Below the pieces are notes generated by a model that made no database searches, had not been told where the DNA came from, and worked only from the letters and a program-made list of their open reading frames with translations. Below are positions 1 through 64,000 of a DNA stretch of 64,000 nt, piece by piece. A program made the position numbers and the translations under genes. The DNA comes from Planotetraspora mira (GTDB lineage Bacteria > Actinomycetota > Actinomycetes > Streptosporangiales > Streptosporangiaceae), in contig NZ_BOOO01000037.1 of the NCBI RefSeq assembly GCF_016863275.1, positions 62,001-126,000 on the forward strand, in the 5' to 3' direction. Within the stretch, counting starts at the first letter, position 1. Every line of letters starts with the position of its first letter.

Positions 1-62
1 CGGCGGGCGGTGCGGATGATCCTGACAGCGATCTCGCCCCGGTTGGCGACCAGCAGGGCCAT
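1..62 (-). CDS. Biotin-dependent carboxylase, N-terminal 20 codons (guanidine/urea carboxylase), cut by window edge
   Basis: The first 20 codons read MALLVANRGEIAVRIIRTAR, the opening of a biotin carboxylase domain (the ANRGEIA signature). The rest lies outside the window. The start codon is 2 nt after the stop of the smaller DUF1989 gene, so it is the third gene of that operon. Carboxylases next to paired DUF1989 proteins were long called urea carboxylase; family members studied in such operons prefer guanidine and make carboxyguanidine. The guanidine role is therefore taken from context, because the substrate-binding part is not visible. Confidence 0.8.
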   Translation of the reverse strand, partial: MALLVANRGEIAVRIIRTAR

Positions 63-64
63 GC

Positions 65-655
65 TCACTGGATCGTTATCCTCACCGGGGTCGGGTCGAA
101 GCCGTTGCACGGGTTGTTGATCTGCGGGCAGTTGGAGACGAGCACTAGGACGTCGGTCTCGGCACGCAGCGTCACCCGCAGGCCGGGGGCGGAGATGCCA
201 TCCACGATGCCGAGTGTGCCGTCGGCCTCCACCGGGACGTTCATGAACCAGTTGATGTTGCTGACCAGGTCGCGCTTGCCCAGGCCGTGCCGCAGGCCCT
301 CGGCCAGGAAGTTCTCCACGCAGGCGTGCTGGGACCAGGTGTGCTGGCCGTACCGCAGGGTGTTGGACTCCTTGGAGCAGGCGCCGCCGACCGTGTCGTG
401 CCGGCCGCAGGTGTCCTCGACGACGGTCAGCAACGGCGTGTGCTCGTTGGACAGCAGCACGGTGCCGGTGGTCAGGAAGATGCCGCCCTGGGCTTGGACG
501 GTGTCCTGGGCGCTGTAGCGCACGGCGGTGTCATGGGCGTCGTAGATCAGGCAGTCGACGGCCTGGTTGCCGCCGAGGTCGGTGATGGTCAGGTTCTGGC
601 CGACCCGGACCACCGAGGACCAGGGAGCGCGGGCGGGAACGGTCACGTCGGTCAT
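65..655 (-). CDS. DUF1989 (urea carboxylase-associated) protein, smaller subunit; probable carboxyguanidine deiminase subunit
   Basis: A 196-residue DUF1989 protein. Visible family features are the cysteine-rich segment CGRHDTVGGACSKESN, the following YGQHTW stretch and the NINWFMNVPV motif. Paired DUF1989 proteins in guanidine carboxylase operons form a heteromeric carboxyguanidine deiminase (CgdAB), which turns carboxyguanidine into allophanate; this function is inferred from family and operon. I do not assign A or B. The start is the ATG that overlaps the stop of the upstream paralogue (ATGA), which implies translational coupling; a longer reading of the frame would run through that neighbour and is rejected. 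Confidence 0.85.
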   Translation of the reverse strand: MTDVTVPARAPWSSVVRVGQNLTITDLGGNQAVDCLIYDAHDTAVRYSAQDTVQAQGGIFLTTGTVLLSNEHTPLLTVVEDTCGRHDTVGGACSKESNTLRYGQHTWSQHACVENFLAEGLRHGLGKRDLVSNINWFMNVPVEADGTLGIVDGISAPGLRVTLRAETDVLVLVSNCPQINNPCNGFDPTPVRITIQ

Positions 656-1449
656 CGCATGCCCCTGGCGGTGAGGTGGTCGGCGGTGTTCTCGAAAGCG
701 CGGCGGCCTTCGGGGGTGGCCTCCCAGAGCGGGTCGCCGGGCGCGGTGGGCTTGCCGGAAGAAGCGGCCACCTCCAGCAGGCCGCAGTTGTAGTCGGGGC
801 GAGGGTCGATCGGGTGGGCGGCGTTGGCGATGAGGATGGTCACCGGCATTTCCATGCGGAGCGTGACGCTCGCGCCGGGGCCCGCCGAGCCCGTGAACTC
901 CAGGCGTCCCGACTCGGGGTCGACGCGGACGCCCTGGAAGAAGGAGATGGAGGGCGGCAGGTCGCGCGGGCTCAGCCCGTGCTTGGCCGCGGCCAGCTTG
1001 AACAGCTCCCGGCCGGCGAGCGAGTCGCTCTGCGCGGCGCCGTCGCCGTAGCGTTCGGTGTTGCGACGCAGCGTGGAGACGCCGCACATGGTGTCGGCGG
1101 GCGCGGTCGACTCCAGCACCGAGGCCAACACCCGGCCCTGGTCCGACAGCAGGAGGTGGCCCGCGCCGGGGTAGGCGTTCCACAGGACCTTGACGGTGTC
1201 GGCGATGTTGAGCCGCTCCCAGGGGCGGTCGGTCACGTAAAGCAGCAGGTGGGCGCAGGCATCGCCGGTGACGTCGGTCAGGGTCAGCTCCGTGCCGCGG
1301 GCCAGGGCGCGGTGCGTGTAGTTGGCGCCCGCGACCGTCTCCGACCAGGTCAGGCCTTCGGGGGCTGGCACGCGCGGCATGGCCGGGACCGTCGTGCCCT
1401 CCTGGGCGCGGGCGTGCTCGCGCGCGCCGTACGTGGTGGCTGTCGCCAT
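652..1449 (-). CDS. DUF1989 (urea carboxylase-associated) protein, larger subunit; probable carboxyguanidine deiminase subunit
   Basis: A 265-residue paralogue of the downstream gene and first gene of the operon. It carries the DUF1989 pattern MCGVSTLRRNTERYGDG and a SISFFQGVRV segment that corresponds to NINWFMNVPV in its partner. A strong ribosome site (AAGGAGGAG) precedes the ATG. A 22-bp inverted repeat lies between this start and the divergent TetR gene, so transcription is probably TetR-controlled. The inferred role is a subunit of the heteromeric carboxyguanidine deiminase acting after the carboxylase. Confidence 0.85.
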   Translation of the reverse strand: MATATTYGAREHARAQEGTTVPAMPRVPAPEGLTWSETVAGANYTHRALARGTELTLTDVTGDACAHLLLYVTDRPWERLNIADTVKVLWNAYPGAGHLLLSDQGRVLASVLESTAPADTMCGVSTLRRNTERYGDGAAQSDSLAGRELFKLAAAKHGLSPRDLPPSISFFQGVRVDPESGRLEFTGSAGPGASVTLRMEMPVTILIANAAHPIDPRPDYNCGLLEVAASSGKPTAPGDPLWEATPEGRRAFENTADHLTARGMR

Positions 1450-1463
1450 CGGGCTCCTCCTTG

Positions 1464-1485
1464 ATTTCTGTCGCTCGACAGAAAT
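1464..1485. promoter_or_regulatory. Putative TetR operator (22-bp inverted repeat)
   Basis: A perfect inverted repeat with 10-bp arms, ATTTCTGTCG and CGACAGAAAT, around a CT centre. It lies 15 bp upstream of the DUF1989 operon start and in front of the divergent tetR gene. An almost identical site occurs before the permease gene at 3715-3736. Both genes flank the TetR gene, so it is the natural candidate to bind both sites. Confidence 0.75.
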
Positions 1486-1570
1486 TAAGATCGCGACGTT
1501 TCGCCCGCGGATCCCGGGTGTTTCATTCCTGTGAAACGGAGGGGTTCGCGGCCTGTGAAAGGATCAGTGG

Positions 1571-2227
1571 GTGAGCAGACGAGGGGTGGGACGGCCGCGT
1601 GCCGTCGCGCGTCCCGACACCGGCCTGTCCCCGCGCGAGGAGCTCCTGGCGGCGGCAGCGGAGCTGTTCACGGTCAACGGTTACAGCGCCACCACCACCC
1701 GGGAGGTCGCCGAGCGGGCTGGGATCCGGCAGGCGACCATGTACCACTACTTCAAGGGCAAGGAGGCGCTGCTCGCCGAGTTGCTGGAGAGCACGGTGCG
1801 GCCGTCGCTGGAGGCCGCGCGCCTGCTCGCCGCCTCCGACGCGCCCGCAGGGGCGCGGCTGTGGGCGCTGGCGCACCGCGACGCGGCGCTGCTGTGCTCG
1901 GGCGAGCACAATCTGGGCGCGCTGTACCTGCTGCCCGAGGCCGACCGGTTCCTCGACTTCCAGGAGTTGCGGACCGCGCTCAAGCAGGCCTACGCAAACC
2001 TGCTAGCGCCGATCACCGCCGGGCTGCCACAGGCCGAGCGTGACCTGCGCGCGGATCTGGTCTTCTCCGTGGTGGAGAGCGTCATCCTGATCCGCAGGAA
2101 CGCCTCCGCCCTCGCGGTCGAGGCGATGGCGGAGGCGGTGGCCGACGCCGCGCTACGCGTTGGCGGCGTCGGTGAGGGCGACCTCGCCCACCCGCGTGAG
2201 CTGGGCCGCGCGCTTCTTCCCGGCTGA
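1571..2227 (+). CDS. TetR/AcrR family regulator of the guanidine locus
   Basis: A 218-residue TetR-type repressor with a GTG start. The N-terminal helix-turn-helix is typical: an EELLAAAAELF helix, the TTTREVAERAG segment and the recognition region IRQATMYHYFKGKEALL. The C-terminal ligand domain is not diagnostic. It is divergent from the DUF1989-carboxylase operon and convergent with the permease gene, whose 3' end it overlaps by 75 bp. The two matching inverted repeats make it the likely repressor of both units. The inducer may be guanidine or a pathway product; this is inference. Confidence 0.9.
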   Translation: MSRRGVGRPRAVARPDTGLSPREELLAAAAELFTVNGYSATTTREVAERAGIRQATMYHYFKGKEALLAELLESTVRPSLEAARLLAASDAPAGARLWALAHRDAALLCSGEHNLGALYLLPEADRFLDFQELRTALKQAYANLLAPITAGLPQAERDLRADLVFSVVESVILIRRNASALAVEAMAEAVADAALRVGGVGEGDLAHPRELGRALLPG

Positions 2228-3694
2228 CCACCGGTACAGCAGGCCCGCGCCCACCGCGGCGGCCAGGAACAGCACCGTGAACCACTGGAAGTACCACTGT
2301 CCGCTGGCCGGGGCGTACACCTCGACCCGCGGCCAGGCCAGGTTGACGGCCATGCCGACGCCGTAGACCACGGCCAGCACGTTGACCGCCAACCCCCAGC
2401 GGCCCAGTGAGAACAGCGGCTTGCCGTTCTCGTCCACCCCGGCCGGGGCCCCGCCCGGCCACGAGCCGCGCAGCCGTTGCCACAGCAGCGGCCCGGTCAC
2501 CATCGCGTAGGCGATGTACAGGGCGACGATGCAGGTGGTGCCGATCGCCAGGAAGGCGTCGGGCGAGACGAAGTTGATCGCCACGATGAGGGCCGCCAGG
2601 AGGCCGGTGACCAGGGCGGGGCCGGTCGGCATGCCGGTGCGGGGCGAGACCCGGGCCAGCTGTGCGGCGAAGGGCACGACGCCGTCGCGGGCCATCGAGA
2701 AGAGCATGCGGGTCGCGGAGGTCTGGATCGCCAGCGTCGCGACGCAGATCGCCACGACGACGTCGGCCAGCAGCAGCTTGCCCACGCCGTCGCCGAGGGT
2801 GCTGGTCAGCACGTAGGAAAGGCCCTCGGTGGCCAGGCGGCCGTCGGTGAGGCTGGGCGCGGCCATCAGCGCGGCGAAGACGATCAGGCAGGCGAGCAGC
2901 CCGGCCGCGCCGAGCGCGGTGATGATCGTACGCGGCGCGACGGCGGAGGGCTTGCGGGTCTCCTCGCTCAGCTCGCCCGCGCTGTCGAAGCCGATGAGCA
3001 CGTAGGACGCGGCGAAGGCGGCCACCAGCAGGGCGGCGAAGGCGCTGCCGGGCAGGCCCGTCTCGAAGGTGATGGTGGGCTCGCGGTCGGCGTGGGTGAG
3101 CAGCAGCACGACGATGAGGACCGCGCCGATGATCTCGGCGGTGACCCCGATGACGTTGATCCGGGCCATGATCTTGTTGTCGAGCAGGTTGACCACGGTG
3201 GTGGCGGCCAGTAGGAGCACGCCGAACAGCGCGGCGTTGGCCGCGCCGTCCGCCGACACCGGCGAGGGGTCGGTGCCGATCAGCTGGAAGCCCGGCCAGA
3301 TCGCCGGGAGCACGACCTGCAAGGCCAGCGCCGCGGCGGCGATCACCACGACCTGGCCGAGCACCATGATCCAGCCGGCGAACCAGCCGAACGTCGCGTT
3401 GCCCAAGCGGCTGGACCACTGGTAGATCGCCCCCGAGATCGGGTAGCGCGCGGCCAGCTCTGCGAAGCAGAGCGCGACCATCAGCTGGCCGGTCAGCACC
3501 AGCGGCCAGGTCCAGAAGAACGCCGGGCCGCCGAAAGAGAAGCCGAGGCCGAAGAACTGGAAGACCGTGGTGAGGACCGAGATAAAGGAGAAGCCGGCCG
3601 CGAACGAGGCGTAGCGGCCCATGCTGCGGTGCAGTTCCTGCCGGTAGCCGAACTTTTCGAGGACGCTCTCGTCGGTGGGGGGTGAAGGCGCCAT
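2153..3694 (-). CDS. APC superfamily amino-acid/guanidine-type permease
   Basis: A 513-residue, multi-spanning inner-membrane permease of the APC superfamily. Visible are the LAARYPISGAIYQW segment typical of the amino acid/choline group, about 12 hydrophobic helices, and the conserved GFDSAGELSEETRKP loop. Transporters of this type accompany guanidine/urea carboxylase operons, so guanidine or a related cation is a reasonable substrate, though this is not shown by the sequence. I chose the ATG of MAPSPPTDE, preceded by GGGGAGA; the longer frame would run through the operator at 3715-3736. Confidence 0.88.
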   Translation of the reverse strand: MAPSPPTDESVLEKFGYRQELHRSMGRYASFAAGFSFISVLTTVFQFFGLGFSFGGPAFFWTWPLVLTGQLMVALCFAELAARYPISGAIYQWSSRLGNATFGWFAGWIMVLGQVVVIAAAALALQVVLPAIWPGFQLIGTDPSPVSADGAANAALFGVLLLAATTVVNLLDNKIMARINVIGVTAEIIGAVLIVVLLLTHADREPTITFETGLPGSAFAALLVAAFAASYVLIGFDSAGELSEETRKPSAVAPRTIITALGAAGLLACLIVFAALMAAPSLTDGRLATEGLSYVLTSTLGDGVGKLLLADVVVAICVATLAIQTSATRMLFSMARDGVVPFAAQLARVSPRTGMPTGPALVTGLLAALIVAINFVSPDAFLAIGTTCIVALYIAYAMVTGPLLWQRLRGSWPGGAPAGVDENGKPLFSLGRWGLAVNVLAVVYGVGMAVNLAWPRVEVYAPASGQWYFQWFTVLFLAAAVGAGLLYRWSAGKKRAAQLTRVGEVALTDAANA

Positions 3695-3714
3695 TGGGTC
3701 TCCCCGGGGAGGCA

Positions 3715-3736
3715 ATTTCTGTCGATTGACAGATAA
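3715..3736. promoter_or_regulatory. Second copy of the putative TetR operator
   Basis: The sequence ATTTCTGTCG-AT-TGACAGATAA matches the site at 1464-1485 at nearly every position of both arms. It lies about 20 bp upstream of the chosen permease start, so a bound repressor would block transcription of the permease. The match supports one regulator controlling uptake and catabolism together. Confidence 0.7.
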
Positions 3737-3799
3737 GTAACGCCGCTCTGTTTCTCCCACGTGTCCCGGCAGTTCCCCGGCAGTAAAGCTGCCCTCACA

Positions 3800-4369
3800 T
3801 CAGCAGGTGCGCAGCATGTTCAGCAGCGCCGTCTTCTCCTTGCACGTCACGAAGAGCTTGTAGTGGTGCTTGACGGTCCAGATGCCGGACGGGTCGGCGG
3901 TGATGGCGGTCAGCCGAGGGCCGGTCGGGTCGGGCGGGGAATCGTCGGACGGGGGCGGGGCCTTCGGCAGCGCCGAGGTCAGGTTGATCCGGACCCAGGC
4001 CTTCCCGTCGAAGTGGTGCACCCAGGGGGCGTCGCCGTCGAGGGCCCAGATGTCGGAGGTGGAGCGGGCGCTGACTCGGAAGGCGTGGAAGGAGACGCTC
4101 TGTTCCGACCAGGTGGTGCCGTTGTAGTGCCAGGCCTTGTGGTCGCCGAAGACCCACACGTCGTTGTCGGAGGTGACGGCGAGGCTCCCGGCCGTCGCGG
4201 GCAGCTTCTGGACGATCGTCCAGGTGCGTCCGTCCCAGCGCAGGACGGAGGTGTCGCCCTCGTCGCCGGTGAGTGCCCACACGTTGGAGGGGGTGGAGGC
4301 GGCGACCGGGCCGATGTCGCTGCTTCGGAAACATGATCGAAGCATATGAAGACCACCAGAACGGCACAT
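3800..4369 (-). CDS. Hypothetical beta-propeller-like protein, probably 5'-truncated
   Basis: A 189-residue frame with at least three repeats of the form S..DVW..G....W.....W, for example SNVWALTGDEGDTSVLRWDGRTW, SDNDVWVFGDHKAWHYNGTTW and STSDIWALDGD. This periodicity is that of beta-propeller blades, but there are too few for a full propeller. No signal peptide or convincing ribosome site is seen at the apparent start, and unrelated transposase-like debris follows upstream. I take it as the C-terminal part of a larger, probably secreted protein that lost its 5' end. Function unknown. Confidence 0.5.
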   Translation of the reverse strand: MCRSGGLHMLRSCFRSSDIGPVAASTPSNVWALTGDEGDTSVLRWDGRTWTIVQKLPATAGSLAVTSDNDVWVFGDHKAWHYNGTTWSEQSVSFHAFRVSARSTSDIWALDGDAPWVHHFDGKAWVRINLTSALPKAPPPSDDSPPDPTGPRLTAITADPSGIWTVKHHYKLFVTCKEKTALLNMLRTC

Positions 4370-4389
4370 GAGTATTCGTACTCAGCTGG

Positions 4390-4731
4390 ATGGGCGTAGG
4401 GCCCAGAGGCGTTCGTGGCGATGGGGTCGTTGCTGGGGAGCCGGCGCGGCGGCAGGCTGAGTCCCGGCAGCGGATCGAGGAGCTTGGTGAGGAACTCGCC
4501 GAGGTGCGGGCGCGACTGGAGGCCGAGGAGGATCGGTTGTCGCGGTCGCTGATCGCGCAGGAGATGGTGACCGAGAGAACCAGCGCTTTCGCCACCGCCG
4601 TCACCAGGACGAACATACCCTCACAGCCTGATCGAATCAGTCACTGCGGAAGAGCCATACTCAACGGAGTAGCCCTTCTCAAACGCGTTCTTAGAAGGGC
4701 GGCCAGTCCGGCTCATTGGTTCTACGCTTGA
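4390..4731 (+). pseudogene. Coiled-coil transposon-associated fragment
   Basis: The central part, ESRQRIEELGEELAEVRARLEAEEDRLSR followed by SLIAQEMVTE, has the heptad pattern of small coiled-coil proteins often found beside actinobacterial transposases. The flanking codons do not look coding, so this is a remnant with no supported function. Confidence 0.4.
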
Positions 4732-5020
4732 GTTTCGATACCAGGCATCAGCGAGTTCGGGTACCAGTTGGCGATCTTCGGAGCAGGTTCGGCGAGTGAG
4801 TTTTGGTACCACTCAGCGGGGTCGGAAGGGCGGGCTGGTGTCGGGTGTTCCATCCCGCCGAAGTTGACGCAGATCCCAGCAATCTGACGTATTCGACGGT
4901 TGTCCCATCGATCCTGACGCATGATCACTAAGGTGCTGATCACTGTGTTGGCCAGTCCCGTGCCTGCCTGTCGCATGTGCTGGACCGCACGAGCGACCAC
5001 CCCCTGGGTGGCGAGGAAGT
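4617..5020. other. Intergenic stretch without a supported gene; degenerate GGTACCA repeats
   Basis: No convincing gene was found. Two related direct repeats are visible near 4751-4772 (GCGAGTTCGGGTACCAG) and 4790-4813 (GCGAGTGAGTTTTGGTACCA). They resemble multiple end-repeats of a lost insertion element, but this is not established. Confidence 0.35.
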
Positions 5021-5022
5021 TA

Positions 5023-5394
5023 CTACAGGGGTTCGGCGAACGCCCAGTGTTCGACGAGCCGGCCGTCTTGCACCCGGACCATGTCCATCCCCTTGATCTC
5101 GAAGCGTTCGCCGGTCGGCGGCTGTCCGAAGAAGTCCCCGGTGTGCGTGCCGCGGATGGTGTAGCGGTTGGCGACCCACTCGCCGTTCTCCACGCTGTGC
5201 TCGGTGATGACCTCCATGTCGGGGCAGCCCGCTCTCATGTGCTCCCATTTGCGCCGCCAGTCCTCGCGGCTGGCCCGCCGGCCTTGGTCCAGGGACTCGG
5301 GGGCGATGTACTTCAGGCCGGTCTCCAGATCGCTGTCCTCGCGTGCCGCGATGATCGCCCTGACGACCGCCGCCGCTCCCATCTCTTCGGCCAT
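5023..5394 (-). CDS. SnoaL-like / NTF2-fold polyketide-cyclase family protein
   Basis: A 123-residue protein with the layout of the SnoaL-like ester cyclase group (NTF2 fold): helical start, LDQGRRASREDWRRKWEHMRAGCPDMEV, GEWVANRYTIRGTHTGDFFGQPPTG, and GMDMVRVQDGRLVEHWAFAEPL at the end. Members act as small-molecule cyclases, isomerases or binding proteins; the substrate is not predictable. The start is the ATG behind GGAGGAGAG. It is divergent from a TetR gene, with two palindromes between them, so it is probably the repressed target. Confidence 0.8.
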   Translation of the reverse strand: MAEEMGAAAVVRAIIAAREDSDLETGLKYIAPESLDQGRRASREDWRRKWEHMRAGCPDMEVITEHSVENGEWVANRYTIRGTHTGDFFGQPPTGERFEIKGMDMVRVQDGRLVEHWAFAEPL

Positions 5395-5426
5395 CTGCTC
5401 TCCTCCAGTGAATCCGGTAATTAAGT

Positions 5427-5476
5427 GGGGACAAGTCCCCGTTTGCCGTTCAAGACGATACGGGGATTCGTCCCCG
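5427..5476. promoter_or_regulatory. Two palindromic operators between the SnoaL-like gene and tetR
   Basis: Two inverted repeats share the form GGGGA-N4-TCCCC: GGGGACAAGTCCCC at 5427-5440 and CGGGGATTCGTCCCCG at 5461-5476. Their start points are 35 bp apart. They sit between divergent genes and are good candidate sites for the adjacent TetR protein, allowing autoregulation plus control of the SnoaL-like gene. Confidence 0.65.
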
Positions 5477-5500
5477 GTTGGCAAGTAGGATGATCCTGAA

Positions 5501-6073
5501 ATGGCTTCTCAACCATCACGACGGCGGGCTGACGCGCAGCGCAACCACGAGCGCCTGCTGGCGGCCGCTGAGGCCGCGCTCAACGCCGACGGCGTCAACG
5601 CCTCGCTGGACGACATCGCCAAGGCGGCCGGAGTTGGAAACGCCACGCTCTACCGGCACTTCCCGACCCGCGAGAAGCTGATCGAGGCCGTCTACGATCA
5701 CCGGATCCGGACGCTCTGCGATGCTGCCGGAGAGCTGGCCGCATCGCAGGAGGCCGGCGAGGCGCTGATCGACTGGCTACGCGCCGTCGTCTGCCACATC
5801 ACCCAGAGCCAGGTGCTCGGTGACGCGTTCATGGCCGCCTACGAGGGTCCTGCCGACGTCGAACCGCCGCAGATCATCGCCTGGCACCAGGCTCTACGCG
5901 AGGTCGCCGCCCCGCTGCTGGGCGCGGCCCAGGTGGCCGGAGCCGTACGGCCCGACCTCGACGTGGTCGAGCTGCTCGCCCTCACCACCGCCGTGGCCCG
6001 CGCCGGGAACCCTGCCCAGGCGGGCCACTTCCTCGGTTTCCTGCTGGAGGGCATCGTCCCCCGGCCCGGCTGA
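5501..6073 (+). CDS. TetR/AcrR family regulator
   Basis: A 190-residue TetR repressor. The DNA-binding part reads NHERLLAAAEAALNADG, SLDDIAKAAGVGNATLYRHFPTREKLIEAVY. The C-terminal domain resembles the SbtR-like group of actinobacterial TetR proteins with a short ligand domain. It is divergent from the SnoaL-like protein, which is the likely target. A weak hairpin (CCTGGTTC/GAACCAGG, 6081-6110) follows the stop but has no T-tract. Confidence 0.9.
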   Translation: MASQPSRRRADAQRNHERLLAAAEAALNADGVNASLDDIAKAAGVGNATLYRHFPTREKLIEAVYDHRIRTLCDAAGELAASQEAGEALIDWLRAVVCHITQSQVLGDAFMAAYEGPADVEPPQIIAWHQALREVAAPLLGAAQVAGAVRPDLDVVELLALTTAVARAGNPAQAGHFLGFLLEGIVPRPG

Positions 6074-6330
6074 GCCCAGTCCTGGTTCGCAGACAGGAAA
6101 CTGAACCAGGCATGGCCGCCCCGCTCGGATCGCCGGGCTGGACCGCTGCGATCTGCGTCAAGTCAACGAGACACCCAGGTCGAGGAATCGTCCCACCTAC
6201 CTGACGCATCCCAGCTCAGACACCGACGCCTGCGTCAGATTTCCTGGGACGGAACATCGGGGATGTGCCTGTTGCCGGGGTGTGTCGGTTCCCAGTCCTG
6301 ATGGGGTTCCCGGTCTTGAGGGGCCGGTTC

Positions 6331-6674
6331 TCAGCATCCGATGGTGCGGACGGTCACGTGGGCGCTGGATGTCGTCTGGTCGATCCAGTCGGGTTCGGCT
6401 TGGGTGATGATGAAGGTGGCTCCGTCGTCGTCTTGCTTGACCACCAGGTAGGGGGTGGTCTGGTAGCTGGTTGGCATGACGCCGACCAGCGGCAGGTGCC
6501 GCATGTCGCCTCGCCAGCCGACTTGGTCGGCGGCGTCGACGAGGGCCAGGACGGCGGCCAGGACCCAGGCGGTGCGGGCGGTGCGCTGCGGGGCGGGGGG
6601 CCGGTCGGCCAGTGGCCCAGCGGGGCGAGCCCGTCGAAGTCGTCGATCGGCACGGTGAGGCGGTGGACGAACAC
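6331..6674 (-). pseudogene. Small conserved-looking protein with one frameshift, downstream of istB fragment
   Basis: Two frames join into one protein-like sequence. The first part runs from a GTG start with a GGGAGA ribosome site: VFVHRLTVPIDDFDGLAPLGHW. The second part contains RTAWVLAAVLALVDAADQVGW, GDMRHLPLVGVMPTSYQ and ends VTVRTIGC. They would be continuous if a run of six C (coding strand, near 6595-6600) had one more base, giving about 114 residues. Either a real inactivating deletion or a sequencing error. I do not recognise the family. Confidence 0.45.
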
Positions 6675-6711
6675 AGGGTCTCCCGTCGGGTGGAGGAGCC
6701 GGGTATGGTCG

Positions 6712-7065
6712 TCACGCCAGGGCGGCGTCCTGCTGGGCGCGGGTGCGGGCGAGCCGGTAGGAGTCGGTGCCGGTCTCGATGATGGTGGCGTTGAAGGTGA
6801 GCCGGTCGACGATCGCGGCGCAGAGCCGGGGGTCGGTGAAGGTCTTGGTCCAGCCACCGAACGACTCGTTGGAAGCGATCGCGACGCTCGCGGTCTCCTC
6901 CCTGTCGGCCAGAACCTGGAAGAGCAGTTCGGCGCCGCGTTTGTCGAGTTCCAGATAGCCCAGCTCGTCAATGCACAAAAGATCGAAGCGCTCGTAGCGG
7001 GCGATGGTCTTGTTGAGGATCAGCTCGTCGGCGGCAGTGCTGTGTCGTCCGGACAGGCGATCGCG
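6712..7065 (-). pseudogene. IstB-like ATP-binding protein, C-terminal part (IS21 family remnant)
   Basis: The sequence FDLLCIDELGYLELDKRGAELLFQV is the Walker B region of IstB. It continues with VAIASNESFGGWTKTF and DPRLCAAIVDRLTFNATIIETGTDSYRLA, the IstB C-terminus. The Walker A half is absent and no IstA is present nearby. The upstream sequence breaks into unrelated DNA near 7070. Confidence 0.8.
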
Positions 7066-7169
7066 GGCGCCCGCCGGCTGAGCGATGGACGGGTGGCCCG
7101 CGTCTCGCGTGAACGGGTGGGGGTGATGCCGGCCACTACCACTCCTAGACGAATAAGTCCGAAGTCTGA

Positions 7170-7355
7170 TCAGTGGTCGTAGGCGATCAGGGATCGGGTG
7201 ATGGGTTGGCCGGTGGCCCGGTTGTGCCAGATTGCGGCGGTCATTGCGAGGACGCGCTGGGCGACGCGGACGGCGACGCCCTGTGGGGTGCGTCCGCCGT
7301 GGAGTTCGAGATCGAGCTGGCCTTTGAGGGTGTCGTTGACCGACTCGATGAGCCA
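7170..7355 (-). pseudogene. Transposase C-terminus, IS982-like
   Basis: On the minus strand the frame reads RLIESVNDTLKGQLDLELHGGRTP, then GVAVRVAQRVLAMTAAIWHN and ends with ITRSLIAYDH. This is the C-terminus of a DDE transposase of the type found in actinobacterial IS982-like elements. The rest of the element is missing, so the family call is tentative. Confidence 0.55.
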
Positions 7356-7388
7356 AGGCCGGACCGCCCCCGCAGGACGGCAAGCGCG

Positions 7389-7429
7389 CCTAACCCTCCG
7401 TCACCACCGAAAGAGAGACAGAGCCGTTC
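7389..7429. repeat. Solo terminal segment of an ISL3-type element
   Basis: This 41-bp stretch is identical to 37255-37295, the right end of the ISL3 element described below, including its inverted repeat CCGAAAGAGAGACAGAGC. No transposase is attached here, so it marks an old insertion or a recombination scar. Confidence 0.8.
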
Positions 7430-7600
7430 GTGTCTTACGGTCCCCAGGCCGGGTTGTTCGGGGGCGGCGGTCTGGGCGACTTCGCGATCACGTATGGATC
7501 GCAGCGCTACAACTGGCCGATCGTCTACATCACCGTCGCCACCATCGTCGTCATCGTCCAAGCCGGCCAGTTCCTCGGCAACTGGCTGGCACGATCATCT
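7430..7600 (+). pseudogene. MetI-like methionine ABC transporter permease, C-terminal fragment
   Basis: The frame reads GLFGGGGLGDFAITYGSQRYN followed by the hydrophobic segment IVYITVATIVVIVQAGQFLGNWLAR. This matches the last membrane segment of MetI-type permeases. It is joined directly to the solo ISL3 end on the left and runs into the 3' end of the convergent SDR gene on the right. No MetN or MetQ is present. Confidence 0.6.
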
Positions 7601-8371
7601 CGGACGGCCATCGGGGAGGGCGGGTGGAAGGAGGATGCCGTTGTTGGCGCTGAGGCCGCCGTCGACGGGGATGACGACGCCGGTGACGTACGACGCGGCG
7701 GGTGAGGCGAGAAACCAGATGACCTCGGCCTGCTCACGCGGGGCAGCCCAGCGCCGTTGCGGGATGCGCTCGGTCACGGCGGACGCGAATGCGGGGTCGG
7801 AGACCACTCCGGCAGTCAGCGCGGTCGCCGTCAGGCCGGGGGCGATGGCGTTGATCCTGATGTTCTCGACGGCGAAATCGATCGCCGCGCCGCGCACCAG
7901 GTTGATCACTGCCGCTTTTGACGCGTTGTACGCCCACGTCAGCGGGTCGCCGCCCAGGCCTGAGACCGATGAGGTCACCACAATGGAACCACCGCCCGAC
8001 GCCCGCAGGGCGGGCAGGGCCGCCCGGATGCCGAGAGCCGTCCCGCGGACGTTAACGGCGAGGATCCGGTCGAATCGGTCGATGGCTCCGGGTGACTCCA
8101 GCGCCCCTCCCCCGCCGATCCCGGCGTTGAGCACGACCGTGTCCAGCCTCCCGAACTCTCGTACGGCGAGCTGAACCATGACGGCGTTGGTCTGCTCGGT
8201 GGACACGTCGCCGACGAGCGGGATGGCACCGTGCACATCCGAGAGCTTGTCGAGTTCGACCTCGTTCACATCGACGGCGACGACCTGGGCCCCTCGCTCG
8301 GCGAACAACTCCACCGTGGCCCTTCCGATGCCGGAAGCCGCGCCAGTGACGGCCACGACCTGCACGCTCAT
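7595..8371 (-). CDS. Short-chain dehydrogenase/reductase
   Basis: A 258-residue classical SDR. The NAD(P)-binding site is TGAASGIG near residue 9, the NAG motif is LNAGIGGGG, and the catalytic residues are Ser in VVTSSVSGLG and Tyr/Lys in YNASKAA. Asp in VAVDVNE after the second strand suggests NAD preference. It lies about 105 bp downstream of a flavin monooxygenase gene on the same strand and may be co-transcribed. Substrate not predictable. Confidence 0.9.
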   Translation of the reverse strand: MSVQVVAVTGAASGIGRATVELFAERGAQVVAVDVNEVELDKLSDVHGAIPLVGDVSTEQTNAVMVQLAVREFGRLDTVVLNAGIGGGGALESPGAIDRFDRILAVNVRGTALGIRAALPALRASGGGSIVVTSSVSGLGGDPLTWAYNASKAAVINLVRGAAIDFAVENIRINAIAPGLTATALTAGVVSDPAFASAVTERIPQRRWAAPREQAEVIWFLASPAASYVTGVVIPVDGGLSANNGILLPPALPDGRPR

Positions 8372-8477
8372 ACGGCCCTCTCCTCATAGGACGGGACAAG
8401 TCGGACCGAATGCGCCCGGACACCACACCCTTGCCACCGCCTCGACCGCGGTCAGCGCGTGGTGAAGGCGCCGGCGC

Positions 8478-9536
8478 TCATCCACGCAACAGCGGGAGAA
8501 GCCGGTCGCCCTGGCGCTTGATCTCCGGCAGATATGGGGTGTCGGAGAGGACGAAGTGGGTGATGCCGAGGGCCTGGTAGTTGCGCAGCGACTTCGCCAC
8601 GTCCTCGGCCGAGCCGACCAGCCAGGTGGTGCCCGCACCGCCTCCACCGAATTTTCCGGGGGCGGTGTAGAGATTGTCGTCGAGCACCTCTCCCCGCGCG
8701 GCCAGGTCGAGTAGCCGCTGCTGACCGACGGCGGCATGCCGGTTCAGGTCGCGCGTGCTGCTGCCTTTCGCCATCTCCACGACCTTGGCTTCGGCATCGG
8801 TCCAGGCCTGTTCGGTGGTGTCCCGCACCAGCGTGGTGATCCGCAGCCCGAATTCCAGCGGAGGATGCTCGCGTCCGAGCTTCTCGCTCAGTCGCCTGAG
8901 GCGCTCGATCCGCTCGGCGACGCCGTCGAGAGGCTCACCCCAGAACAGTTGCACATCGGCCTCGGTGGCGGCCACCTTCTCGGCGGCCTCGGAGGCGCCG
9001 CCGAAGTAGAGCCGCGGGTGCCGGCGTTCGCCCCTGACGACCGTTCGCGGCGCAACGGTGGAGTCCGTGACGCCGAAGTGCCGGCCCTGGTAGGTGACGT
9101 TCCCCTCGGTCCAGAGCCTGCGCACGATCTGGATGAACTCCTTGGTGCGGGCGTAGCGGTGGGCCTGGTCGCCTTCGCTGTCGCCGTACGCCGCGAGGTT
9201 GTCCTTGCCCGAGACGATGTTGACGAGCACCCGCCCTCCGGTGAGGTGGTCCAGGGTCGCGGCGGCGGAGGCGAAATTGGCGGGACGCCAGTAGCCGGGC
9301 CGGATCGCGATCAGCGGCTTGAACGTCGTCGTCTGCGCGGCCAGTGCGGTGGCGACCGTGAAGGTGTCGGGCCGTCCCCATCCGGTGCCGATGAGCGCCC
9401 CGCCCCACCCGTGCTCCTCAAGGGCCTTGGCCTGAGCGGTGAGGGTCTCCAAGCTGTTGTGGTTCGCGGTGACGGCGTCGCCTCGGTGCCCGGGCTCGGC
9501 CTGATTCGGGACGTACCAGAGGAACTCGAGGCTCAT
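8478..9536 (-). CDS. Flavin-dependent LLM-class monooxygenase, SsuD/alkanesulfonate type
   Basis: A 352-residue luciferase-like monooxygenase of the alkanesulfonate/dimethyl sulfone group (FMNH2-dependent). Diagnostic parts are MSLEFLWYVPNQAEPGHRGD at the N-terminus, KPLIAIRPGYWRPANFA, the LTGGRVLVNIVSG motif and YARTKEFIQIVRRLW. The start is the ATG behind GGAGGG; an in-frame extension of 44 codons looks non-coding. A flavin reductase, normally its partner, is not nearby. The likely role is desulfonation or oxidation of a small organosulfur compound; a downstream SDR could act on the aldehyde product. Confidence 0.88.
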   Translation of the reverse strand: MSLEFLWYVPNQAEPGHRGDAVTANHNSLETLTAQAKALEEHGWGGALIGTGWGRPDTFTVATALAAQTTTFKPLIAIRPGYWRPANFASAAATLDHLTGGRVLVNIVSGKDNLAAYGDSEGDQAHRYARTKEFIQIVRRLWTEGNVTYQGRHFGVTDSTVAPRTVVRGERRHPRLYFGGASEAAEKVAATEADVQLFWGEPLDGVAERIERLRRLSEKLGREHPPLEFGLRITTLVRDTTEQAWTDAEAKVVEMAKGSSTRDLNRHAAVGQQRLLDLAARGEVLDDNLYTAPGKFGGGGAGTTWLVGSAEDVAKSLRNYQALGITHFVLSDTPYLPEIKRQGDRLLPLLRG

Positions 9537-9933
9537 CGGTGGACCCTCCTGCAAAACCAAATATTCCTGTAGGTAAAGTGTAGATTGTGTTTCGATACTC
9601 CGGGCGCGAGTCGACTTCGCTTTCTTCGCTCCTTCCATCGCTGAGCTCGGCGGGTTGGATGACCGCAACCGGCACCGCCATCGGTGAGATCGTTCCCGCG
9701 GAGGTCGTCTGGAGACTCTCGCAACCGTGGTATGGCGATCGACTGGACCCGGCTACCAACCACACACTGCGGCCGCCAACCAGATGCCACTCGCAGAGTT
9801 GGGGCTGACGGGAACGTTCTGGGACCCCCCATGAGTCGTGACGAGTTGTCGACCGAGCTTCCTCACGCTGACCAGCGTGCGCGAATCGGCGCCCACCACC
9901 GCCGCGCGGTCGAGGCGTACCTTCGGGTATTCG
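9537..9933. other. Intergenic region, no gene seen
   Basis: About 400 bp between the LLM monooxygenase promoter side and the 3' end of lysR. No frame has family resemblance, and no strong hairpin or palindrome was recognised. Confidence 0.5.
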
Positions 9934-10821
9934 TCAAGCTGTCGTGCAGAGGCAACAAGCGTCGATGAACACTCGAACGGCCTCGCGATGGTCTCCTGTG
10001 CGCCAGACGACGGCAAGCTCACTCGGAGAGAGACCGGTGACCGGTCGGCAGATGAGGTCTACGCGGTTGTAGATCTCAGCGTTCCCCGCGGAGAGGAGGG
10101 CTATCCCGAGCCCCGAAGCGACCGCTTCGAAAGTCTCGTCGGCGGTTTCGGCCGTCGCGGCGATCCGCGCCGGTGTCCGGCGATGATCGTTGCCGACCCA
10201 GAACTCACGGAGCGCTCCGGCCGCCGCCGGAAGGGCGATGAAAGGCTCATCGGCGAGGTCCTCGAAGGAGATGACGGGGCAGTCGGCCAGATGGTGATCG
10301 GCTGGAAGAGCGACCCAACGATCTTCCCTGGTGATCACCTTATGAGAGAAATCGCCGCCCGTCGGGACCGGCAGCCAGGCGACGGCGACATCAACATCGC
10401 CGGCAAGTCCCACTGTCGGATCGGCCCAGGTGACCTGGCGGAACTGGAGTCGCCAGCCGGGAAGCAGCTTCTCCATCGTGGCCGTGACGGCCGGAATGAG
10501 TCCGCGACCGATGCTCGTCTGGAAGCCGACCGTAAGTGTCGTGTGCTGGGTCGCCGCGGCATCGGCAACCGCACGCTGTGCCCCCTCCCACTGCTCGATC
10601 ATCTGCCGAGCGTGCGGCAGAAGGGCGCTACCCGCGGCGGTGAGGGTGACCGTCCGCCGGTCGCGCTCGAAGAGCGCGGTCCGGAAGGAGAGCTCCAATT
10701 GGCGGATCTGTTTGCTCAGTGTTGGCTGCGATACGAAGAGCCGGCCACTCGCCGCTCGGGTGAAGCTGAGTTCCTCTGCGACCGCGACGAAGTAGCGCAG
10801 ATCCCGGAGGTGAACATCCAT
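9934..10821 (-). CDS. LysR family transcriptional regulator
   Basis: A 295-residue LysR regulator. The N-terminal winged helix is complete: LRDLRYFVAVAEELSFTRAASGRLFVSQPTLSKQIRQLE, then LFERDRRTVTLTAAG. The C-terminal periplasmic-binding-like effector domain follows (LTVGFQTSIGRGLIPAVT). It is divergent from an F420-type LLM oxidoreductase at 10942, its likely target. The ATG in MDVHLRD was chosen; a TTG two codons earlier is possible. Confidence 0.92.
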   Translation of the reverse strand: MDVHLRDLRYFVAVAEELSFTRAASGRLFVSQPTLSKQIRQLELSFRTALFERDRRTVTLTAAGSALLPHARQMIEQWEGAQRAVADAAATQHTTLTVGFQTSIGRGLIPAVTATMEKLLPGWRLQFRQVTWADPTVGLAGDVDVAVAWLPVPTGGDFSHKVITREDRWVALPADHHLADCPVISFEDLADEPFIALPAAAGALREFWVGNDHRRTPARIAATAETADETFEAVASGLGIALLSAGNAEIYNRVDLICRPVTGLSPSELAVVWRTGDHREAVRVFIDACCLCTTA

Positions 10822-10941
10822 AGACAAAGGCTATAACAGCAGATCTTGGACGTATGGCATGTGTGCTCTCATGCTTGATCACGCGGTCGCAAGCAGGCAC
10901 CGCATGTGGTCGCCGCCCGAAGTGGATGGAGATGGGCGCTG

Positions 10942-11784
10942 ATGGAACTGGGTGTCAACGGGCTGAACGCCAAGGCCACCATGGGTCCCGCGGAGACGGT
11001 CCGGCTTGCTCGACTGGCGGAGGAGTTGGGCTACCGGTCGTGGTGGGCCGGTGAGCATGTCGTGCTCCCCAGCCCTCGGGTACCGCCTGCGCCGATGGAG
11101 CCGACAGATCCGATTCTCGACCCGCTGGTGCATCTGGCCTACGTCGCTGCCGTCACTGAGCGGCTGGAGCTCGGCACCGGGATCATCATCCTGCCGCAGC
11201 GCAATCCGCTGGTACTCGCCAAGCAGGTCGCGAGCCTCGATGTGCTCAGCGGTGGCCGGCTGTCCCTGGGGGTCGCAGCCGGATACCTCGAACCGGAGAT
11301 GACCGCCGTCGGAGTGCCGTATTCGGAGCGTGGCAGGCGCACAGACGAGTACTTGGACGCCATGAGGGCGCTGTGGACCCAGCCCGCGCCGTCCTATCAG
11401 GGCCGGTACGTGGCCTTCGACGGCATCGACGCACACCCGCGGCCTGTCAGGGAAGACGGACCGCGGATCGTGATCGGTGGACATAGCCCGGCCGCTTTCC
11501 GGCGGGCGGTCGCCCGCGGCCACGGGTGGTTCGGCAATGGAGACAGCCCAGATGATCTAGAGGGGCATCTCATCGGGCTGCGGACGGCGGCCGCCGAGGT
11601 CGAACGCCCGGAGTGGCTGGGTCGACTGGAGATCAACTTTATGCAGCTCTCCCCGGTAAACGCCGGAACCGCCCGGCGTTACGCCGACCTCGGCGTCGAC
11701 CGGCTCGTGGTCTACCCACTTCCGCTGGAGCATCCAGCGGAAGTGGCCGCGTTCCTCGAACGTCACGCCGACCTGCCGCACTGA
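10942..11784 (+). CDS. LLM-class oxidoreductase, probably F420-dependent
   Basis: A 280-residue luciferase-like oxidoreductase of the small F420-dependent group. Visible are WWAGEHVVLPS, TDPILDPLVHLAYVAAVTERLELGTGIIILPQRNP and ASLDVLSGGRLSLGVAAGYL, with a C-terminal DRLVVYPLPL strand. F420 use is inferred from the subgroup and from the organism type. It starts behind a GGAGA site. The divergent LysR gene probably controls it. Substrate unknown. Confidence 0.85.
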   Translation: MELGVNGLNAKATMGPAETVRLARLAEELGYRSWWAGEHVVLPSPRVPPAPMEPTDPILDPLVHLAYVAAVTERLELGTGIIILPQRNPLVLAKQVASLDVLSGGRLSLGVAAGYLEPEMTAVGVPYSERGRRTDEYLDAMRALWTQPAPSYQGRYVAFDGIDAHPRPVREDGPRIVIGGHSPAAFRRAVARGHGWFGNGDSPDDLEGHLIGLRTAAAEVERPEWLGRLEINFMQLSPVNAGTARRYADLGVDRLVVYPLPLEHPAEVAAFLERHADLPH

Positions 11785-11976
11785 CGTCGTCCCCGTCGCC
11801 CGCAGCGAGGACTGTCTCGACGAGGCGGTGCTCAACGCTCCCCCGCAGCCGCTCGACATGGCTCCACTGAGCGCGCCGCTCCCATCTGACGACCCGCGAT
11901 CGCGAATGGGTACCGGGCGAACGGGAGCCGGAGGGCGCGATCCCTCGGGCTCCCGTCTTCGCGTCCGGAGGAGCCG

Positions 11977-12726
11977 TCAAGCCAGTTGCCCGCTGAAGAC
12001 GGTCACCGGCCTGTCGAGCTTCTGGCCGTCCACGACGATGTCGACGGCCTCGTTGTAGAACGCGACGTGATCCTTGATCTGCGCGGCCGCGGGGATCGGA
12101 GCGGGGTAGGCCCACGCGATGTCCGCGGGCACGCCGGCGTCTACGTCCCGGAACGACCAGTACGAGGCGATGCCTTTGTATGGGCAGCGGGTGTGGCTCC
12201 GCGTGGCCTCGAGAAGGTCGAAGTCTACGTCATCCGGCGGAATGTAGTACCGCGTCGGCAGTCCGGTCTCGAACAACAGCACGGGCCGGTGGGTGTCGGC
12301 GACGACCTGGCCGGCGATCTCGACCCTGATGTGACGCGAGCTGGGGATCGGGTCGACACGCTTGTAGGGGTCGCGGGGGTGCACGAAGATCTCCTCGTCT
12401 TCCTCGTACCAGTGGTCGAGCACGCCGGCGGGGTGGCGGAACCATCCGAAGGCGATGTGGCCGGGGAGGTCGGGATAGGTCCAGGCCGCACGCTCGACCG
12501 TCTCGTCTCGGTCGAGAAGGTCGTAGAAGACGACGCCGTCCACCGCCTCGCCGGCCCTCAGCAGGTCAGTCCGGACGTCCTCCTCAGGGAAGGCGTAGCC
12601 GGGGACGGGCACGCCCGGCTCCCAGACGAGGACCGGGCGCCTGCTGTCGACGACGGTCGTGTCGCCCCTGACCCCCCGGACCCACCGCTCGCTGGGCACC
12701 CAGGTGAAAGTGTCGGATGCAGGCAC
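11977..12726 (-). CDS. Tandem DUF427 domain protein
   Basis: A 249-residue protein with two DUF427 units. The first contains RPVLVWEPGVPVPGYAFPEEDV and the second RPVLLFETGLPTRYYIPPDDV; each is followed by a Y-x-FRDV/FYDLL-type segment and a W-x-YP element, e.g. AAWTYPDLPG and DIAWAYPAPI. DUF427 proteins are small beta-rich proteins of unknown activity, often beside redox genes. The GTG start has GGAGG 7 nt upstream and lies 2 nt after the oxygenase stop, so the two are co-translated. A shared oxidative pathway is likely but its substrate is unknown. Confidence 0.85.
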   Translation of the reverse strand: MPASDTFTWVPSERWVRGVRGDTTVVDSRRPVLVWEPGVPVPGYAFPEEDVRTDLLRAGEAVDGVVFYDLLDRDETVERAAWTYPDLPGHIAFGWFRHPAGVLDHWYEEDEEIFVHPRDPYKRVDPIPSSRHIRVEIAGQVVADTHRPVLLFETGLPTRYYIPPDDVDFDLLEATRSHTRCPYKGIASYWSFRDVDAGVPADIAWAYPAPIPAAAQIKDHVAFYNEAVDIVVDGQKLDRPVTVFSGQLA

Positions 12727-12728
12727 GT

Positions 12729-13751
12729 CTACGCCTCCGAGAGTTCTGCGACGTACGGGCGGCCCTCCCGCCAGGCGGCGACCTGCTCGGGACGCCCGAA
12801 CACCTGGAGATACTCCTCCACCTGTCCCTTCGTCCTGTCCCAGAGGAGCACGGGCTCGAAGTCGGACCCATCGGGCCCGACGAACGCCGGCAGCGGCTCG
12901 ATCACCGTGTCCAGGCTGGGGTGCCAGAACACGGCCGTCGAACGCCGCGTGACGGTGCCTCCGGCCACGACGCGGTGACGTCCGGCGCGCAGCAGGCCGT
13001 TCGTCCAATGGGTGAGCAGCGATCCGGAGAAGACCTGGAGGGCTCCCGGGACGATCGGAACCGGGATCCATTCACCCGTGACGGCCTGGCCCTGCAGGCC
13101 GTCGTAGTCGCCTCGCTGGTGCAGCACTGTCAGCGCGGATCCGTCGGCGTGCTCCAGCAGGAGCAGCTTGTCCTCGTCCTCCGGAACATCGGGGTAGATC
13201 CAGGTCGGGTAGTCGTTGACGACGAATGTGGTGTGGTACGGCCGGCCGACGGTGGGGAAGACGGCCGGGGAGACGCCGAGCACGCGGGCGTACAGCTCGA
13301 GGACCTTCTCCGCGACGCCGACGGAGGCGTCGTGGTAGCGCCGGGCGACGTCGGCGAGCCCGGGGTCCTGCGAAGGCCACACGTTGTCGTGCGCGTACAG
13401 CTGCGCGTACTCCTCCGAAAGCCCTGCCGACTTGGCGTCTTCCGCGTTGTCGAACTGGCCGATGCTGAAGCGCTCCAGTTCCAGCCGGCCGAAGTCGTCC
13501 GGCCACTGCCGCCAGCCGCGGTAGGGGTGACCGGTGGGGCTGGCCAGGTTCGCCTTCTCCTGCCTCGGCAGGTCGAGCACGCGCGCGATCCGGTCGTGGA
13601 ACTCGTCGATCAGGTCGTCGGGGACGCCGTGGTTCACGACCTGGAGGATGCCGAGCTCCTCTCCCGTCTGCCTGACGGACTCCAGCAGGCTTTTCGGCGC
13701 GTCATCACTCAGCGCCAACTCGAGGTCGATCAACGGAATGTCGTCAGCCAT
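12729..13751 (-). CDS. Isopenicillin N synthase-like 2-oxoglutarate/Fe(II) oxygenase
   Basis: A 340-residue non-heme iron enzyme of the isopenicillin N synthase-like superfamily. The N-terminal DIOX_N region contains GILQVVNHGVPDDLIDEF. The iron ligands are visible as His201-x-Asp203 (EHADGS) and His259 (GRHRVV). Arg269-x-Ser271 is the usual 2-oxoglutarate carboxylate site, so a 2OG-dependent reaction is more likely than true IPNS chemistry. It starts at MADDIP behind GGGGAG; a second ATG two codons earlier overlaps the ribosome site. It is followed at 2 nt by the DUF427 gene and preceded by a hydrolase fragment. Confidence 0.88.
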   Translation of the reverse strand: MADDIPLIDLELALSDDAPKSLLESVRQTGEELGILQVVNHGVPDDLIDEFHDRIARVLDLPRQEKANLASPTGHPYRGWRQWPDDFGRLELERFSIGQFDNAEDAKSAGLSEEYAQLYAHDNVWPSQDPGLADVARRYHDASVGVAEKVLELYARVLGVSPAVFPTVGRPYHTTFVVNDYPTWIYPDVPEDEDKLLLLEHADGSALTVLHQRGDYDGLQGQAVTGEWIPVPIVPGALQVFSGSLLTHWTNGLLRAGRHRVVAGGTVTRRSTAVFWHPSLDTVIEPLPAFVGPDGSDFEPVLLWDRTKGQVEEYLQVFGRPEQVAAWREGRPYVAELSEA

Positions 13752-13753
13752 GA

Positions 13754-14349
13754 TCATCTCCCCTTTGTGATCTCGTTCACTACCTGTGCCAGCGCCCTCG
13801 GCCGGTGGACGTCGGTGGTCACGAGCCGGGCACCGGGGGCGCGGCGGCGCAGTTCAGCGATGGCGTCGTCGGTCAGGCGGGACCTCTCGGCCGCGCGTAC
13901 CACCACGACCGGCACGTCGAACGCGGCGAGCACGGCCAACTGGTCCCAGAGAGTCTCGTCGTCGAGGTGGTCCGCCGACTCCGGCGGCAGGTTGCCGAGG
14001 TGATGGCGCCACGACAACGATCGGTCGGAGTTCTCCACGACCTCGTGGCGGAGATCGGGGTCCAGCCGGTGGGCCGGGCGAGGGGCGCCTTTCCCGGCAG
14101 CGGCGTCGCCGGCTCCTGGCAGGGTGTCGAGCAGTATCAGCGCCCGGACGAGGTGGCGGGAGCGCACGGTGAGCGCCAGCGCCGTGAGCGCACCGAGGCC
14201 GGTGCCGAAGACGGCCTCGGTCTGAGGGGCGAAGGGATCGCCGACCACCTGCTCCTGTCCCACCGCATGTCGCAGCCAGCTGTACCGGATATACCCACGC
14301 TCGGGATCAGCAGCGCAGAGGGCTGCGCGATGCTCTGACCGACCTGGCC
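13754..14349 (-). pseudogene. Alpha/beta-hydrolase-like fragment, N-terminally truncated
   Basis: The frame continues GYIRYSWLRHAVGQEQVVGDPF and EAVFGTGLGALTALALTVRSRHLVRALILLDTLPG, which resembles the nucleophile-elbow region of alpha/beta hydrolases, and ends FDVPVVVVRAAERS...RALAQVVNEITKGR. The usual nucleophile in G-x-S-x-G reads Thr here (GTGLG). There is no start codon with a ribosome site and no N-terminal third. The stop overlaps the ATG before the oxygenase gene, so it was once the first gene of this operon. Probably inactive. Confidence 0.5.
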
Positions 14350-14583
14350 TGACGTACCCGGCAAGGCCAGCATCGGGACGACGTGCGCCCCGGCCGAAGC
14401 ATCGGGGATGAAGGTCATCGTGGCCGTGTCGCGCTTCGGCCCCGCCCGGCGGCCGAGAAGCCGAGAACCGGGATACACGCCCTCACGGGCATGGCCTGCC
14501 GCAAGCCGCCGTTGCCGTCGTCCGGACCGCTGATCTCACCCTCGGCTCCCGCTACGGGCGTCCCCCAACTTGGCCCGGACGCA

Positions 14584-15320
14584 TCACAATGACGGTGGCC
14601 ATGCATACCGGGCGCTTGATCGAGGCGACGTCGACGGTGCCTTGGTAGATGCGCTGGCGTTTGTCAGTGCGTAAGGCCACAGCCCGGTGGCTCCTGAGCT
14701 TGCCGATGCACCGCTCGACGGTGTTGCGCTCCTTGTACCGCTCGGCATCGAAGATGGGCGGACGCCCGCCTTTACTGCCCCGCTTGAGGCGGTTGACCTG
14801 CTGATCCTTCTTGATCGGGAAGACCGCCTTGATGCCACGCCTGCGCAGGTAGCGCGGTTACTCCGGGAGGAGTACGCCTTGTCCGCCAATACGGTCGCCG
14901 GCCGCCTGCGGGGGCGACCCAAGCCCCGGCGTACAATCCGGATCGTGTTCAGCACCCGCTGGAAGTACGGGCTGTCTCCATGCTGGCCGGGGCTGAGGAT
15001 CCGCGCGAGGGGACGGCAGCGCCGGTCGGCGACCAGGTGAATCTTGGTGCTCAGCCCGCCGCGGAAGCGGCCCAAGGCCTCTCGATGCGTACTCGTTTTG
15101 TGATCTACGACCTCCCCCTTGGTGGGATATCGGCAGCCGGCGCACGTCGGGCTCCGGCGGCGTGCTGATGAGCGCGCACCACCGTGGAGTCCACGCTCAC
15201 TGTCCAGTCCTGGCCGTCGGCCTCATCGCATCCTGCCCGCAGCCCGTCCAGGATCCGCTCCCAGGTGCCATCCATCGACCAGCGGCGATGCCCTGCTGAG
15301 CTTGATCTGGGCGTCCTCTA
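14584..15320 (-). pseudogene. IS5-family transposase, degraded
   Basis: Pieces of one DDE transposase lie in different frames: FRGGLSTKIHLVADRRCRPLA, SPGQHGDSPYFQRVL, VLADKAYSSR (DDE aspartate region), and at the end RTDKRQRIYQGTVDVASIKRP. Upstream, QDWTVSVDSTVVRAHQHAAG-like sequence is on the same strand. Several frameshifts rule out a functional protein. No clean terminal repeats were identified. Confidence 0.7.
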
Positions 15321-15614
15321 GAAGTTTCTCTACGCGAGAGCCGCGAGCTCACCGGACGACGGATGCTCGCCCCCATCCGGAGCTACCTAAAGATCATCCC
15401 GCGCGCTCGATCATACTCGCGCGGCGCCAGCCGTGACGCCTGACGAGACGTGAATAGTCACATTTGAGCGGTTGTTGACGAGATGGCGTCTAGCCTCAGA
15501 AGGGAGAAGCCAGGTGCGTCGGCCATCGCGGGCCGAAACGCTCACGCATGTCAGCCGGGCCCGGACAAAGGCATATGCGACAGCCGTACGCGGGATGAAA
15601 GCGGAGGCACAGCG

Positions 15615-17450
15615 ATGCGGCTCACGAGACGGGAATTCGCGCGCCTCGCGGCGGCGACGGGTATAGGTGTTTTCGGACTGCGAGCAGCGACGCGGCCCCT
15701 ACGGAAATACGCCGACCCGTTGCCCCTACTGCCTGTGGCCGTTCCCGAGAAATCGACTTACCCCGACAGCGACTATTACGAGATCACTATGCGGCAGGCC
15801 CCGTGGCGCTTTCATCGGGACCTGAACACGACCGCCGCGTGGGGTTACTGGGCCTCTCACCCGTCCGATCCGGGGCGGCCGATGGGGCTGGGGTACCTTG
15901 GGCCGATCCTGGTCACCCATCGGGACCGGCCGGTGATCGTCAGGTATCGCAACCACCTGCCGACCACCCACCTGCTGCGGAGGTCGATCGACGTCACCCT
16001 GTGGAGGAACCTGCCGGGCGTTCCCCCCGATCCGCCAGGCGGGCGGCCCATGGACCTCCCCCGCGACGTCAACGTCTGGAACGTGGTCCACCTGCACGGC
16101 GGGTGGAACCCACCGCAGTCCGACGGCAACCCGGACGCCTGGTTCACACCACACGGGCTCCACGGCTCCCTGTACGGCACGCTGTCTGGGGCGGCACCCA
16201 ACGAGGCCATCTACGCCTACGGCAACAGGCAGCGGGCGACCATGCTGTGGTACCACGACCACGCGATGGACCTCACCCGGCTCAACAATTACCTGGGACT
16301 TTCCGGCGTCTATCTGATCCGCGATCCGGCCGAGGATGCGCTCCGCCTGCCGCGGGGACGTTTCGAAGTCCCGCTCATCATCCAGGACCGCACGTTCAAC
16401 GCCGACGGCTCGCTCTTCTACCCTACGAAGGGGATCAGCGCCTACCACCCCATCTGGGTCCCGGAATTCTTCGGCGACACGCCCGTTGTGAACGGCAAGG
16501 CGTACCCGTTCCTGGCGGTCGAGCCGCGACGTTACCGACTGCGCGTGCTCAACGGTTCAAACTCGCGTTTCTACCGTTTCTGGTTCAGCGACGGCCGGGT
16601 CCGGCTGCCCTTCTGGCTGATCGGCATCAGCGGCGGCCTGCGCGCCTATCCCCTGCGCTCGACGACCATCCTGCTGGCCCCCTCGGAACGCGCGGACGTC
16701 ATCGTCGACTTCGGAGGACTGCCGCGCGGCGCGAGCGTCACGCTGATGAACGACGCCGTCGTGCCGTACCCCGGTGGCGGCGGCGGCCCGGCCATTCCGG
16801 AGATCATGCGGTTCCAGGTGACCGAGCCGCTGTCGGGCCGCGATGACACGACGCCGCCCCACGCGCTGGTCCTTCCACCGTTCGAGTCGCTGCACCCGAC
16901 ACCGGGAATCCCCTCACGCGAGCGCGTCCTGACCGAGACGACCGACCCGCACGACAACCCGGTCCACATGAAGATCAACGGATGGTATTTCTTCGAGCCC
17001 GTGGACGATTTCATCAAGGCGGGCAGCACGGAGATCTGGGAATACGTCAACACGACGGGGGACGCCCATCCCATGCACGTCCACCTCGTCCAGTTCCAGA
17101 TCCACAACCGGCAGAAGTTCAGGGCCGGGGACTACGCGAAGGACTACGAGCGCTGGGTCGCGGCGGGCCGGACGGCCGGGGGCAAGCCCCAGCTGTCCCG
17201 TTATCTGGTCGGGCCGCCGGTCCCACCTGAGCCGTACGAGCAGGGTTGGAGGGACAGCTTCATCGCCTATCCGGAGATGGTGAACAGGATCATCGCCACC
17301 TTCACTCCGGCGCCGCCAGTTCCGAACATCAGCGGCACCGACACCAAGTATCCCGCCGACTACATCCACCACTGCCACATCCTTGAGCACGAGGACAACG
17401 ACATGATGCGGCCGTGGCAGCTCGTCAGGGTACCTGTGCCGCTCGAATAA
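15615..17450 (+). CDS. Multicopper oxidase, Tat-exported
   Basis: A 611-residue three-domain multicopper oxidase. All copper-binding motifs are present: HLHGG (residues 159-163), WYHDHAMD, HPMHVHLVQF, and HHCHILEHEDNDMM near the C-terminus with the type 1 Cys and axial Met. The N-terminus MRLTRREFARLAAATGIGVFG has a twin-arginine motif followed by a hydrophobic stretch, so export folded by Tat is likely. The ATG at 15615 has GGAGG upstream; a longer frame from 15483 lacks a signal peptide. Related actinobacterial enzymes oxidise phenols or metal ions or form o-aminophenol products; the substrate is not predictable. Confidence 0.93.
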   Translation: MRLTRREFARLAAATGIGVFGLRAATRPLRKYADPLPLLPVAVPEKSTYPDSDYYEITMRQAPWRFHRDLNTTAAWGYWASHPSDPGRPMGLGYLGPILVTHRDRPVIVRYRNHLPTTHLLRRSIDVTLWRNLPGVPPDPPGGRPMDLPRDVNVWNVVHLHGGWNPPQSDGNPDAWFTPHGLHGSLYGTLSGAAPNEAIYAYGNRQRATMLWYHDHAMDLTRLNNYLGLSGVYLIRDPAEDALRLPRGRFEVPLIIQDRTFNADGSLFYPTKGISAYHPIWVPEFFGDTPVVNGKAYPFLAVEPRRYRLRVLNGSNSRFYRFWFSDGRVRLPFWLIGISGGLRAYPLRSTTILLAPSERADVIVDFGGLPRGASVTLMNDAVVPYPGGGGGPAIPEIMRFQVTEPLSGRDDTTPPHALVLPPFESLHPTPGIPSRERVLTETTDPHDNPVHMKINGWYFFEPVDDFIKAGSTEIWEYVNTTGDAHPMHVHLVQFQIHNRQKFRAGDYAKDYERWVAAGRTAGGKPQLSRYLVGPPVPPEPYEQGWRDSFIAYPEMVNRIIATFTPAPPVPNISGTDTKYPADYIHHCHILEHEDNDMMRPWQLVRVPVPLE

Positions 17451-17541
17451 TCGGTTCGGGATTCTCCCCCGTGGCGCACGCGCGTCCGACTCACTCGCTC
17501 TCGTGGTCACCTGCGTCGTCGGGGCATTCCTCGTGCACAAA

Positions 17542-18023
17542 CGCAGAGTTTTGTCAGTACGGGCGCAGAGTTATGTCAGTGGCTCTGAGAGGGACACGCT
17601 CGTGCTGACGCCGACCGGAGTGAGCTCTCCGTTGCCGACGGCTCTGCGTCGTGATCGACAATGTGTCTGACCAGGGCAAACATCTCACGGCTGGCTGCCG
17701 GCAGCTCGGCTCACTGACAAAACTCTGCGTATTTACTGTCAGTAGCACTGCGCTCAACAGGAAACGCAGGGTTTTGTCAGTAGGCGCAGAGTTTTGTCAG
17801 TGACTCCATGCACCGTTTCCCGGCGAATCTGCAGGTCAGGCCACTTCCCCGCCTGGGAGCCCTCGCGCGGTTCACGGCTCGACTGGCGACGGGTAATCAC
17901 GGCCATGTGACGGTATCTAGCACCGCTAGCCTGGCTCCACGCCGCATGGGACAGGCAGGTGAGGTCACTTCCAGCACGAATCCGCGTGCGCTCTGCCAGG
18001 GAAAACGCAGAGTTTTGTTCAGT
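17542..18023. repeat. Six copies of the 17-bp repeat CGCAGAGTTTTGTCAGT
   Basis: Copies are at 17542-17558, 17564-17580 (one mismatch), 17713-17729 (opposite strand), 17765-17781 (one mismatch), 17785-17801 and 18006-18023 (one extra T). Pairs are spaced 20-22 bp apart. Tandem short repeats near element ends are a feature of IS21-type transposons, so these could be ends of lost elements. No gene is present from 17451 to about 18100. Confidence 0.75.
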
Positions 18024-18199
18024 GACCGCCGGGCAGAACCGGGTTCCAGCCGGCTACCCCGCACTGAAGGACCTGGAATGGCCCGGCCTGCCCCGCGTCC
18101 AGGCGATCATCGGCACTTCGCGCGATCGCCGACTACGACCTGCTCAAGGTTTCCGGCGCGACCAGCGGCGCCCGAACCACGATTTCCACGATCGACAAG

Positions 18200-18726
18200 G
18201 TGATCACTGCCGTCCAATCGGACACCGCCGTGCGGTCGAAGGCCGCGAAGATCATCGTCGCGGCGGCCGACAAACCCTACAGCGTGAAGGTGAACGGGTC
18301 GGGGCTGGCAGTGGCACGGGCCCAGTTGGGGGCGCCAAGCAGCTGGAAGATCTTCGCCAAAGCCCGACTACTGAGGCTGTTCAAGGCAACCGACGCGTTG
18401 GCATGGGCACCGATGGATGCCTGGGACGGGCAGAGCGCTTACGTCAAGGACGCCCAGGCGGTCCGGCGAGTCCTGGCCGCGGAAACTCTGGACGGCGCGC
18501 CGATCGAGCCGGTCGCGGTGAGCCTCATGAACATGCACAAATCCAAGGGCAAGGGGTTCGACGCAGTCATCATCGCCGAAGACCGATCCGCCGCCCCGCT
18601 TCCCGACTTCACCTGGAACACCACCGGAATGAGCAGCGTCGGCGCCTCCTCCGCATGGCCATGACCGGGCGCGACACGGGCATCAAACTGATCAGACCAC
18701 CCGCAGCCGCACCATTGCTGGGGTAA
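18200..18726 (+). pseudogene. UvrD/Rep-type helicase, C-terminal remnant
   Basis: The frame contains PVAVSLMNMHKSKGKGFDAVIIAE, the C-terminal helicase motif region of UvrD-like enzymes (usually MHKSKGLEFD). After a frameshift near 18640 the text continues RMAMTGRDTGIKLIRPPAAAPLLG, corresponding to motif VI and the protein end. The upstream part (DKVITAVQSDTAVRSKAAK) is not helicase-like and may be a junction with other DNA. Not functional. Confidence 0.6.
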
Positions 18727-19069
18727 GCGGCAGCGGACCGGATCCCCTATCCATGGTCCGTCCGCGAGACCGCGGAACAGGCCCAATGGGTACAGATCGG
18801 CTGAGGCGCTGGTCGGCGCCGTTGTGTTGCGCTTCCGCGGGCATGGGTCCGCGCTCTTCCGGAAGCGCGACCTGCTTGCCGTTGATGCCCTCATTAAGCC
18901 GGCCCAAGTGATCTATGCCGGCGGCGATGCGGTCGTACACCTCGTCGATGTGCTTCGCCTCTTCGTCGACCGCCTTGCGTGTCGGGATGAACCGACTCCT
19001 GCGGTCGCTGCGCTGCAGTTTCTGCCCTTCCTGATCGGTCAGCCTGCGCACCCTGACCGGTTCTGCCAC
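18692..19069 (-). pseudogene. IS630-family transposase N-terminus fused to unrecognised sequence
   Basis: From a GTG start the frame begins VAEPVRVRRLTDQEGQKLQ, the N-terminus of an IS630-type transposase. After about 25 codons the family resemblance ends and a charged segment follows (AVDEEAKHIDEVYDRIAAGIDHLGRLN) that I do not recognise. The upstream edge coincides with the truncation of the MmyB-type gene, so this insertion may have broken that gene. Confidence 0.45.
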
Positions 19070-19139
19070 CGCGACTCCCTCCGCCGACCGGATGTGTCCT
19101 CACATCCAATCGGCGCGCTGGTCGACGCGCGAACCCGGT

Positions 19140-19560
19140 GATCATTTCCGGTCACAGCACTAGCCAGCACGTCGAACCGGCGGTTCACAATGAACGCCAT
19201 CTCGTGGCGGCAGGCCTCCAATAGACGCAGCACGTTCGGGTGGACCCGGTCGGTCGGCCTGCACTTGCTTGTACGAGGGCAAGCAAGCGCGTAGAGGTGT
19301 TCAGTGGCCTGGAGATCGAGCTGGAGGACACGCGCCAGGGCGCCGAGCACCTGGCCCGAGGGGTTACGTTCTCGCCCCTGTTCGAGCCTCACGTAGTAAT
19401 CGGTGCTGACGCTGGCCAGCATGGCCACCTCTTCGCGGCGCAACCCGGGCGTCCGGCGGCGGTCGCCAAAGCGCGCTAACCCAACCTCATCAACGGTCGT
19501 GAGCTGCCGCCGAGCCCGAAGGAACTCGCCCAGATGACTGCTCGTGCCGGACAGAGTACG
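19140..19560 (-). pseudogene. MmyB-like XRE regulator, truncated
   Basis: The helix-turn-helix region reads GEFLRARRQLTTVDEVGL, RRRTPGLRREEVAMLASVSTDYYVRLEQGRERNPS, as in the intact MmyB-type gene at 26565-27416. The start of the MmyB ligand domain (EMAFIVNRRFDVLA) is present, then the sequence leaves the family. No start codon with a ribosome site was found. A remnant of a paralogue. Confidence 0.7.
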
Positions 19561-19636
19561 GAGCGTAAGGTCAAGATAATGCAAAGGGGATAAGACGGGC
19601 CCCTGGCGTAGCCTGCTCGGAGTTACGGTCCGGGCC

Positions 19637-19821
19637 GTGACCGAACTCGACGTCGACCAGGCGGCCGCGTACCTTTCGGCCCTCGGCGGAGCGGCCACAC
19701 ACTGGGGGCGATCGCGTTCATCATCGCCGGCACCGACCCGTCGTCTGGGTTCGATGCCCCAGCCGAGGTTGCCGAGCAGGCGCTGCGGCTCCGCGCGGAG
19801 ACCGCGGCGATCGAAATCTGA
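19637..19821 (+). pseudogene. Small hypothetical gene with a frameshift
   Basis: A GTG-started frame reads MTELDVDQAAAYLSALGG and a second frame continues TLGAIAFIIAGTDPSS and APAEVAEQALRLRAETAAIEI. Together they look like one short protein broken by an indel near 19700. Family not recognised. Confidence 0.35.
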
Positions 19822-19985
19822 GAGTCACAAGCCCTTACCCTGCGCTGTTAGAGGCAACTTCGACCCGACACCAAGACGGGACAAATTACGCATATTTAGC
19901 CTCGTCGTTAGCCAAGATCAAACCCCGGACTGCTAACAAGGAACCATTCCCGGAAGTCGCGTTCAGCTGACCGGGGAGGTGGATC

Positions 19986-20363
19986 ATGGAATTGCTGAAC
20001 GTCACGGTGGAACCCGCCTCCGAACAGCTCATCGTCCGCGTACACGGCGAGATCGACATAGACACTGCCGGCAACCTCGAGCACACCCTCGACGCGGCAC
20101 TTCAACGAGCTGAGGTATCACGACTCGAGTTCGACATGAGCGGAGTACCTTTTATGGATTGCTCTGGGATCCGTGTCCTACTCGATGCCAAGCGGCGGCT
20201 CAACAAACGGGGCGGCACACTCACCCTGATCAATAAGACGCCCCAGGTCATTCGGCTGCTATCGATCCTTCACCTCGACCCTTCCCTTAACCCGATCAAG
20301 GTCCGCCACCAGTCCCGGCGACTCATCGATCGCCGACCTATGACAGGAGCCAGACCGGGTTAG
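19986..20363 (+). CDS. STAS-domain anti-sigma factor antagonist
   Basis: A 125-residue single-domain STAS protein of the SpoIIAA/RsbV type. The core strand LIVRVHGEIDIDTAGNLEHTL and the phosphorylation loop FMDCSGIRVLL, with Ser in D-C-S-G, are both present. Such proteins bind an anti-sigma kinase in the dephosphorylated state and so free a sigma factor. The ATG is 6 nt behind GGGGAGG. No kinase or sigma gene is adjacent, so the partner must lie elsewhere. The C-terminal tail of about 20 residues is basic and beyond the usual domain. Confidence 0.9.
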   Translation: MELLNVTVEPASEQLIVRVHGEIDIDTAGNLEHTLDAALQRAEVSRLEFDMSGVPFMDCSGIRVLLDAKRRLNKRGGTLTLINKTPQVIRLLSILHLDPSLNPIKVRHQSRRLIDRRPMTGARPG

Positions 20364-20527
20364 GTCAGGGCTCTGGGGCTCACCGTCGAAGTGCGGCCCG
20401 TCACGCTGACGACGAGGTCGTGCCTCACCGTGAAGACCCAGCAGCAACGCACACTGACGCTCCGACCGGTCGCCTCGAGCACCTCGCGCCCCCGGCCAGC
20501 AGGAATGGTCCCGTGTGCGTGTACCCG

Positions 20528-20731
20528 TCACCGGTCCCTCGACCACACGCTGTCGCCGCACACCAGCTTGTCCCACACCGTCACCCGTAAGTCCGGAAAG
20601 CCTTCAACGATGTGCCCGCGGAAGGCGATGATCAGTAGCCCGTCGCTGGTCTCGCGATAGTCCAACACCATATGTAGCCGCTGAGGAAGCCGCCTGACGG
20701 GAGGGAACTTCGGGCTGCGGTTGTCTGTCAT
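20528..20731 (-). CDS. Small hypothetical protein
   Basis: A 67-residue frame, MTDNRSPKFPPVRRLPQRLH, then MVLDYRETSDGLLIIAFRGHIVEGFPDLRV, with an excellent ribosome site (GAGGAGGGAGC) before the ATG. The middle has alternating hydrophobic residues consistent with beta strands. I do not recognise a family. The 3' end may be truncated. Confidence 0.5.
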   Translation of the reverse strand: MTDNRSPKFPPVRRLPQRLHMVLDYRETSDGLLIIAFRGHIVEGFPDLRVTVWDKLVCGDSVWSRDR

Positions 20732-20793
20732 GCGCTCCCTCCTCGCTCCAGAGCGGCACTGTCGTTACGGTTGCGCTTGTCTCGGGCGCGCTG

Positions 20794-21198
20794 GTGGAGG
20801 GTCTGGCGCCGGTCAGACGAAGAACCTGGTTGATCCAGGCTTCCGAGGAGATGGGCGCGGAGGCGTACGAGGACTTTCGGCGCGCGATCCATGACCCGGA
20901 CACGGTGCACGCCATGATGGAGGACTACCGGGCCGGGCTCGGCGTGGACCGCGTGGCCGATGATGCCGACCAAGCGGCGGGCCGCAAAATTCGGTGTCCG
21001 CTGCTCGTGCTGTGGGGCGCCCGCGACGACCTGCCCGAGCTCTACGACGACATCCTCGGCATCTGGCGGGACTGGGCCGGCGACGTTCAAGGGCACGCGC
21101 TTGACTGCGGCCACCGCATGTCAGACGATGCGCCGCTCGAGCTGGCCGCCGCCCTGCGCGCGTTCCTCAATCCGTCGGCGATGCTCGCCGTTCCCTGA
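20794..21198 (+). pseudogene. Alpha/beta hydrolase, C-terminal half
   Basis: The frame contains QASEEMGAEAYEDFRRAIHDPDTVHAMMEDYRAGLGVDR, IRCPLLVLWGARDDLPELYDD and the catalytic His region LDCGHRMSDDAPLELAAALRAFL. This matches the last half of haloacetate dehalogenase/epoxide hydrolase-type proteins. The nucleophile half is absent. It is followed immediately by a piece of IS3 transposase. Confidence 0.75.
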
Positions 21199-21199
21199 T

Positions 21200-21443
21200 C
21201 TTCGCCTCCGATGTAGGTCGGCTGTCGGTCAGCCGCAGGGGCCGATGCTGGGACAACGCCCTGGCCGAGTCGTTCTTCGCCACGATCAAGGGCGAACTGC
21301 TGGACGAACGTCGATGGCCCAGCCGCGCGGCCGCGCGCAGTGCGATCTTCGAATTCATCGAGAGCTGGTACAACCTCCGCCGCCCGCACAGCAGCCTCGG
21401 CTACGTTAGCCCCGCCGCCTACGAGGCCACCCATGCCGCCTGA
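21200..21443 (+). pseudogene. IS3-family transposase OrfB, C-terminal fragment
   Basis: The frame reads SRRGRCWDNALAESFFATIKGELLD, then IFEFIESWYNLRRPHSSLGYVSPAAYE. It is the end of an IS3 (IS150-like) integrase core, including the final catalytic Glu. The rest of the element is missing. Confidence 0.9.
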
Positions 21444-21947
21444 CCACACCAACGGTGTCCGCCAAAGCGGAGCAAGCTCAGGTGATGAAACGTCCGTGGG
21501 CACTCCTCCTTCCGGAGGGAGTGCGTGTGGGCCTGGTCTGAGTTTCACCAGGTTGTCCCGCCTTGCGCGCTGGGGGACACGGGAGCGCCCGTTACCGGTG
21601 GCCCGGGCGCTCTTCGCCTTTCAAGCGTCCTTCCGCGGTCGGCTGCCCCGACACCGTGGCCGGGGCGCGCTTCGAACGGCGTGTACGAGGAAAGTGATCC
21701 CAGTTTCCTGTGTCAGCCAACGCCGTCAGTGCCTAATCAGCAAGCCGCGTTGAGGGTGTTACGGCACACGCGATCCCGGTAAGCGGCCAACAGACCGATA
21801 GTGATCAACCTGGTCAGCAGCGCAAGAAGCATGGTCCCAATCATGACAACTCTATTACTCTAAGTAGCAGTTTAATAACTATGCGTACTGGTCGTTTATC
21901 CCCGCACTGCCCGCCGACTCATCCAAAGAGATCTCCAAGGAGCCGAA
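21444..21947. other. Intergenic stretch, no gene seen
   Basis: Roughly 500 bp with short frames only. The right part (about 21840-21880) is unusually AT-rich for this DNA (CTATTACTCTAAGTAGCAG) and could hold a promoter for the two small coupled frames that follow. Confidence 0.4.
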
Positions 21948-22121
21948 ATGCTGGCACAGCACTTCGCCGCGCCGGACCCAGCGGGGCTGGAAGCGTGGAT
22001 CCGGCAACTGCTCCGCCTCACTGGAGCTTGCGCCAGCACGCCGACGACCGTGGCTCCAACCGAACCCCTGAATCCGTTTTCCCCGGCTGAGCCTGACTCA
22101 CATGGACGCCGGCGCGCGTAG
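21948..22121 (+). CDS. Small hypothetical protein, first of two coupled frames
   Basis: A 57-residue frame starting MLAQHFAAPDPAGLEAWIRQLLRL with AAGGAG 5 nt before the ATG. Its stop TAG overlaps the GTG of the next frame (TAGTG), which is the classic layout of translational coupling. No family recognised. Confidence 0.4.
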   Translation: MLAQHFAAPDPAGLEAWIRQLLRLTGACASTPTTVAPTEPLNPFSPAEPDSHGRRRA

Positions 22122-22390
22122 TGACACCGACAGAATTGGTCGCCCGGCGATTCACGGCCGCCTTCGAGTCTTTCGCGGCCGGCCACCACCGACGCCGCGG
22201 CCCGGGCGCCTGGTACGACTACAGCGACCTCGCCACCATCGAAGGTTGCCTCCGCCGCGGCGACCCGTGCCCCCATCCCGGAGCTCCGCGCCGACTACCG
22301 CGCCGCCGCGCTCAACCCCAGCCTGACCCGGCCGCACCTCACACTTCGGCCCGCCGTCTTTGCACCATGTCATGGGAAATGCAGGGATGA
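22121..22390 (+). CDS. Small hypothetical protein, second of two coupled frames
   Basis: An 89-residue frame starting VTPTELVARRFTAAFESFAAG and continuing GAWYDYSDLATIEGCLRRGD. The C-terminal part is rich in Pro and Arg and may lie beyond a frameshift or truncation. No family recognised. Confidence 0.35.
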   Translation: MTPTELVARRFTAAFESFAAGHHRRRGPGAWYDYSDLATIEGCLRRGDPCPHPGAPRRLPRRRAQPQPDPAAPHTSARRLCTMSWEMQG

Positions 22391-22408
22391 CACAGCGGCG
22401 GACCGAGA

Positions 22409-22660
22409 CTACCTCTCGCGCGGCTCCATCGGGATCTCGAACGCCGCGATCTTCTCCAGATACTCCGGCGTCGGCCGCTTCATGAACCAGTGGCCGCCCG
22501 GCGGCTCCTGGAACGGCAGCACTTGTCCGTCGATCTTCGTCACGGGGAACTTGCTCGTGAACTCGACCAGGTAAGCGCGGAGCCGCACCCGGGATCGGAC
22601 CCGGTGCACACGCCCGTACTCGGCGGGCTCCTCGTGCCAGACCTCCGGCGCGACGTAGCG
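22409..22660 (-). pseudogene. Unrecognised protein fragment
   Basis: An open frame of about 84 residues, RYVAPEVWHEEPAEYGRVHRV, then YLVEFTSKFPVTKIDGQVLPFQ and FMKRPTPEYLEKIAAFEIPMEPRER at a stop. The composition looks like real coding sequence, but no start is present and the upstream DNA is a piece of MFS gene on the other strand. Family not recognised. Confidence 0.35.
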
Positions 22661-22671
22661 CGTGCAGCACG

Positions 22672-22905
22672 GTCACGGCGGCGGGTATTCCGGTGGCGCT
22701 CTCGCTCGGCGTGCCGGCCGGCACCTTCCTCGGCCAGACGCTCGGCTGGCGCATGGCGTTACTGGCGATGACAGCGCTCACGGTGGTGCTGCTGTTATGG
22801 ATCTTCGCGGCCGTGCCCGACTACCCCGGGCAAGATCGGGGTGAGCGCCCGAAGATGCTGGGCGCGCTGCGTGTCCCGGGCGTGGCCCCGGTCCTGTTCG
22901 TGGCC
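22672..22905 (+). pseudogene. MFS transporter fragment
   Basis: The frame contains GIPVALSLGVPAGTFLGQTLGWRMALLAMTALTVVLLLWIF, two membrane segments with the G-x3-G-x-x-x-G-W-R pattern of drug/sugar MFS exporters, then a polar loop. It ends abruptly in histidine kinase debris on the other strand. Confidence 0.7.
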
Positions 22906-22934
22906 GAGCGGCCGCTCCTGCCCGCGTATGCGGC

Positions 22935-23165
22935 TCACGGATTCCGCGCCGTACGCGATCCGGCGAAGACCGTCAGCGATCGATACCGGGCGACGGCGTC
23001 CTCCACGTGGAGGGTGCCGTTGTGAGCGCGGGCGATTGCCAGGCCGAGGTCGGCGCCGGCAGCGGGCACTGTCGAGCCGGGAGAAGCGCTCGAAGACGCG
23101 TTCGCGATCCGGGGCGGGGATGCCGGGCCCGTCGTCGGTGACGATGAGTTCGGCGTGGATCCGTG
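22935..23165 (-). pseudogene. Sensor histidine kinase, ATPase-domain fragment
   Basis: The N-box/G1 region ELIVTDDGPGIPAPDRERVFERFSRLDS is clear. After one frameshift it continues ADLGLAIARAHNGTLHVED, the G2 region, and stops at RTARNP. Only the C-terminal half of the HATPase domain is left. Confidence 0.8.
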
Positions 23166-23339
23166 CCGGAGGACCTGGATCTGTATCGCATGCTGGGCGT
23201 ATCGGCGGGTGTTCTCGAGCTGATTGCCACCAGCCTGTCAAGGAGCGTGGGCGTGGCATCGACGATGACCGAGTCCGCAGGCCGCAACCGGAGCCGGGAG
23301 CGGACGGTGGCGTTCGGCCGCGCCGCGGCCCGGTCGCGC

Positions 23340-23490
23340 ATCGCGGGCCCGTCGCTCTCCCAGCAGATCAAGGCACTGGAGCGCGGTCTGGGCGTACGTC
23401 TATTCGATCGGGACCGCCGCTCGTCGCGCAGACCCCCCGGACAGGCCCTGCCGCCCGCTGATCCGGCGCACCGCCGAGTCCTCACCAGGT
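23340..23490 (+). pseudogene. LysR regulator fragment
   Basis: The segment PSLSQQIKALERGLGVRLFDRDRRS is the recognition helix and wing of a LysR winged helix. Flanking DNA does not continue the gene. A remnant among other fragments. Confidence 0.65.
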
Positions 23491-23659
23491 GCTGCGCCGC
23501 TTCACTCGCGGTGGCCCAAACACCCCACCTCACCGCGCTTCATCCATGCAAAGGGGTGAAGACTCCGACAGTGCCGAGAAGCCACTGCGCATCGTTCTCC
23601 CCCTAAGAGTTCGGCCGGCTCTACGACGTGCCGCCCGCCGTGGAGGCCCGGCTTCTGGC

Positions 23660-24559
23660 TCAGACCTGCATGGTCTTGACCTGGAGCAGTTCGCCGAAGC
23701 CCATGCGGGTGATGAACGCCTCCCGAGCCTCCCGCATGACTCGGTTGACCTCCTCGACTCCGGCGTTGGTGAAGTCGACGACACTGCGCAGCGGCCGGGT
23801 ACCTGCGGGCAGGGCGAGGATTCGCGTGATCTCCTCGGCGACCGCAGCCGGGTCGGCGTCGACCCCAGGCTCGAACAGGCTTTCGGTAGCCTGCTCGTTG
23901 CGAGCGACCAGGTCGTCCAACGCCGAGTAGGCCTGCGCGGTGGCCGTGTCGGTGGTGTGGCTGGCGTTGGGGAAGTGCTCGGTGCCCTTGGTGAACGGGC
24001 CGGGCATCACGATCGTGGTCTCGATCCCGAACTGGCCGACCTCGTAGGCAGTGGCCTGGGCGAGGGCGTCGGCAGCGAGCTTCGACGCGACGTACGGGCC
24101 GAGGAACGGCGGCACGACCACCGACGTGGTGCTGCCGATATAGAGCAGCGTCCCCGAGCGGCGCTCCCGCATGTGTGGGAGGGCCGCGCGATTGACGCGC
24201 TGGATGCCTAAGGCGTTGATGTCGAACAGCCGTTGGATGTCCTCGGCGGTGAACGCCTCGACGTAGCCGACGAACAGGTGGCCGGCGTTGTGCACAACGG
24301 TGTCCAGTCGGCCGCTCTCGCCAAGGATGATCTTGACGGCTGCGTCGGCCGACTGCTGGGACTGCACGTCGAGCTCGACCACGTGCAGGTCGAGTCTTCG
24401 CTCGTCGCCGAAGTCGAGCAGTTTCTTGAGATGCGCGGCGTTCCGGCCGCCGGGGTCATACATGCTGGCGTAGACGGTGTGGCCGGCGGTGGCCAACGAG
24501 CGGGCGGAGAGGTTGCCGATACCGGTGGCGGCACCGGTGATGAGGACGACGGAAGGCAT
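23660..24559 (-). CDS. Short-chain dehydrogenase/reductase
   Basis: A 299-residue SDR beginning MPSVVLITGAATGIGNLSARSL. The NAG motif is VHNAGHLFVG and the active site is Ser in YIGSTTSVV with Tyr/Lys in YVASKLAAD. It is longer than a minimal SDR, with about 50 extra C-terminal residues, as in the retinol-dehydrogenase/'classical II' group. The ATG has AAGGAG upstream. No regulator is directly coupled. Substrate unknown. Confidence 0.88.
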   Translation of the reverse strand: MPSVVLITGAATGIGNLSARSLATAGHTVYASMYDPGGRNAAHLKKLLDFGDERRLDLHVVELDVQSQQSADAAVKIILGESGRLDTVVHNAGHLFVGYVEAFTAEDIQRLFDINALGIQRVNRAALPHMRERRSGTLLYIGSTTSVVVPPFLGPYVASKLAADALAQATAYEVGQFGIETTIVMPGPFTKGTEHFPNASHTTDTATAQAYSALDDLVARNEQATESLFEPGVDADPAAVAEEITRILALPAGTRPLRSVVDFTNAGVEEVNRVMREAREAFITRMGFGELLQVKTMQV

Positions 24560-24875
24560 GACGGTTCTCCTTGTGAAGTGGGCGGTGATGATCGCGCCGC
24601 CGGAGACCCAGGGCAACACCTCGAAGGCGCCATCGATGAATGCTGCGCCGTATATCAGATCGGTCCCCACCCGCCCGCCGGCGATTTACCCAGGCGTAAG
24701 AGTCGAGACATCGTGGGTCATGTATGGATCGTCACCCGGGCGGGCCTCACTCGGTCAGGCCCCAGTTCTCCTGGGAGGACGGAGTCCGGGTGTGCCACTG
24801 CCCCGACCGGCAGGAACGCTTGATCGGCCTGCCGGGCGGGGGATGTTCTCACGCCGCGTCGGAGCCGCAGGGCGT

Positions 24876-25691
24876 TCAGCCCTGAGCCAGGTGGGAGACG
24901 TGCTCCCAGTCTGCCCAGGTTTGCAGGCGCTGGGCGTAGAGGTTCTTGACTAGGTGGGTGGGGGAACTGCCGAAGAGCACGCGCAGTGGGGGCTGCTCGG
25001 CGTCGACGATCTGCAGCAGCGCGAGGCTCGCAGCTTCGGGGTCGCCGACGGGATCAGCGCTGACCGCGGCGTGGACCGCCTTCTTCACCTCCTCATAGAC
25101 AGGGTTGGGATCGGCGAGGACGGCGGAAGAGCCCAGCCAGTCGGTGTCGAACCGGCCGGGCTCGACGAGGGTGACCTTGATGCCGAAGCCCGCGACTTCC
25201 TGGGCCAGGGACTCGGATAGGCCCTCCAGCGCCCACTTGGAGGCGTGGTAGCCGCCCAGGGTGGGGAAGGCCGCGATCCCGCCGGTAGTAGAGATCTGGA
25301 TGAGATGCCCGGATCCTTGGGTGCGCAGGATCGGCAGGACTGCCTGGGTGACCCGCAGGGCGCCGAAGAAGTTGGTTTCCATCTGGTCGCGGATCTGCTG
25401 CTCGGACAGCTCCTCGACCGCCCCGAACAGTCCGTACCCGGCATTGTTGACCACCACGTCGAGGCGGCCGAACCGCTCGTGCGCGGCAGCGACGGCCGCA
25501 CCGACGCCTGCCCTGTCGGTCACGTCCAGTTGCAGCGGCAGCACAGCGTCCCCATAGCTCTCCGCCAGGTGCTTCAACGACTCGGTGTCGCGGGCAGTCG
25601 CGGCCACCCGGTCACCGCGCCGCAGCGCCGCGATGGCGAACGCGTGGCCGAACCCGCGCGAAGTGCCCGTGACGAACCAGACCTTGCTCAT
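24876..25691 (-). CDS. Short-chain dehydrogenase/reductase, probable TetR target
   Basis: A 271-residue SDR beginning MSKVWFVTGTSRGFGHAFAIAALRRGD, with NNAGYGLFGAVEE and active-site Ser in QISTTGGIA plus YHASKWALEG. It belongs to the same subgroup as the SDR at 30509-31360: both have TG-x-S-x-G-F-G, YH(A/S)(S/A)KWALEGLSE(S/T)L and a C-terminal PPLR(V/L) segment. A GGAGGAG site precedes the start. It is divergent from a TetR gene with an operator-like palindrome between them, so it is probably induced by the ligand of that repressor. Confidence 0.9.
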   Translation of the reverse strand: MSKVWFVTGTSRGFGHAFAIAALRRGDRVAATARDTESLKHLAESYGDAVLPLQLDVTDRAGVGAAVAAAHERFGRLDVVVNNAGYGLFGAVEELSEQQIRDQMETNFFGALRVTQAVLPILRTQGSGHLIQISTTGGIAAFPTLGGYHASKWALEGLSESLAQEVAGFGIKVTLVEPGRFDTDWLGSSAVLADPNPVYEEVKKAVHAAVSADPVGDPEAASLALLQIVDAEQPPLRVLFGSSPTHLVKNLYAQRLQTWADWEHVSHLAQG

Positions 25692-25752
25692 GTGCTCCTC
25701 CAAGCTCACGGTCGCGGCGTGTACCGCTCCTACTAGCACCATACGCCAATAA

Positions 25753-25767
25753 TGACACCCGGTGTCA
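25753..25767. promoter_or_regulatory. Putative TetR operator
   Basis: A perfect 7-1-7 palindrome, TGACACC-C-GGTGTCA, between the divergent SDR and tetR genes and about 20 bp before the likely tetR start. Its place and symmetry suit binding by the TetR dimer. Confidence 0.65.
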
Positions 25768-25785
25768 CAGTCTGCGCGCGGTACC

Positions 25786-26412
25786 ATGCATGACATGGAT
25801 GCTCCCCAAGTCCCCGCCCCCGGTCTTCGCGAGCGCACTCGGCGCGCGGTGCGTGCGGAGCTGATGGCCGAGGCGTGGCGGCTGTTCGCCGCTCAGGGAT
25901 TCGAGGCCACCACCGTGGAGGAGATCGCCGCGGCAGCGGGAATGTCCAAGCGCAGTTTCTTCCGCTACTTCGTCTCCAAGGAGGACCTGGTCCTCGGCAA
26001 CCTTGAGGATGTAGGGCGTGAGGTCGCCGCCGCCCTGGCGGAGCGACCTGCGGACGAGTCGGCGTGGCAGGCGCTCCGCCGAGCTTTCGACGGCCTGGTC
26101 GCGGAGATCGAAGCCGACGCCGATCGCTTCCGCCCGCTGCTGACGATGTTGCGGAGCGAGCCGGGCCTGCATGCCAGCCACGTGGAGAAGCGGCAGCGCT
26201 GGCAGACGATGCTCGCCCCTCAGCTCGCCGCCCGCGTCCCCGCTCGCGCCGGCGGATCCCAGGACCGGCCGGACCCACGCCTCGCCGCGCTCGCGGGCGC
26301 CGCGCTGACCTGCTTCGATGTCGCCCAGACGGCCTGGCTCGACGATCCCGCCACCGACTTGGCCGCTCTCCTCGACGAGGTCATGACCGCGATCAGCACC
26401 CTCACTCCGTAG
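25786..26412 (+). CDS. TetR/AcrR family regulator
   Basis: A TetR repressor of about 208 residues, with RRAVRAELMAEAWRLFAAQGFEATTVEEIAAAAGMSKRSFFRYFVSKEDLV as DNA-binding domain; the MftR/AcrR-type pattern is common in actinomycetes. Three candidate starts exist (GTG 25762, ATG 25786, ATG 25795). The GTG would place the palindrome inside the gene, so an ATG is preferred; none has a clear ribosome site, so translation may be leaderless. Likely controls itself and the divergent SDR. Confidence 0.88.
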   Translation: MHDMDAPQVPAPGLRERTRRAVRAELMAEAWRLFAAQGFEATTVEEIAAAAGMSKRSFFRYFVSKEDLVLGNLEDVGREVAAALAERPADESAWQALRRAFDGLVAEIEADADRFRPLLTMLRSEPGLHASHVEKRQRWQTMLAPQLAARVPARAGGSQDRPDPRLAALAGAALTCFDVAQTAWLDDPATDLAALLDEVMTAISTLTP

Positions 26413-26564
26413 CCGAACCAGACGCCATGGGAAGGTCGTCGAATTTCACCGCCACATCAGCGGTGCCACGAGGATCACGGCGGTGGCGTTCAGACCGGGC
26501 ACGCGCTCGGGGCCGCCGGCCGATGTGCTGCGCGGTGCGGCCGTCAGCGAGGTGTGCCGGAGGT

Positions 26565-27416
26565 CTAGAGCGTCTTCTCCCTTAGGCCGGCCGAGTTCGG
26601 TGCCACTACGAGGCTGTCCAATTGGTCCAGAGCGGCCTGCGACGGGCTGCCGGGTTCGGCTTCCCCAACGAAGATGCGCAGGCCGGGCACGCTCTCGATG
26701 CGCAGCGTCTCATGCCAGAGGGTTACATGACCGACGTCACGCCGGCATAGGCGTACGAACCCCTGTTTCCTGCTCTGTACGTCATGGCGAGCCCATAGGT
26801 GGCGAAAGTCCTCGCTTGCCCGCGAGAGCTCTTCGACCAACTCATTGAGGAACGGGTCTCGGGGATCCGCTCCCGCCGCGGCGCGAAGGTCCGCCACATC
26901 GTTACGGGCCTCCTGTTCCCAATCCATGTAGAACTCATGTGCCACAGGATCGAGGAAGGCGAACCGGACCAGATTGTCGTGCTCCAGCCCCTTGAAAAGG
27001 GCAACGGCCAGCCGGTTCTTGGCCACGACGTCCAGCCGGTGATTCACCACAAGCGCCGGCGCGTGATCCCATTTCTCGATGAGGCGCAGCACGGCCGGAC
27101 TGACCTGGTCGGCCCCGTTGCTGGGTGGACCCGTGTCTGCCCGGGGGCGTGCGAGCTCACACAAGTGCCGTGTGGCCTCGCCGTCCAATCTCAAGGTACG
27201 TGCCAGGGCTGCGATTACTTGATCTGATGGACGGCGTTCCCGCCCCTGCTCGATCCGCATGTAGTACTCGGTGCTCACGCCGGCCAGCATGGCCACTTCA
27301 TCGCGGCGCAGCCCGGGTGTCCGGCGTCGGCCCCCGTCCATCAGCCCCACCTGGTCGGGGCTCGTCACCTGCCGCCGAGCGCGAAGGAACTCCCCCAGGC
27401 GCTTGTCACGATTCAT
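26565..27416 (-). CDS. MmyB-like XRE family transcriptional regulator
   Basis: A 283-residue regulator. The N-terminal HTH is LGEFLRARRQVTSPDQVGL...TPGLRRDEVAMLAGVSTEYYMRIEQGRERRPSDQVIAALARTL. The C-terminal MmyB-like ligand domain contains PALVVNHRLDVVAKNRLAVALF and ends with LRIFVGEAEPGSPSQAALDQLDSL. Such proteins are common actinomycete regulators, often divergent from a target SDR. Here the next gene in the opposite direction is the SDR at 27631, 214 bp away. Confidence 0.9.
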   Translation of the reverse strand: MNRDKRLGEFLRARRQVTSPDQVGLMDGGRRRTPGLRRDEVAMLAGVSTEYYMRIEQGRERRPSDQVIAALARTLRLDGEATRHLCELARPRADTGPPSNGADQVSPAVLRLIEKWDHAPALVVNHRLDVVAKNRLAVALFKGLEHDNLVRFAFLDPVAHEFYMDWEQEARNDVADLRAAAGADPRDPFLNELVEELSRASEDFRHLWARHDVQSRKQGFVRLCRRDVGHVTLWHETLRIESVPGLRIFVGEAEPGSPSQAALDQLDSLVVAPNSAGLREKTL

Positions 27417-27630
27417 TCCCACACGCTACGAGGTGACGAAACGAGAAGGATGGTCGTGTCACACCTAGGAACACGGTTGCCATGTGCCAGAGGTCCCGTA
27501 TTGCTTCGCCCAGTCGAGAACCTTCGAATCGGGCGCACGCTGGTCAACGATGGTTCCGCAGGCCTCACCCCGCCCATTGAGGCGGCGTAGAAGCGAGTGA
27601 GGCTGAACGTCACTAGCAGGGGGATCGGCG

Positions 27631-28380
27631 ATGACGCATCCACTCGCAGGGAAGACCGCCTTGGTCACCGGGGGATCACGTGGGATCGGCGCGGCTATCG
27701 TGCGCCGGTTGGCCCGCGACGGGGCGCAGGTGGTCTTCACCTATCTCCGCTCTGTGGACCTGGCAGAAAAGGTCGCGCGGGAGTTGGCGATCGCCGGGGG
27801 TCGCTCCCTGGCCGTCCAGGCCGACAGCGGCGACCCTGAGGCGGTCTGTGCCGCCGTGGCGCGGACAGTGGAGACCTTCGGTGGCCTGGACATCCTGGTG
27901 AACAACGCCGGTCTCAGCATCCGGAAGCCTGTCGGCGACGTCACGCTGGAGGACTTCGACGTGATGGTGGGCGTGAGTCTCCGCGGCCCGTACGCGACGA
28001 TCCAGGCCGCCCTTCCTCACCTGCCCGATGACGGCAGGATCGTCAACATCGGCAGCATCTGGGCCGATCACCTGCCGCTGCCGGTGGCCCACCTCGGCAT
28101 GTCTCTGTACACGATGACCAGAGCGGCGACGGCCGGCTTGACCCGAGCCCTCGCCCAGGAACTCGGACCACGTGGCATCACGGTCAACAACGTCCAGCCG
28201 GGCACCACCAGGACGGATCTGGTCCCCGACCGCCTGATGGAGGTCTTGAGGCCGATGATTCCCCTGGGCCGTATCGGAGAGCCCGCCGACGTTGCCGGCG
28301 CGGTTGCCTACCTCGTGGGGCCGGATGCCCGCTTCGTCACCGGCGCGAGCTGGAACGTCGACGGCGGCTACATGACATGA
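27631..28380 (+). CDS. Short-chain dehydrogenase/reductase with Arg in place of catalytic Lys
   Basis: A 249-residue SDR with a standard TGGSRGIG cofactor loop, NNAGLSIRKP, and Ser in NIGSIWADH. The active-site tyrosine motif reads Y-T-M-T-R, so the usual YxxxK lysine is Arg. The C-terminus WNVDGGYMT is typical of FabG-like SDRs. The lysine normally binds the ribose and lowers the Tyr pKa, so activity may be reduced or altered. It is divergent from the MmyB-type regulator. Confidence 0.88.
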   Translation: MTHPLAGKTALVTGGSRGIGAAIVRRLARDGAQVVFTYLRSVDLAEKVARELAIAGGRSLAVQADSGDPEAVCAAVARTVETFGGLDILVNNAGLSIRKPVGDVTLEDFDVMVGVSLRGPYATIQAALPHLPDDGRIVNIGSIWADHLPLPVAHLGMSLYTMTRAATAGLTRALAQELGPRGITVNNVQPGTTRTDLVPDRLMEVLRPMIPLGRIGEPADVAGAVAYLVGPDARFVTGASWNVDGGYMT

Positions 28381-28536
28381 GACGGGCAGTAGTCGGCGCA
28401 GGCGACTTGTCCTGATCAACCTTCCGGCCAGGTGGCCGCTCTACTGCGACCGCGACATCGCTAACGACGTCGAAATCCGCAAGGCCGGCAGCCTCCCCGT
28501 GGTCGCCCCGGCCCGGGTCGACTCCGCGCTGTCTTA

Positions 28537-29427
28537 GAAGTCCTAACAAAAAGGATCTTGGAATAGGTTGATCATCTCTGCTGTTGATCGCGGCGTGAGG
28601 AAGGGTCAACAGCCTCCATGGATCGTGTCCGATGAACTGTGGGCGCGGATCGGGCCGTTACTGCCGGTCGTGCCTCGACGAGCCGACCACCCGGGCCGCA
28701 AGCGTCTGGATGACCGGAAGGTCCTGTCGGGCATCTTGTTCGTGCTCTACACCGGGATCGCGTGGGAGTTCCTGCCCCAGGAGTTGGGCTTCGGCTCCGG
28801 CATGACCTGCTGGCGGCGCCTGCGCGACTGGCATGAGGCCGGGGTCTGGCAGCGGTTGCACGAGTCCTTGCTCGCCGAGTTACACGCCGCCGGGGCCCTG
28901 GACTGGTCGAAGGCGGTGGTGGACGGCTCCCACATCCGAGCACTCAAAGGCGGCCCAAAACTGGGCCGAGCCCGGTCGACCGTGCCCAAACTGGCTCCAA
29001 ACACCATCTGATCACCGAAGCGCACGGTATCCCGCTGGCCGTCATCCTGGCCGGCGGTAACCGCAACGACGTCACCCAGCTCATGCCACTGATCCAGGCC
29101 GTCCCGCCGGTACGCGGCCGGCGCGGCCGACCCCGGCAACGTCCCGACACGCTCTACGCCGATCGCGGCTACGACCACGACAAGTACCGCAAGCAGGTCC
29201 AAGCATCCGGGATCATCCCGATCATCGCCCGCCGCGGTACCGAACACGGCTCCGGCCTGGGCGTACATCGGTGGGTGGTCGAGCAGAGCTTCGCACTACT
29301 GCACTGGTTCCGACGGCTACGCATCCGCTGGGAAATCCGCGACGACATCCACGAAGCCTTCCTCAGCCTCGCCTGCGGCATCATCTGCTGGCGCCGAATG
29401 GCCAAACTCCAACTTTGTTAGGACTTC
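28537..29427 (+). mobile_element. Intact IS5-family element (IS427-like group), 891 bp
   Basis: Terminal inverted repeats are visible: GAAGTCCTAACAAA at the left end and TTTGTTAGGACTTC at the right. The flanks carry a 3-bp direct repeat TTA (28534-28536 and 29428-29430), consistent with target duplication. One transposase is encoded in two overlapping frames. This is the only insertion element in the window that appears complete. Confidence 0.85.
28595..29421 (+). CDS. IS5-family transposase in two frames, probable -1 frameshift
   Basis: Frame A reads QQPPWIVSDELWARIGPLLP...WRRLRDWHEAGVWQRLHESLL and VVDGSHIRALKGGPK, containing the first catalytic Asp, and stops at 29011. Frame B holds TGPSPVDRAQTGSKHHL, NRNDVTQLMPL, TLYADRGYDHDKYR with the second Asp, and WVVEQSFALLHWFRRLRIRW with the Glu. 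The join is at CCAAAAC (28955-28961): stepping back one base after AAA gives GGPKTGPSPVDRA with no gap, as expected for IS427-group elements. The GTG start at 28595 is a guess; a TTG at 28568 is also possible. Confidence 0.85.
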
Positions 29428-30315
29428 TTAGGCCGGCGCGGCCTCATTCTTTCTGCGGGTCGCATCCTGGCCGGGGGAAAGCCCGAACTGGCGGCGATAT
29501 TCGCGGCTGAACTGGGACGGGCTGTCGTAACCGACGGCGAATCCCACACCGGCGACGTCTCGCGGTCGTTCCATCAAGAGGAAGCGCGCCTCCTGCAGCC
29601 GGATTTGCTTCTGATATTGGATCGGGGTCATCGTGGTAACCGCTCGGAAATGCCGATGGAAGGACGTCACGCTCATCCGGGCTAGTTGCGCCATTTCGTC
29701 GATGCGCAGGGTCGCGTCGTAGTTCTGCCGAATCCATTGGATCGCCCGGCCGATCTGGGAGAGGCGACTGTCGGCGAGACCGATCTGCCGGATCATCGCC
29801 CCCTGAGCTCCGGTGATCAGGCGCCACAGGATTTCTCGCTCGGCCCCCGGCCCGAGGACGCGGGCATCGGCGGGGTGATCGAAAAGCCGTAGAAGACGGA
29901 CGACCGCATCGAGGAGAACAAAAGGAGCATCGCTGACGGCTATGCCCGGCGGAGGCGAGGGGGCCCTTTCCTGCGATGCCGTCTCCAGCAGGAGCGTGGC
30001 GATCGCCGCCGGCTTCAAAGTCAGCGCGAAGGCCGAGAAGGGCTCGTCAGCGCTCGCCTGCGTGATGTACGCCGTGAGCGGCAGGTCGACCGACACCACG
30101 AGATACTGGCCGGCATGGTAGTCGAACACGCTGCCGTTGAGCACCACCCGCTTGGCCCCTTGGGCGATCACCGCGAAAGCGGCACCCGCCATGCACTCCA
30201 ACGGCTCCGTCGGTGCGCTGGAAACTGTCAGTTCGACCCCGTTGAATTCCTTGCAGCGGCTTCCGGAGGCGGAGTGGCGGGCGATCAGCTCCTGAAGCTC
30301 AGCCAGTACGTCCAC
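29428..30315 (-). CDS. AraC family transcriptional regulator
   Basis: A 295-residue regulator with an N-terminal AraC_N domain (HSASGSRCKEFNGVELTV, VFDYHAGQYLVVSVDLPLTAYI) and two C-terminal HTH units: LRIDEMAQLARMSVTSFHRHFRAVTTMTPIQYQKQIRLQEAR and DVAGVGFAVGYDSPSQFSREYRRQFG. This is the group often next to SDR or alcohol dehydrogenase genes. It is divergent from the SDR at 30509, its probable target. The stop codon is formed by the TTA that also borders the IS element, so the insertion lies exactly at the gene end without damaging it. Confidence 0.92.
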   Translation of the reverse strand: MDVLAELQELIARHSASGSRCKEFNGVELTVSSAPTEPLECMAGAAFAVIAQGAKRVVLNGSVFDYHAGQYLVVSVDLPLTAYITQASADEPFSAFALTLKPAAIATLLLETASQERAPSPPPGIAVSDAPFVLLDAVVRLLRLFDHPADARVLGPGAEREILWRLITGAQGAMIRQIGLADSRLSQIGRAIQWIRQNYDATLRIDEMAQLARMSVTSFHRHFRAVTTMTPIQYQKQIRLQEARFLLMERPRDVAGVGFAVGYDSPSQFSREYRRQFGLSPGQDATRRKNEAAPA

Positions 30316-30508
30316 GCCCTCACTAAAGCATCGAAGCCGCCGGCGTGGCTAGCTCGGCATGCCTGATCCTTAAACGATTGGCAGGATCAGGCAAGGCACT
30401 GACAGCATCGTTCTACCTGTCGGGTGATTCCGCATGCTTTGCTGGGCACCACACCGGCCGACGTTAACAGTCGGTTGTTCACGAACAGGGACGGAAAAGA
30501 GTAAGCAC

Positions 30509-31360
30509 ATGTCAGCGGATATGACCGATGAGACTCAGGGCCAGGTTTGGCTGATTACCGGATGCTCGACTGGATTCGGCCGCGAACTCGTCCTCGCGGC
30601 ACTGGCCGGTGGCCACCGGGTGATGGCCACCGCACGTCGTCCCGAGACACTGGCTGACCTGGCGGAGTTCGGCGGGGACCGGGTGAGTACGACAGCGCTG
30701 GACGTCACAGACCCTGCTTCCATCCAGGCGGCGGTGAAGACGACGCTGGCAACATTCGGCCGGATAGACGTTGTGGTCAACAACGCGGGCAGCATGCTTC
30801 TCGGCGCTGTCGAGGAATTCACGATGGCCGAGTTGCGCTCGCAAATGGAAGTGGTCTTCTTCGGCGCGGCCGAGGTGACCAAGGCGGTCGTGCCATTGAT
30901 GCGCGATCAGGGCAGTGGCACGATCGTGCAGATGAGCTCATTGGGCGGGCTGATGACCTACCCGGGCTATGGCGCCTACCACTCCGCGAAGTGGGCGCTC
31001 GAAGGCCTGTCCGAGACGCTGGCGGCTGAACTGGCACCGCTGGGAGTACGTGTACTGATCGTGGAACCTGGTGCGTTCCGCACGGAGTTCAACAGGAACA
31101 TCAACAAGACTAACGAAATCGCGGCCTACCACGAGTCGTCCGGCGTGACTCGGAATCTCACGGACCAACTGCTGGACGCCGAGCCGAACGACCCGGCCAA
31201 GGGCGCGGCGGCCATCGTCAAGGCCCTTTACAGCAAGAACCCGCCGCTGCGGCTCGTCCTGGGTAATGACGGGGTTGATCAGGTACGCGCCCACCACGAG
31301 TTCTTCCTGGCCCAGGTCGCCGACTGGGAAGCACTCAGCCGCTCGACAGCGATGTCCTGA
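30509..31360 (+). CDS. Short-chain dehydrogenase/reductase, probable AraC target
   Basis: A 283-residue SDR: WLITGCSTGFGRELVLAALAGGH, NNAGSMLLGAVEEF, active-site Ser in QMSSLGGLM and YHSAKWALEGLSET. It is a paralogue of the SDR at 24876-25691. The pairing of an AraC_N-type regulator with a divergent SDR of this subgroup is frequent in actinobacteria and proteobacteria. The start at MSADM has only a weak ribosome site. Substrate unknown. Confidence 0.9.
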   Translation: MSADMTDETQGQVWLITGCSTGFGRELVLAALAGGHRVMATARRPETLADLAEFGGDRVSTTALDVTDPASIQAAVKTTLATFGRIDVVVNNAGSMLLGAVEEFTMAELRSQMEVVFFGAAEVTKAVVPLMRDQGSGTIVQMSSLGGLMTYPGYGAYHSAKWALEGLSETLAAELAPLGVRVLIVEPGAFRTEFNRNINKTNEIAAYHESSGVTRNLTDQLLDAEPNDPAKGAAAIVKALYSKNPPLRLVLGNDGVDQVRAHHEFFLAQVADWEALSRSTAMS

Positions 31361-31647
31361 CCGCACCCGTCCCGCGCCGATACCCACCGGCAACATCACG
31401 ATCTACGGCTGCACCAGGCGATGGTTTCAATTCGATCTTGCGAGACGGGATCGCGGAGCCAGATTCGTATCGAGACGGGCTTTGCGCTGGGTTGGGACCG
31501 CAGGAACGCCGTGGCCGCCGTCGAGTGGCCGGCAGCGGGCGAGGAGTCCGAGGTGCACGGCGGGGACGGCGGTGACGCGCAGGGTGTAGCCCTGGCCGCG
31601 CCGTACGGTCACGCTCTGGTCGAGCGCGGCGCCGCGATGACGCGCCG
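31361..31647. other. Intergenic stretch, no gene seen
   Basis: About 290 bp between the SDR and the truncated NACHT gene. The minus strand holds a short frame (YTLRVTAVPAVHLGLLARCRPLDGG) without recognisable family or start. Considered non-coding debris. Confidence 0.4.
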
Positions 31648-33094
31648 CTAATCATCAGTCAACGGCGTGATCCCCACCTGCGCCCACGGGAGCCGCCAGT
31701 TGAGCCGGTCTACCGCGTACGGGCGCGTGGAGACGATCGCTGAGGCGTTGGTGCGACCGAGGAACGCCTCCAATATCCCAAGGGCGCGTTCGGCTGCGCC
31801 GACGTCGCTCCACTCGTCGACGCCGTCGACGAGCAGCAGCAAGCGATCGTCCTGCAGAGCGCGCTGGACCAGCGGCCACAGATGTGCGGCGCTGTGCAAT
31901 TTCAGCCAGGCTTCAGCAGCCGAAACGAGCGAGTTCTCGGTCGACCTTTCCAGGTGACGGCACAGGAACCCAAACGGCAGCCAGATCGGCAGGTCGGCAG
32001 CGTGCTCCCGCTGCAGCGGGATCGACTGCGGCTGGGACGAGAGCACGTCCGTTGCCGCGAACCGCAGGAGGCTGGACTTACCCGCTCCCGGACGGCCAAC
32101 AAGTAGCCGATATTTACCCCCGGCCAACCACTCGTCGGCCCCGACTGTGCCAACTATGGCGCCTGTGGTCGGCGTGGACCGGGTTGTGCTGTTGAGCAGG
32201 TGGCGGACGGATCTGAACGACTGCCGGCGTGCACCCAGTCGGGAGGCGACGTAGGTATGCCCGTCGACCGGACCTTGCGCAAGGTTTTGACCTTCACCGG
32301 TCGGCTCGAGGATATTGGACTGCTGGCGGTTGGTATCGACATCCAAAATCACAAACTGGTGGTCGGGCTCTGTGTTCTCGACGAGGTGGACACCGCCCTG
32401 GGCGGAGAAAACGGCCTGGTAGAGGTCACGCAGCCCGGCACGTAGCTCGCTGCTGTCCTGGCGGGGCAGGTTGATGGCGAGGGCTTGTGCTGCCCCCGGG
32501 CCGCAGAAACACTCGACCCAGGACCGGCCGAAGAAGTCATCGACGATGCGAGGATGATCCTTCAGCAGGCTGGAGACCTCCTGCACACCCCACGGAACAA
32601 AGGTGATCTTGAATTTGGCCAGACGTTCGGTCTGCTGGCGGATCGCGGCGTCCAACTTCGTGTCCTGCAGGTCGAACGAGGTGGCGAAGTAGAACCTCGA
32701 CGTCTTGTACGCCCATTCGCCCTTCAGCAAGTCGTCAACAGCCTTCTTAATCTTGGCTGCCGTTAGGGATTTAATCCGCCGCGATTGCAGGGTGATTGTA
32801 GTTCCGGCCGCCGGTTTCGCCATCTGTCAGATCCAGTGGGAGCCGGGCGTAGGCATCGATCCCGGCCTGGGCCTGACCTGGAACGCCGAAGAGTTTCGCG
32901 TACTGGACGGGCCGGACCGTGTGCAGCAGCCTGAGAAACAGGCGCTCGGCGTCGGGCCAGTGCAGCTCACCGATAGGCAGCACCTGAGCCTTGGTGTCGA
33001 TGGGTGGCGGGGGAAGCTGCCCTGTAGGGGCAGCCCACAAGAGCGCTTCGGCGCGGTCTGCGTCATCCCTCTCGTCCACGTAGGCCAGCATCAT
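31648..33094 (-). pseudogene. Mrr-like nuclease-NACHT NTPase (defence gene), frameshifted and truncated
   Basis: The start ATG at 33094 has a good ribosome site (GAAGGAAAG). Residues from FGVPGQAQAGIDAYARL to TLQSRRIKSLTAAKIKKAVDDLLKGEW form a restriction-endonuclease-like (PD-(D/E)xK, Mrr type) domain, followed by FVPWGVQEVSSLLKDHPRIVDDFFG. The NACHT-type NTPase shows Walker A VGRPGAGKSSLL and Walker B LLLLVDGVDEW. A frameshift near 32780-32800 separates GGRNY from ITLQS. The catalytic Q-x-K position appears as Q-S-R. The protein stops at ITPLTDD, just after the NTPase core, so the sensor region is missing. An inactive remnant of a STAND-type antiphage gene. Confidence 0.7.
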
Positions 33095-33144
33095 CTTTCC
33101 TTCGCCGTAACTCGCCGGCGCTCCGGCCGCCGGTTGCGTCCACG

Positions 33145-34538
33145 GGGGTGGTGTAAGAGTTTCCGCTGGTAGAGGCGTGGCGTCGTGAAATGAGTACGGC
33201 CATCGCGTGATCCTTCGTGATTGCGACATCAAGATCGAAGGAGAAGAAAAGCGATGGCCGTGAACGACAGTGTGGACCCTGGCGCGTGGCTGGCGCGGCA
33301 GATCGAGGCCGGGGATCCGGATCTGTTGCGATCCATGGTGAAGACCATGGCCGAGGCGTTGATGTCGGCCGAAGCAGACAGCGTCTGCGGGGCCGACTAC
33401 GGGCAGCGCAGCAGCGAACGGACCAACTCCCGCAACGGCTACCGCACCCGCGAGTGGGACACCCGCGCCGGAACCGTTGAGCTGGCCATCCCGAAACTAC
33501 GGCAGGGCTCCTACTTCCCGGACTGCTGCTGGAACGCCGACGGCGGGCCGAACAGGCACTGGTCAGCGTCGTGGCCACCTCCTACCTGCTGGGTGTCTCC
33601 ACCCGGCGGGTGGACAAGCTGGTCGAGCAACTCGGCATCACCGGCATCTCCAAAAGCCAGGTCTCTCAGATGGCCAAAACCCTCGACGTGCAGGTGGAGG
33701 CGTTCCGCACCCGCGCGCTGGACGGCGGCCCGTATGCGTTTGTCTGGCTGGATGCGTTGACGCAGAAGGTCCGCGAGGGCGGGCGGATCGTCAACGTGCA
33801 CACCCTGGTCGCCACCGCGGTCAACGCCAACGGCCAGCGGGAGATCCTCGGCCTGGACATCACCTCCCGTGAGGACGGCGCCGGCTGGCTGGCATTCCTG
33901 CGCGGCCTGGTCGCCCGCGGCCTATCCGGCGTGCAGTTGGTCATCTCCGACGCCCACGCCGGGCTGGTCGAGGCGATCGGCGCCACCCTGCCCGGCGCGT
34001 CCTGGCAGCGCTGCCGGACCCACTACCTGCGCAACCTGCTGACGACCGTGCCGAAGTCGGCTCAGCCGTGGGTGGCCACGCTGGTGCGGACCATCTTCGA
34101 CCAGCCCACCACCGAGCAAGTTCGCGCTCAGCACGCCTGGGTCATCGACGCCCTCCAGGCGAAATACCCGGCCGCCGCCGACCACCTCGACCAAGCCCGA
34201 GACGACCTACTGGCCTTCGCCCAGTTCCCGCGCGAGATCTGGAAACAGATCTGGTCCAACAACCCGCAGGAACGGCTGAACAAGGAGATTCGTCGCCGCA
34301 CCGACGTCGTCGGCATCTTCCCCGACCGGGAAGCGATCATCCGCCTCGTCGGCGCGGTCCTGGCCGAGCAGACCGACGGATGGACCGAAGCCCGCCGCTA
34401 CATGGGCCTGGACGTCCTGGCCAAAGCCCGCCTGCGAGTGATCCCCGGCGACACACCGAACCAGCAACAGCTACCGGAGACACTCACCGCTTAACCTGCA
34501 GAAACGGATCACGCGGAGGTCGACTCATACACCACCCC
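33145..34538 (+). mobile_element. IS256-family element, 1394 bp, transposase frameshifted
   Basis: Ends match as inverted repeats: GGGGTGGTGTAAGAGT on the left and ACTCATACACCACCCC on the right, one mismatch. No direct target duplication could be seen. It inserted just upstream of the nuclease-NACHT gene. Confidence 0.75.
33254..34494 (+). pseudogene. IS256-family (mutator-type) transposase with one frameshift
   Basis: The first frame reads MLRSMVKTMAEALMSAEADSVCG-like text: PDLLRSMVKTMAEALMSAE, GADYGQRSSERTNSRNGYR, VELAIPKLRQGSYFP. The second frame from 33571 carries LGVSTRRVDKLVEQLGI, AFVWLDALTQKVREGGRIVN (first Asp), VISDAHAGLVEAI, QRCRTHYLRNLL and IWSNNPQERLNKEIRRRTDVVGIFP. The break is near 33522: adding one G after GACTG restores FPDWLLERRRRAEQALVSVVATSYL. 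So this copy is dead unless the sequence has an error. Confidence 0.9.
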
Positions 34539-34594
34539 GCTGGACGTGACCGAAGGCGGCACTCTGCGGCAGTAGTCGGCATTGATCAAATCGA

Positions 34595-34639
34595 CTTTTA
34601 ATCCGTAGGTTCAGGGTTCGAGTCCCTGGCGCCCCACCA
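34595..34639 (+). other. 3' half of tRNA-Lys (UUU), likely att remnant
   Basis: From the anticodon loop CTTTTAA onward the sequence follows tRNA-Lys: ATCCGTAGGTTC, the T-arm GGTTCGAGTCC and the acceptor end GGCGCCCC-A-CCA. The 5' half is missing, so it cannot be a functional tRNA. Such 3' halves are left where an integrative element recombined at a tRNA gene. Confidence 0.75.
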
Positions 34640-35030
34640 CCTCACACCCCATCTGACCTGCAATTTCTCGAGCGAGCCGGGCCTCGTGGCGAGAAGATGA
34701 TCTCGCTTGGTTGCTCGTTGGCTGCCCTTGGGCACGGATCGGGCACAAGGAAGAAGTTTAGTCGCGGCATGTCATGTCGGACCCGTCAGACGCTTATGGG
34801 AAGACCAAGCCGAAGGACCCCTCCGGGACGCCGCGCCCGACTCGGGCGGGTAACGAGTCAAGTGTTGATCAAGCCGTTTGGAGCGGGCACCGTCGCTGGC
34901 CTTGCCGCTTGGATGAATGCCGCCCGCGAGCTGCTGCCGTGGGCCGAACGGTACTGGTCGCGCACCAGGTCCTCATCGACGCGGACTTGATCGGCATGCA
35001 TGCGTGGTCTACTCATGCAATCTCCCGTCC
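34640..35030. other. Intergenic debris, no gene seen
   Basis: About 390 bp after the tRNA fragment. No frame shows a recognisable family and no integrase gene is present beside the att-like sequence. Confidence 0.4.
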
Positions 35031-35039
35031 GAGCACAAC

Positions 35040-35162
35040 AGTAGCCACAGCGTTGGCCGCGGAGACACCGACCAGTAGGGGCAGTCCATTCGCGTCCGAC
35101 AGGACGTGCATCTTCGAACCCGGCTTCCCCGCCACGGGCTCGGTCCTAACACAATGGCTTCG
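35040..35162 (-). pseudogene. IS5-family transposase fragment
   Basis: The frame reads VRTEPVAGKPGSKMHVLSD then ANGLPLLVGVSAAN, matching the RTGPNPVDRGKPGSKxHxLxD region of IS5-type transposases. Only about 40 codons remain. Confidence 0.65.
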
Positions 35163-35289
35163 ACGACAGGTCAGCATCGTTTCGGCCCGAAGCCCGTCAA
35201 AGCGGCACTCCCCGCACCCATCCACGGTCACCGTCCAGGAACCCCGACATCGTCAAGCCGGCCTCGCCAAGTGACGTCTCAAGGAAGTC

Positions 35290-35544
35290 GTCGTCGAGGC
35301 GCCTGCTGACCGCGTCTTCGAAGACCTCGCCCGGTTCACCTGGCGCAGGCTCATCACGATGCTGATGGTCCGGCACCACTGGAGTTGGAAGGACGTCCGG
35401 CGTTGGCTTGTCACTCCCACCGGGCGGTGGCGGCCGATCGCTGCGGACGGAATCGAGCTGTTCAACATGGCCAGCACACCGGTCACCCGATACCGCTGGC
35501 GCGGCAGCAGAATTCCCAACCCTTGGATCCTCAACCGCGTCTGA
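35290..35544 (+). pseudogene. Probable group II intron reverse transcriptase/maturase, C-terminal fragment
   Basis: The frame contains RRLITMLMVRHHWSWKDVRRWL, TPTGRWRPIAADGIELFNM and ends VTRYRWRGSRIPNPWIL. This resembles the last segment of actinobacterial group II intron maturases (TRYRYRGxxIPxPW). No catalytic YADD part is present, and the assignment is from memory of the family only. Confidence 0.45.
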
Positions 35545-35654
35545 CGGCAGGTCCCGTGGAGAGCCCGTTGCGTTGAGAGGCGCACGGCGGGTTCGGCGAG
35601 CGGCCTGGAGAAACGGACCGGGAGTGATCTCGGCACCGCGCTCCAAACCGACTC

Positions 35655-37289
35655 AGCTCTGTCTCTCTTTCGGCTCTGTCGCAGATTCGGTGGTGACGAA
35701 TGGTTCGGCTGCGTCACAGTGAGTCATGCTTGATCTTGACGAGCTTGTGCGCGTGGTCTTTTCGGGGTTGTCGCCGCTGGTGGTGAAGGACGTCGTCGAC
35801 GAGGGCGAGCGGATCCGCGTGCGGGCGCGAACTCCGGACGGGTCGGCCACCTGCTCAGGGTGCGGGGCTGAGACAGCGCGGGTGCACGGCTATCACGACC
35901 GGACCGTCGCCGACGTCCCAATCGACGCCCGCCGGGTACTGGTGGTGGTGCAGGTTCGCCGCCTGGTCTGCCCGACCGGTGGCTGCCGCCAGACCTTCCG
36001 CGAACAGCTGCCCGGCGTGCTCGAGCGTTACCAGCGGCGCACCACCCGTCTGACCTCGAAGATCGGTGCGGTGGTCCCGCGAACTGGCCGGACGAGCTAG
36101 CGTGCGTGCCTTATCCGCTCTGGCTGTTGGCCTGTCCCGGCACACCGCGCTGCGCCTTCTGCTGCGCATGCCGACACCCCAGCCTCGGGTGCCCCGTGTG
36201 CTCGGGGTGGATGACTTCGCGCTACGCCGACGTCACCGCTACGCCACCGTGCTGATCGACGCCCAAACGCGCAACGCATCGACGTCCTGCCCGGCCGCAC
36301 CGCCGATGTCCTGGAGGCCTGGCTACGTGCCCATCCCGGAGTGCAGGTGGTATGCCGGGACGGCTCAGGCGCCTACGCCGAAGCCGTGCGCCGCGCGCTG
36401 CCGGACGCCGTCCAGGTCACCGACCGCTGGCACCTATGGCACAACCTGAGTGAGGCCGTCGGGAAAGAAGTCGCCGGACACAGTGCCTGCTGGGCCAAGG
36501 CCGGACCGCCAATACAGGACGGCAAACGCGCCAAAACCACCCGTGAGCGCTGGCATCAAGTCCACGACCTGCTCGGCAAGGGCGTCGGACTGCTGGAATG
36601 CGCCCGCCGGCTGAACGTGTCCCTCAACACCGTCAAGCGCTACGCCCACGTGGGCGAACCCGAACGCCTGCAACGCGCCCCGCAATACCGGCCCACCCTC
36701 GTCGACCCCTACCGCGACCACCTCAGGCGCCGCCGATCCGACGACCCCGCCGTCCCCATCCTGCATCTGTTCAACGAGATCAAAGCCCTCGACTACCAGG
36801 GCAGCTTCAACCTCCTCTACCGCTACATCACCCAAGCCCGGGTCGAAGCCGACCGCCTGCCCATCTCACCCCGCCGCCTCGCCCGGCTTCTCCTCACCCG
36901 GCCCGACAACCTCAAAGACGAGCACCGCCGCTTGCTGGACGACCTCACCACCGCCTGCCCACAGATGATCGACCTGGCCGAACTCGTCCGCGCCTTCGCC
37001 AACCTGCTACGGCCACACGAGGACAACGCCGACCGTCTTGATGCGTGAATCACCACCTCCCGGACCTGCGATCTGCCTCACCTGCACGCCTTCACCCACG
37101 GCCTCGACCACGACCGCGACGCCGTCCACGCGGCCGTCACCTTGCCCTTCCACAACGGCGGCACCGAAGGCGTCAACACGAAAACCAAGCGCATCATGCG
37201 CCAGATGCACGGCCGGGCCAGCTTCGCGTTGCTCCGCCACCGCATTCTCCTGGCCTAACCCTCCGTCACCACCGAAAGAGAGACAGAGC
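35655..37289 (+). mobile_element. ISL3-family element, 1635 bp, inactive
   Basis: The ends are the inverted repeats GCTCTGTCTCTCTTTCGG (35655-35672) and CCGAAAGAGAGACAGAGC (37272-37289). One transposase is spread over several frames. The last 41 bp, including the right repeat, recur at 7389-7429. No target duplication was seen. Confidence 0.85.
35726..37258 (+). pseudogene. ISL3-family transposase with several frameshifts
   Basis: The N-terminal zinc-finger part is CSGCGAETARVHGYHDRTVADVPID...RLVCPTGGCRQTFREQLPG. Then, in other frames, [26 protein letters not shown] (first Asp), VQVVCRDGSGAYAEAVRRALPDAVQVTDRWHLWHNL (second Asp) and, at the end, HNGGTEGVNTKTKRIMRQMHGRASFALLRHRILLA (Glu). Breaks lie near 36075, 36270 and 37040. 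A second partial copy at 37792 lacks the one-base deletion found near 36270, which confirms that one as a mutation. Confidence 0.85.
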
Positions 37290-37294
37290 CGTTC

Positions 37295-37508
37295 TTCTTA
37301 CAGTCCCGTTCCTGGCCGGCTGGTTCATCCAGAACATCGAGCCGGGCATCCCGGGCCGTCTTGTCGCCGTCCGGGTCCGCGAGACGGAGCGCAGCTGGGC
37401 TCGCTTCGACGTGGAGGAGCGATGACCGCCGGCATCAGCTCAGAGATGCGCAAGGACAGCGAAACCAGCGTGCACGTCCTGGCGTTCGCAGAAAACTTTG
37501 GGCGCTGA
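37295..37508 (+). pseudogene. Unrecognised gene fragment next to ISL3 end
   Basis: A frame reads VPFLAGWFIQNIEPGIPGRL and VRVRETERSWARFDVEER before a stop that overlaps an ATG (ATGA); the next frame gives only MTAGISSEMRKDSETSVHVL and ends after 28 codons. The overlap looks like a real operon junction, but both genes are too short to identify. Confidence 0.35.
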
Positions 37509-37791
37509 CCGCCCACCCCTTTGCTCAGCCGCCTGTTTCCCCCACCCTCGGAAGCGAGGCGAAGTCCATGACGAACGCCGTCTACAGTCCGGCACCCGGC
37601 CAGAGTGCGGCCGTACCAGCGCAGCCCGGCCCTTCGGCTCCGGGACGTCTTGGCCAAGCTGCACGTGCTCCCCGCTACCGGCGGTGATTCGAGCGGACGT
37701 GCGGCTTGCCGCAGCCCCGCTACTCGCTGCGGACTGAGTGACGGGCAACCCTGCGGGGCCGGTGTCCTGGAAGGCCACCCGGGCGCGCCTT

Positions 37792-37932
37792 CGCCCACGC
37801 CTCGGGTGCCCCGTGTGCTGGGGGTTGATGACTTCGCTCTGCGCCGGCGTCACCGCTACGCCACCGTGCTGATCGACGCTCAGGCGCGCGAGCGTATCGA
37901 CGTTTTGCCTGGCCGTACCGCCGATGTCCTGG
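37792..37932 (+). pseudogene. ISL3 transposase internal fragment
   Basis: The frame reads [44 protein letters not shown]. It is a diverged copy of about 36180-36315 in the neighbouring ISL3 element, and it lacks both ends of the element. Confidence 0.8.
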
Positions 37933-37979
37933 ACCACGGAGCCCGAGACGGGACTTCCTCCCCGCGGCCCGAAAGTATG

Positions 37980-38500
37980 GCTGTGTGAGCAGGTGATCGC
38001 AGCCGAGGCGACCGATCACCTGCTGGAGCTGGGGCACCGCACGGTCCATCACGTGCCCACTCTCAACTCCTCACGGCCGGGAAGCCGCTCGGAAGGTTGG
38101 CGGCAGGCGCTGATCCGGGCGCGCCCCCATCCCGCCCAAGCGCCCGCCGGGATGGAGCGCGGAAGCCGGTTACCGGGCAGGTCGGCCTGCGCGAGATCCG
38201 GAGGTCACCGCGATCTTCTGCGGCAACGACGATCTGGCACTCGGCGTCCACCGCGCCCTCCGCGAGGCCGGCCGATCGGTGCCCAGTGATGTGAGCATCG
38301 TCGGGTTCGACGACTCACCGTCCGCGGCGTTCTGGAATCCCCCGTTGACCACGGTCCGGATGGATTTCGTCGCATTGGGGCGGGCCTGCTACGCCGCCGC
38401 GCGCGCGCAGATCTGGGACGAGGAGATGCCCGTCCCCGACCTGCCGAGCCCGAGGCTCATCGTGAGGCAGTCGACCGGGCCACTCCCCACATCGACGTGA
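37980..38500 (+). pseudogene. LacI-family regulator, C-terminal part with frameshift
   Basis: Pieces of a LacI effector domain are visible: EATDHLLELGHRTVHHV, SRSEGWRQALIRA, then in another frame VTAIFCGNDDLALGVHRALREAGRSVPSD and VSIVGFDDSPSAAFWNPPLTTVRMDF, ending LIVRQST. The DNA-binding N-terminus is absent. It lies directly next to the fucose operon and may be its former sugar-responsive regulator. Confidence 0.75.
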
Positions 38501-38569
38501 GCAGCGACTTTCCCGGCTCCGAAAGTGACCTTCTCAACCGGGGACTGATGGCGCGCCGAGCATCACGGC

Positions 38570-39457
38570 TCACTGGTGCCGTAACGAGTCTTCCGCTCCT
38601 GACTCCGTTCGCAGCTGGTACACGCGTGCCGCGGTTCCGTGGAAGACGGCGTCACGTTCGGTCGCTGACAACCCCGCGGTGATGAGAAGAGTCTCCGCGG
38701 CATCGGCCCAGTCGGTGTAAGCACCGGCGAGGAGGCAGACCGGCCAGTCGGAGCCGAACATGATCCGCTCGGACCCGAAGGCGTCAAGGACGACGTCGGC
38801 GTAGGGACTCAGCCCCGACACGTTCCACCCGTCCCACTCCGCTTCCGTGATCATCCCGGAGAGCTTGCAGGTCACATTCGGCAGATCGGCCAGCTCACGG
38901 ATCCAGCCTGCCCAGGGCTCCAGCTCGCCCGTGGCGATGGGCGGCTTGGAGAGGTGGTCCAGCACGAAGCTCAACTCGGGCAGCGCACGGACCGTCTCGA
39001 TGGCGGCGGGCAACTGGTGGGGCAACGTCAGCAGGTCGTAGGTCAGCCCGGCCGCCGCGACGTTCCGTAGCCCTCGGCGGACGTCGTCGCGGGACAACCA
39101 GCGCGGGTCGGGTTCACCTTGGACCAGGTGCCGGACGCCGCGCAGCAGCCCACCTCCCGGTGACGACGCCAGCGCGTCGAGTTCGTCCGGGAGATCGGAC
39201 GCGGTCAGGTCGGCCCATCCGACCACGCCGGCGACGACCTCGGACGCGGCGGCCAGCGCGAGGAACTCCCTGGTCTCCTGGGCGTCGGCCGACACCTGAA
39301 CCAGCACAGATCGGGTGACTTCGGCCTGCGCCGAGACCCGCGCGTAGTCGGTCAGGGTGAAGTTCCGGCGGATGGGCGCCATCTCGGCGGCGTCGAGCCA
39401 GGGTTGCTCCCGCCGCGCGAGATCCCATATGTGGTGATGGGCGTCGATGCGTGTCAT
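38570..39457 (-). CDS. L-fucono-1,5-lactonase-like amidohydrolase (COG3618)
   Basis: A 295-residue metal-dependent hydrolase of the amidohydrolase superfamily, COG3618. The N-terminal motif is DAHHHIWD; other features are LVQVSADAQETREFL, RGVRHLVQGEPD, LSFVLDHLSKPPI with the conserved His, and MFGSDWPVC with the catalytic Asp. Family members hydrolyse L-fucono-, L-rhamnono- or galactono-lactones. Neighbouring fuconate enzymes make L-fucono-1,5-lactone the likely substrate. Its ATG overlaps the larC stop (ATGA). It is the last gene of the operon that starts with the FAH-type hydrolase. Confidence 0.82.
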   Translation of the reverse strand: MTRIDAHHHIWDLARREQPWLDAAEMAPIRRNFTLTDYARVSAQAEVTRSVLVQVSADAQETREFLALAAASEVVAGVVGWADLTASDLPDELDALASSPGGGLLRGVRHLVQGEPDPRWLSRDDVRRGLRNVAAAGLTYDLLTLPHQLPAAIETVRALPELSFVLDHLSKPPIATGELEPWAGWIRELADLPNVTCKLSGMITEAEWDGWNVSGLSPYADVVLDAFGSERIMFGSDWPVCLLAGAYTDWADAAETLLITAGLSATERDAVFHGTAARVYQLRTESGAEDSLRHQ

Positions 39458-40572
39458 TGGGCGTCGAGGGCCTCTCGTGCGAGCTGTCGCAGGGGTATTC
39501 CGGTGGCGTCCGCCAGCTTGACCAGGTCGTCGTGTTCGGCCTTGGCGCCCCAGGGGCCGCGTTTCACACGCACCTCACCGCCGTGGATCGTCACCGTGTC
39601 GGTGCTCCGGGGCAGCGCCACCTTGTCGACGAGGCTGCGCCGGAGGCCGAGGCTGCCGGTCTCGCGGAGAACCAGTTCCTGCAGGCTGTCCGCCAAGTCC
39701 TGTGCGACGAGGACGTGCAGGACGTTCGCGGGGCGGCCCTTCTTCATCGTCGCGGGCGTCGACCACGCGTCGGCGGCGCCGGCGGCCAGGGCTCGTTCGA
39801 TGACATAGGCCAGCGTCTCGCCGGTCACGTCGTCGACGTTGGTGGACAAGACGACCTGCGTGCTCGCGCCGCCGCCGGGCTCCCCCAGCACGGCCACCAC
39901 CACGTTGGGCCGGTCGGGCAGAATCCGGGTGCCCGTGCCGTAGCCGGAGCCGCGGATCGTCATCGGAGGCGGTGACTCGTAGCAGGTGCCTGCGGCTTTG
40001 AGCAGGGCGGCACCGGTCGGGGTGACCGTCTCCCCCACGATGGCATCGCCGCGCACACGGGCTCCGTGGAGCAGGGCGAGCGTCGCGGGGGCCGGAACGG
40101 GCAGCACCCCGTGGCGGGTCATGACCGTGCCGCTCCCCAGGGGAAGCGGCGCGCAGTGAACCTCGGTGACACCCAGAGCACGCAGCGCCGCGCCACAGCC
40201 GACGATGTCGATCAGCGTGTCGTGACCGCCCAGCTCATGAAGGTGCACATCGGTTACGGGCACGCCGTGCAGGGCGCCTTCCGCCTCGGCTATGGCGGCG
40301 AGCGCCGCGTCCGCGACGGGCAGACCGGCCTTCGCGGCCATCTCGCGCAACACCGAGGCGGGGCGCTCGGTGGCGTCGTCGTCGACCTGGATCAGGACGC
40401 GAGTGGCCATCAGCGGTCCGCTGCGCACCCGCTCGGCGTCGAGGCTCCAGCCGGTCAGGCCCGTCGCGGCGACCGCCTGCCGTACGGCCTCGATCGGGGC
40501 GCCCGCGTCGAGCAGCGCCGCCAGCAACATGTCCCCGGCCAGGCCGGTGAAGGGGTTCAGATAGAGAATCAT
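39454..40572 (-). CDS. larC: LarC, nickel insertase for the pincer cofactor
   Basis: A 372-residue LarC homologue that inserts nickel into the pyridinium dithiocarboxylate mononucleotide, using CTP. Typical features are the N-terminus MILYLNPFTGLAGDMLLAALLDAG, the histidine segment VTDVHLHELGGHDTLIDIVG, LPLGSGTVMTRHGVLPVPAPATL and LSTNVDDVTGETLAYVIERAL, with TPATMKKGRPANVLHVL. In Lactiplantibacillus plantarum the gene is split by a programmed frameshift; here it is one continuous frame. Start and stop overlap its neighbours (ATGA at both ends). Confidence 0.93.
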   Translation of the reverse strand: MILYLNPFTGLAGDMLLAALLDAGAPIEAVRQAVAATGLTGWSLDAERVRSGPLMATRVLIQVDDDATERPASVLREMAAKAGLPVADAALAAIAEAEGALHGVPVTDVHLHELGGHDTLIDIVGCGAALRALGVTEVHCAPLPLGSGTVMTRHGVLPVPAPATLALLHGARVRGDAIVGETVTPTGAALLKAAGTCYESPPPMTIRGSGYGTGTRILPDRPNVVVAVLGEPGGGASTQVVLSTNVDDVTGETLAYVIERALAAGAADAWSTPATMKKGRPANVLHVLVAQDLADSLQELVLRETGSLGLRRSLVDKVALPRSTDTVTIHGGEVRVKRGPWGAKAEHDDLVKLADATGIPLRQLAREALDAQ

Positions 40573-41237
40573 GCCGACACCCTGGTCAGACGATATGCCG
40601 CGAGGGCGGCGCCGAATCCGGAGTCGATGTTGACCACGGTGAGCCCGGCGGCGCACGAGGTCAGCATGGCCAGAAGAGCGGTGACGCCCTCTAGCGCAGC
40701 GCCGTACCCGACGGAGGTGGGGACGGCGACCACCGGCGCCTCGACGAGGCCGCCCACCACGCTGGCGAGCGCGCCCTCCATCCCCGCGATGACGATGACG
40801 GTGTCGGCGTCCCGCAGCCTGTCCGTTTCGGCGAGCAGTCGGTGGATACCCGCCACTCCGACATCTCTTATCTCGGTGACCCGCATCCCGAGAGCGGTGG
40901 CCACCGCCGCGGCTTCCGCGGCCACCGGGCCGTCCGAGGTGCCCGCTGTGACGACGGCGACCCGGAAGCCGATGTCGTCCGCCTCACGCCAGGTGAGCAG
41001 GCGGGCCGCCTCGTCGTAACGTCCGCCGGGGACGGCGGCGTGGACCGCGGCCGCCGTGGCCGCCTCCACACGGGTGACCAGAACCGGTCCGGTGTTGCGG
41101 GCGATCAACGTGGTGACGATGGCGGCGATCTCGGCATCCTGCTTGCCCGGTCCGTACACGATCTCCGGCAGGCCCTGGCGGGCCTGTCTGCCGATGTCCA
41201 CACGGGCGAAGCCCAGGTCAGACGTGTGGTGGTCCAC
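40569..41237 (-). CDS. larB: LarB, pyridinium-3,5-biscarboxylic acid mononucleotide synthase
   Basis: A 222-residue LarB, which carboxylates nicotinic acid adenine dinucleotide as the first step of the nickel-pincer cofactor. The C-terminal PurE-like half is clear: FRVAVVTAGTSDGPVAAEAA, DVGVAGIHRLL, DTVIVIAGMEGALASVVGGLVEAPVVAVPTSVGYG and NIDSGFGAA. The N-terminal part LGFARVDIGRQARQGLPEIVYGPGK is also typical. It starts with GTG 1 nt after the larA-like stop and its stop overlaps larC, so the three are translated together. Confidence 0.95.
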   Translation of the reverse strand: MDHHTSDLGFARVDIGRQARQGLPEIVYGPGKQDAEIAAIVTTLIARNTGPVLVTRVEAATAAAVHAAVPGGRYDEAARLLTWREADDIGFRVAVVTAGTSDGPVAAEAAAVATALGMRVTEIRDVGVAGIHRLLAETDRLRDADTVIVIAGMEGALASVVGGLVEAPVVAVPTSVGYGAALEGVTALLAMLTSCAAGLTVVNIDSGFGAALAAYRLTRVSA

Positions 41238-41238
41238 G

Positions 41239-42495
41239 CTAATCCTCTGCGAGATAAGGGATGGTCATCGGGCCCTCCGGAAGCACGCACACTCGACCGG
41301 GCAGGGAGGCGACGGTGGCGGAGATGTCACCGGTCTGCTCCAGGTGGGCCGAGGCCAACTCGGCCCCGGACAGGAACGAGGTGTGCATGATCACTCGGGC
41401 GGCGATCTGGATACGTGCCTGGATCTGGACCTGCCACTGGTCGGGCACGGTCACGGCCCGACTGGAGATCTCCTCGAACAGCGCCCCCGGCGATGCCGCC
41501 GATGTCAGCACGTCACGGTAGGAACCGTGGTCGGGAAAGCCGTCGCGGCATTCGGCGGCACAGATGATGACCCCGCCGGGCTTGACCACTTGTGCTGCCG
41601 CGCTCATGCCCTTCACGGACTGGTAGAGATTCTGGTCCAGCGGGAAACCCGCGTTGGTGGTGATCACCACGTCGAACGGAGCATCGACGGCCCGCATCGC
41701 CGTCTGGCGGGCGGCACTCGTGGCTGCGGCATGCATGGGCAGCAGGTCGCCGCCGAACGCCGCGACGATCTTCTGGTCGCGGTTGAGAACGACGTCGAGG
41801 GCGAAGGTGACGCCCGTGCCGAGGGCGATCGCGCGGACGTCGTCGTGAACGGGATTGCCGGCAGTGACTCCCCAGGTGGCCCTCGGGCTGCCGATGCGTG
41901 CGGCGTCATGGAGCTTCAACACGGTCTCCAACGCCGCCAGACCCGGCGCGACGAGCTTGGGACCGCCGGAGAAACCCGCGAAGAAGTGCGGCTCCACGAA
42001 ACCCGTGGTGATCTTCACGTCGGCCTGGACCCATTCGCTGTTGAGCCACACCGGGACTCCGTCGCCGTGGCGGCCCATCCAAGTCAGGCTGCCCGGGTCG
42101 CGGGCATCGTGATTGACGATCCGCACGCCGTCCACGACCTGATCGCCGAACATCGCACGCAACTCGGCTTCGGTGTTGCCCCTGTGCGTGCCGGTGGCGA
42201 CCAGGATGACGACGTCCTCGAGGTCCACCAGTCCGTCGAGTTCCTCCAGGATCGCGGGGATCATCAGGTGCCGGGGCTGCGGCCGGGTGCCGTCGCAGGC
42301 GGAGATGGCCACGGTCTGCCCGGGCCGTACCCGCTCGCGCAGTGGCGGGCCCGCGACGGGTTGGCGCAGCGCCCGGCGGAGTTCCGCCATCTCGTCCGGT
42401 ACGGCCGGCCGTGCCACGGGGGTGATCACCGTGGTGCGGTCCGCGGGCAACTCCATGGCCAGGCCGGTGCTGCCGTAAGCCAGGTCAACCAGCAT
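41239..42495 (-). CDS. LarA-family nickel-dependent racemase/epimerase
   Basis: A 418-residue LarA homologue, close to the 424 of L. plantarum lactate racemase. All key residues are present with a constant offset of 4: His104 (GTHR), His170 and Lys180 in EPHFFAGFSGGPK, and His196 (LKLHD), equal to His108, His174, Lys184 and His200, which perform proton/hydride transfer, cofactor attachment and nickel binding. CDGTRPQPRH matches Asp72 and Arg75. The superfamily includes lactate and malate racemases and sugar-acid epimerases. In this fucose operon two roles fit: racemising the L-lactate end product, or C2-epimerising a sugar acid such as L-fuconate. The sequence alone does not decide. Confidence 0.88.
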   Translation of the reverse strand: MLVDLAYGSTGLAMELPADRTTVITPVARPAVPDEMAELRRALRQPVAGPPLRERVRPGQTVAISACDGTRPQPRHLMIPAILEELDGLVDLEDVVILVATGTHRGNTEAELRAMFGDQVVDGVRIVNHDARDPGSLTWMGRHGDGVPVWLNSEWVQADVKITTGFVEPHFFAGFSGGPKLVAPGLAALETVLKLHDAARIGSPRATWGVTAGNPVHDDVRAIALGTGVTFALDVVLNRDQKIVAAFGGDLLPMHAAATSAARQTAMRAVDAPFDVVITTNAGFPLDQNLYQSVKGMSAAAQVVKPGGVIICAAECRDGFPDHGSYRDVLTSAASPGALFEEISSRAVTVPDQWQVQIQARIQIAARVIMHTSFLSGAELASAHLEQTGDISATVASLPGRVCVLPEGPMTIPYLAED

Positions 42496-42561
42496 GGATG
42501 ATCGTCTCCCCCGTTCCCGCGTGGTGTGCCGTACCGAGGTCGTGCGGACCGGAACCGATCC

Positions 42562-43317
42562 TCATGACGACACGGGCCGCAGGCGGAGGCCCGCCATGCC
42601 GCCGTCGACGGGCAGTTCGACGCCCACGGTGGAACCCGAGGCGGGGCCGGCCAGGTAGGCGACGGCTGCGGCGACCTCCTCGGCGGTGACGAGCCGGCCG
42701 TGCGGCTGGCGTGCCCGCAATGCGGCCCTTTCTCCGTCCGGGTCCGGGGCGGCGGCGAGAAGCCGCTCGATCCACGGAGTGTCCACCGTGCCGGGGTTCA
42801 CACAGTTGACCCGGATCCCCTCACGGATGTGGTCGGCGGCCATCGCGCGGGTCAGCGCCAGCACGGCGCCTTTGGACGCCGAGTACAGCGCCCGCTGGGG
42901 CAGCCCTGCCGTGGCGGCGATCGAGCAGGTGTTGACGATCGCCGCGGACGGCGAGCGCCGCAGATACGGCAGTGCCGCCCGGGTGACCCGGGCGATGCCG
43001 ACCACGTTGAGGTCGAACACGCGCAACCACTCCGCGTCGGCGTTGTCGGCGACGGTGCCCTGCGCGCCGATGCCCGCGTTGTTGACGACCACGTCGATCC
43101 GCCCGAACCGATCGGCGACTCCGGCGACCGCCGTACGCACGCTGGAGTCATCGGTGACGTCGCAGGCGAACCCGGTGAGCGGGTCCGCCACCTCGGGCCG
43201 CACGTCGAGTACGGCGACCTGCGCGCCACGCCGGGAGAGTTCCCGGGCGGCGGCGAGGCCTATGCCGGACGCGCCGCCGGTGACCACCGCCACCAGGCCG
43301 TCGAAGTCGTCGCTCAT
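42562..43317 (-). CDS. SDR, probable 2-keto-3-deoxy-L-fuconate dehydrogenase
   Basis: A 251-residue classical SDR: VVTGGASGIGLAAARELSRRG, Asp in VLDVRPE (NAD preference), NNAGIGAQG, active-site Ser in VNTCSIAATAG and YSASKGAVLAL. The segments VNCVNPGTVDTPWIERLLAAA and RARQPHGRLVTAEEVAAAVAYL are typical of the SDRs that oxidise 2-keto-3-deoxy-L-fuconate to the 2,4-diketo acid. The ATG overlaps the stop of the upstream FAH-family gene. L-fucose dehydrogenase is a possible alternative, since no other gene here covers that step. Confidence 0.8.
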   Translation of the reverse strand: MSDDFDGLVAVVTGGASGIGLAAARELSRRGAQVAVLDVRPEVADPLTGFACDVTDDSSVRTAVAGVADRFGRIDVVVNNAGIGAQGTVADNADAEWLRVFDLNVVGIARVTRAALPYLRRSPSAAIVNTCSIAATAGLPQRALYSASKGAVLALTRAMAADHIREGIRVNCVNPGTVDTPWIERLLAAAPDPDGERAALRARQPHGRLVTAEEVAAAVAYLAGPASGSTVGVELPVDGGMAGLRLRPVSS

Positions 43318-44162
43318 GCCTGCGCCACCTTCTGCCGCTGGCGGCCGAGGCCGTCGATCTCGATCTCGACGACGTCGCCTGAGCGCAGATAGGCCTCCGG
43401 ACCGCGACCGAGGGCCACTCCGGCCGGGGTTCCGGTGTTCACGATGTCACCGGGCTCCAGCACCATGAACTGGCTGAGGTACCAGATCACATGCTGGACG
43501 TCGAAGATCTGGTTCTTGGTGTCGCCGTTCTGGCGAGGCTCGCCGTTCACCCACAACCGCAGGCCGAGCGCCTGGGGATCGCCGACCTCGTCCGGTGTCA
43601 CCAGCCACGGTCCGAGCGGGTTGAAGGTCTCGCAGGATTTGCCCTTGTCCCACTGGCCGCCGCGCTCGTTCTGGAACTCGCGCTCGGAGACGTCGTTGGC
43701 GATCGCGTAGCCGGCGATCACGCCGGCGGCCTCCGCCGGGCTGTCGAGATAGCGCGCGGTCCTTCCGATGATCACCGCGAGTTCGACCTCGTAGTCGGTC
43801 TTGACGCTGCGCCGCGGCACCAGGACCGTGTCGTCGGGACCGACCAGGGTGTTGGACGCTTTGAGGAACACGACCGGCTCTGCCGGTGATTCGGCACCGG
43901 TCTCCTCAGCGTGGTCGGAGTAGTTCAGCCCGATGCAGACGATCTTTCCGGGCCGGGCCACCGGTGCGCCGACCCGCTCGTACGGCCCGGCCTCGAGCAA
44001 CGTTCCGGCGGCGACGGCAGCCTGGACTCGGGCGACGCCGTCATCGGCGAGGAAGGCGCCGTCGATGTCCGCGGTCAGCGACGATAGGTCCAGCACCCGG
44101 CCGTCCGGCCCGATGACCGCCGGCCGCTCGCCGCCGGACGGCCCCACTCTCAGCAATCTCAT
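43314..44162 (-). CDS. FAH-family hydrolase, probable 2,4-diketo-3-deoxy-L-fuconate hydrolase
   Basis: A 282-residue fumarylacetoacetate hydrolase-family enzyme. The core has KIVCIGLNYSDHAEETG, VVFLKASNTLVGPDD, the metal-binding YEVELAVIIG, GYAIANDVSEREFQNERGGQWDKGKSCETFNPLGPWL, and GDIVNTGTPAGVALG. This is the layout of ureidoglycolate lyase/diketo-deoxyfuconate hydrolases. In the oxidative fucose route it splits 2,4-diketo-3-deoxy-L-fuconate into pyruvate and L-lactate. It is the first gene of the six-gene operon on this strand: FAH, SDR, larA, larB, larC, lactonase. Confidence 0.87.
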   Translation of the reverse strand: MRLLRVGPSGGERPAVIGPDGRVLDLSSLTADIDGAFLADDGVARVQAAVAAGTLLEAGPYERVGAPVARPGKIVCIGLNYSDHAEETGAESPAEPVVFLKASNTLVGPDDTVLVPRRSVKTDYEVELAVIIGRTARYLDSPAEAAGVIAGYAIANDVSEREFQNERGGQWDKGKSCETFNPLGPWLVTPDEVGDPQALGLRLWVNGEPRQNGDTKNQIFDVQHVIWYLSQFMVLEPGDIVNTGTPAGVALGRGPEAYLRSGDVVEIEIDGLGRQRQKVAQA

Positions 44163-44331
44163 CTCGACCCCTTACTCGGGATTCACCCAACCTTTGTGAC
44201 ACCGACGAGCCTGGCATATTTCGCACCCGTGCGTAAAGTGGCCCTTCCACCGTGCGATCGGGTTGACGCCTCCTCGCCATCAGTCTTACCGTCTGCCATA
44301 TTCATCGGGTTAATTTTTGGGAGTTTGGCCG
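44163..44331. promoter_or_regulatory. Divergent promoter region of the two fucose operons
   Basis: A 169-bp gap between the divergent FAH-type and fuconate dehydratase genes. It is AT-richer than its surroundings, for example GCATATTTCGCACC and CATATTCATCGGGTTAATTTTTGG. The related motifs GGCATATTTCGC and TGCCATATTCAT are about 75 bp apart and may be binding sites for the GntR regulator encoded downstream. Not proven. Confidence 0.55.
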
Positions 44332-45627
44332 ATGCCCACCATCACCACCGTCGACGTCGTCGACGTTCGGTTCCCCACCTCCGCGACGCTCGACGGCTCC
44401 GACGCCATGAATCCCGACGGCGACTACTCGGCCGCGTACGTCATCCTGGGCACCGACGCCGACCACTCGGGATACGGGCTGACCTTCACGATCGGCCGCG
44501 GCACCGATCTGTGCGTCGCGGCGGCGCGGCAGATCGCCGCGCCGCTCGTCGGCCGGGACGTCGGCGAGGTCACCTCCGACCTCGGCGGCCTCTACCGCGA
44601 GATCATGTCCGACAGCCAGATGCGCTGGCTGGGCCCGGAGAAGGGCGTGGTGCACCTGGCCGCGGCGGCCGTCCTCAACGCCGCATGGGACCTCGCAGCC
44701 CGGAGCGCGGGCAAACCGCTGTGGCGCCTGATCAGCGACATGACCCCAGCCGAGCTCGTCGCCGCGTGCGACTTCCGTTATCTCACCGATGTCCTCACCC
44801 CTGACGAGGCGATCGAGATGCTGGAGAAGCTCGCTCCCACCCGGGAGCAGCGCATCGCCGATCTGGCGGTCCGCGGCTATCCGGCATACACGACCTCGCC
44901 CGGCTGGCTCGGCTACTCCGACGACAAGCTCCGGCGGCTGTGCAAGGAGGCGGTCGAAGAAGGCTGGACCCATGTCAAGCTCAAGGTCGGCGCCAACCTG
45001 GAGGACGACGTCCGCAGGCTGGGGATCGCCCGCGAGGAGCTCGGCGACCGGACCTTGATGATGGACGCCAACCAGGTATGGGACGTTCCCCAGGCCATCG
45101 ACTGGGTGAACCGGCTCGCCCCTTTCGGTCCACTCTGGATCGAGGAGCCCACCAGCCCCGACGACGTCCTCGGCCATGCACGCATCCGCCAGGCGGTCGC
45201 GCCCGTCGGAGTGGCCACCGGTGAGCACGCGCACAACCGGGTCATGTTCAAGCAGCTCCTACAGGCCGGGGCCATCGACTTCTGCCAGATCGACTCCTGC
45301 CGGCTCGCATCGGTCAACGAGATCGTGCCGATCCTGCTCATGGCCGCCAAGTTCGGCGTTCCCGTGTGCCCGCACGCCGGCGGCGTCGGCCTGTGCGAGA
45401 TCGTCCAGCACCTGTCCGTCGTGGACTACGTCTGCGTCAGCGGCACCCTCGACGGCCGCGTTCTGGAATACGTCGACCATCTGCACGAGCACTTCACCGA
45501 CCCGGTCCGGATCGACGCCGGCCGGTACCGGCTGCCGGAACTTCCGGGCTACAGCACGCGGATGCACTCCGAATCCGTCGACACCTACCGCTACCCTGAC
45601 GGCCGGCACTGGTCACAGGGAGTCTGA
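44332..45627 (+). CDS. L-fuconate dehydratase (enolase superfamily)
   Basis: A 431-residue enzyme of the mandelate racemase branch of the enolase superfamily. Visible catalytic residues are Lys216 and Lys218 (HVKLKVG), metal ligands Asp245 (MMDANQVW), Glu271 ([10 protein letters not shown]) and Glu298 (ATGEHAHN), and His348 ([11 protein letters not shown]). These correspond to the Xanthomonas campestris L-fuconate dehydratase residues with an offset of 2-3. Length and the N-terminal [27 protein letters not shown] also match that family. It dehydrates L-fuconate to 2-keto-3-deoxy-L-fuconate. GGGAG precedes the ATG. First gene of the plus-strand operon. Confidence 0.95.
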
Positions 45628-46320
45628 GTGGGCGTCATCGAAGCCACCATCGAGAAGATCAAGCAGATGCTGGTCGACGGCGAACTGCTCCCCGGGCAGA
45701 AGCTTCCGGTCGAGAAGGACCTGGCCGACCAGCTCGGTGTCTCCCGCAACACGCTGCGGGAGGCGGTCCGCGCGCTGACCACGATGCGCGTGCTCCAGAC
45801 CAGGCAGGGCGACGGCACCTACGTCACCAGCCTCTCCCCCGGCCTGCTGCTCGACGGCCTGAGTTTCGTCGCGGACCTGCATCTCGACGCGGAGGCCAGG
45901 CACTTCCTGCACGTCCGCAGGCTGCTGGAACCGGAGGCCACGGCGCTGGCGGCGACCCGGGTGTCGGAGCCGGACCTGGCGCGGCTTGACGATCTGCTCT
46001 CCCGGGCCGAGCACCTCGCCGACCGGAGCCCGGTCGACCACGACGGTCTCGTCGACATCGACCACGCCTTCCACTCCCTGATCACCTCGCTGTGCGGCAA
46101 CGCTGTTCTCGCCGCGGTCATCGAGAACATGTCCGGCAGGACGGTCCGCGCCAGGGTCTGGCGCGGCATGACCGACCCCGGCGCCGTGCAGCGCACGCTG
46201 CGCGAGCATCGGCTCATCTATCAGGCACTGCGCGCGGGAGACACCGAGCGCGCGCGGCTGCACTCCGCGGTGCACATCGTCGGCGTCGAGGACGCTCTCT
46301 TGGAGGCGACGCATGAGTGA
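45628..46320 (+). CDS. GntR/FadR-type (FCD) regulator of the fucose locus
   Basis: A 230-residue GntR regulator. The winged helix is GELLPGQKLPVEKDLADQLGVSRNTLREAVRALTTMRVLQTRQGDGTYV, and the C-terminal FCD domain shows its metal-binding acid and histidines in DIDHAFHSLI, REHRLIYQAL and HSAVHIVGVE. FCD regulators respond to small organic acids, so L-fuconate or a keto-deoxy acid is a likely ligand. The GTG start follows the dehydratase stop directly, and the end overlaps larE by 8 bp. It probably controls both divergent operons. Confidence 0.9.
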   Translation: MGVIEATIEKIKQMLVDGELLPGQKLPVEKDLADQLGVSRNTLREAVRALTTMRVLQTRQGDGTYVTSLSPGLLLDGLSFVADLHLDAEARHFLHVRRLLEPEATALAATRVSEPDLARLDDLLSRAEHLADRSPVDHDGLVDIDHAFHSLITSLCGNAVLAAVIENMSGRTVRARVWRGMTDPGAVQRTLREHRLIYQALRAGDTERARLHSAVHIVGVEDALLEATHE

Positions 46321-47119
46321 GGGCATGGACCGGCTGACCGAGCGCCTGAGCCGCGAACACGCGGTCGTGGTCGCGTACTCCGGCGGCGTGGACTCGGCGC
46401 TGCTGGCCGTGGTGGCCGCCAACGTGCTGGGAGCCCGGGCGGTGGCCGCGACAGCGGTCTCCCCCAGCCTCGCCGCCGCCGAAAAGGCGGCGGCGAAGGC
46501 GTTCGCCCGCGAGCACGACCTGGCGCACATCGAGGTCTGCACCGACGAGGGCGACCGGCCCGAGTACACGGCCAACGGCCGGGACCGCTGCTACCACTGC
46601 AAGTCGGCGCTGTTCGACGCGCTCACCCCGCTGGCCCGTGCTATGGGCGCCCGGATCGCCCTGGGCACCAACCTCGACGACCTCGGTGACCACCGCCCCG
46701 GCCGGCGCGCGGCGGATGAGCGTGGTGCGATCGCCCCTCTGGTCGACGCGGGGCTCTCCAAGGCCGGAGTCCGCGCGCTCAGCCGGGAGCTCGGCCTGGT
46801 CACCGCGGACAAGCCCGCCGCGCCGTGCCTCGCCTCCCGGGTGAGCTACGGCGATCCGGTCACGCCGGAGGTCCTCCGCCGGATCGAGGTCGCCGAGGCG
46901 GCACTGCGCGGCCTGGGCTTCCCGGTCTGCCGTGTCCGCGCCCATTCGGGCGGCACCCTTGCCAGGGTGGAGGTCCCGTCCGCCGAGATCGCCCGCGCGA
47001 GCGAGTTGCGCGAGCGGATCGACACCGCGGTGCGCGGCGCGGGGTTCACCTTCTGCTCGCTGGACCTGTCGGGCTTCGCCTCGGGACGGCTCAACGCCCT
47101 GCTCCCCCTGCTCGTCTGA
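46313..47119 (+). CDS. larE: LarE, sulfur transferase of nickel-pincer cofactor synthesis
   Basis: A 268-residue PP-loop protein. The ATP site is SGGVDS (23-28), followed by the conserved RCYHCKSALFD (92-102) and GTNLDDLGDHRPGRRAA. Cys172 in KPAAPCLASR aligns, with an offset of 4, with the sacrificial Cys176 of L. plantarum LarE. It adenylates the LarB product and installs the sulfur atoms. Only one cysteine is seen at that site, so the sacrificial mechanism is more likely than the iron-sulfur version. The ATG overlaps the GntR stop. With larB and larC on the divergent arm this completes the pathway. Confidence 0.94.
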   Translation: MSEGMDRLTERLSREHAVVVAYSGGVDSALLAVVAANVLGARAVAATAVSPSLAAAEKAAAKAFAREHDLAHIEVCTDEGDRPEYTANGRDRCYHCKSALFDALTPLARAMGARIALGTNLDDLGDHRPGRRAADERGAIAPLVDAGLSKAGVRALSRELGLVTADKPAAPCLASRVSYGDPVTPEVLRRIEVAEAALRGLGFPVCRVRAHSGGTLARVEVPSAEIARASELRERIDTAVRGAGFTFCSLDLSGFASGRLNALLPLLV

Positions 47120-47126
47120 ACCGAAG

Positions 47127-47166
47127 AGGTACGGCCTGCGTCGCGATCGCGACGCAGGCCGTACCT
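47127..47166. terminator. Bidirectional intrinsic terminator
   Basis: A perfect 40-bp palindrome with the arm AGGTACGGCCTGCGTCGCGA. A-rich GAAGA-type sequence precedes and TTTCTTC follows it. It sits between the convergent larE and GH98 genes and can stop both transcripts. Confidence 0.85.
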
Positions 47167-47188
47167 TTCTTCGTTCAACCGGTGACCG

Positions 47189-50100
47189 TCACCCCGCGTA
47201 GGCCTCGAAGTCGAACACCGCCGCGCCGTACCGGTGCGCGGTGAGCGGCTCGTTGGAGAACACCCGGATATACCGGGCGGTGACCGGCTGGCCGAGTTGG
47301 TATGTCTCGGACGTCGCCGTTCCGACGCCCGACGAGACGGTCGTCCAGATGTCCTTGTCGGCGGAGACGGTCGGGTAGCCGTTGCCGCCGCTCAACCGTG
47401 TGCACGTGCTGGAGTTCCGCTCAGCGGCCGTGTGGGCGTCCGCCTGTGCCTGGGAGAGCACCTGGATCTGGAACGGGGAGTTGTACATCGCCCCGTAGGT
47501 GGCGAGATTCTCTCCGAACTGGATCGAGTAGGACCCGATCGTTTTGTCGGAACCCAGATCGACATACGCCCACGTGCACAGCGACCCTTGAGTGGAGCCG
47601 GAGTTGCCGTCGGAGAACGCTCCGTCGGTCGCCCCGCCGGAGTACCAGCCGCTCGTCGCGTCGTCGTCGACCATCTTGGCCGGCGTCCGGTTCGCGTTCG
47701 TGGTCTGGCCGTAGGCGGTCACCGGCTTGTTCAGCGCCAGGTTCGGCGGCTTGATGTTGACCTTGACCGTCGCGGTCGCCTTCTCCCAGGGATGATCGGC
47801 GATCGTGCCCGTCAGGGTCTGGTCCTTGTCACCGGTGATCGCCTGGTCCCAGCGCACGTACACGAACCGGGTGAACGTCACGCCGCCGCCCGCGTCGAAG
47901 CGCGCGTTGGGGAACGTCTGCGCCGGAAGCGCCGGGGTGCCCGGGTTGTAGACCAGGCTTGTGGTGAGTGGCTGAGCCAGCTTGGGCATGACCGTCACCA
48001 GGACGGGGACCTTGAGGTCGGTGCCTTGGACTGTGCCCTCGACGGTGAACTTGCCGCGCGTCTGGCCGTCCACGTACGGGGTGGTGGCGATCGCGAGCTG
48101 ATCGGCCCCGATCGCGGGCCACGTCACGCCGACCTTGTCCCGCGTTCCGTCGGAGAAGATCGCGGTGACCTGCTCCGGCAACTTCGGCTGGCTGTCCTTG
48201 ACGGTCTTGACCCCGGCCACGTCGTAGCCGACGATGTGCCGTCCGGCGGTGCCGTCCTCCGGAACGACCGTCAGTTCGACCGGTCCGGTCGCGGGCGCGA
48301 CCGGCAGTGCGGCGACGCGGGCGTCGTCGAAGCTGCCCGTGCTCTTCTTGTCCAGGTAGTAGCCGACGCCACCGCCGGTGAAGGTGTCGTCCTGAAGGGA
48401 CAGGGCGTTCTTGCCGTTGACGGTGACGGTGAACAGGTCGCCGCGTGCGCTGACCCTCATCGCGTACCACTTGCCGGCCACGAGTTCGACGGGGGATGCC
48501 GCCTTGGCGATCTTCTTCCACTTGCCGCGGACCCGCTTGTCGAACGTGATCGTCTGCTTGTCGAGGTTCAGGGCCGCCCGGTAGAGGTTGTCGGGGTCTT
48601 GGACCCGGAGGAGCAACCCCGCGCTCTTGCCGCTGTCGACGCGCAACTGGGAGGAGTACAGGTACCCGGACCCGCTCCAGGGCGCCTCGCGTCCCGCGGT
48701 GACCACGCCCTCGTCCTTGCCGGTCTCGCCGGTGTAGTAGCCGGTCTCACCACTGGTGAAGACATCGGTGTTGACGACCTTCCAGGTTCCCGAGGCCGTC
48801 TGCCACTGCCACGGGAACTCGAAGCTCGTCCGGGTGTCCTTGGCGCCGAACACCAGGGCGCCCTCGGTGATCCAGCCCTTGGCCGCGTCCCAGTCGGCGA
48901 AGTCGCTGCGGTACAGCTCCTTGCCGTCGGGGTCGCTGAGCCGTACGTCGTCGAGCAAGACGAAGTCACCGAGCCCGCCGCCGTTGCGCTGGGCGATCCG
49001 GATGCCGCTGTATCCGGCGGTACGGCGCTGGGCTGCGGTGACCGTGTAGTCGATGACGAGCTGGCCGTCGATCCAGGCCTTGATCTGGTCGCCGATCGCC
49101 TGGAACCGCACGGCGTACTGGCGATCCGTGACCAGGTCGATGTTGGTGTTGACGGCCAGCGTCGTGGCGTGGTCGAGGATGAGCTGGACGTCCCCGGTGG
49201 TCGCCGTGGCGCGCTCGCCCTCGCCGACGCGGTTGGGGTCGAGCCGCAGCATGTAGCTGGTCTTGTTCTTCTCGTCGGCCCGCAGCATGAGCTGTCCGGT
49301 CGTGCCCTTGAGGAGCGTCATCTTCGCGTCGTAGACGACGTCGGCCGCCTTGACGTTCGTGTTGTAGACCGAGACGTCGCCGAAGAAGGGGAAGACGTAC
49401 GGCAGGAGCTTGAGCTGGCCGTCGGCGACGCGCCACTTGTCGGAGCCGAAGACCGTGTTCTGGTCCTCGGCCGCGGTCGCGTAGGTGAAGTCGTCGTCGT
49501 GGACGTCGCTGAGCATGTGCTCGACCGATGGCACGTACGACAGGTGGTCGATCTCCGGCTTCCCGCCCTTGATCTTTTCGATCCGCAGTGTGTGCGGGCC
49601 GTTCGGCAGGCCGGTCGCGCGGAAGGGGACGCCGGAAGCCTCGTCGTAGGAATCGGCGTAGACGACGCCGTCGACCAGGACGCGGGCGGTGCCTTTCGCC
49701 TTGGCCGGGGTGGTCCACTGAATGGATGTGCCGTCGAAGGTGAAGACCTGGTCGCCCTTGTCGGTGAGGATGCGCTTGTCCTTGCCGCCGACCTGGGTCC
49801 AGCCGGTGTCGTCCGAGGTGGTGGTGAGGTCGAACTGGACGACGCCGTTGTGGTTGAGCGTGAGCGTGTACACGCCGGTGCCGGGGTTCCACTGCTGGGC
49901 GTAGGTGTACTGCCCGTCGTAGCCGGAGATCGTGAGGACCGGCCGCGTGGTGGTGTGGACGCGGATCGTCGTCGTCCTGAGCTGGTCGTCGGCGGCGTGC
50001 GGCACGTAGGCGTACTTGGGGTAGTCCCTGATGAACTCCATGTCCCGCCGGCCGTCGTCGCGCAGCAGGTCCTGGCTGCGGTCGGACCGGTAGTTGTCGA

Positions 50101-51652
50101 CCAGCACGGACAACTTGTGGTCGCTCTCGTCGAGCGTCGCGAACGTGTGCGGTGTCATCTCCGGAATGTCCACCTGGGTGAACGTCGTGCCGTTCAGGTG
50201 GAGGGACGCGTCCTGGTTGACGTTGTCCCAGTAACGCGAGTTGTAGACCAGCCAGTGGCCGTTCCATTGCTGGGCGAACGCGTCGCCGGTGGAGATCTGC
50301 GGGTAGCGCTCGTCGAAGAAGGCCTTCTTCGCGTCACCGGCGATCAGCTGCGCGTTGTAGGTCGACTTGGTCAGCACGGTGCCGATCTTGTCGACGACGT
50401 CCTGGCCGGTCAGCTTGGGCAGCCGGGGGATGATGCCGTACCGGCCGGAGGAACGCAGGTAGTACCAGAGCTGCTGGCCGCCCAGGGCGTCCGGCACCTT
50501 CTCGTACAGGTCGAAGAAGGTGGTGCGGGCGTTGCGGGCGGACACGGTGTCCGACAGCGAGCTGATCGTGCCCTCGCGTTCGGAGAACGCCACCTTGGTC
50601 TTGGCGATGACCTCGTCCCTGGTGGGCCCGGCGTGCGTCAGCATGTACCGCATCGCGGGAAGCACGGACTGGTAGAACGTCGGCGTGTAGAGGTTGTTCG
50701 GCGCCGGGACGTCGATCTGGTTCTCCAGGTGGAAGACGGTCGCCCCGTTCTGCCACTGGTCCAGCATCGCCATCGCGTAGACCGTCTCCGGCTGTGACCG
50801 CGAGCACCGGTCGCCGCGGCTCAGCGAACCGCTGCTGCCCTGCCCGAACACGTTGCACCCGTAGTAGGCGTAGCCGTCGAAGTACGGCCCCCAGTTGCCC
50901 ACCGCACCGGCCATCCAAGCGCCCAGCGCCTGCGCGTTGGCGGTGTCGAAGTTCTCGTGCATGTCCTTCGGGTCGAGGATGAAGTTCTTGGAGTAGCGGG
51001 TGATGCTGCTCCAGAACGCCGGGTCCTCCATCTTGGCGCCGAGGAGGTTCGCCTCTTCCATCGAACCGAGAACGTGGAACCCGCCATACCGGTTGGCCAG
51101 TTCGAGGATCTTCGGCAGGTCGTTCAGGGTGTTCGTCAGCTCCGACACGACCGTGCCGACGAAGTTCGGATACGTCTGGTAGAGCTTCTCGATCCACTCG
51201 TACTTGTCGGCGGGAGCGGTCGGGGACTCACCCCACAGGACGAGCATCGGGATGCCGAGGTCCCGGCCTTCGGCGAGGTTGTCCTCCACCCACCGGCGGG
51301 TGACGGACGGGTTCGCGTCGGCCCACTGGTTGTGTCCCGGGTGCAGCACGAACGCCGTGTGCCCCTTGAGCTCATCGGGCAGAGCGGCCCACGCCTGCTT
51401 GATGTTCCAGCCCTCGTTGAGGTCGCGGCGGAAACCGGGATCCTGGCCGAAGTTGTAGCCGATCAGGAGTTGGGTAATGAGCAGCGGATTCTTGTTGTCG
51501 ATGGTCAGCCGGAGAGGTGCGTCGACGACGCCGCCGGCGGCCGACGCCGACGGGGCGAAGGCGACAGGGGAAACGCCGATCAAGGCGACCAGTAACGCGA
51601 CGAGAAGCCCTCGAAGGTACTGGTGTGGCCGCCGTGAGGCAGATAGGGACAT
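47189..51652 (-). CDS. Secreted GH98 endo-beta-galactosidase (blood-group-glycan type) with CBM
   Basis: A 1487-residue secreted enzyme. Residues 1-39 form a signal peptide (RGLLVALLVALIGVSPVAFAPSASA). Residues about 45-560 match GH98: LLIGYNFGQDPGFRRDLNEGWN, FDGYAYYGCNVFGQ, the catalytic-domain end VFHLENQIDVPAPN and TRDEVIAKTKVAF, and the GH98 C-terminal part YGIIPRLPKL and ISTGDAFAQQWNGHWLVYNSRYWDN. A concanavalin-like region, a BIG_4-like segment and a C-terminal F5/8 discoidin-type domain (NLALNKPVTAYGQT...WAYVDLGS) follow. Known GH98 enzymes cut the Gal-beta-1,4-GlcNAc bond of A/B/H antigens, releasing fucosylated oligosaccharides. GGAGGAAGA precedes the ATG. Confidence 0.85.
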   Translation of the reverse strand: MSLSASRRPHQYLRGLLVALLVALIGVSPVAFAPSASAAGGVVDAPLRLTIDNKNPLLITQLLIGYNFGQDPGFRRDLNEGWNIKQAWAALPDELKGHTAFVLHPGHNQWADANPSVTRRWVEDNLAEGRDLGIPMLVLWGESPTAPADKYEWIEKLYQTYPNFVGTVVSELTNTLNDLPKILELANRYGGFHVLGSMEEANLLGAKMEDPAFWSSITRYSKNFILDPKDMHENFDTANAQALGAWMAGAVGNWGPYFDGYAYYGCNVFGQGSSGSLSRGDRCSRSQPETVYAMAMLDQWQNGATVFHLENQIDVPAPNNLYTPTFYQSVLPAMRYMLTHAGPTRDEVIAKTKVAFSEREGTISSLSDTVSARNARTTFFDLYEKVPDALGGQQLWYYLRSSGRYGIIPRLPKLTGQDVVDKIGTVLTKSTYNAQLIAGDAKKAFFDERYPQISTGDAFAQQWNGHWLVYNSRYWDNVNQDASLHLNGTTFTQVDIPEMTPHTFATLDESDHKLSVLVDNYRSDRSQDLLRDDGRRDMEFIRDYPKYAYVPHAADDQLRTTTIRVHTTTRPVLTISGYDGQYTYAQQWNPGTGVYTLTLNHNGVVQFDLTTTSDDTGWTQVGGKDKRILTDKGDQVFTFDGTSIQWTTPAKAKGTARVLVDGVVYADSYDEASGVPFRATGLPNGPHTLRIEKIKGGKPEIDHLSYVPSVEHMLSDVHDDDFTYATAAEDQNTVFGSDKWRVADGQLKLLPYVFPFFGDVSVYNTNVKAADVVYDAKMTLLKGTTGQLMLRADEKNKTSYMLRLDPNRVGEGERATATTGDVQLILDHATTLAVNTNIDLVTDRQYAVRFQAIGDQIKAWIDGQLVIDYTVTAAQRRTAGYSGIRIAQRNGGGLGDFVLLDDVRLSDPDGKELYRSDFADWDAAKGWITEGALVFGAKDTRTSFEFPWQWQTASGTWKVVNTDVFTSGETGYYTGETGKDEGVVTAGREAPWSGSGYLYSSQLRVDSGKSAGLLLRVQDPDNLYRAALNLDKQTITFDKRVRGKWKKIAKAASPVELVAGKWYAMRVSARGDLFTVTVNGKNALSLQDDTFTGGGVGYYLDKKSTGSFDDARVAALPVAPATGPVELTVVPEDGTAGRHIVGYDVAGVKTVKDSQPKLPEQVTAIFSDGTRDKVGVTWPAIGADQLAIATTPYVDGQTRGKFTVEGTVQGTDLKVPVLVTVMPKLAQPLTTSLVYNPGTPALPAQTFPNARFDAGGGVTFTRFVYVRWDQAITGDKDQTLTGTIADHPWEKATATVKVNIKPPNLALNKPVTAYGQTTNANRTPAKMVDDDATSGWYSGGATDGAFSDGNSGSTQGSLCTWAYVDLGSDKTIGSYSIQFGENLATYGAMYNSPFQIQVLSQAQADAHTAAERNSSTCTRLSGGNGYPTVSADKDIWTTVSSGVGTATSETYQLGQPVTARYIRVFSNEPLTAHRYGAAVFDFEAYAG

Positions 51653-51696
51653 TCTTCCTCCACTCGGGAAGATCGGGGGGCGGGAAGTGGAGTGGT

Positions 51697-53667
51697 TCAG
51701 GCCTTGATCACGACCATGCCGTGGCCGTCCGGAACGTCGACCGTGGTGCGGACGTATCCGTTCTCGTAGGTGAAGGGCAGGTCGCGACCGTGCGGTTCGA
51801 GCCGGACGGCGCTGGGCGCGGTCTCAGATCTCACCGCGAGCTCCATGCCGACCAGCGGGAACGGGTCGCGCATGACGTCGATGCCCTCCACCTCGAAGGT
51901 GATCGGGCTGAGTCCCTCGGCCTGCCGGGACGCGAGGAAGCTGAGCAGGTGCACCACGCGGGCATCGGGAGTGTCGACGACCATGGCCTCCAGGTGGGAG
52001 GGTCCACCCGTCTGCAGGATCGGGTCCGGGAGGATCCGGTCGAAGATCTCCGCCAGCATCCGAAGGTAGGCGAGCGGAGCGTGTCTGCCGTACGCGGTGA
52101 AGATGGGCGCCGCGGTCACGGCCGTGCGCCCGCTGACGATCGCCGCCGCGTAACGCGGCTGCCCGGTTCCCGCAGGGGTGTAGTCGTGGCCGCTGAAGGC
52201 GTCCCACGCGCGGGTGAAGTACGGCTCGACCACGTCGTACAGCACGTCCGCGCCGTCGGCCGCGGTGAATCTGAGAGTCGGCTCATACATCGCATGAGGG
52301 AAGGCGTCCGTTTGCCCCGCGGGCCGCAGGAACGTTCCTTCCAGCGGCTCCCCCTCATGGATCTCGACGCCCTCGATTCCGATGGCCGCGGCGGCGGCCC
52401 CGCTCACCAATAACGCCCCGCCCGCCTCCATGAAGTGCCGGAGCCGGGCGGCGAACTCGGGCGAGACGGGTGTCGTCTCGGGAACCACCACGGCCCGGTA
52501 ATCGATGACGGGCGCGTCCGGGGGAATCACGTCGAACTGGAGCCGGAGTTGCTGCAGCGCCTTGACCACGCCGACCCCGACCGAGCCCGGGTCGTCGCCG
52601 AGCCGGGGGTCCATGACCACGGCGACTTCCTTGACGTGCGCACCGCCCTCGACGTGCGGCTCGCACAACGTGAGGTAGGCGTATGCCTCACCGACCAGGT
52701 CGTATGTCTCAGGGGCGAGTCGTCCGCTCGGGTGCAGCAGGTCGCCGACCCCGGCGGTCAAACCGTAGGCCAGCATCTGCGCGCACTCGAACTTCAGGGC
52801 CGCGGGCGTCTTGAGGCCGCCGTTGTCTCCCCAGCTCTTGTGGAAGCGGCCGGTGTGCGCCAGCGCGGGCAACCCCAGGGGCCGGACGAACCTGGCCACG
52901 TACGGCAGATAGCCATATCCCCAGCCGCCTGTGGGAAGCGCCTCGATCTCCACATGGGAGATGAAGCCGATCTCCTCCGCCAGCGCGGTCTTGGGCCGGC
53001 TGTTGAACCAGATGCTCATCGGCGCGTCGTCGGCGAGATGCGGCAGGACCATGTCGCGGAAGCGGCCCATGTACTCATGGGCGACCTTCCGCGCGAACCG
53101 GTCCCGGTCGGCCGCGTCGGCGGGGTCCAACCCCGCGCGGCGCATCCCGTCCACCGCCCACTTGGACGAGCTGGGTTGGTCCCAGCACATGTCGAGGAAT
53201 ATCCCGTCCACGGTGCCGAAGCGGGTCAGCACCTCCGCCAGCTGGTCGGTGAAGTAGTCCTGGTACGGGCTGGACATGTCGAGGACGTACCAACCGGGAT
53301 CGAACCGCCCATGGGAGCGCCTCACCTGCCGGCCGTCGGGCTCCAGGGCGATCCACTCGGGAGCGAGCTCGGCGGCGTACTCGTCAACCGCCATGCTCAG
53401 GTAGATCGGGGCCTTGAGCCCTTCACGGTGCAGCGCCTCGACCTGCTCCTCAAGCAGGTGCAGCTCCTTGGCCAGGCCGGGATGCCGCTCCGGCCGGTCG
53501 GTGTCGTAGTAGAGGTGCCCGTGATGGCACTTGGCGAACAGGGTGACACTCTCGACGTGTGCCTCGACGAAGGTGCGGGCGAACGTGCCGGCGTCGAAGG
53601 CGGCGCCGACGGCGGGAACCTTCGGGCCGGTGTGGAAGTCCAGGTGAACGGTGCGCCTGGGCAGCAT
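51697..53667 (-). CDS. GH151-like alpha-L-fucosidase (GHL6 + GH42-type trimerisation domain)
   Basis: A 656-residue cytoplasmic protein without signal peptide. It begins RRTVHLDFHTGPKVPAVGAAFD and continues SVTLFAKCHHGHLYYDTDR, APIYLSMAVDEYAAELAPEW and DGIFLDMCWDQPSSS, a GHL6-type barrel. The middle (EVAVVMDPR, VVVPETTPVSPEFAARLRHFMEAGGALLVSG) is a beta-galactosidase trimerisation-like domain. This architecture is that of GH151 alpha-L-fucosidases. The fucose context supports it, but catalytic residues were not assigned, and other GHL6 activities are possible. It lies between the importer permease and the GH98 gene in one operon. The ribosome site is weak. Confidence 0.65.
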   Translation of the reverse strand: MLPRRTVHLDFHTGPKVPAVGAAFDAGTFARTFVEAHVESVTLFAKCHHGHLYYDTDRPERHPGLAKELHLLEEQVEALHREGLKAPIYLSMAVDEYAAELAPEWIALEPDGRQVRRSHGRFDPGWYVLDMSSPYQDYFTDQLAEVLTRFGTVDGIFLDMCWDQPSSSKWAVDGMRRAGLDPADAADRDRFARKVAHEYMGRFRDMVLPHLADDAPMSIWFNSRPKTALAEEIGFISHVEIEALPTGGWGYGYLPYVARFVRPLGLPALAHTGRFHKSWGDNGGLKTPAALKFECAQMLAYGLTAGVGDLLHPSGRLAPETYDLVGEAYAYLTLCEPHVEGGAHVKEVAVVMDPRLGDDPGSVGVGVVKALQQLRLQFDVIPPDAPVIDYRAVVVPETTPVSPEFAARLRHFMEAGGALLVSGAAAAAIGIEGVEIHEGEPLEGTFLRPAGQTDAFPHAMYEPTLRFTAADGADVLYDVVEPYFTRAWDAFSGHDYTPAGTGQPRYAAAIVSGRTAVTAAPIFTAYGRHAPLAYLRMLAEIFDRILPDPILQTGGPSHLEAMVVDTPDARVVHLLSFLASRQAEGLSPITFEVEGIDVMRDPFPLVGMELAVRSETAPSAVRLEPHGRDLPFTYENGYVRTTVDVPDGHGMVVIKA

Positions 53668-53692
53668 GATGGGTCAACCCCCGAGATATGGG

Positions 53693-54538
53693 TCAGTCCT
53701 TGAGCGCGCCGCTGGTCAGCCCGCTGGTGATGAAGCGAAGGCCGAACACGACGAGAAGGACCGCGGGAAGGGCGAGGAGAACGAGACTCGCGCTGTAGCG
53801 AGCGGCGTCGACGGGCGAGGCGGACAGCGCGTTGTGGAAGGTGGACACCGCCTGCGCGGCCGTCGTCATCTCCGGCCGCGTGTTGAAGATGGCCGGCCAC
53901 AGGAAGTCCTGCAGCGACCACATGAAGCACAGGACGGTCAGGTTGACGATGGCCGGGCGGGCCATGGGAACGAAGACGTACCGGAAGATCTGCGGATGAC
54001 CGGCCCGGTCCACGATCGCCGCCTCCAGCAGCTGGTCGGGCACGTTGTCGGCGTAGTTGCGCATCAGCAGCACGCCGAACGGCACGGTCAGCGCGGCCTC
54101 GGGCAGGCCGACGCCGAGGTAGGTGTTGAACAGGCCCAACTCGTGCGTGACGTGATACAGCGGCACGAGGATCGCGGTGCCGGGGATGGCCAGGAACAGC
54201 AGCGTGCCGTAGTAGAGCAGTTCACGGCCGGGGAACTGCAACTTCCCGAAGGCGTAGCCGGCAGGCAGCGACACAACGAGGACCACTGCGGTGTGGACGA
54301 CACCGTTGGCCAGGGAGTTCAGGTACGTCCGCCAGATCGGCACGCCCCCAAGGGGGTCGGTGAACAGCGACACGAACGTGGAAGGGCCGCCGAGCCTGAA
54401 CGCCTCGCTCAGCGCCGACCACACCGGGAACAGCCAGACCACCGCCGTCACTCCGAGGAACAGCTGCATGATCATGCGATCTCGACGGCGGCGGCCCAGG
54501 AGGCCGAAACCGCCGGCGTGTGACGTGCTGACACTCAT
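53693..54538 (-). CDS. Sugar ABC transporter permease, MalG type
   Basis: A 281-residue CUT1-type permease with six predicted membrane segments (MIMQLFLGVTAVVWLFPVW first). The EAA loop that contacts the ATPase reads EAAIVDRAGHPQIFRYVFVPMARPAI. Its ATG overlaps the stop of the upstream permease (ATGA). Together with that permease and the binding protein it should import an oligosaccharide, probably fucosylated, given the flanking GH98 and GH151 genes. Confidence 0.92.
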   Translation of the reverse strand: MSVSTSHAGGFGLLGRRRRDRMIMQLFLGVTAVVWLFPVWSALSEAFRLGGPSTFVSLFTDPLGGVPIWRTYLNSLANGVVHTAVVLVVSLPAGYAFGKLQFPGRELLYYGTLLFLAIPGTAILVPLYHVTHELGLFNTYLGVGLPEAALTVPFGVLLMRNYADNVPDQLLEAAIVDRAGHPQIFRYVFVPMARPAIVNLTVLCFMWSLQDFLWPAIFNTRPEMTTAAQAVSTFHNALSASPVDAARYSASLVLLALPAVLLVVFGLRFITSGLTSGALKD

Positions 54539-55539
54539 CGCGAGGTCCTTTCCGCGTCCGGCTTCTCGGCGGCCTGGCCGGAGGGCGACGCCGGTGCCCC
54601 GGCACCCCTGCTGCTCATGCCGCCATCCTTCGTGCGGCGACTGCTCCGCCGCTCCTGAGGAGCACGGCGAGGCCGGGCGATCAGGGCCTGCGTCGCTGAC
54701 ACGAGTAGCGCGACGATCAGCACCAGGACCGACGCGGCCGAGGCGTAACCGATCGTGGAGCCGGCCGAGGTCACGAACCGGTAGGTGTAGGTTCCGACGA
54801 TCTCGGTCGTGTCGTCAGGACCACCGCCCGTGGACAGCAGCACGACCTCGAAGGCCCGGAAGGAGCCGAGGAGCAGGGCGAGGATCACTGTGATGTGAGT
54901 GCTGCGCATCATCGGATGGATGATCGTCCGCATGATGTGCAGCGGGCCCGCACCCTCCAGGACCGCGGCCTCCAGCACATCGGTGCGCAACGTGGACAGG
55001 TCAGCGGTGTAGTACATGATGGGCAAGCCGATGAGGTAGGCGAACAGGCCGACCACAGCGGCGAACGCCCAGCCGGGCTCGGTGAGCCAGTGTGCGGCCA
55101 GCCCGTCCAGGCCCACCGCCCGGAACGCCTGATTCAGTGCGCCGTCCTGATACTGGAGCATCCGCCCGAAGACCGTGGCGACCAGTGCGATCGGGGTGAG
55201 CGCGGGAACCAGGAAGATCGCGTAATAGAGCTTGCGCCCGCCGACGCCCGAGGCCAGGAGCACCGCGATCACGAACCCGAGGGTCAGCGCGAAGGCGATG
55301 CTCGCCGCGGCGAACAGCAGGTTGTTGCGGATCGCGTGGATGAACGTCTCGTCCTCCAGCAGGAGGCGGTAGTTCTTCCAGCCCACGTCGACCGCGTTGG
55401 CGAAGCTGATCGACACCTTGGTGAAGCTGGTGCGGATCAAGAACCAGAAGCTGTACCCGAAATAGATCGCGTACATGACGAACAGCGGGATCAGGAACAG
55501 GAACGCGATCCGTCCCTCGCCCTTCAGCGTGCGCCGCAT
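54535..55539 (-). CDS. Sugar ABC transporter permease, MalF type
   Basis: A 334-residue CUT1-type permease. The first membrane segment is IAFLFLIPLFVMYAIYFGYSFW and the EAA loop is EAAVLEGAGPLHIMRTIIHPMMRS. A hydrophilic C-terminal tail of about 50 residues (rich in Arg, Ser, Ala) is longer than usual. I chose MRRTLKG behind AAAGG rather than the ATG 11 codons earlier. No ATPase gene is in the cluster; actinomycete sugar importers of this class commonly share one MsiK-type ATPase. Confidence 0.92.
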   Translation of the reverse strand: MRRTLKGEGRIAFLFLIPLFVMYAIYFGYSFWFLIRTSFTKVSISFANAVDVGWKNYRLLLEDETFIHAIRNNLLFAAASIAFALTLGFVIAVLLASGVGGRKLYYAIFLVPALTPIALVATVFGRMLQYQDGALNQAFRAVGLDGLAAHWLTEPGWAFAAVVGLFAYLIGLPIMYYTADLSTLRTDVLEAAVLEGAGPLHIMRTIIHPMMRSTHITVILALLLGSFRAFEVVLLSTGGGPDDTTEIVGTYTYRFVTSAGSTIGYASAASVLVLIVALLVSATQALIARPRRAPQERRSSRRTKDGGMSSRGAGAPASPSGQAAEKPDAERTSR

Positions 55540-55602
55540 GGATAACCTTTCTGGCACCCGGCCGGGGCGCAATTGCGCTGCGCCCCGGCCGGAGGGGACC
55601 CG

Positions 55603-56940
55603 TCAGCTGAACTTGCCGCTGTCGAGGTCGTCCTGCATCTTCTGGGCCGCCTCCGTGGGGTTACCACCGCCGATGACCTTCAGTACGCCCTTGCCGACCT
55701 CGGCGGAGAAGGCGCTCAGGTTGTTGCGATCGCCGTGCGGGCTGGCGATCAGGTCCTGGATCGTCTTCAGTCCGGTCTTCTCAGCGTCGCTGGTCAACGT
55801 GCCCTCGGGCGGGTTCCATCCCTGGACGGCCGGAATGAGCCCGAGGTCCTTGGCCCACGCGTCGACGCCCGCGCCCGTGGTGATGTACGCGATGAAGTCG
55901 GCGGCCTCCTTGGGATACTTGGCCGTCTTCGGGACACCCATGGTCACGTCGAGGAACGACCGCAGCGACCGCGTGGCCGGATCACCCACCGCCGGGACCG
56001 GCAGCGCGCCGACATCGGTCAGCGCGATCTTGTTCGCCTCACGGTAGGCAGGTGAGAGCAGCACCGAGTCCCAGGTGCCGTTGAAGATCATCGCTGCCTT
56101 ACCGGTGGCGAAGGTCTCCTCGGCCTTGGCGTAATCGACGTCGATCAGGTTCTTGTCGAGCCCGCCGTCGTTGTAGATCTTCTGCAGCGCCGTCAGCCCC
56201 TGGACGTACGACGGGGTGTTCCAGGGCCCGTTGTTGTAGCGCACGTTGTTGAAGAAGTCCTTGTCCTGCTGACCGACCAACGTGAGCGCGAACTCGTCCT
56301 GGAACCAGGAGTCGGCGCCGGACGGCATGACCGCCACCGCGACACCCGGCTTCTTCTCCTTCAGGACAGTGGCCAGGTTCGCCATGTCGGCGAAGGTCTG
56401 GGGCGGCTCCACCCCGACCTCCTTCAGCAGGGCCGCATTGTAGAAACCGACCGCCGAGCCGCTCAGACCGAACGGGACCGAGTAGAGCTGGCCATCGCTG
56501 TAGAGCTTCTTGTTCTGCTCCAGCGACAGTGGCTGGAACTTGGCCATCGTCCCCGCCGGCAGGTCCTTCTCCCACGCGGAGACCGGCAGCAACTGATCCT
56601 TGATCTGGTCGGCGAACAGGTTCGGCTGCACGGCCAGGACGTCGATCTGCTCGCCGGCGTTCAGCGCGAGCGGGACCTTGGCCTTGAAATCGAGCTGCGC
56701 GATCTCGGTGTTCTTGATCGTGACGTTCGGGTGGTCCTTGGTGTAGGCGTCGATGGCGCGTTGCATGGCCGCGCCACCCGGCGCCCCCGTCCAGGTCCAC
56801 AGGTTGAGGGTGACCGGACCGGTGGCGGCCTCGGTGGCCGAGCCACTCGCGGCAGGGTCGGATGTGCCGCCGCACGCGGTCGCCAGCGCCAGCGCGCCTC
56901 CGGCCGCCAGGAGGGCGAAAGCCCGCCGATTGATGTTCAT
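55603..56940 (-). CDS. Sugar ABC transporter substrate-binding lipoprotein
   Basis: A 445-residue extracellular solute-binding protein (family 1). The N-terminus MNINRRAFALLAAGGALALATAC has an RRAF twin-arginine-like motif and a lipidation cysteine at position 23; Ala at -3 of the lipobox is atypical. The mature part shows LNLWTWTGAPGGAAMQRAIDAY, YSVPFGLSGSAVGFYNAALLKEVG, FATGKAAMIFNGTWD and MGVPKTAKYPKEAADFIAYI. It is the first gene of the SBP-MalF-MalG-GH151-GH98 operon. The ligand is probably the fucosylated oligosaccharide released by GH98. Confidence 0.93.
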   Translation of the reverse strand: MNINRRAFALLAAGGALALATACGGTSDPAASGSATEAATGPVTLNLWTWTGAPGGAAMQRAIDAYTKDHPNVTIKNTEIAQLDFKAKVPLALNAGEQIDVLAVQPNLFADQIKDQLLPVSAWEKDLPAGTMAKFQPLSLEQNKKLYSDGQLYSVPFGLSGSAVGFYNAALLKEVGVEPPQTFADMANLATVLKEKKPGVAVAVMPSGADSWFQDEFALTLVGQQDKDFFNNVRYNNGPWNTPSYVQGLTALQKIYNDGGLDKNLIDVDYAKAEETFATGKAAMIFNGTWDSVLLSPAYREANKIALTDVGALPVPAVGDPATRSLRSFLDVTMGVPKTAKYPKEAADFIAYITTGAGVDAWAKDLGLIPAVQGWNPPEGTLTSDAEKTGLKTIQDLIASPHGDRNNLSAFSAEVGKGVLKVIGGGNPTEAAQKMQDDLDSGKFS

Positions 56941-56990
56941 GGGATCCTCACAGGGGGTTGTGCTAGGACCAGCGAATCCAGCTCGGATGA

Positions 56991-57145
56991 AATTGTCCCG
57001 ATGACTTGTGAGCGCAGGAGAGTTCTACTCCCGGATGAAGCCCATGTAAAGGGGTTGTTACGCGAAATTGACCCAATGACTCACGCAGCGGCGGCTCAGG
57101 TTGGCCCGAAGAGTGGATGATCTGGCGTCAATTGGTCCGATGACT
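56991..57145. promoter_or_regulatory. Three direct repeats AATTGNYCCRATGACT in the divergent promoter
   Basis: Copies: AATTGTCCCGATGACT at 56991-57006, AATTGACCCAATGACT at 57066-57081 and AATTGGTCCGATGACT at 57130-57145, all in the same orientation, start-to-start distances 75 and 64 bp. They fill the region between the binding-protein gene and the GntR-GH29 fusion gene and are the best candidate operators for the fused GntR domain. Confidence 0.7.
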
Positions 57146-57182
57146 TAGAGTCTCCTTGTCCTGATGTTTACCTGGAGGTTCG

Positions 57183-59252
57183 ATGACAGCCGGCGACCAG
57201 CGCCCGGGGGCCAGCCGCCCCGCCGTGTCGTGGGCTCTACGCCAGGTCCTCGATCGCATCGCGAACGGCGCTTTCGCGCCCGGGCAGCAACTCCCCGTCG
57301 AACGGGACCTCGCCTTGCAGCTCGGTGTGTCGCGCGGGTCCATCCGTGAGGCCATGAGCGCGCTGGTCGCGCTCGGACTGGTCGATCCTCGTCAGGGAGC
57401 CGGGGTGTTCGTCACAGCGCTCGACCCTGAGCAGTTGCTGTCCGGACTTCGCCTGGTGCTGCCGATCGCGGACGAGACCCGGCGGGATGAGTTGCTCGAG
57501 GTGCAGGCCGTGCTGGAAGGAGCGGCGGCCGGATTGGCGGCGGTCCGCACCGGCCCAGAAGGGGCGCCCATCCTGACCAAGCTCGCAGCGGAGGTCGCAG
57601 GGGCGGATACCCCGGCGGAAGCCGCCGATGCCGACCGAGAGTTCCATCTCGGGTTGTCGCAGATGAGCGGCAACGCCGTTCTCGCATCACTCGCCGACGC
57701 CCTGTTCAGCCGTGCCACGCGCCTTTCTGTCTGGCAGACGATGTGGGACCAAGGACGCGAGCACTTGCTGCTGGACCACGACATGGTGATCGCGGCGTTG
57801 GAGAACCGGGACGCCGAAGGCGCACGCGCCTGGGCGCTCACCCACGCGTCCAGGACCGCCGCCGCCCGCCGGAGCCCGGAACCGAAGCCTCAGGTGAGGA
57901 AGCGGCGAAAGCGGGCCAAGGCTGAGGAAGCCCCAGAGCGGGAGACACCCACCTGGTTCCGCGACGCGAAACTCGGTGTGCTCATTCACTGGGGCCTGTA
58001 TTCGGTGCCCGGCTGGGCACCGCTCGACGAGTCGCTGGTGGAGCTGCTCACCGACGAAGAGACCCGGCCGCATGAAAACGATGAGCCCGACCCTCTCGTC
58101 GCCCATCCCTTCTCCGAGTGGTACCAGAACAGTCTCGCCATCGAAGGCAGCCCCACCTGGAACTACCACCGCGCCACCTACGGAAATATGCCCTACCGGC
58201 AGTTCAGGGCATCCTTCGCCACCGCGTTGACCGAGTGGGATCCCACCGAGTGGGCGAACCTGTTCACCTCCGCCGGAATCAGGTACGCCGTGCCCGTGGC
58301 GAAGCACCACGACGGCTTCCGCATGTGGCCCTCCGCCGTACCGCACCGCGACGATTGGACCGCCCCACGCGACGTCGTCGGCGAGGTGGCTGCGGCTGTA
58401 CGGGAAAAGGGACTGAGGCTGGGCGTCTACTACTCATCCGGCCTGGACTGGTCCTTCGCCAACCTGCCGGTCCGGCGCATGGTCGACGTCCGGGACAGTT
58501 GCCCTCCCGGCACGCAATACGCCGCCTATGTGGACGCGCACTGGCGCGAGCTCATCGACCGGTACCGCCCGGACATCCTCTGGAACGACATGGGTTACCC
58601 CGGCGATCCGGCGGTCATGTTCCGCGACTACTACGCCCAGGTTCCAGACGGTGTGGTGACCGATCGATTCTGGAGCGGCAGCTACGACGTCTCCACCCCC
58701 AACTTCGCCCGCCGGCACGTGATCGACACCCGCCCGTGGGAGGTCGCCCGTCCGATCGGCGTCTCCTTCGGCTGGAACCGCCAGGAGGGCCCCGAGCACA
58801 CTCTCTCCGGCACCCAACTCGTCCACCTCCTGCTGGACGTGGTCAGCAAGAACGGCAACCTCCTGCTCGGCGTCTCCCCCGACGATCGCGGCCGGATCCC
58901 GCAGATCCAGCAACGCTCGCTCATGGAACTCGGCTCCTGGCTCGCCGTTCACGGGGAGGCCGTGTACGGAACCCGTCCGTGGACCACCCCCGAGTCCACC
59001 ACCCAGGACGGCCTCCCGGTCCGCTTCACCGTGAAGGCCCACACCCTGTACGTCCACCTACTCGGGCCGGTAGCCGGGGAAACCGTCGTCACCGGACTCC
59101 ATCTCCCGCAGGGAACGGAAGTCCTCGACCTCGCCACCGGCACTCCAATAGCGACCAGTAACGGGAGGAAGGGCACCGTCCTCAATCTTCCGGGTGCTGC
59201 GGCGGCCCCCGCACGGGTCCTGCGCGTAAATCCCGTTCCCGAAGCCGGGTGA
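57183..59252 (+). CDS. GntR/FCD transcription factor fused to GH29 alpha-L-fucosidase
   Basis: One uninterrupted 689-residue frame behind GGAGG. Residues about 15-80: GntR winged helix (GAFAPGQQLPVERDLALQLGVSRGSIREAMSALVALGLVD, QGAGVFV). Residues about 100-225: FCD ligand domain with the metal set Asp151, His155, His199 and His221 intact. Residues 225-255: a basic linker (KPQVRKRRKRAKAEEAPE). Residues 256-685: GH29 fucosidase with WFRDAKLGVLIHWGLYSVPGW, VAKHHDGFRMW and the nucleophile Asp469 in DILWNDMGYP, plus the C-terminal beta domain. There is no signal peptide, so it is cytoplasmic. It probably regulates the divergent importer/GH98 operon and also removes fucose from imported glycans. 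Confidence 0.9.
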   Translation: MTAGDQRPGASRPAVSWALRQVLDRIANGAFAPGQQLPVERDLALQLGVSRGSIREAMSALVALGLVDPRQGAGVFVTALDPEQLLSGLRLVLPIADETRRDELLEVQAVLEGAAAGLAAVRTGPEGAPILTKLAAEVAGADTPAEAADADREFHLGLSQMSGNAVLASLADALFSRATRLSVWQTMWDQGREHLLLDHDMVIAALENRDAEGARAWALTHASRTAAARRSPEPKPQVRKRRKRAKAEEAPERETPTWFRDAKLGVLIHWGLYSVPGWAPLDESLVELLTDEETRPHENDEPDPLVAHPFSEWYQNSLAIEGSPTWNYHRATYGNMPYRQFRASFATALTEWDPTEWANLFTSAGIRYAVPVAKHHDGFRMWPSAVPHRDDWTAPRDVVGEVAAAVREKGLRLGVYYSSGLDWSFANLPVRRMVDVRDSCPPGTQYAAYVDAHWRELIDRYRPDILWNDMGYPGDPAVMFRDYYAQVPDGVVTDRFWSGSYDVSTPNFARRHVIDTRPWEVARPIGVSFGWNRQEGPEHTLSGTQLVHLLLDVVSKNGNLLLGVSPDDRGRIPQIQQRSLMELGSWLAVHGEAVYGTRPWTTPESTTQDGLPVRFTVKAHTLYVHLLGPVAGETVVTGLHLPQGTEVLDLATGTPIATSNGRKGTVLNLPGAAAAPARVLRVNPVPEAG

Positions 59253-59365
59253 ACCACCCTGTTCCACATCGCGGTTGGATGCTTTCATCAGCCGCAAGGT
59301 GGGCGCCGTCGGTTGGATGGATGGACAGTCGGCGGCTCCGCTGTTTCACTTTGCGTCGTGTGCGC

Positions 59366-61759
59366 TCAGCGGCGTTCATTGACGCAGCGCATAACCGGAA
59401 AGCGGGTCAGCGCCTCGGGGTCGGGAGCGCCTCCCTCGATATGGAAGACGGCCGTCTCACCGGGGAGGAGGCTGAGGAGTTGATCGTCCACCCTCGAGAG
59501 CGGGTCGAGCCGATCGGGAAAGAACGCTAGGTCTCGTACCACCGTCCGGGCGGTGACGCTCACTCTCAGGCCACTGCCGACCGCCTCGACCGACGTATCC
59601 AGATCGGCGGGGGGGTAGTCCAGCGCCGGATCCTCGGCGAAGAAGCGCAGCGCGCGCACTCCGTCAAGGGTCGCCGAAAGGACCTGCTGCCCTGGGCGCT
59701 CGGCCTTGGCGACGGCGTCAGGCAGGTGCACCCAGGCCGTTCCCCTGGGCGGCGCCGCGACGGCGACGCGCTCCTTGGCCAAGGGTTCTCCCTCGAGGGT
59801 CAGGCGAACCAGCTCAAGCTCCCCTTGCCACGTTTCGTCTGTGTCGTTGACCATTGCCACGCGCCGGCTTTGAAAGGTCACCAGCCGGTCCGCGAAGGCG
59901 CGCCGCAGTGCGTACCACAAGGGTTTGCGCCGTCCGCCGCCATCGACGGCAGACCAGGACGTGACCGGCCAGCAGTCGTTGAGTTGCCACACGAGCGTGC
60001 CCATGCAGTACGGCGCGAGCGCCCGGAACCTCTCGACGCCGAAGGCCACCGCCCTCGCCTGGTTGACCTGGGTGAAGTAGTGCCAGTCGTCGAAGCCCGA
60101 CGGCGCGGGCAGATGATCGCCAAGGCCGCGTAGCAACTTGGCGCCTCCGTCGACGGCCTTCTGGTGGTGCCTGACCCCCGGCGAGTCCGGGGTCAGCGGG
60201 TCGTCACTGACGGCGGCACGCAGGGTCGCATAGGTCGGGGGGCCCTGGAAGCCGAACTCGGCCACGAACCGCGGCGTGTAGTCCGCATAGTGCGTGTAGT
60301 CGTGGGTGTTCCACACCGTCCAGATGTGCATCGTGCCCTTGGCAGGATCGTTCGGCGACAGGTCGGGAGCGCCGGAATAGGGACTGCCCGGCCAGTAGGG
60401 CCGGGTCGGGTCCAACTCCGCGATTACGCGCGGCAACAGGTCGTAGTAGAAGCCGCCACCCCAGGTCCGCCCGGCGAGGCCGTCCTGCCAGTCCCAGTCG
60501 GTGTGGCCCTCGATGTTCTCGTTGTTTCCGCACCAGATCGCGAGGCTGGGGTGTCGCGCCAGGCGGGACACGTGTTCTCGGGCCTCGGCTTCGACCTCCC
60601 GGCCGAATGGTCCCTCCTCGGGGTAGGCGGCGCAGGCGAAAGGAAAGTCCTGCCAGATGAGGAGTCCCATCTCGTCGGCCAGGTCGTAGAAGTCGTCACT
60701 TTCGTATCGGCCGCCGCCCCACACCCGCAGGGCGTTCGCTCCCGCGCCGGCGGCCTGGGAGAACCGCTCGGCAACGCGTTCCCTGGTCAGGCGGGAGGGG
60801 AAGCAGTCGTCGGGTATCCAGTTGAAGCCCTTCACGAACACCGGTTTCCCATTGACGACCAGGGTGAAGGCATCATCGGAACGGTCGAGGCGGACGGAGC
60901 GGAAGCCGATCCTTCGCGTCCAGATTTCCTCGCCTAGGCGCACAGTCAGGTCGTAGAGCGGCTGGGCGCCATGGCCACGAGGCCACCACTTCTCCGGATC
61001 CGGCACCGTCAGCCGCACGACCGCCTGCCGCTCGCCGGCGGCCAGCAGCAACTCCTCGGTGATCTCGTCCACGGAGACGGTCAGCGTGAGTGGCTCCTCG
61101 ACGGCGCGGTCCACCGTGATGTGTACCTCCACCACGCCGTCCGCTCCGTCGAGCGTGACGAGCGGACGCACCTCGGCCAGCCGGGCAGCACTCCAGGCGT
61201 GGAGGCCGATGGGTGCCCAAATTCCGGAGGTGACCACCGTCGGGCCCCAATCCCAGCCGAAGTTGCATGCCATCTTCCGGATGAACTGATACGGCTCGGT
61301 GTAGGCGCCTGGCCGGTCACCGAGGGCCGCCTGCCACTTCTCGGCGTATTCATACGGAGGGTCGAACAGCACCTTCAGCGTGTTCCGGCCCTCGCGGAGC
61401 AAGTGGCGTGCCGGGAAGCGATACGACCGGTGCATATTGGCGGTCGCCCCCAGTTCGACCCCGTTGAGCACGACGGTCGCCACCGTGTCGAGCCCTTCGC
61501 AGACCAGATCGGCGCGGTCGTCGCCGGTGTCCGACCAAGTGAACGTCGTCTCGTAGGCCCAGGCGGTGTGCCCTATCCAGTTCAGCCGCGTCTCGTTGTC
61601 GTCAAGATAGGGATCGTCGATGATCCCGGCGTGGAGGAGGTCGGTGTGGACGCAGCCGGGAACAATCGCGGGCACTCCGGCGATCACCGGCCCGAGCCGC
61701 CCGGTCGACGACACGGCGGTGACGGTCCATCCGTCGTGCAGGGGACGGTGCAAGCTCAC
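59366..61759 (-). CDS. GH2 beta-mannosidase-like glycoside hydrolase
   Basis: A 797-residue GH2 enzyme of the beta-mannosidase type, without signal peptide. The N-terminal sugar-binding domain has GVPAIVPGCVHTDLLHAGIIDDPYLDDNE and WIGHTAWAYETTF; then MACNFGWDWGPTVVTSGIW. The catalytic barrel holds ALRVWGGGRYESDDFYDLADEMGLLIWQDFPFACA, the acid/base Glu414 in IWCGNNEN and the nucleophile Glu501 in FVAEFGFQG. The GTG start overlaps the stop of the ABC ATPase gene (GTGA) behind GAGGAGAAAG, so imported manno-oligosaccharides or N-glycan cores are the likely substrates. Confidence 0.9.
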   Translation of the reverse strand: MSLHRPLHDGWTVTAVSSTGRLGPVIAGVPAIVPGCVHTDLLHAGIIDDPYLDDNETRLNWIGHTAWAYETTFTWSDTGDDRADLVCEGLDTVATVVLNGVELGATANMHRSYRFPARHLLREGRNTLKVLFDPPYEYAEKWQAALGDRPGAYTEPYQFIRKMACNFGWDWGPTVVTSGIWAPIGLHAWSAARLAEVRPLVTLDGADGVVEVHITVDRAVEEPLTLTVSVDEITEELLLAAGERQAVVRLTVPDPEKWWPRGHGAQPLYDLTVRLGEEIWTRRIGFRSVRLDRSDDAFTLVVNGKPVFVKGFNWIPDDCFPSRLTRERVAERFSQAAGAGANALRVWGGGRYESDDFYDLADEMGLLIWQDFPFACAAYPEEGPFGREVEAEAREHVSRLARHPSLAIWCGNNENIEGHTDWDWQDGLAGRTWGGGFYYDLLPRVIAELDPTRPYWPGSPYSGAPDLSPNDPAKGTMHIWTVWNTHDYTHYADYTPRFVAEFGFQGPPTYATLRAAVSDDPLTPDSPGVRHHQKAVDGGAKLLRGLGDHLPAPSGFDDWHYFTQVNQARAVAFGVERFRALAPYCMGTLVWQLNDCWPVTSWSAVDGGGRRKPLWYALRRAFADRLVTFQSRRVAMVNDTDETWQGELELVRLTLEGEPLAKERVAVAAPPRGTAWVHLPDAVAKAERPGQQVLSATLDGVRALRFFAEDPALDYPPADLDTSVEAVGSGLRVSVTARTVVRDLAFFPDRLDPLSRVDDQLLSLLPGETAVFHIEGGAPDPEALTRFPVMRCVNERR

Positions 61760-62643
61760 GCTTTCTCCTCTGTGACGTGCGTCGCGACGTTTCCTGTGGC
61801 ATTCCCCGTGCCATCCGCCGTGACGACCGGTGTGCCGTCCGGCAAACCGGTCGGCGCGGCCTCGTCGGCCCACTTGGCGCCCAATCGGGGAACCGACGCG
61901 AGCAGGTTACGGGTGTACGGATGCTCAGGGCGCTCGAAGATCTGGGTGGTGGGGCCCGACTCCACGACCCTCCCCTGCCGGAGCACCACGGTCCGGTCGC
62001 TGACGTAGGTGCCGAGTGACAGATCGTGGGTGACGAACAGGACGCCCAGCCCGCGCGCCTTCAGGTCGGCGAGCAGGTTGAGCACGTCGATGCGGGTCGA
62101 GGCGTCGAGCATGCTGGTGATCTCGTCGGCGACCAGCAGCCTGATGTCTAGCAGCAGCGCCCGCGCGATCAGCAGCCGCTGGAGCTGGCCGCCACTGAGC
62201 TGGTGGGGATACTTGCCCAGCACCTGGCCGGGGTCGAGCCGCACGTCCTCGAGCGCGGCCGCGACCCGCTCGGACCAGCCCGCGGCCCTGGGGAAGAACT
62301 GGTCCCTGATCATCGTCAGGACGCGGTCTGCCGGAAAGATCGGGTTGAACGAGCTGAACGGATCCTGGAAGACGCCCTGGACCTGGCGGTAGTACGACCT
62401 GCCCAGGGTGGAGACGTCCGTGCCGTCGAAGGTGATCGTGCCGCCGCTGACGGACGTCAACCGAAGGATCATCCGGGCGAGGGTGCTCTTCCCGCTCCCG
62501 CTCTCGCCGATGAGGGAGACGACCTCGCCCCGCCTCACCTCGAAACCGACGTCGGACACCGCGGCGAGCTCCCTGCCGCCGAACGCCCCGACCTTGTAGA
62601 CCTTGGAGACCCGGTCGAGCCTGAGCAGCACGTCTTCGGCCAT
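61756..62643 (-). CDS. Opp/Dpp-type ABC transporter ATPase (DppF/OppF-like)
   Basis: A 295-residue ATPase: Walker A GESGSGKST, Q-loop QGVFQDPFSSFNP, signature LSGGQLQRLLIARAL, Walker B LLVADEITSMLD and H-loop FVTHD. It ends without the cysteine-rich oligopeptide-ABC tail, but has HPYTRNLLASVPRLG. The start overlaps the stop of the partner ATPase (TGATG). Opp/Dpp-type systems import oligosaccharides as well as peptides in actinomycetes; coupling to a GH2 gene points to glycans here. Confidence 0.93.
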   Translation of the reverse strand: MAEDVLLRLDRVSKVYKVGAFGGRELAAVSDVGFEVRRGEVVSLIGESGSGKSTLARMILRLTSVSGGTITFDGTDVSTLGRSYYRQVQGVFQDPFSSFNPIFPADRVLTMIRDQFFPRAAGWSERVAAALEDVRLDPGQVLGKYPHQLSGGQLQRLLIARALLLDIRLLVADEITSMLDASTRIDVLNLLADLKARGLGVLFVTHDLSLGTYVSDRTVVLRQGRVVESGPTTQIFERPEHPYTRNLLASVPRLGAKWADEAAPTGLPDGTPVVTADGTGNATGNVATHVTEEKA

Positions 62644-63587
62644 CACATCGCCTTCCAACAGGCCACGAAGTGATCGGGCGCCACCTCCGCGAACGGCGGT
62701 TGCTCCGCGCAGCGCTCGAAGGCGAGCGGGCACCGGTCCCTGAACCGGCAGCCGGGCGGCGGGTCGAGCAGTGCGGGCGGGCTCCCTGGAATGCCCTGCA
62801 GCCGCTTGTCCGCATGCCGCACCCCCGCCTCGGGCAGCGAGGAGATCAGAGCCCGCGTGTACGGGTGGCGCGGTGAGGTCGCCACGGCGTCCGCCGGAGC
62901 CTTCTCCGCCAGCCGCCCGCCGTACATGACCATGATCGTGTCCGCGATCTGGTAGACGAGCGAGATGTCGTGCGTCACCACGATCATGCTGCCGACGAGG
63001 CCGCCGTCACGAAGACCGAGAAGGGTGCGCGCCACGGCCTTCTGGGTGGAGACGTCGAGTGCCGAGGTGACCTCATCGGCGATGAGCAGCGACGGGTTCA
63101 GCAGTGTGGAGACGACCATGACCACCCGCTGCTTCATCCCGCCGGACAACTCGATCGGATAGCGGCCGAGCACCTCCGCGGAGAGCCCGACGAGCTCGAG
63201 CCGCCGTTCCAGCTCCGCGGTCTCCAGCCGCACACCGCGGGAGGCCAACAGCTCGCCGACCATCCGGCCGATCTTCCTGGTGGGATTGAGGGCGCTCATC
63301 GAGTACTGCGGGATGATCGAGATCTTGTGGAAGCGGAAGGCGTTCATCCGCCGCTTGTCGGTCACGGGCACCACGGTCCCGTCGAGCTCGACGGTGCCGC
63401 CGACGTGCCGCATCCGGCTGTCGAGGCGGATCAGGCTCTTCCCGAGTGTGGACTTGCCGGAGCCGGACTCCCCGGCTAGCCCCATGATCTCGCCGTCGGC
63501 GACGGAGAAGGTGACGCCGTCCAGGGCCTTCACCTCGCCCCGGCGCGTCCGATAGTGGACCTTGAGGTCGGTCACCCTCAGAGCCAC
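62643..63587 (-). CDS. Opp/Dpp-type ABC transporter ATPase (DppD/OppD-like)
   Basis: A 314-residue ATPase with Walker A GESGSGKST, Q-loop IIPQYSMSALNP, signature LSGGMKQRVVMVVSTL, Walker B LLIADEVTSALD and H-loop VVTHD. The C-terminal oligopeptide-transporter tail with paired cysteines is present (PPGCRFRDRCPLAFERC). The GTG start is 1 nt after the permease stop. It forms the heterodimeric ATPase with the next gene. Confidence 0.94.
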   Translation of the reverse strand: MALRVTDLKVHYRTRRGEVKALDGVTFSVADGEIMGLAGESGSGKSTLGKSLIRLDSRMRHVGGTVELDGTVVPVTDKRRMNAFRFHKISIIPQYSMSALNPTRKIGRMVGELLASRGVRLETAELERRLELVGLSAEVLGRYPIELSGGMKQRVVMVVSTLLNPSLLIADEVTSALDVSTQKAVARTLLGLRDGGLVGSMIVVTHDISLVYQIADTIMVMYGGRLAEKAPADAVATSPRHPYTRALISSLPEAGVRHADKRLQGIPGSPPALLDPPPGCRFRDRCPLAFERCAEQPPFAEVAPDHFVACWKAM

Positions 63588-63588
63588 G

Positions 63589-64000
63589 TCACATCTCCCT
63601 CAGCTTCGGGTTGAAGACCTCGTCCAGGCCGACGTTCATCACGTAGAGGGCCCCGACGATCGCGGTGATGCCGGCCCCCGGCGGGATGAACCACCACCAC
63701 ATCCCGAGTTGGAGCGCGCTCCACCGGGCGGAGTTGTTCAGCATCAGCCCCAGGGAGACGCCCTCGGTGGGACCCAGCCCGATGAAGTCGAGCGACGCGG
63801 CGATCAGGACCGATCCCCCGAAGAGCAGGATGAACGTCATGAAGAGGTAGGAGCTCATGTTCGGCGCGATCTCCCGGCGAATGATCTTCGCTGTGCGCAC
63901 GCCGCTGAGTCTGGCCAGATCCACGAAGTCCCGGGAGCGCAGTGAGAACGTCTGCGCGCGGATCGCCCGCGCCGCCCACGGCCACGAGGTCAGACCGATG
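63589..64000 (-). CDS. Opp/Dpp-type ABC transporter permease (DppC-like), C-terminal part, cut by window edge
   Basis: The visible 136 codons contain the EAA-type loop DLARLSGVRTAKIIRREIAPNMSSYLFMTF, then ASLDFIGLGPTEGVSLGLMLNN and a final membrane segment WWWFIPPGAGITAIVGALYVMNVGLDEVFNPKL. This is the C-terminus of a DppC/OppC permease. Its start lies beyond the window. Confidence 0.92.
   Translation of the reverse strand, partial: IGLTSWPWAARAIRAQTFSLRSRDFVDLARLSGVRTAKIIRREIAPNMSSYLFMTFILLFGGSVLIAASLDFIGLGPTEGVSLGLMLNNSARWSALQLGMWWWFIPPGAGITAIVGALYVMNVGLDEVFNPKLREM

Follow-up and report, generated by a model that had tools for sequence, protein, structure and literature searches.

A GntR/FCD regulator fused to a GH29 domain that is probably disabled as a fucosidase, divergent from a sugar-importer operon in Planotetraspora mira

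The window analyzed here is a stretch of 64,000 nucleotides from Planotetraspora mira (contig NZ_BOOO01000037.1, positions 62,001 to 126,000). It contains a gene in which a GntR DNA-binding domain, an FCD domain, and a GH29 domain are joined. Upstream of it, a motif near ATTGGTCCGATGACTTA occurs three times in direct orientation, and beyond these copies begins a divergent operon of five genes, all on the minus strand with gaps of at most 44 bp, encoding a sugar ABC importer, a probable second fucosidase, and a GH98 glycosidase (Table 1). The protein that we take for the fucosidase of the operon matches PDB 6tvk, named “Alpha-L-fucosidase,” at E 1.1e-78 over residues 5-655, nearly its whole length, and gave no NCBIfam match at E 0.001; 6tvk is presumably a GH151 enzyme, hence the label GH151-like. 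The GH98 protein matches PDB 2wmh (E 2.6e-58) and carries Big_4 and F5/8-type domains. Among solved structures, its closest relatives are a Ruminococcus gnavus endogalactosidase GH98 and entries under the name “fucolectin-related protein,” which we take to be pneumococcal. GH98 enzymes of that kind cut fucosylated blood-group glycans.

Table 1. Features of the fusion locus (positions in the window)
Feature	Coordinates	Strand	Details
GH98 glycosidase	47189..51652	-	1487 aa; signal-peptide-like start, lectin-like domains; PF08306/PF08307
Probable cytoplasmic alpha-L-fucosidase	51697..53667	-	GHL6 and GH42M domains; GH151-like; PDB 6tvk
ABC permease 2	53693..54538	-	BPD_transp_1; 79-80% identical in L035 and L036
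ABC permease 1	54535..55572	-	ORF; family assigned by eye; 81-82% identical in L035 and L036
Sugar ABC importer, solute-binding protein	55603..56940	-	SBP_bac_1; 77% identical in L035 and L036
Operator-like copy 1	56991..57008	+	AATTGTCCCGATGACTTG; just past the inferred importer-operon promoter
Inferred importer-operon promoter	57023..57050	-	TTTACA-N17-TAGAA; by eye; conserved in 3/3 loci
Operator-like copy 2	57066..57083	+	AATTGACCCAATGACTCA
Inferred fusion promoter	57122..57151	+	CTGG(A/C)..-N18/19-TAnnnT; by eye; conserved in 3/3 loci
Operator-like copy 3	57130..57147	+	AATTGGTCCGATGACTTA; within the inferred fusion promoter
Fusion gene GntR-FCD-GH29	57183..59252	+	689 aa; full-length orthologues L035 and L036
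GntR winged helix-turn-helix	57243..57413	+	residues 21-77; PF00392, 59.3 bits (curated cut-off 27)
FCD domain	57489..57848	+	residues 103-222; PF07729, 61.5 bits (curated cut-off 24.3)
Linker	57867..57935	+	residues 229-251; weakly conserved
GH29 domain and C-terminal part	57936..59249	+	residues 252-689
Codon AAC for N507	58701..58703	+	Glu in TmFuc and in 20/20 unfused rows

The genes at 38570-47119 match an L-fucono-lactonase, a diketo-deoxy-sugar-acid hydrolase (FAH-type), an enolase-superfamily dehydratase, an SDR dehydrogenase, the lactate racemase larA, and the maturation genes larC and larE, and they include a standalone GntR/FCD gene (45628-46320). The lar genes score above their NCBIfam cut-offs, and the lactonase, hydrolase, dehydratase, and SDR score below. 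This region is likely to encode non-phosphorylative L-fucose catabolism, with pyruvate and lactate as plausible end products. On the other side of the fusion, and convergent to it, lies a GH2 glycosidase (59366-61873, minus strand), with oligopeptide-type ABC ATPase genes upstream. Several transposase-like ORFs, recognized by eye and placed in families by our own assumption, occur at 28568-37048, which suggests a mobile region in the vicinity of the fucose locus.

The first-pass annotation had described the fusion as one open frame joining a GntR domain, an FCD domain with its metal residues, a basic linker, and a complete GH29 fucosidase with its nucleophile. Much of this description stands. 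The frame runs from the ATG at 57183, preceded 4 nt upstream by GGAGG, to the TGA at 59252, with zero internal stops, and all three Pfam matches exceed their cut-offs (Alpha_L_fucos over residues 239-592, 247.4 bits against 25.2). The FCD metal residues (D151, H155, H199, H221) and the GH29 nucleophile (D469) are present. The linker is basic in the window, with a weaker basic character in one orthologue (L036). It is the completeness of the fucosidase that is not supported, since the acid/base residue of the Thermotoga maritima type is missing (see below).

Homologous fusions in other genomes were looked for and found. Scanning named genome contigs with a pattern yielded four confirmed loci, two of them full length: L035, from Streptomyces sp. 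NRRL WC-3742 (Streptomycetaceae), and L036, from Solihabitans fulvus (Pseudonocardiaceae), with 72% and 71% identity, respectively, and no stops. Since the fusion is conserved over its full length in both, a chance joining of two genes or an assembly error is excluded. The same alternative of a sequencing error, raised by the first-pass annotation, is also excluded by the purifying selection on the domains (dN/dS among the fusions of about 0.07-0.13 for GntR, 0.27-0.35 for FCD, and 0.18-0.21 for GH29) together with the lack of a common start in the linker. The latter is 39-57% identical across the three fusions, and no start codon within it is common to all three. L035 and L036 alone have one in common, a GTG at alignment column 235, and the window carries a separate GTG (V238). 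One GTG common to all three sits within GH29 (column 268). An internal start releasing GH29 by itself thus seems unlikely. We consider the fusion confirmed as real.

The gene is rare in the samples searched, and the idea that it occurs widely was rejected. In whole-genome samples that overlap, the only full-length match listed was that of the window's own genome in 1 of 60 genomes sampled, in 1 of 394 from the class, in 1 of 341 from the family, and in 1 of 396 from the phylum. In another sample the only full-length match listed was that of a Streptomyces genome, G060 (1/394), found again in a sample revisiting some genomes (1/335). Apart from the sample of 60, these listings were of strong matches (E 1e-60 to 1e-115 or better). 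Among 72,556 plasmid records, 200 matched and none with a coverage of 80% or more; 38 stretches of viral contigs fitted a pattern, and none was confirmed. The divergent sugar importer adjoins the fusion in L035 and L036 too. The L036 operon instead encodes a GH95 and a protein whose match to GH101 is weak and below cut-off, and in L035 the protein past the permeases has 69% identity to this GH101-like protein over 708 residues. Hence, the importer and the regulator are constant and the enzymes vary. At E 1e-60 or better, the only one of 60 genomes to match the window's solute-binding protein was its own, and the cassette was therefore probably acquired.

How did the fusion arise? In a quick tree of 28 rows, the fused GH29 domains are monophyletic (100) and sister (98 SH-aLRT) to the unfused GH29 of two genomes, G446 and G464, whose loci (L119 and L120) hold the closest GH29 relatives found, at 48.6-50.5% identity. 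These GH29 genes adjoin a standalone GntR/FCD gene, so that GH29 and GntR/FCD are there two separate genes, in the opposite order (GH29 then GntR), and with Glu at the acid/base position. Furthermore, the GntR of L119 and L120 is not sister to the fused GntR (tree of 24 rows). Because of the opposite gene order and the non-sister GntR, the fusion is not a simple read-through of such a pair.

The nearest solved relative of the C-terminal part is the GH29-A fucosidase of T. maritima (TmFuc, PDB 1hl8; E 8e-103), a match at the level of the family, with which it has in common the nucleophile and eight further checked residues. The nucleophile D224 of TmFuc corresponds to D469, kept in the three fusions. 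The same applies to H34, E66, W67, H128, and H129 (H269, E312, W313, H375, and H376) and to Y171, W222, and R254 (Y416, W467, and R495), where we take R254 to be a functional residue of TmFuc. In that enzyme D224 is the nucleophile and E266 the acid/base (PMC7711723, PMC9548408), H34, E66, W67, H128, and H129 are first-shell residues, and Y171 and W222 are second-shell residues (PMC7711723). Apart from the DNA-binding regulator attached to it, the fused domain differs from TmFuc in having N507 for E266. This position is Asn in all three fusions and Glu in the 20 unfused rows of alignment A6, including the sister GH29s of L119 and L120, and its context aligns without gaps (STPNFARR in the fusion versus VTPEYATR in L119). 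The 3 fused and 20 unfused rows of A6, like those of alignment A5 used below, were selected from more loci by strong match and stop-free reading before counting, and not by the residues counted. A separate pattern tally over all loci gave Glu in 38 of 40 distinct matches, the remaining two being fusions, one of which the pattern read out of register, giving R where the residue is N (L036 was not caught by the pattern). Unfused GH29 has 94 conserved columns; all fusions keep 77 of them, and 10, including 507 and 508, differ in every fusion.

In human FucA1 the acid/base is D276, which by our reading of the alignment corresponds to F508. With N507 and F508 in all three fusions, there is no acid/base carboxylate at either the TmFuc E266 or the FucA1 D276 position, and therefore neither acid/base type is present. 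The reported kinetics of FucA1 D276N give an idea of the consequences: on Fuc-alpha1,2-Gal, a natural-type substrate in these assays, kcat/KM falls from 660 to <20 per s per M, and on the activated pNP-fucose from 24,000 to 600, with a lower KM that its authors ascribe to accumulation of the fucosyl-enzyme (PMC9548408). Hence, the change from Glu to Asn predicts poor turnover of natural substrates and not complete deadness. The fused GH29 is probably disabled as a normal fucosidase, and an Asn at the acid/base position fits a domain that would hold its ligand. This loss in all three fusions is the most interesting point of the analysis, and it goes beyond what the first-pass annotation had seen.

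The regulator half is of the FadR/FCD type: its GntR and FCD domains are above cut-off and it has the metal residues, with operator sites that are candidates. The latter residues are invariant in all 26 rows of alignment A5 (3 fused and 23 unfused GntR-FCD, selected from more loci), and their role in metal binding follows from work on DgoR and relatives (PMC7674646). The fusion has GntR and FCD domains and metal residues in common with DgoR, LldR, NanR, and PdhR, but differs from such regulators by a GH29 extension of about 440 residues and by the loss of the Arg equivalent to DgoR R102. At FCD position 108, which aligns with R102 (counted from a printed alignment), the three fusions have Gln, His, and His (Gln in the window), and the 23 unfused rows all have Arg; a pocket Arg of this kind is a feature of the FCDs compared, not of every FadR/FCD member. 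DgoR Arg102 is reported to be needed for binding of D-galactonate, none of which was bound by R102A in thermophoresis, and DNA binding by R102A was almost abolished and partly restored by D-galactonate (PMC7674646), so that the effect of the mutation is not simple. Among the rows used, the branch leading to the fused GntR-FCD is also very long (2.1 changes per column), and the fusions all differ at 15 of the 63 columns conserved in GntR-FCD. The suggestion of the first-pass annotation that fuconate might be sensed in the FCD pocket is weakened by these data, as the loss of the Arg would speak against this acid as ligand. A shift of sensing to the GH29 domain would be compatible with the FCD changes.

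The annotation had also pointed to operator-like repeats upstream of the gene, and the three copies listed in Table 1 are indeed found in L035 and L036 as well. Their spacings are 75/64, 74/75, and 74/74 bp in the three loci, close to whole helix turns. None of 2000 dinucleotide shuffles of each of the three regions was as good as the real one; the query was copy 3 of the window, so a self-match contributes to the value for the window, and the three regions have a common ancestry. In its own genome (9.03 Mb), the motif has seven matches with two mismatches or fewer. Two exact ones and one more are these copies, and exact matches occur only upstream of the fusion. The reversed motif gave two matches, and the other four are therefore near background. 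A repeat search saw phased copies in the window and L036, not in L035, and added a further 67% copy in the window at 57097-57114. The TGGTCCGATGA core fits 9 of 11 positions of the FadR-type TKGTMNKACMA, where the consensus string and the count are our own and the underlying boxes and their 3-nt spacing are those reported in PMC4494728. A strict sigma-70 promoter scan of the control region found none, and the promoters were assigned by eye. Copy 3 falls within the inferred fusion promoter, and copy 1 lies immediately beyond the inferred promoter of the importer operon, a placement that suggests repression. NanR, for comparison, has operator repeats that are adjacent (PMC8012715), and the candidate copies of the fusion are 64-75 bp apart.

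Enzymes or enzyme folds are known to serve regulation in other systems: ROK repressors and BlaR1/MecR1 have enzyme-derived sensors, and PutA and BirA are trigger enzymes. The fusion resembles them in this respect, although the label of trigger enzyme implies a catalysis that seems doubtful here. To our knowledge, no glycosidase barrel occurs in a GntR protein among enzyme-derived regulators. No description of a GntR-GH29 fusion or of a glycosidase-derived sensor of a transcription factor turned up among the papers listed from the open-access literature, and the main text of a survey of regulator companion domains has no word beginning with “glyco” (PMC5882156).

We lean, if only somewhat, toward a repressor that controls its own gene and detects imported fucosylated glycans through its disabled GH29 domain. 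A FadR/FCD-type GntR regulator would have gained a GH29 domain that is probably no longer a normal fucosidase. This domain, in which the checked residues of the fucose site and the nucleophile are retained, would bind fucosylated oligosaccharides brought in by the divergent importer, with poor turnover, and its ligand state would be passed on to the GntR-FCD dimer. The ligand-free protein would bind the three phased operators, repress its own promoter, and block the five-gene operon; the ligand-bound protein would release the DNA, and the actual defucosylation would be left to the fucosidase of the operon, whose presence as a separate enzyme counts for a sensory role of the fused GH29. The more specific proposal, that a pseudo-fucosidase has replaced the FCD pocket as the sensor of a GntR repressor controlling the uptake of glycans that its ancestor would have cut, has in our view an even chance of being right. 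In that case a long-lived fucosyl-enzyme, a covalent record of the bound sugar, could even act as the signal, given the retained nucleophile. The first-pass annotation had proposed that the fusion ties the sensing of fucosylated glycans to their hydrolysis: a link between the use of these glycans and gene control is likely, but hydrolysis by the fused GH29 is doubtful because of the Asn at the Glu266 position in the three fusions. If true, the repressor reading would illustrate the path of a catabolic enzyme to a sensor through fusion to a regulator, with one catalytic residue lost and the binding pocket retained. The sister GH29 genes, unfused and adjoining standalone GntR genes, offer a natural comparison, and the fusion may provide a fucoside-specific biosensor module.

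Could the fused domain still be an active fucosidase? The protein might be bifunctional, with GH29 hydrolyzing fucosides by means of a relocated acid/base residue and coupled to the regulator like a trigger enzyme. The nucleophile and the other checked residues are kept, and the acid/base position of GH29-A enzymes varies and is reported to align poorly by sequence (PMC10154630, PMC9548408), so that D515, an Asp in all three fusions, or E312, the equivalent of TmFuc E66, might act instead. An Asn need not mean no activity either, because FucA1 D276N still cuts pNP-fucose (PMC9548408). However, D515 is not a new gain, because TmFuc has that Asp alongside E266. The constant Glu of the unfused rows, sisters included, the Phe at the FucA1-type position, and the separate fucosidase in the operon also speak against an active domain, and we find such a protein rather doubtful. 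A passenger role for GH29 is less credible to us and is unlikely. The FCD alone would then sense, for example, fucose or an intermediate, and GH29 would be tethered but uncoupled, or serve as a dimer scaffold. The invariant metal residues of the FCD and the variable linker would agree with this. Yet, by dN/dS, GH29 is more strongly constrained than the FCD, and it is in the regulator half that the position of the pocket Arg and a good part of the conserved columns have changed in all fusions.

Finally, the regulator of the three operators might be, instead of the fusion, the standalone GntR/FCD encoded with the fuconate-type genes nearby (45628-46320). This regulator has the RQG wing in common with the fusion and, by eye, a similar recognition helix, and a site with the GGTCCGATGACTT core precedes the standalone GntR in L119 and L120. 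Nevertheless, the region before the fuconate-type genes (44163-44331) holds at best a weak relative of the motif, the exact sites in the genome lie only beside the fusion, and the copies accompany the fusion in all three loci, which makes this assignment very improbable. The repressor with a GH29 sensor remains our preferred reading.

Matches to the motif were also recorded elsewhere. In G060 the scan gave nine matches against one for the reversed control, some of them adjoining a beta-helix protein, a GH29 that carries F5/8 domains, and a second importer accompanied by another GH29. In Streptomyces sp. NRRL WC-3742, more arrays of the motif, spaced by 64-73 bp, lie beside other glycan genes (L056, 2221-2372; L055, 1888-1977).
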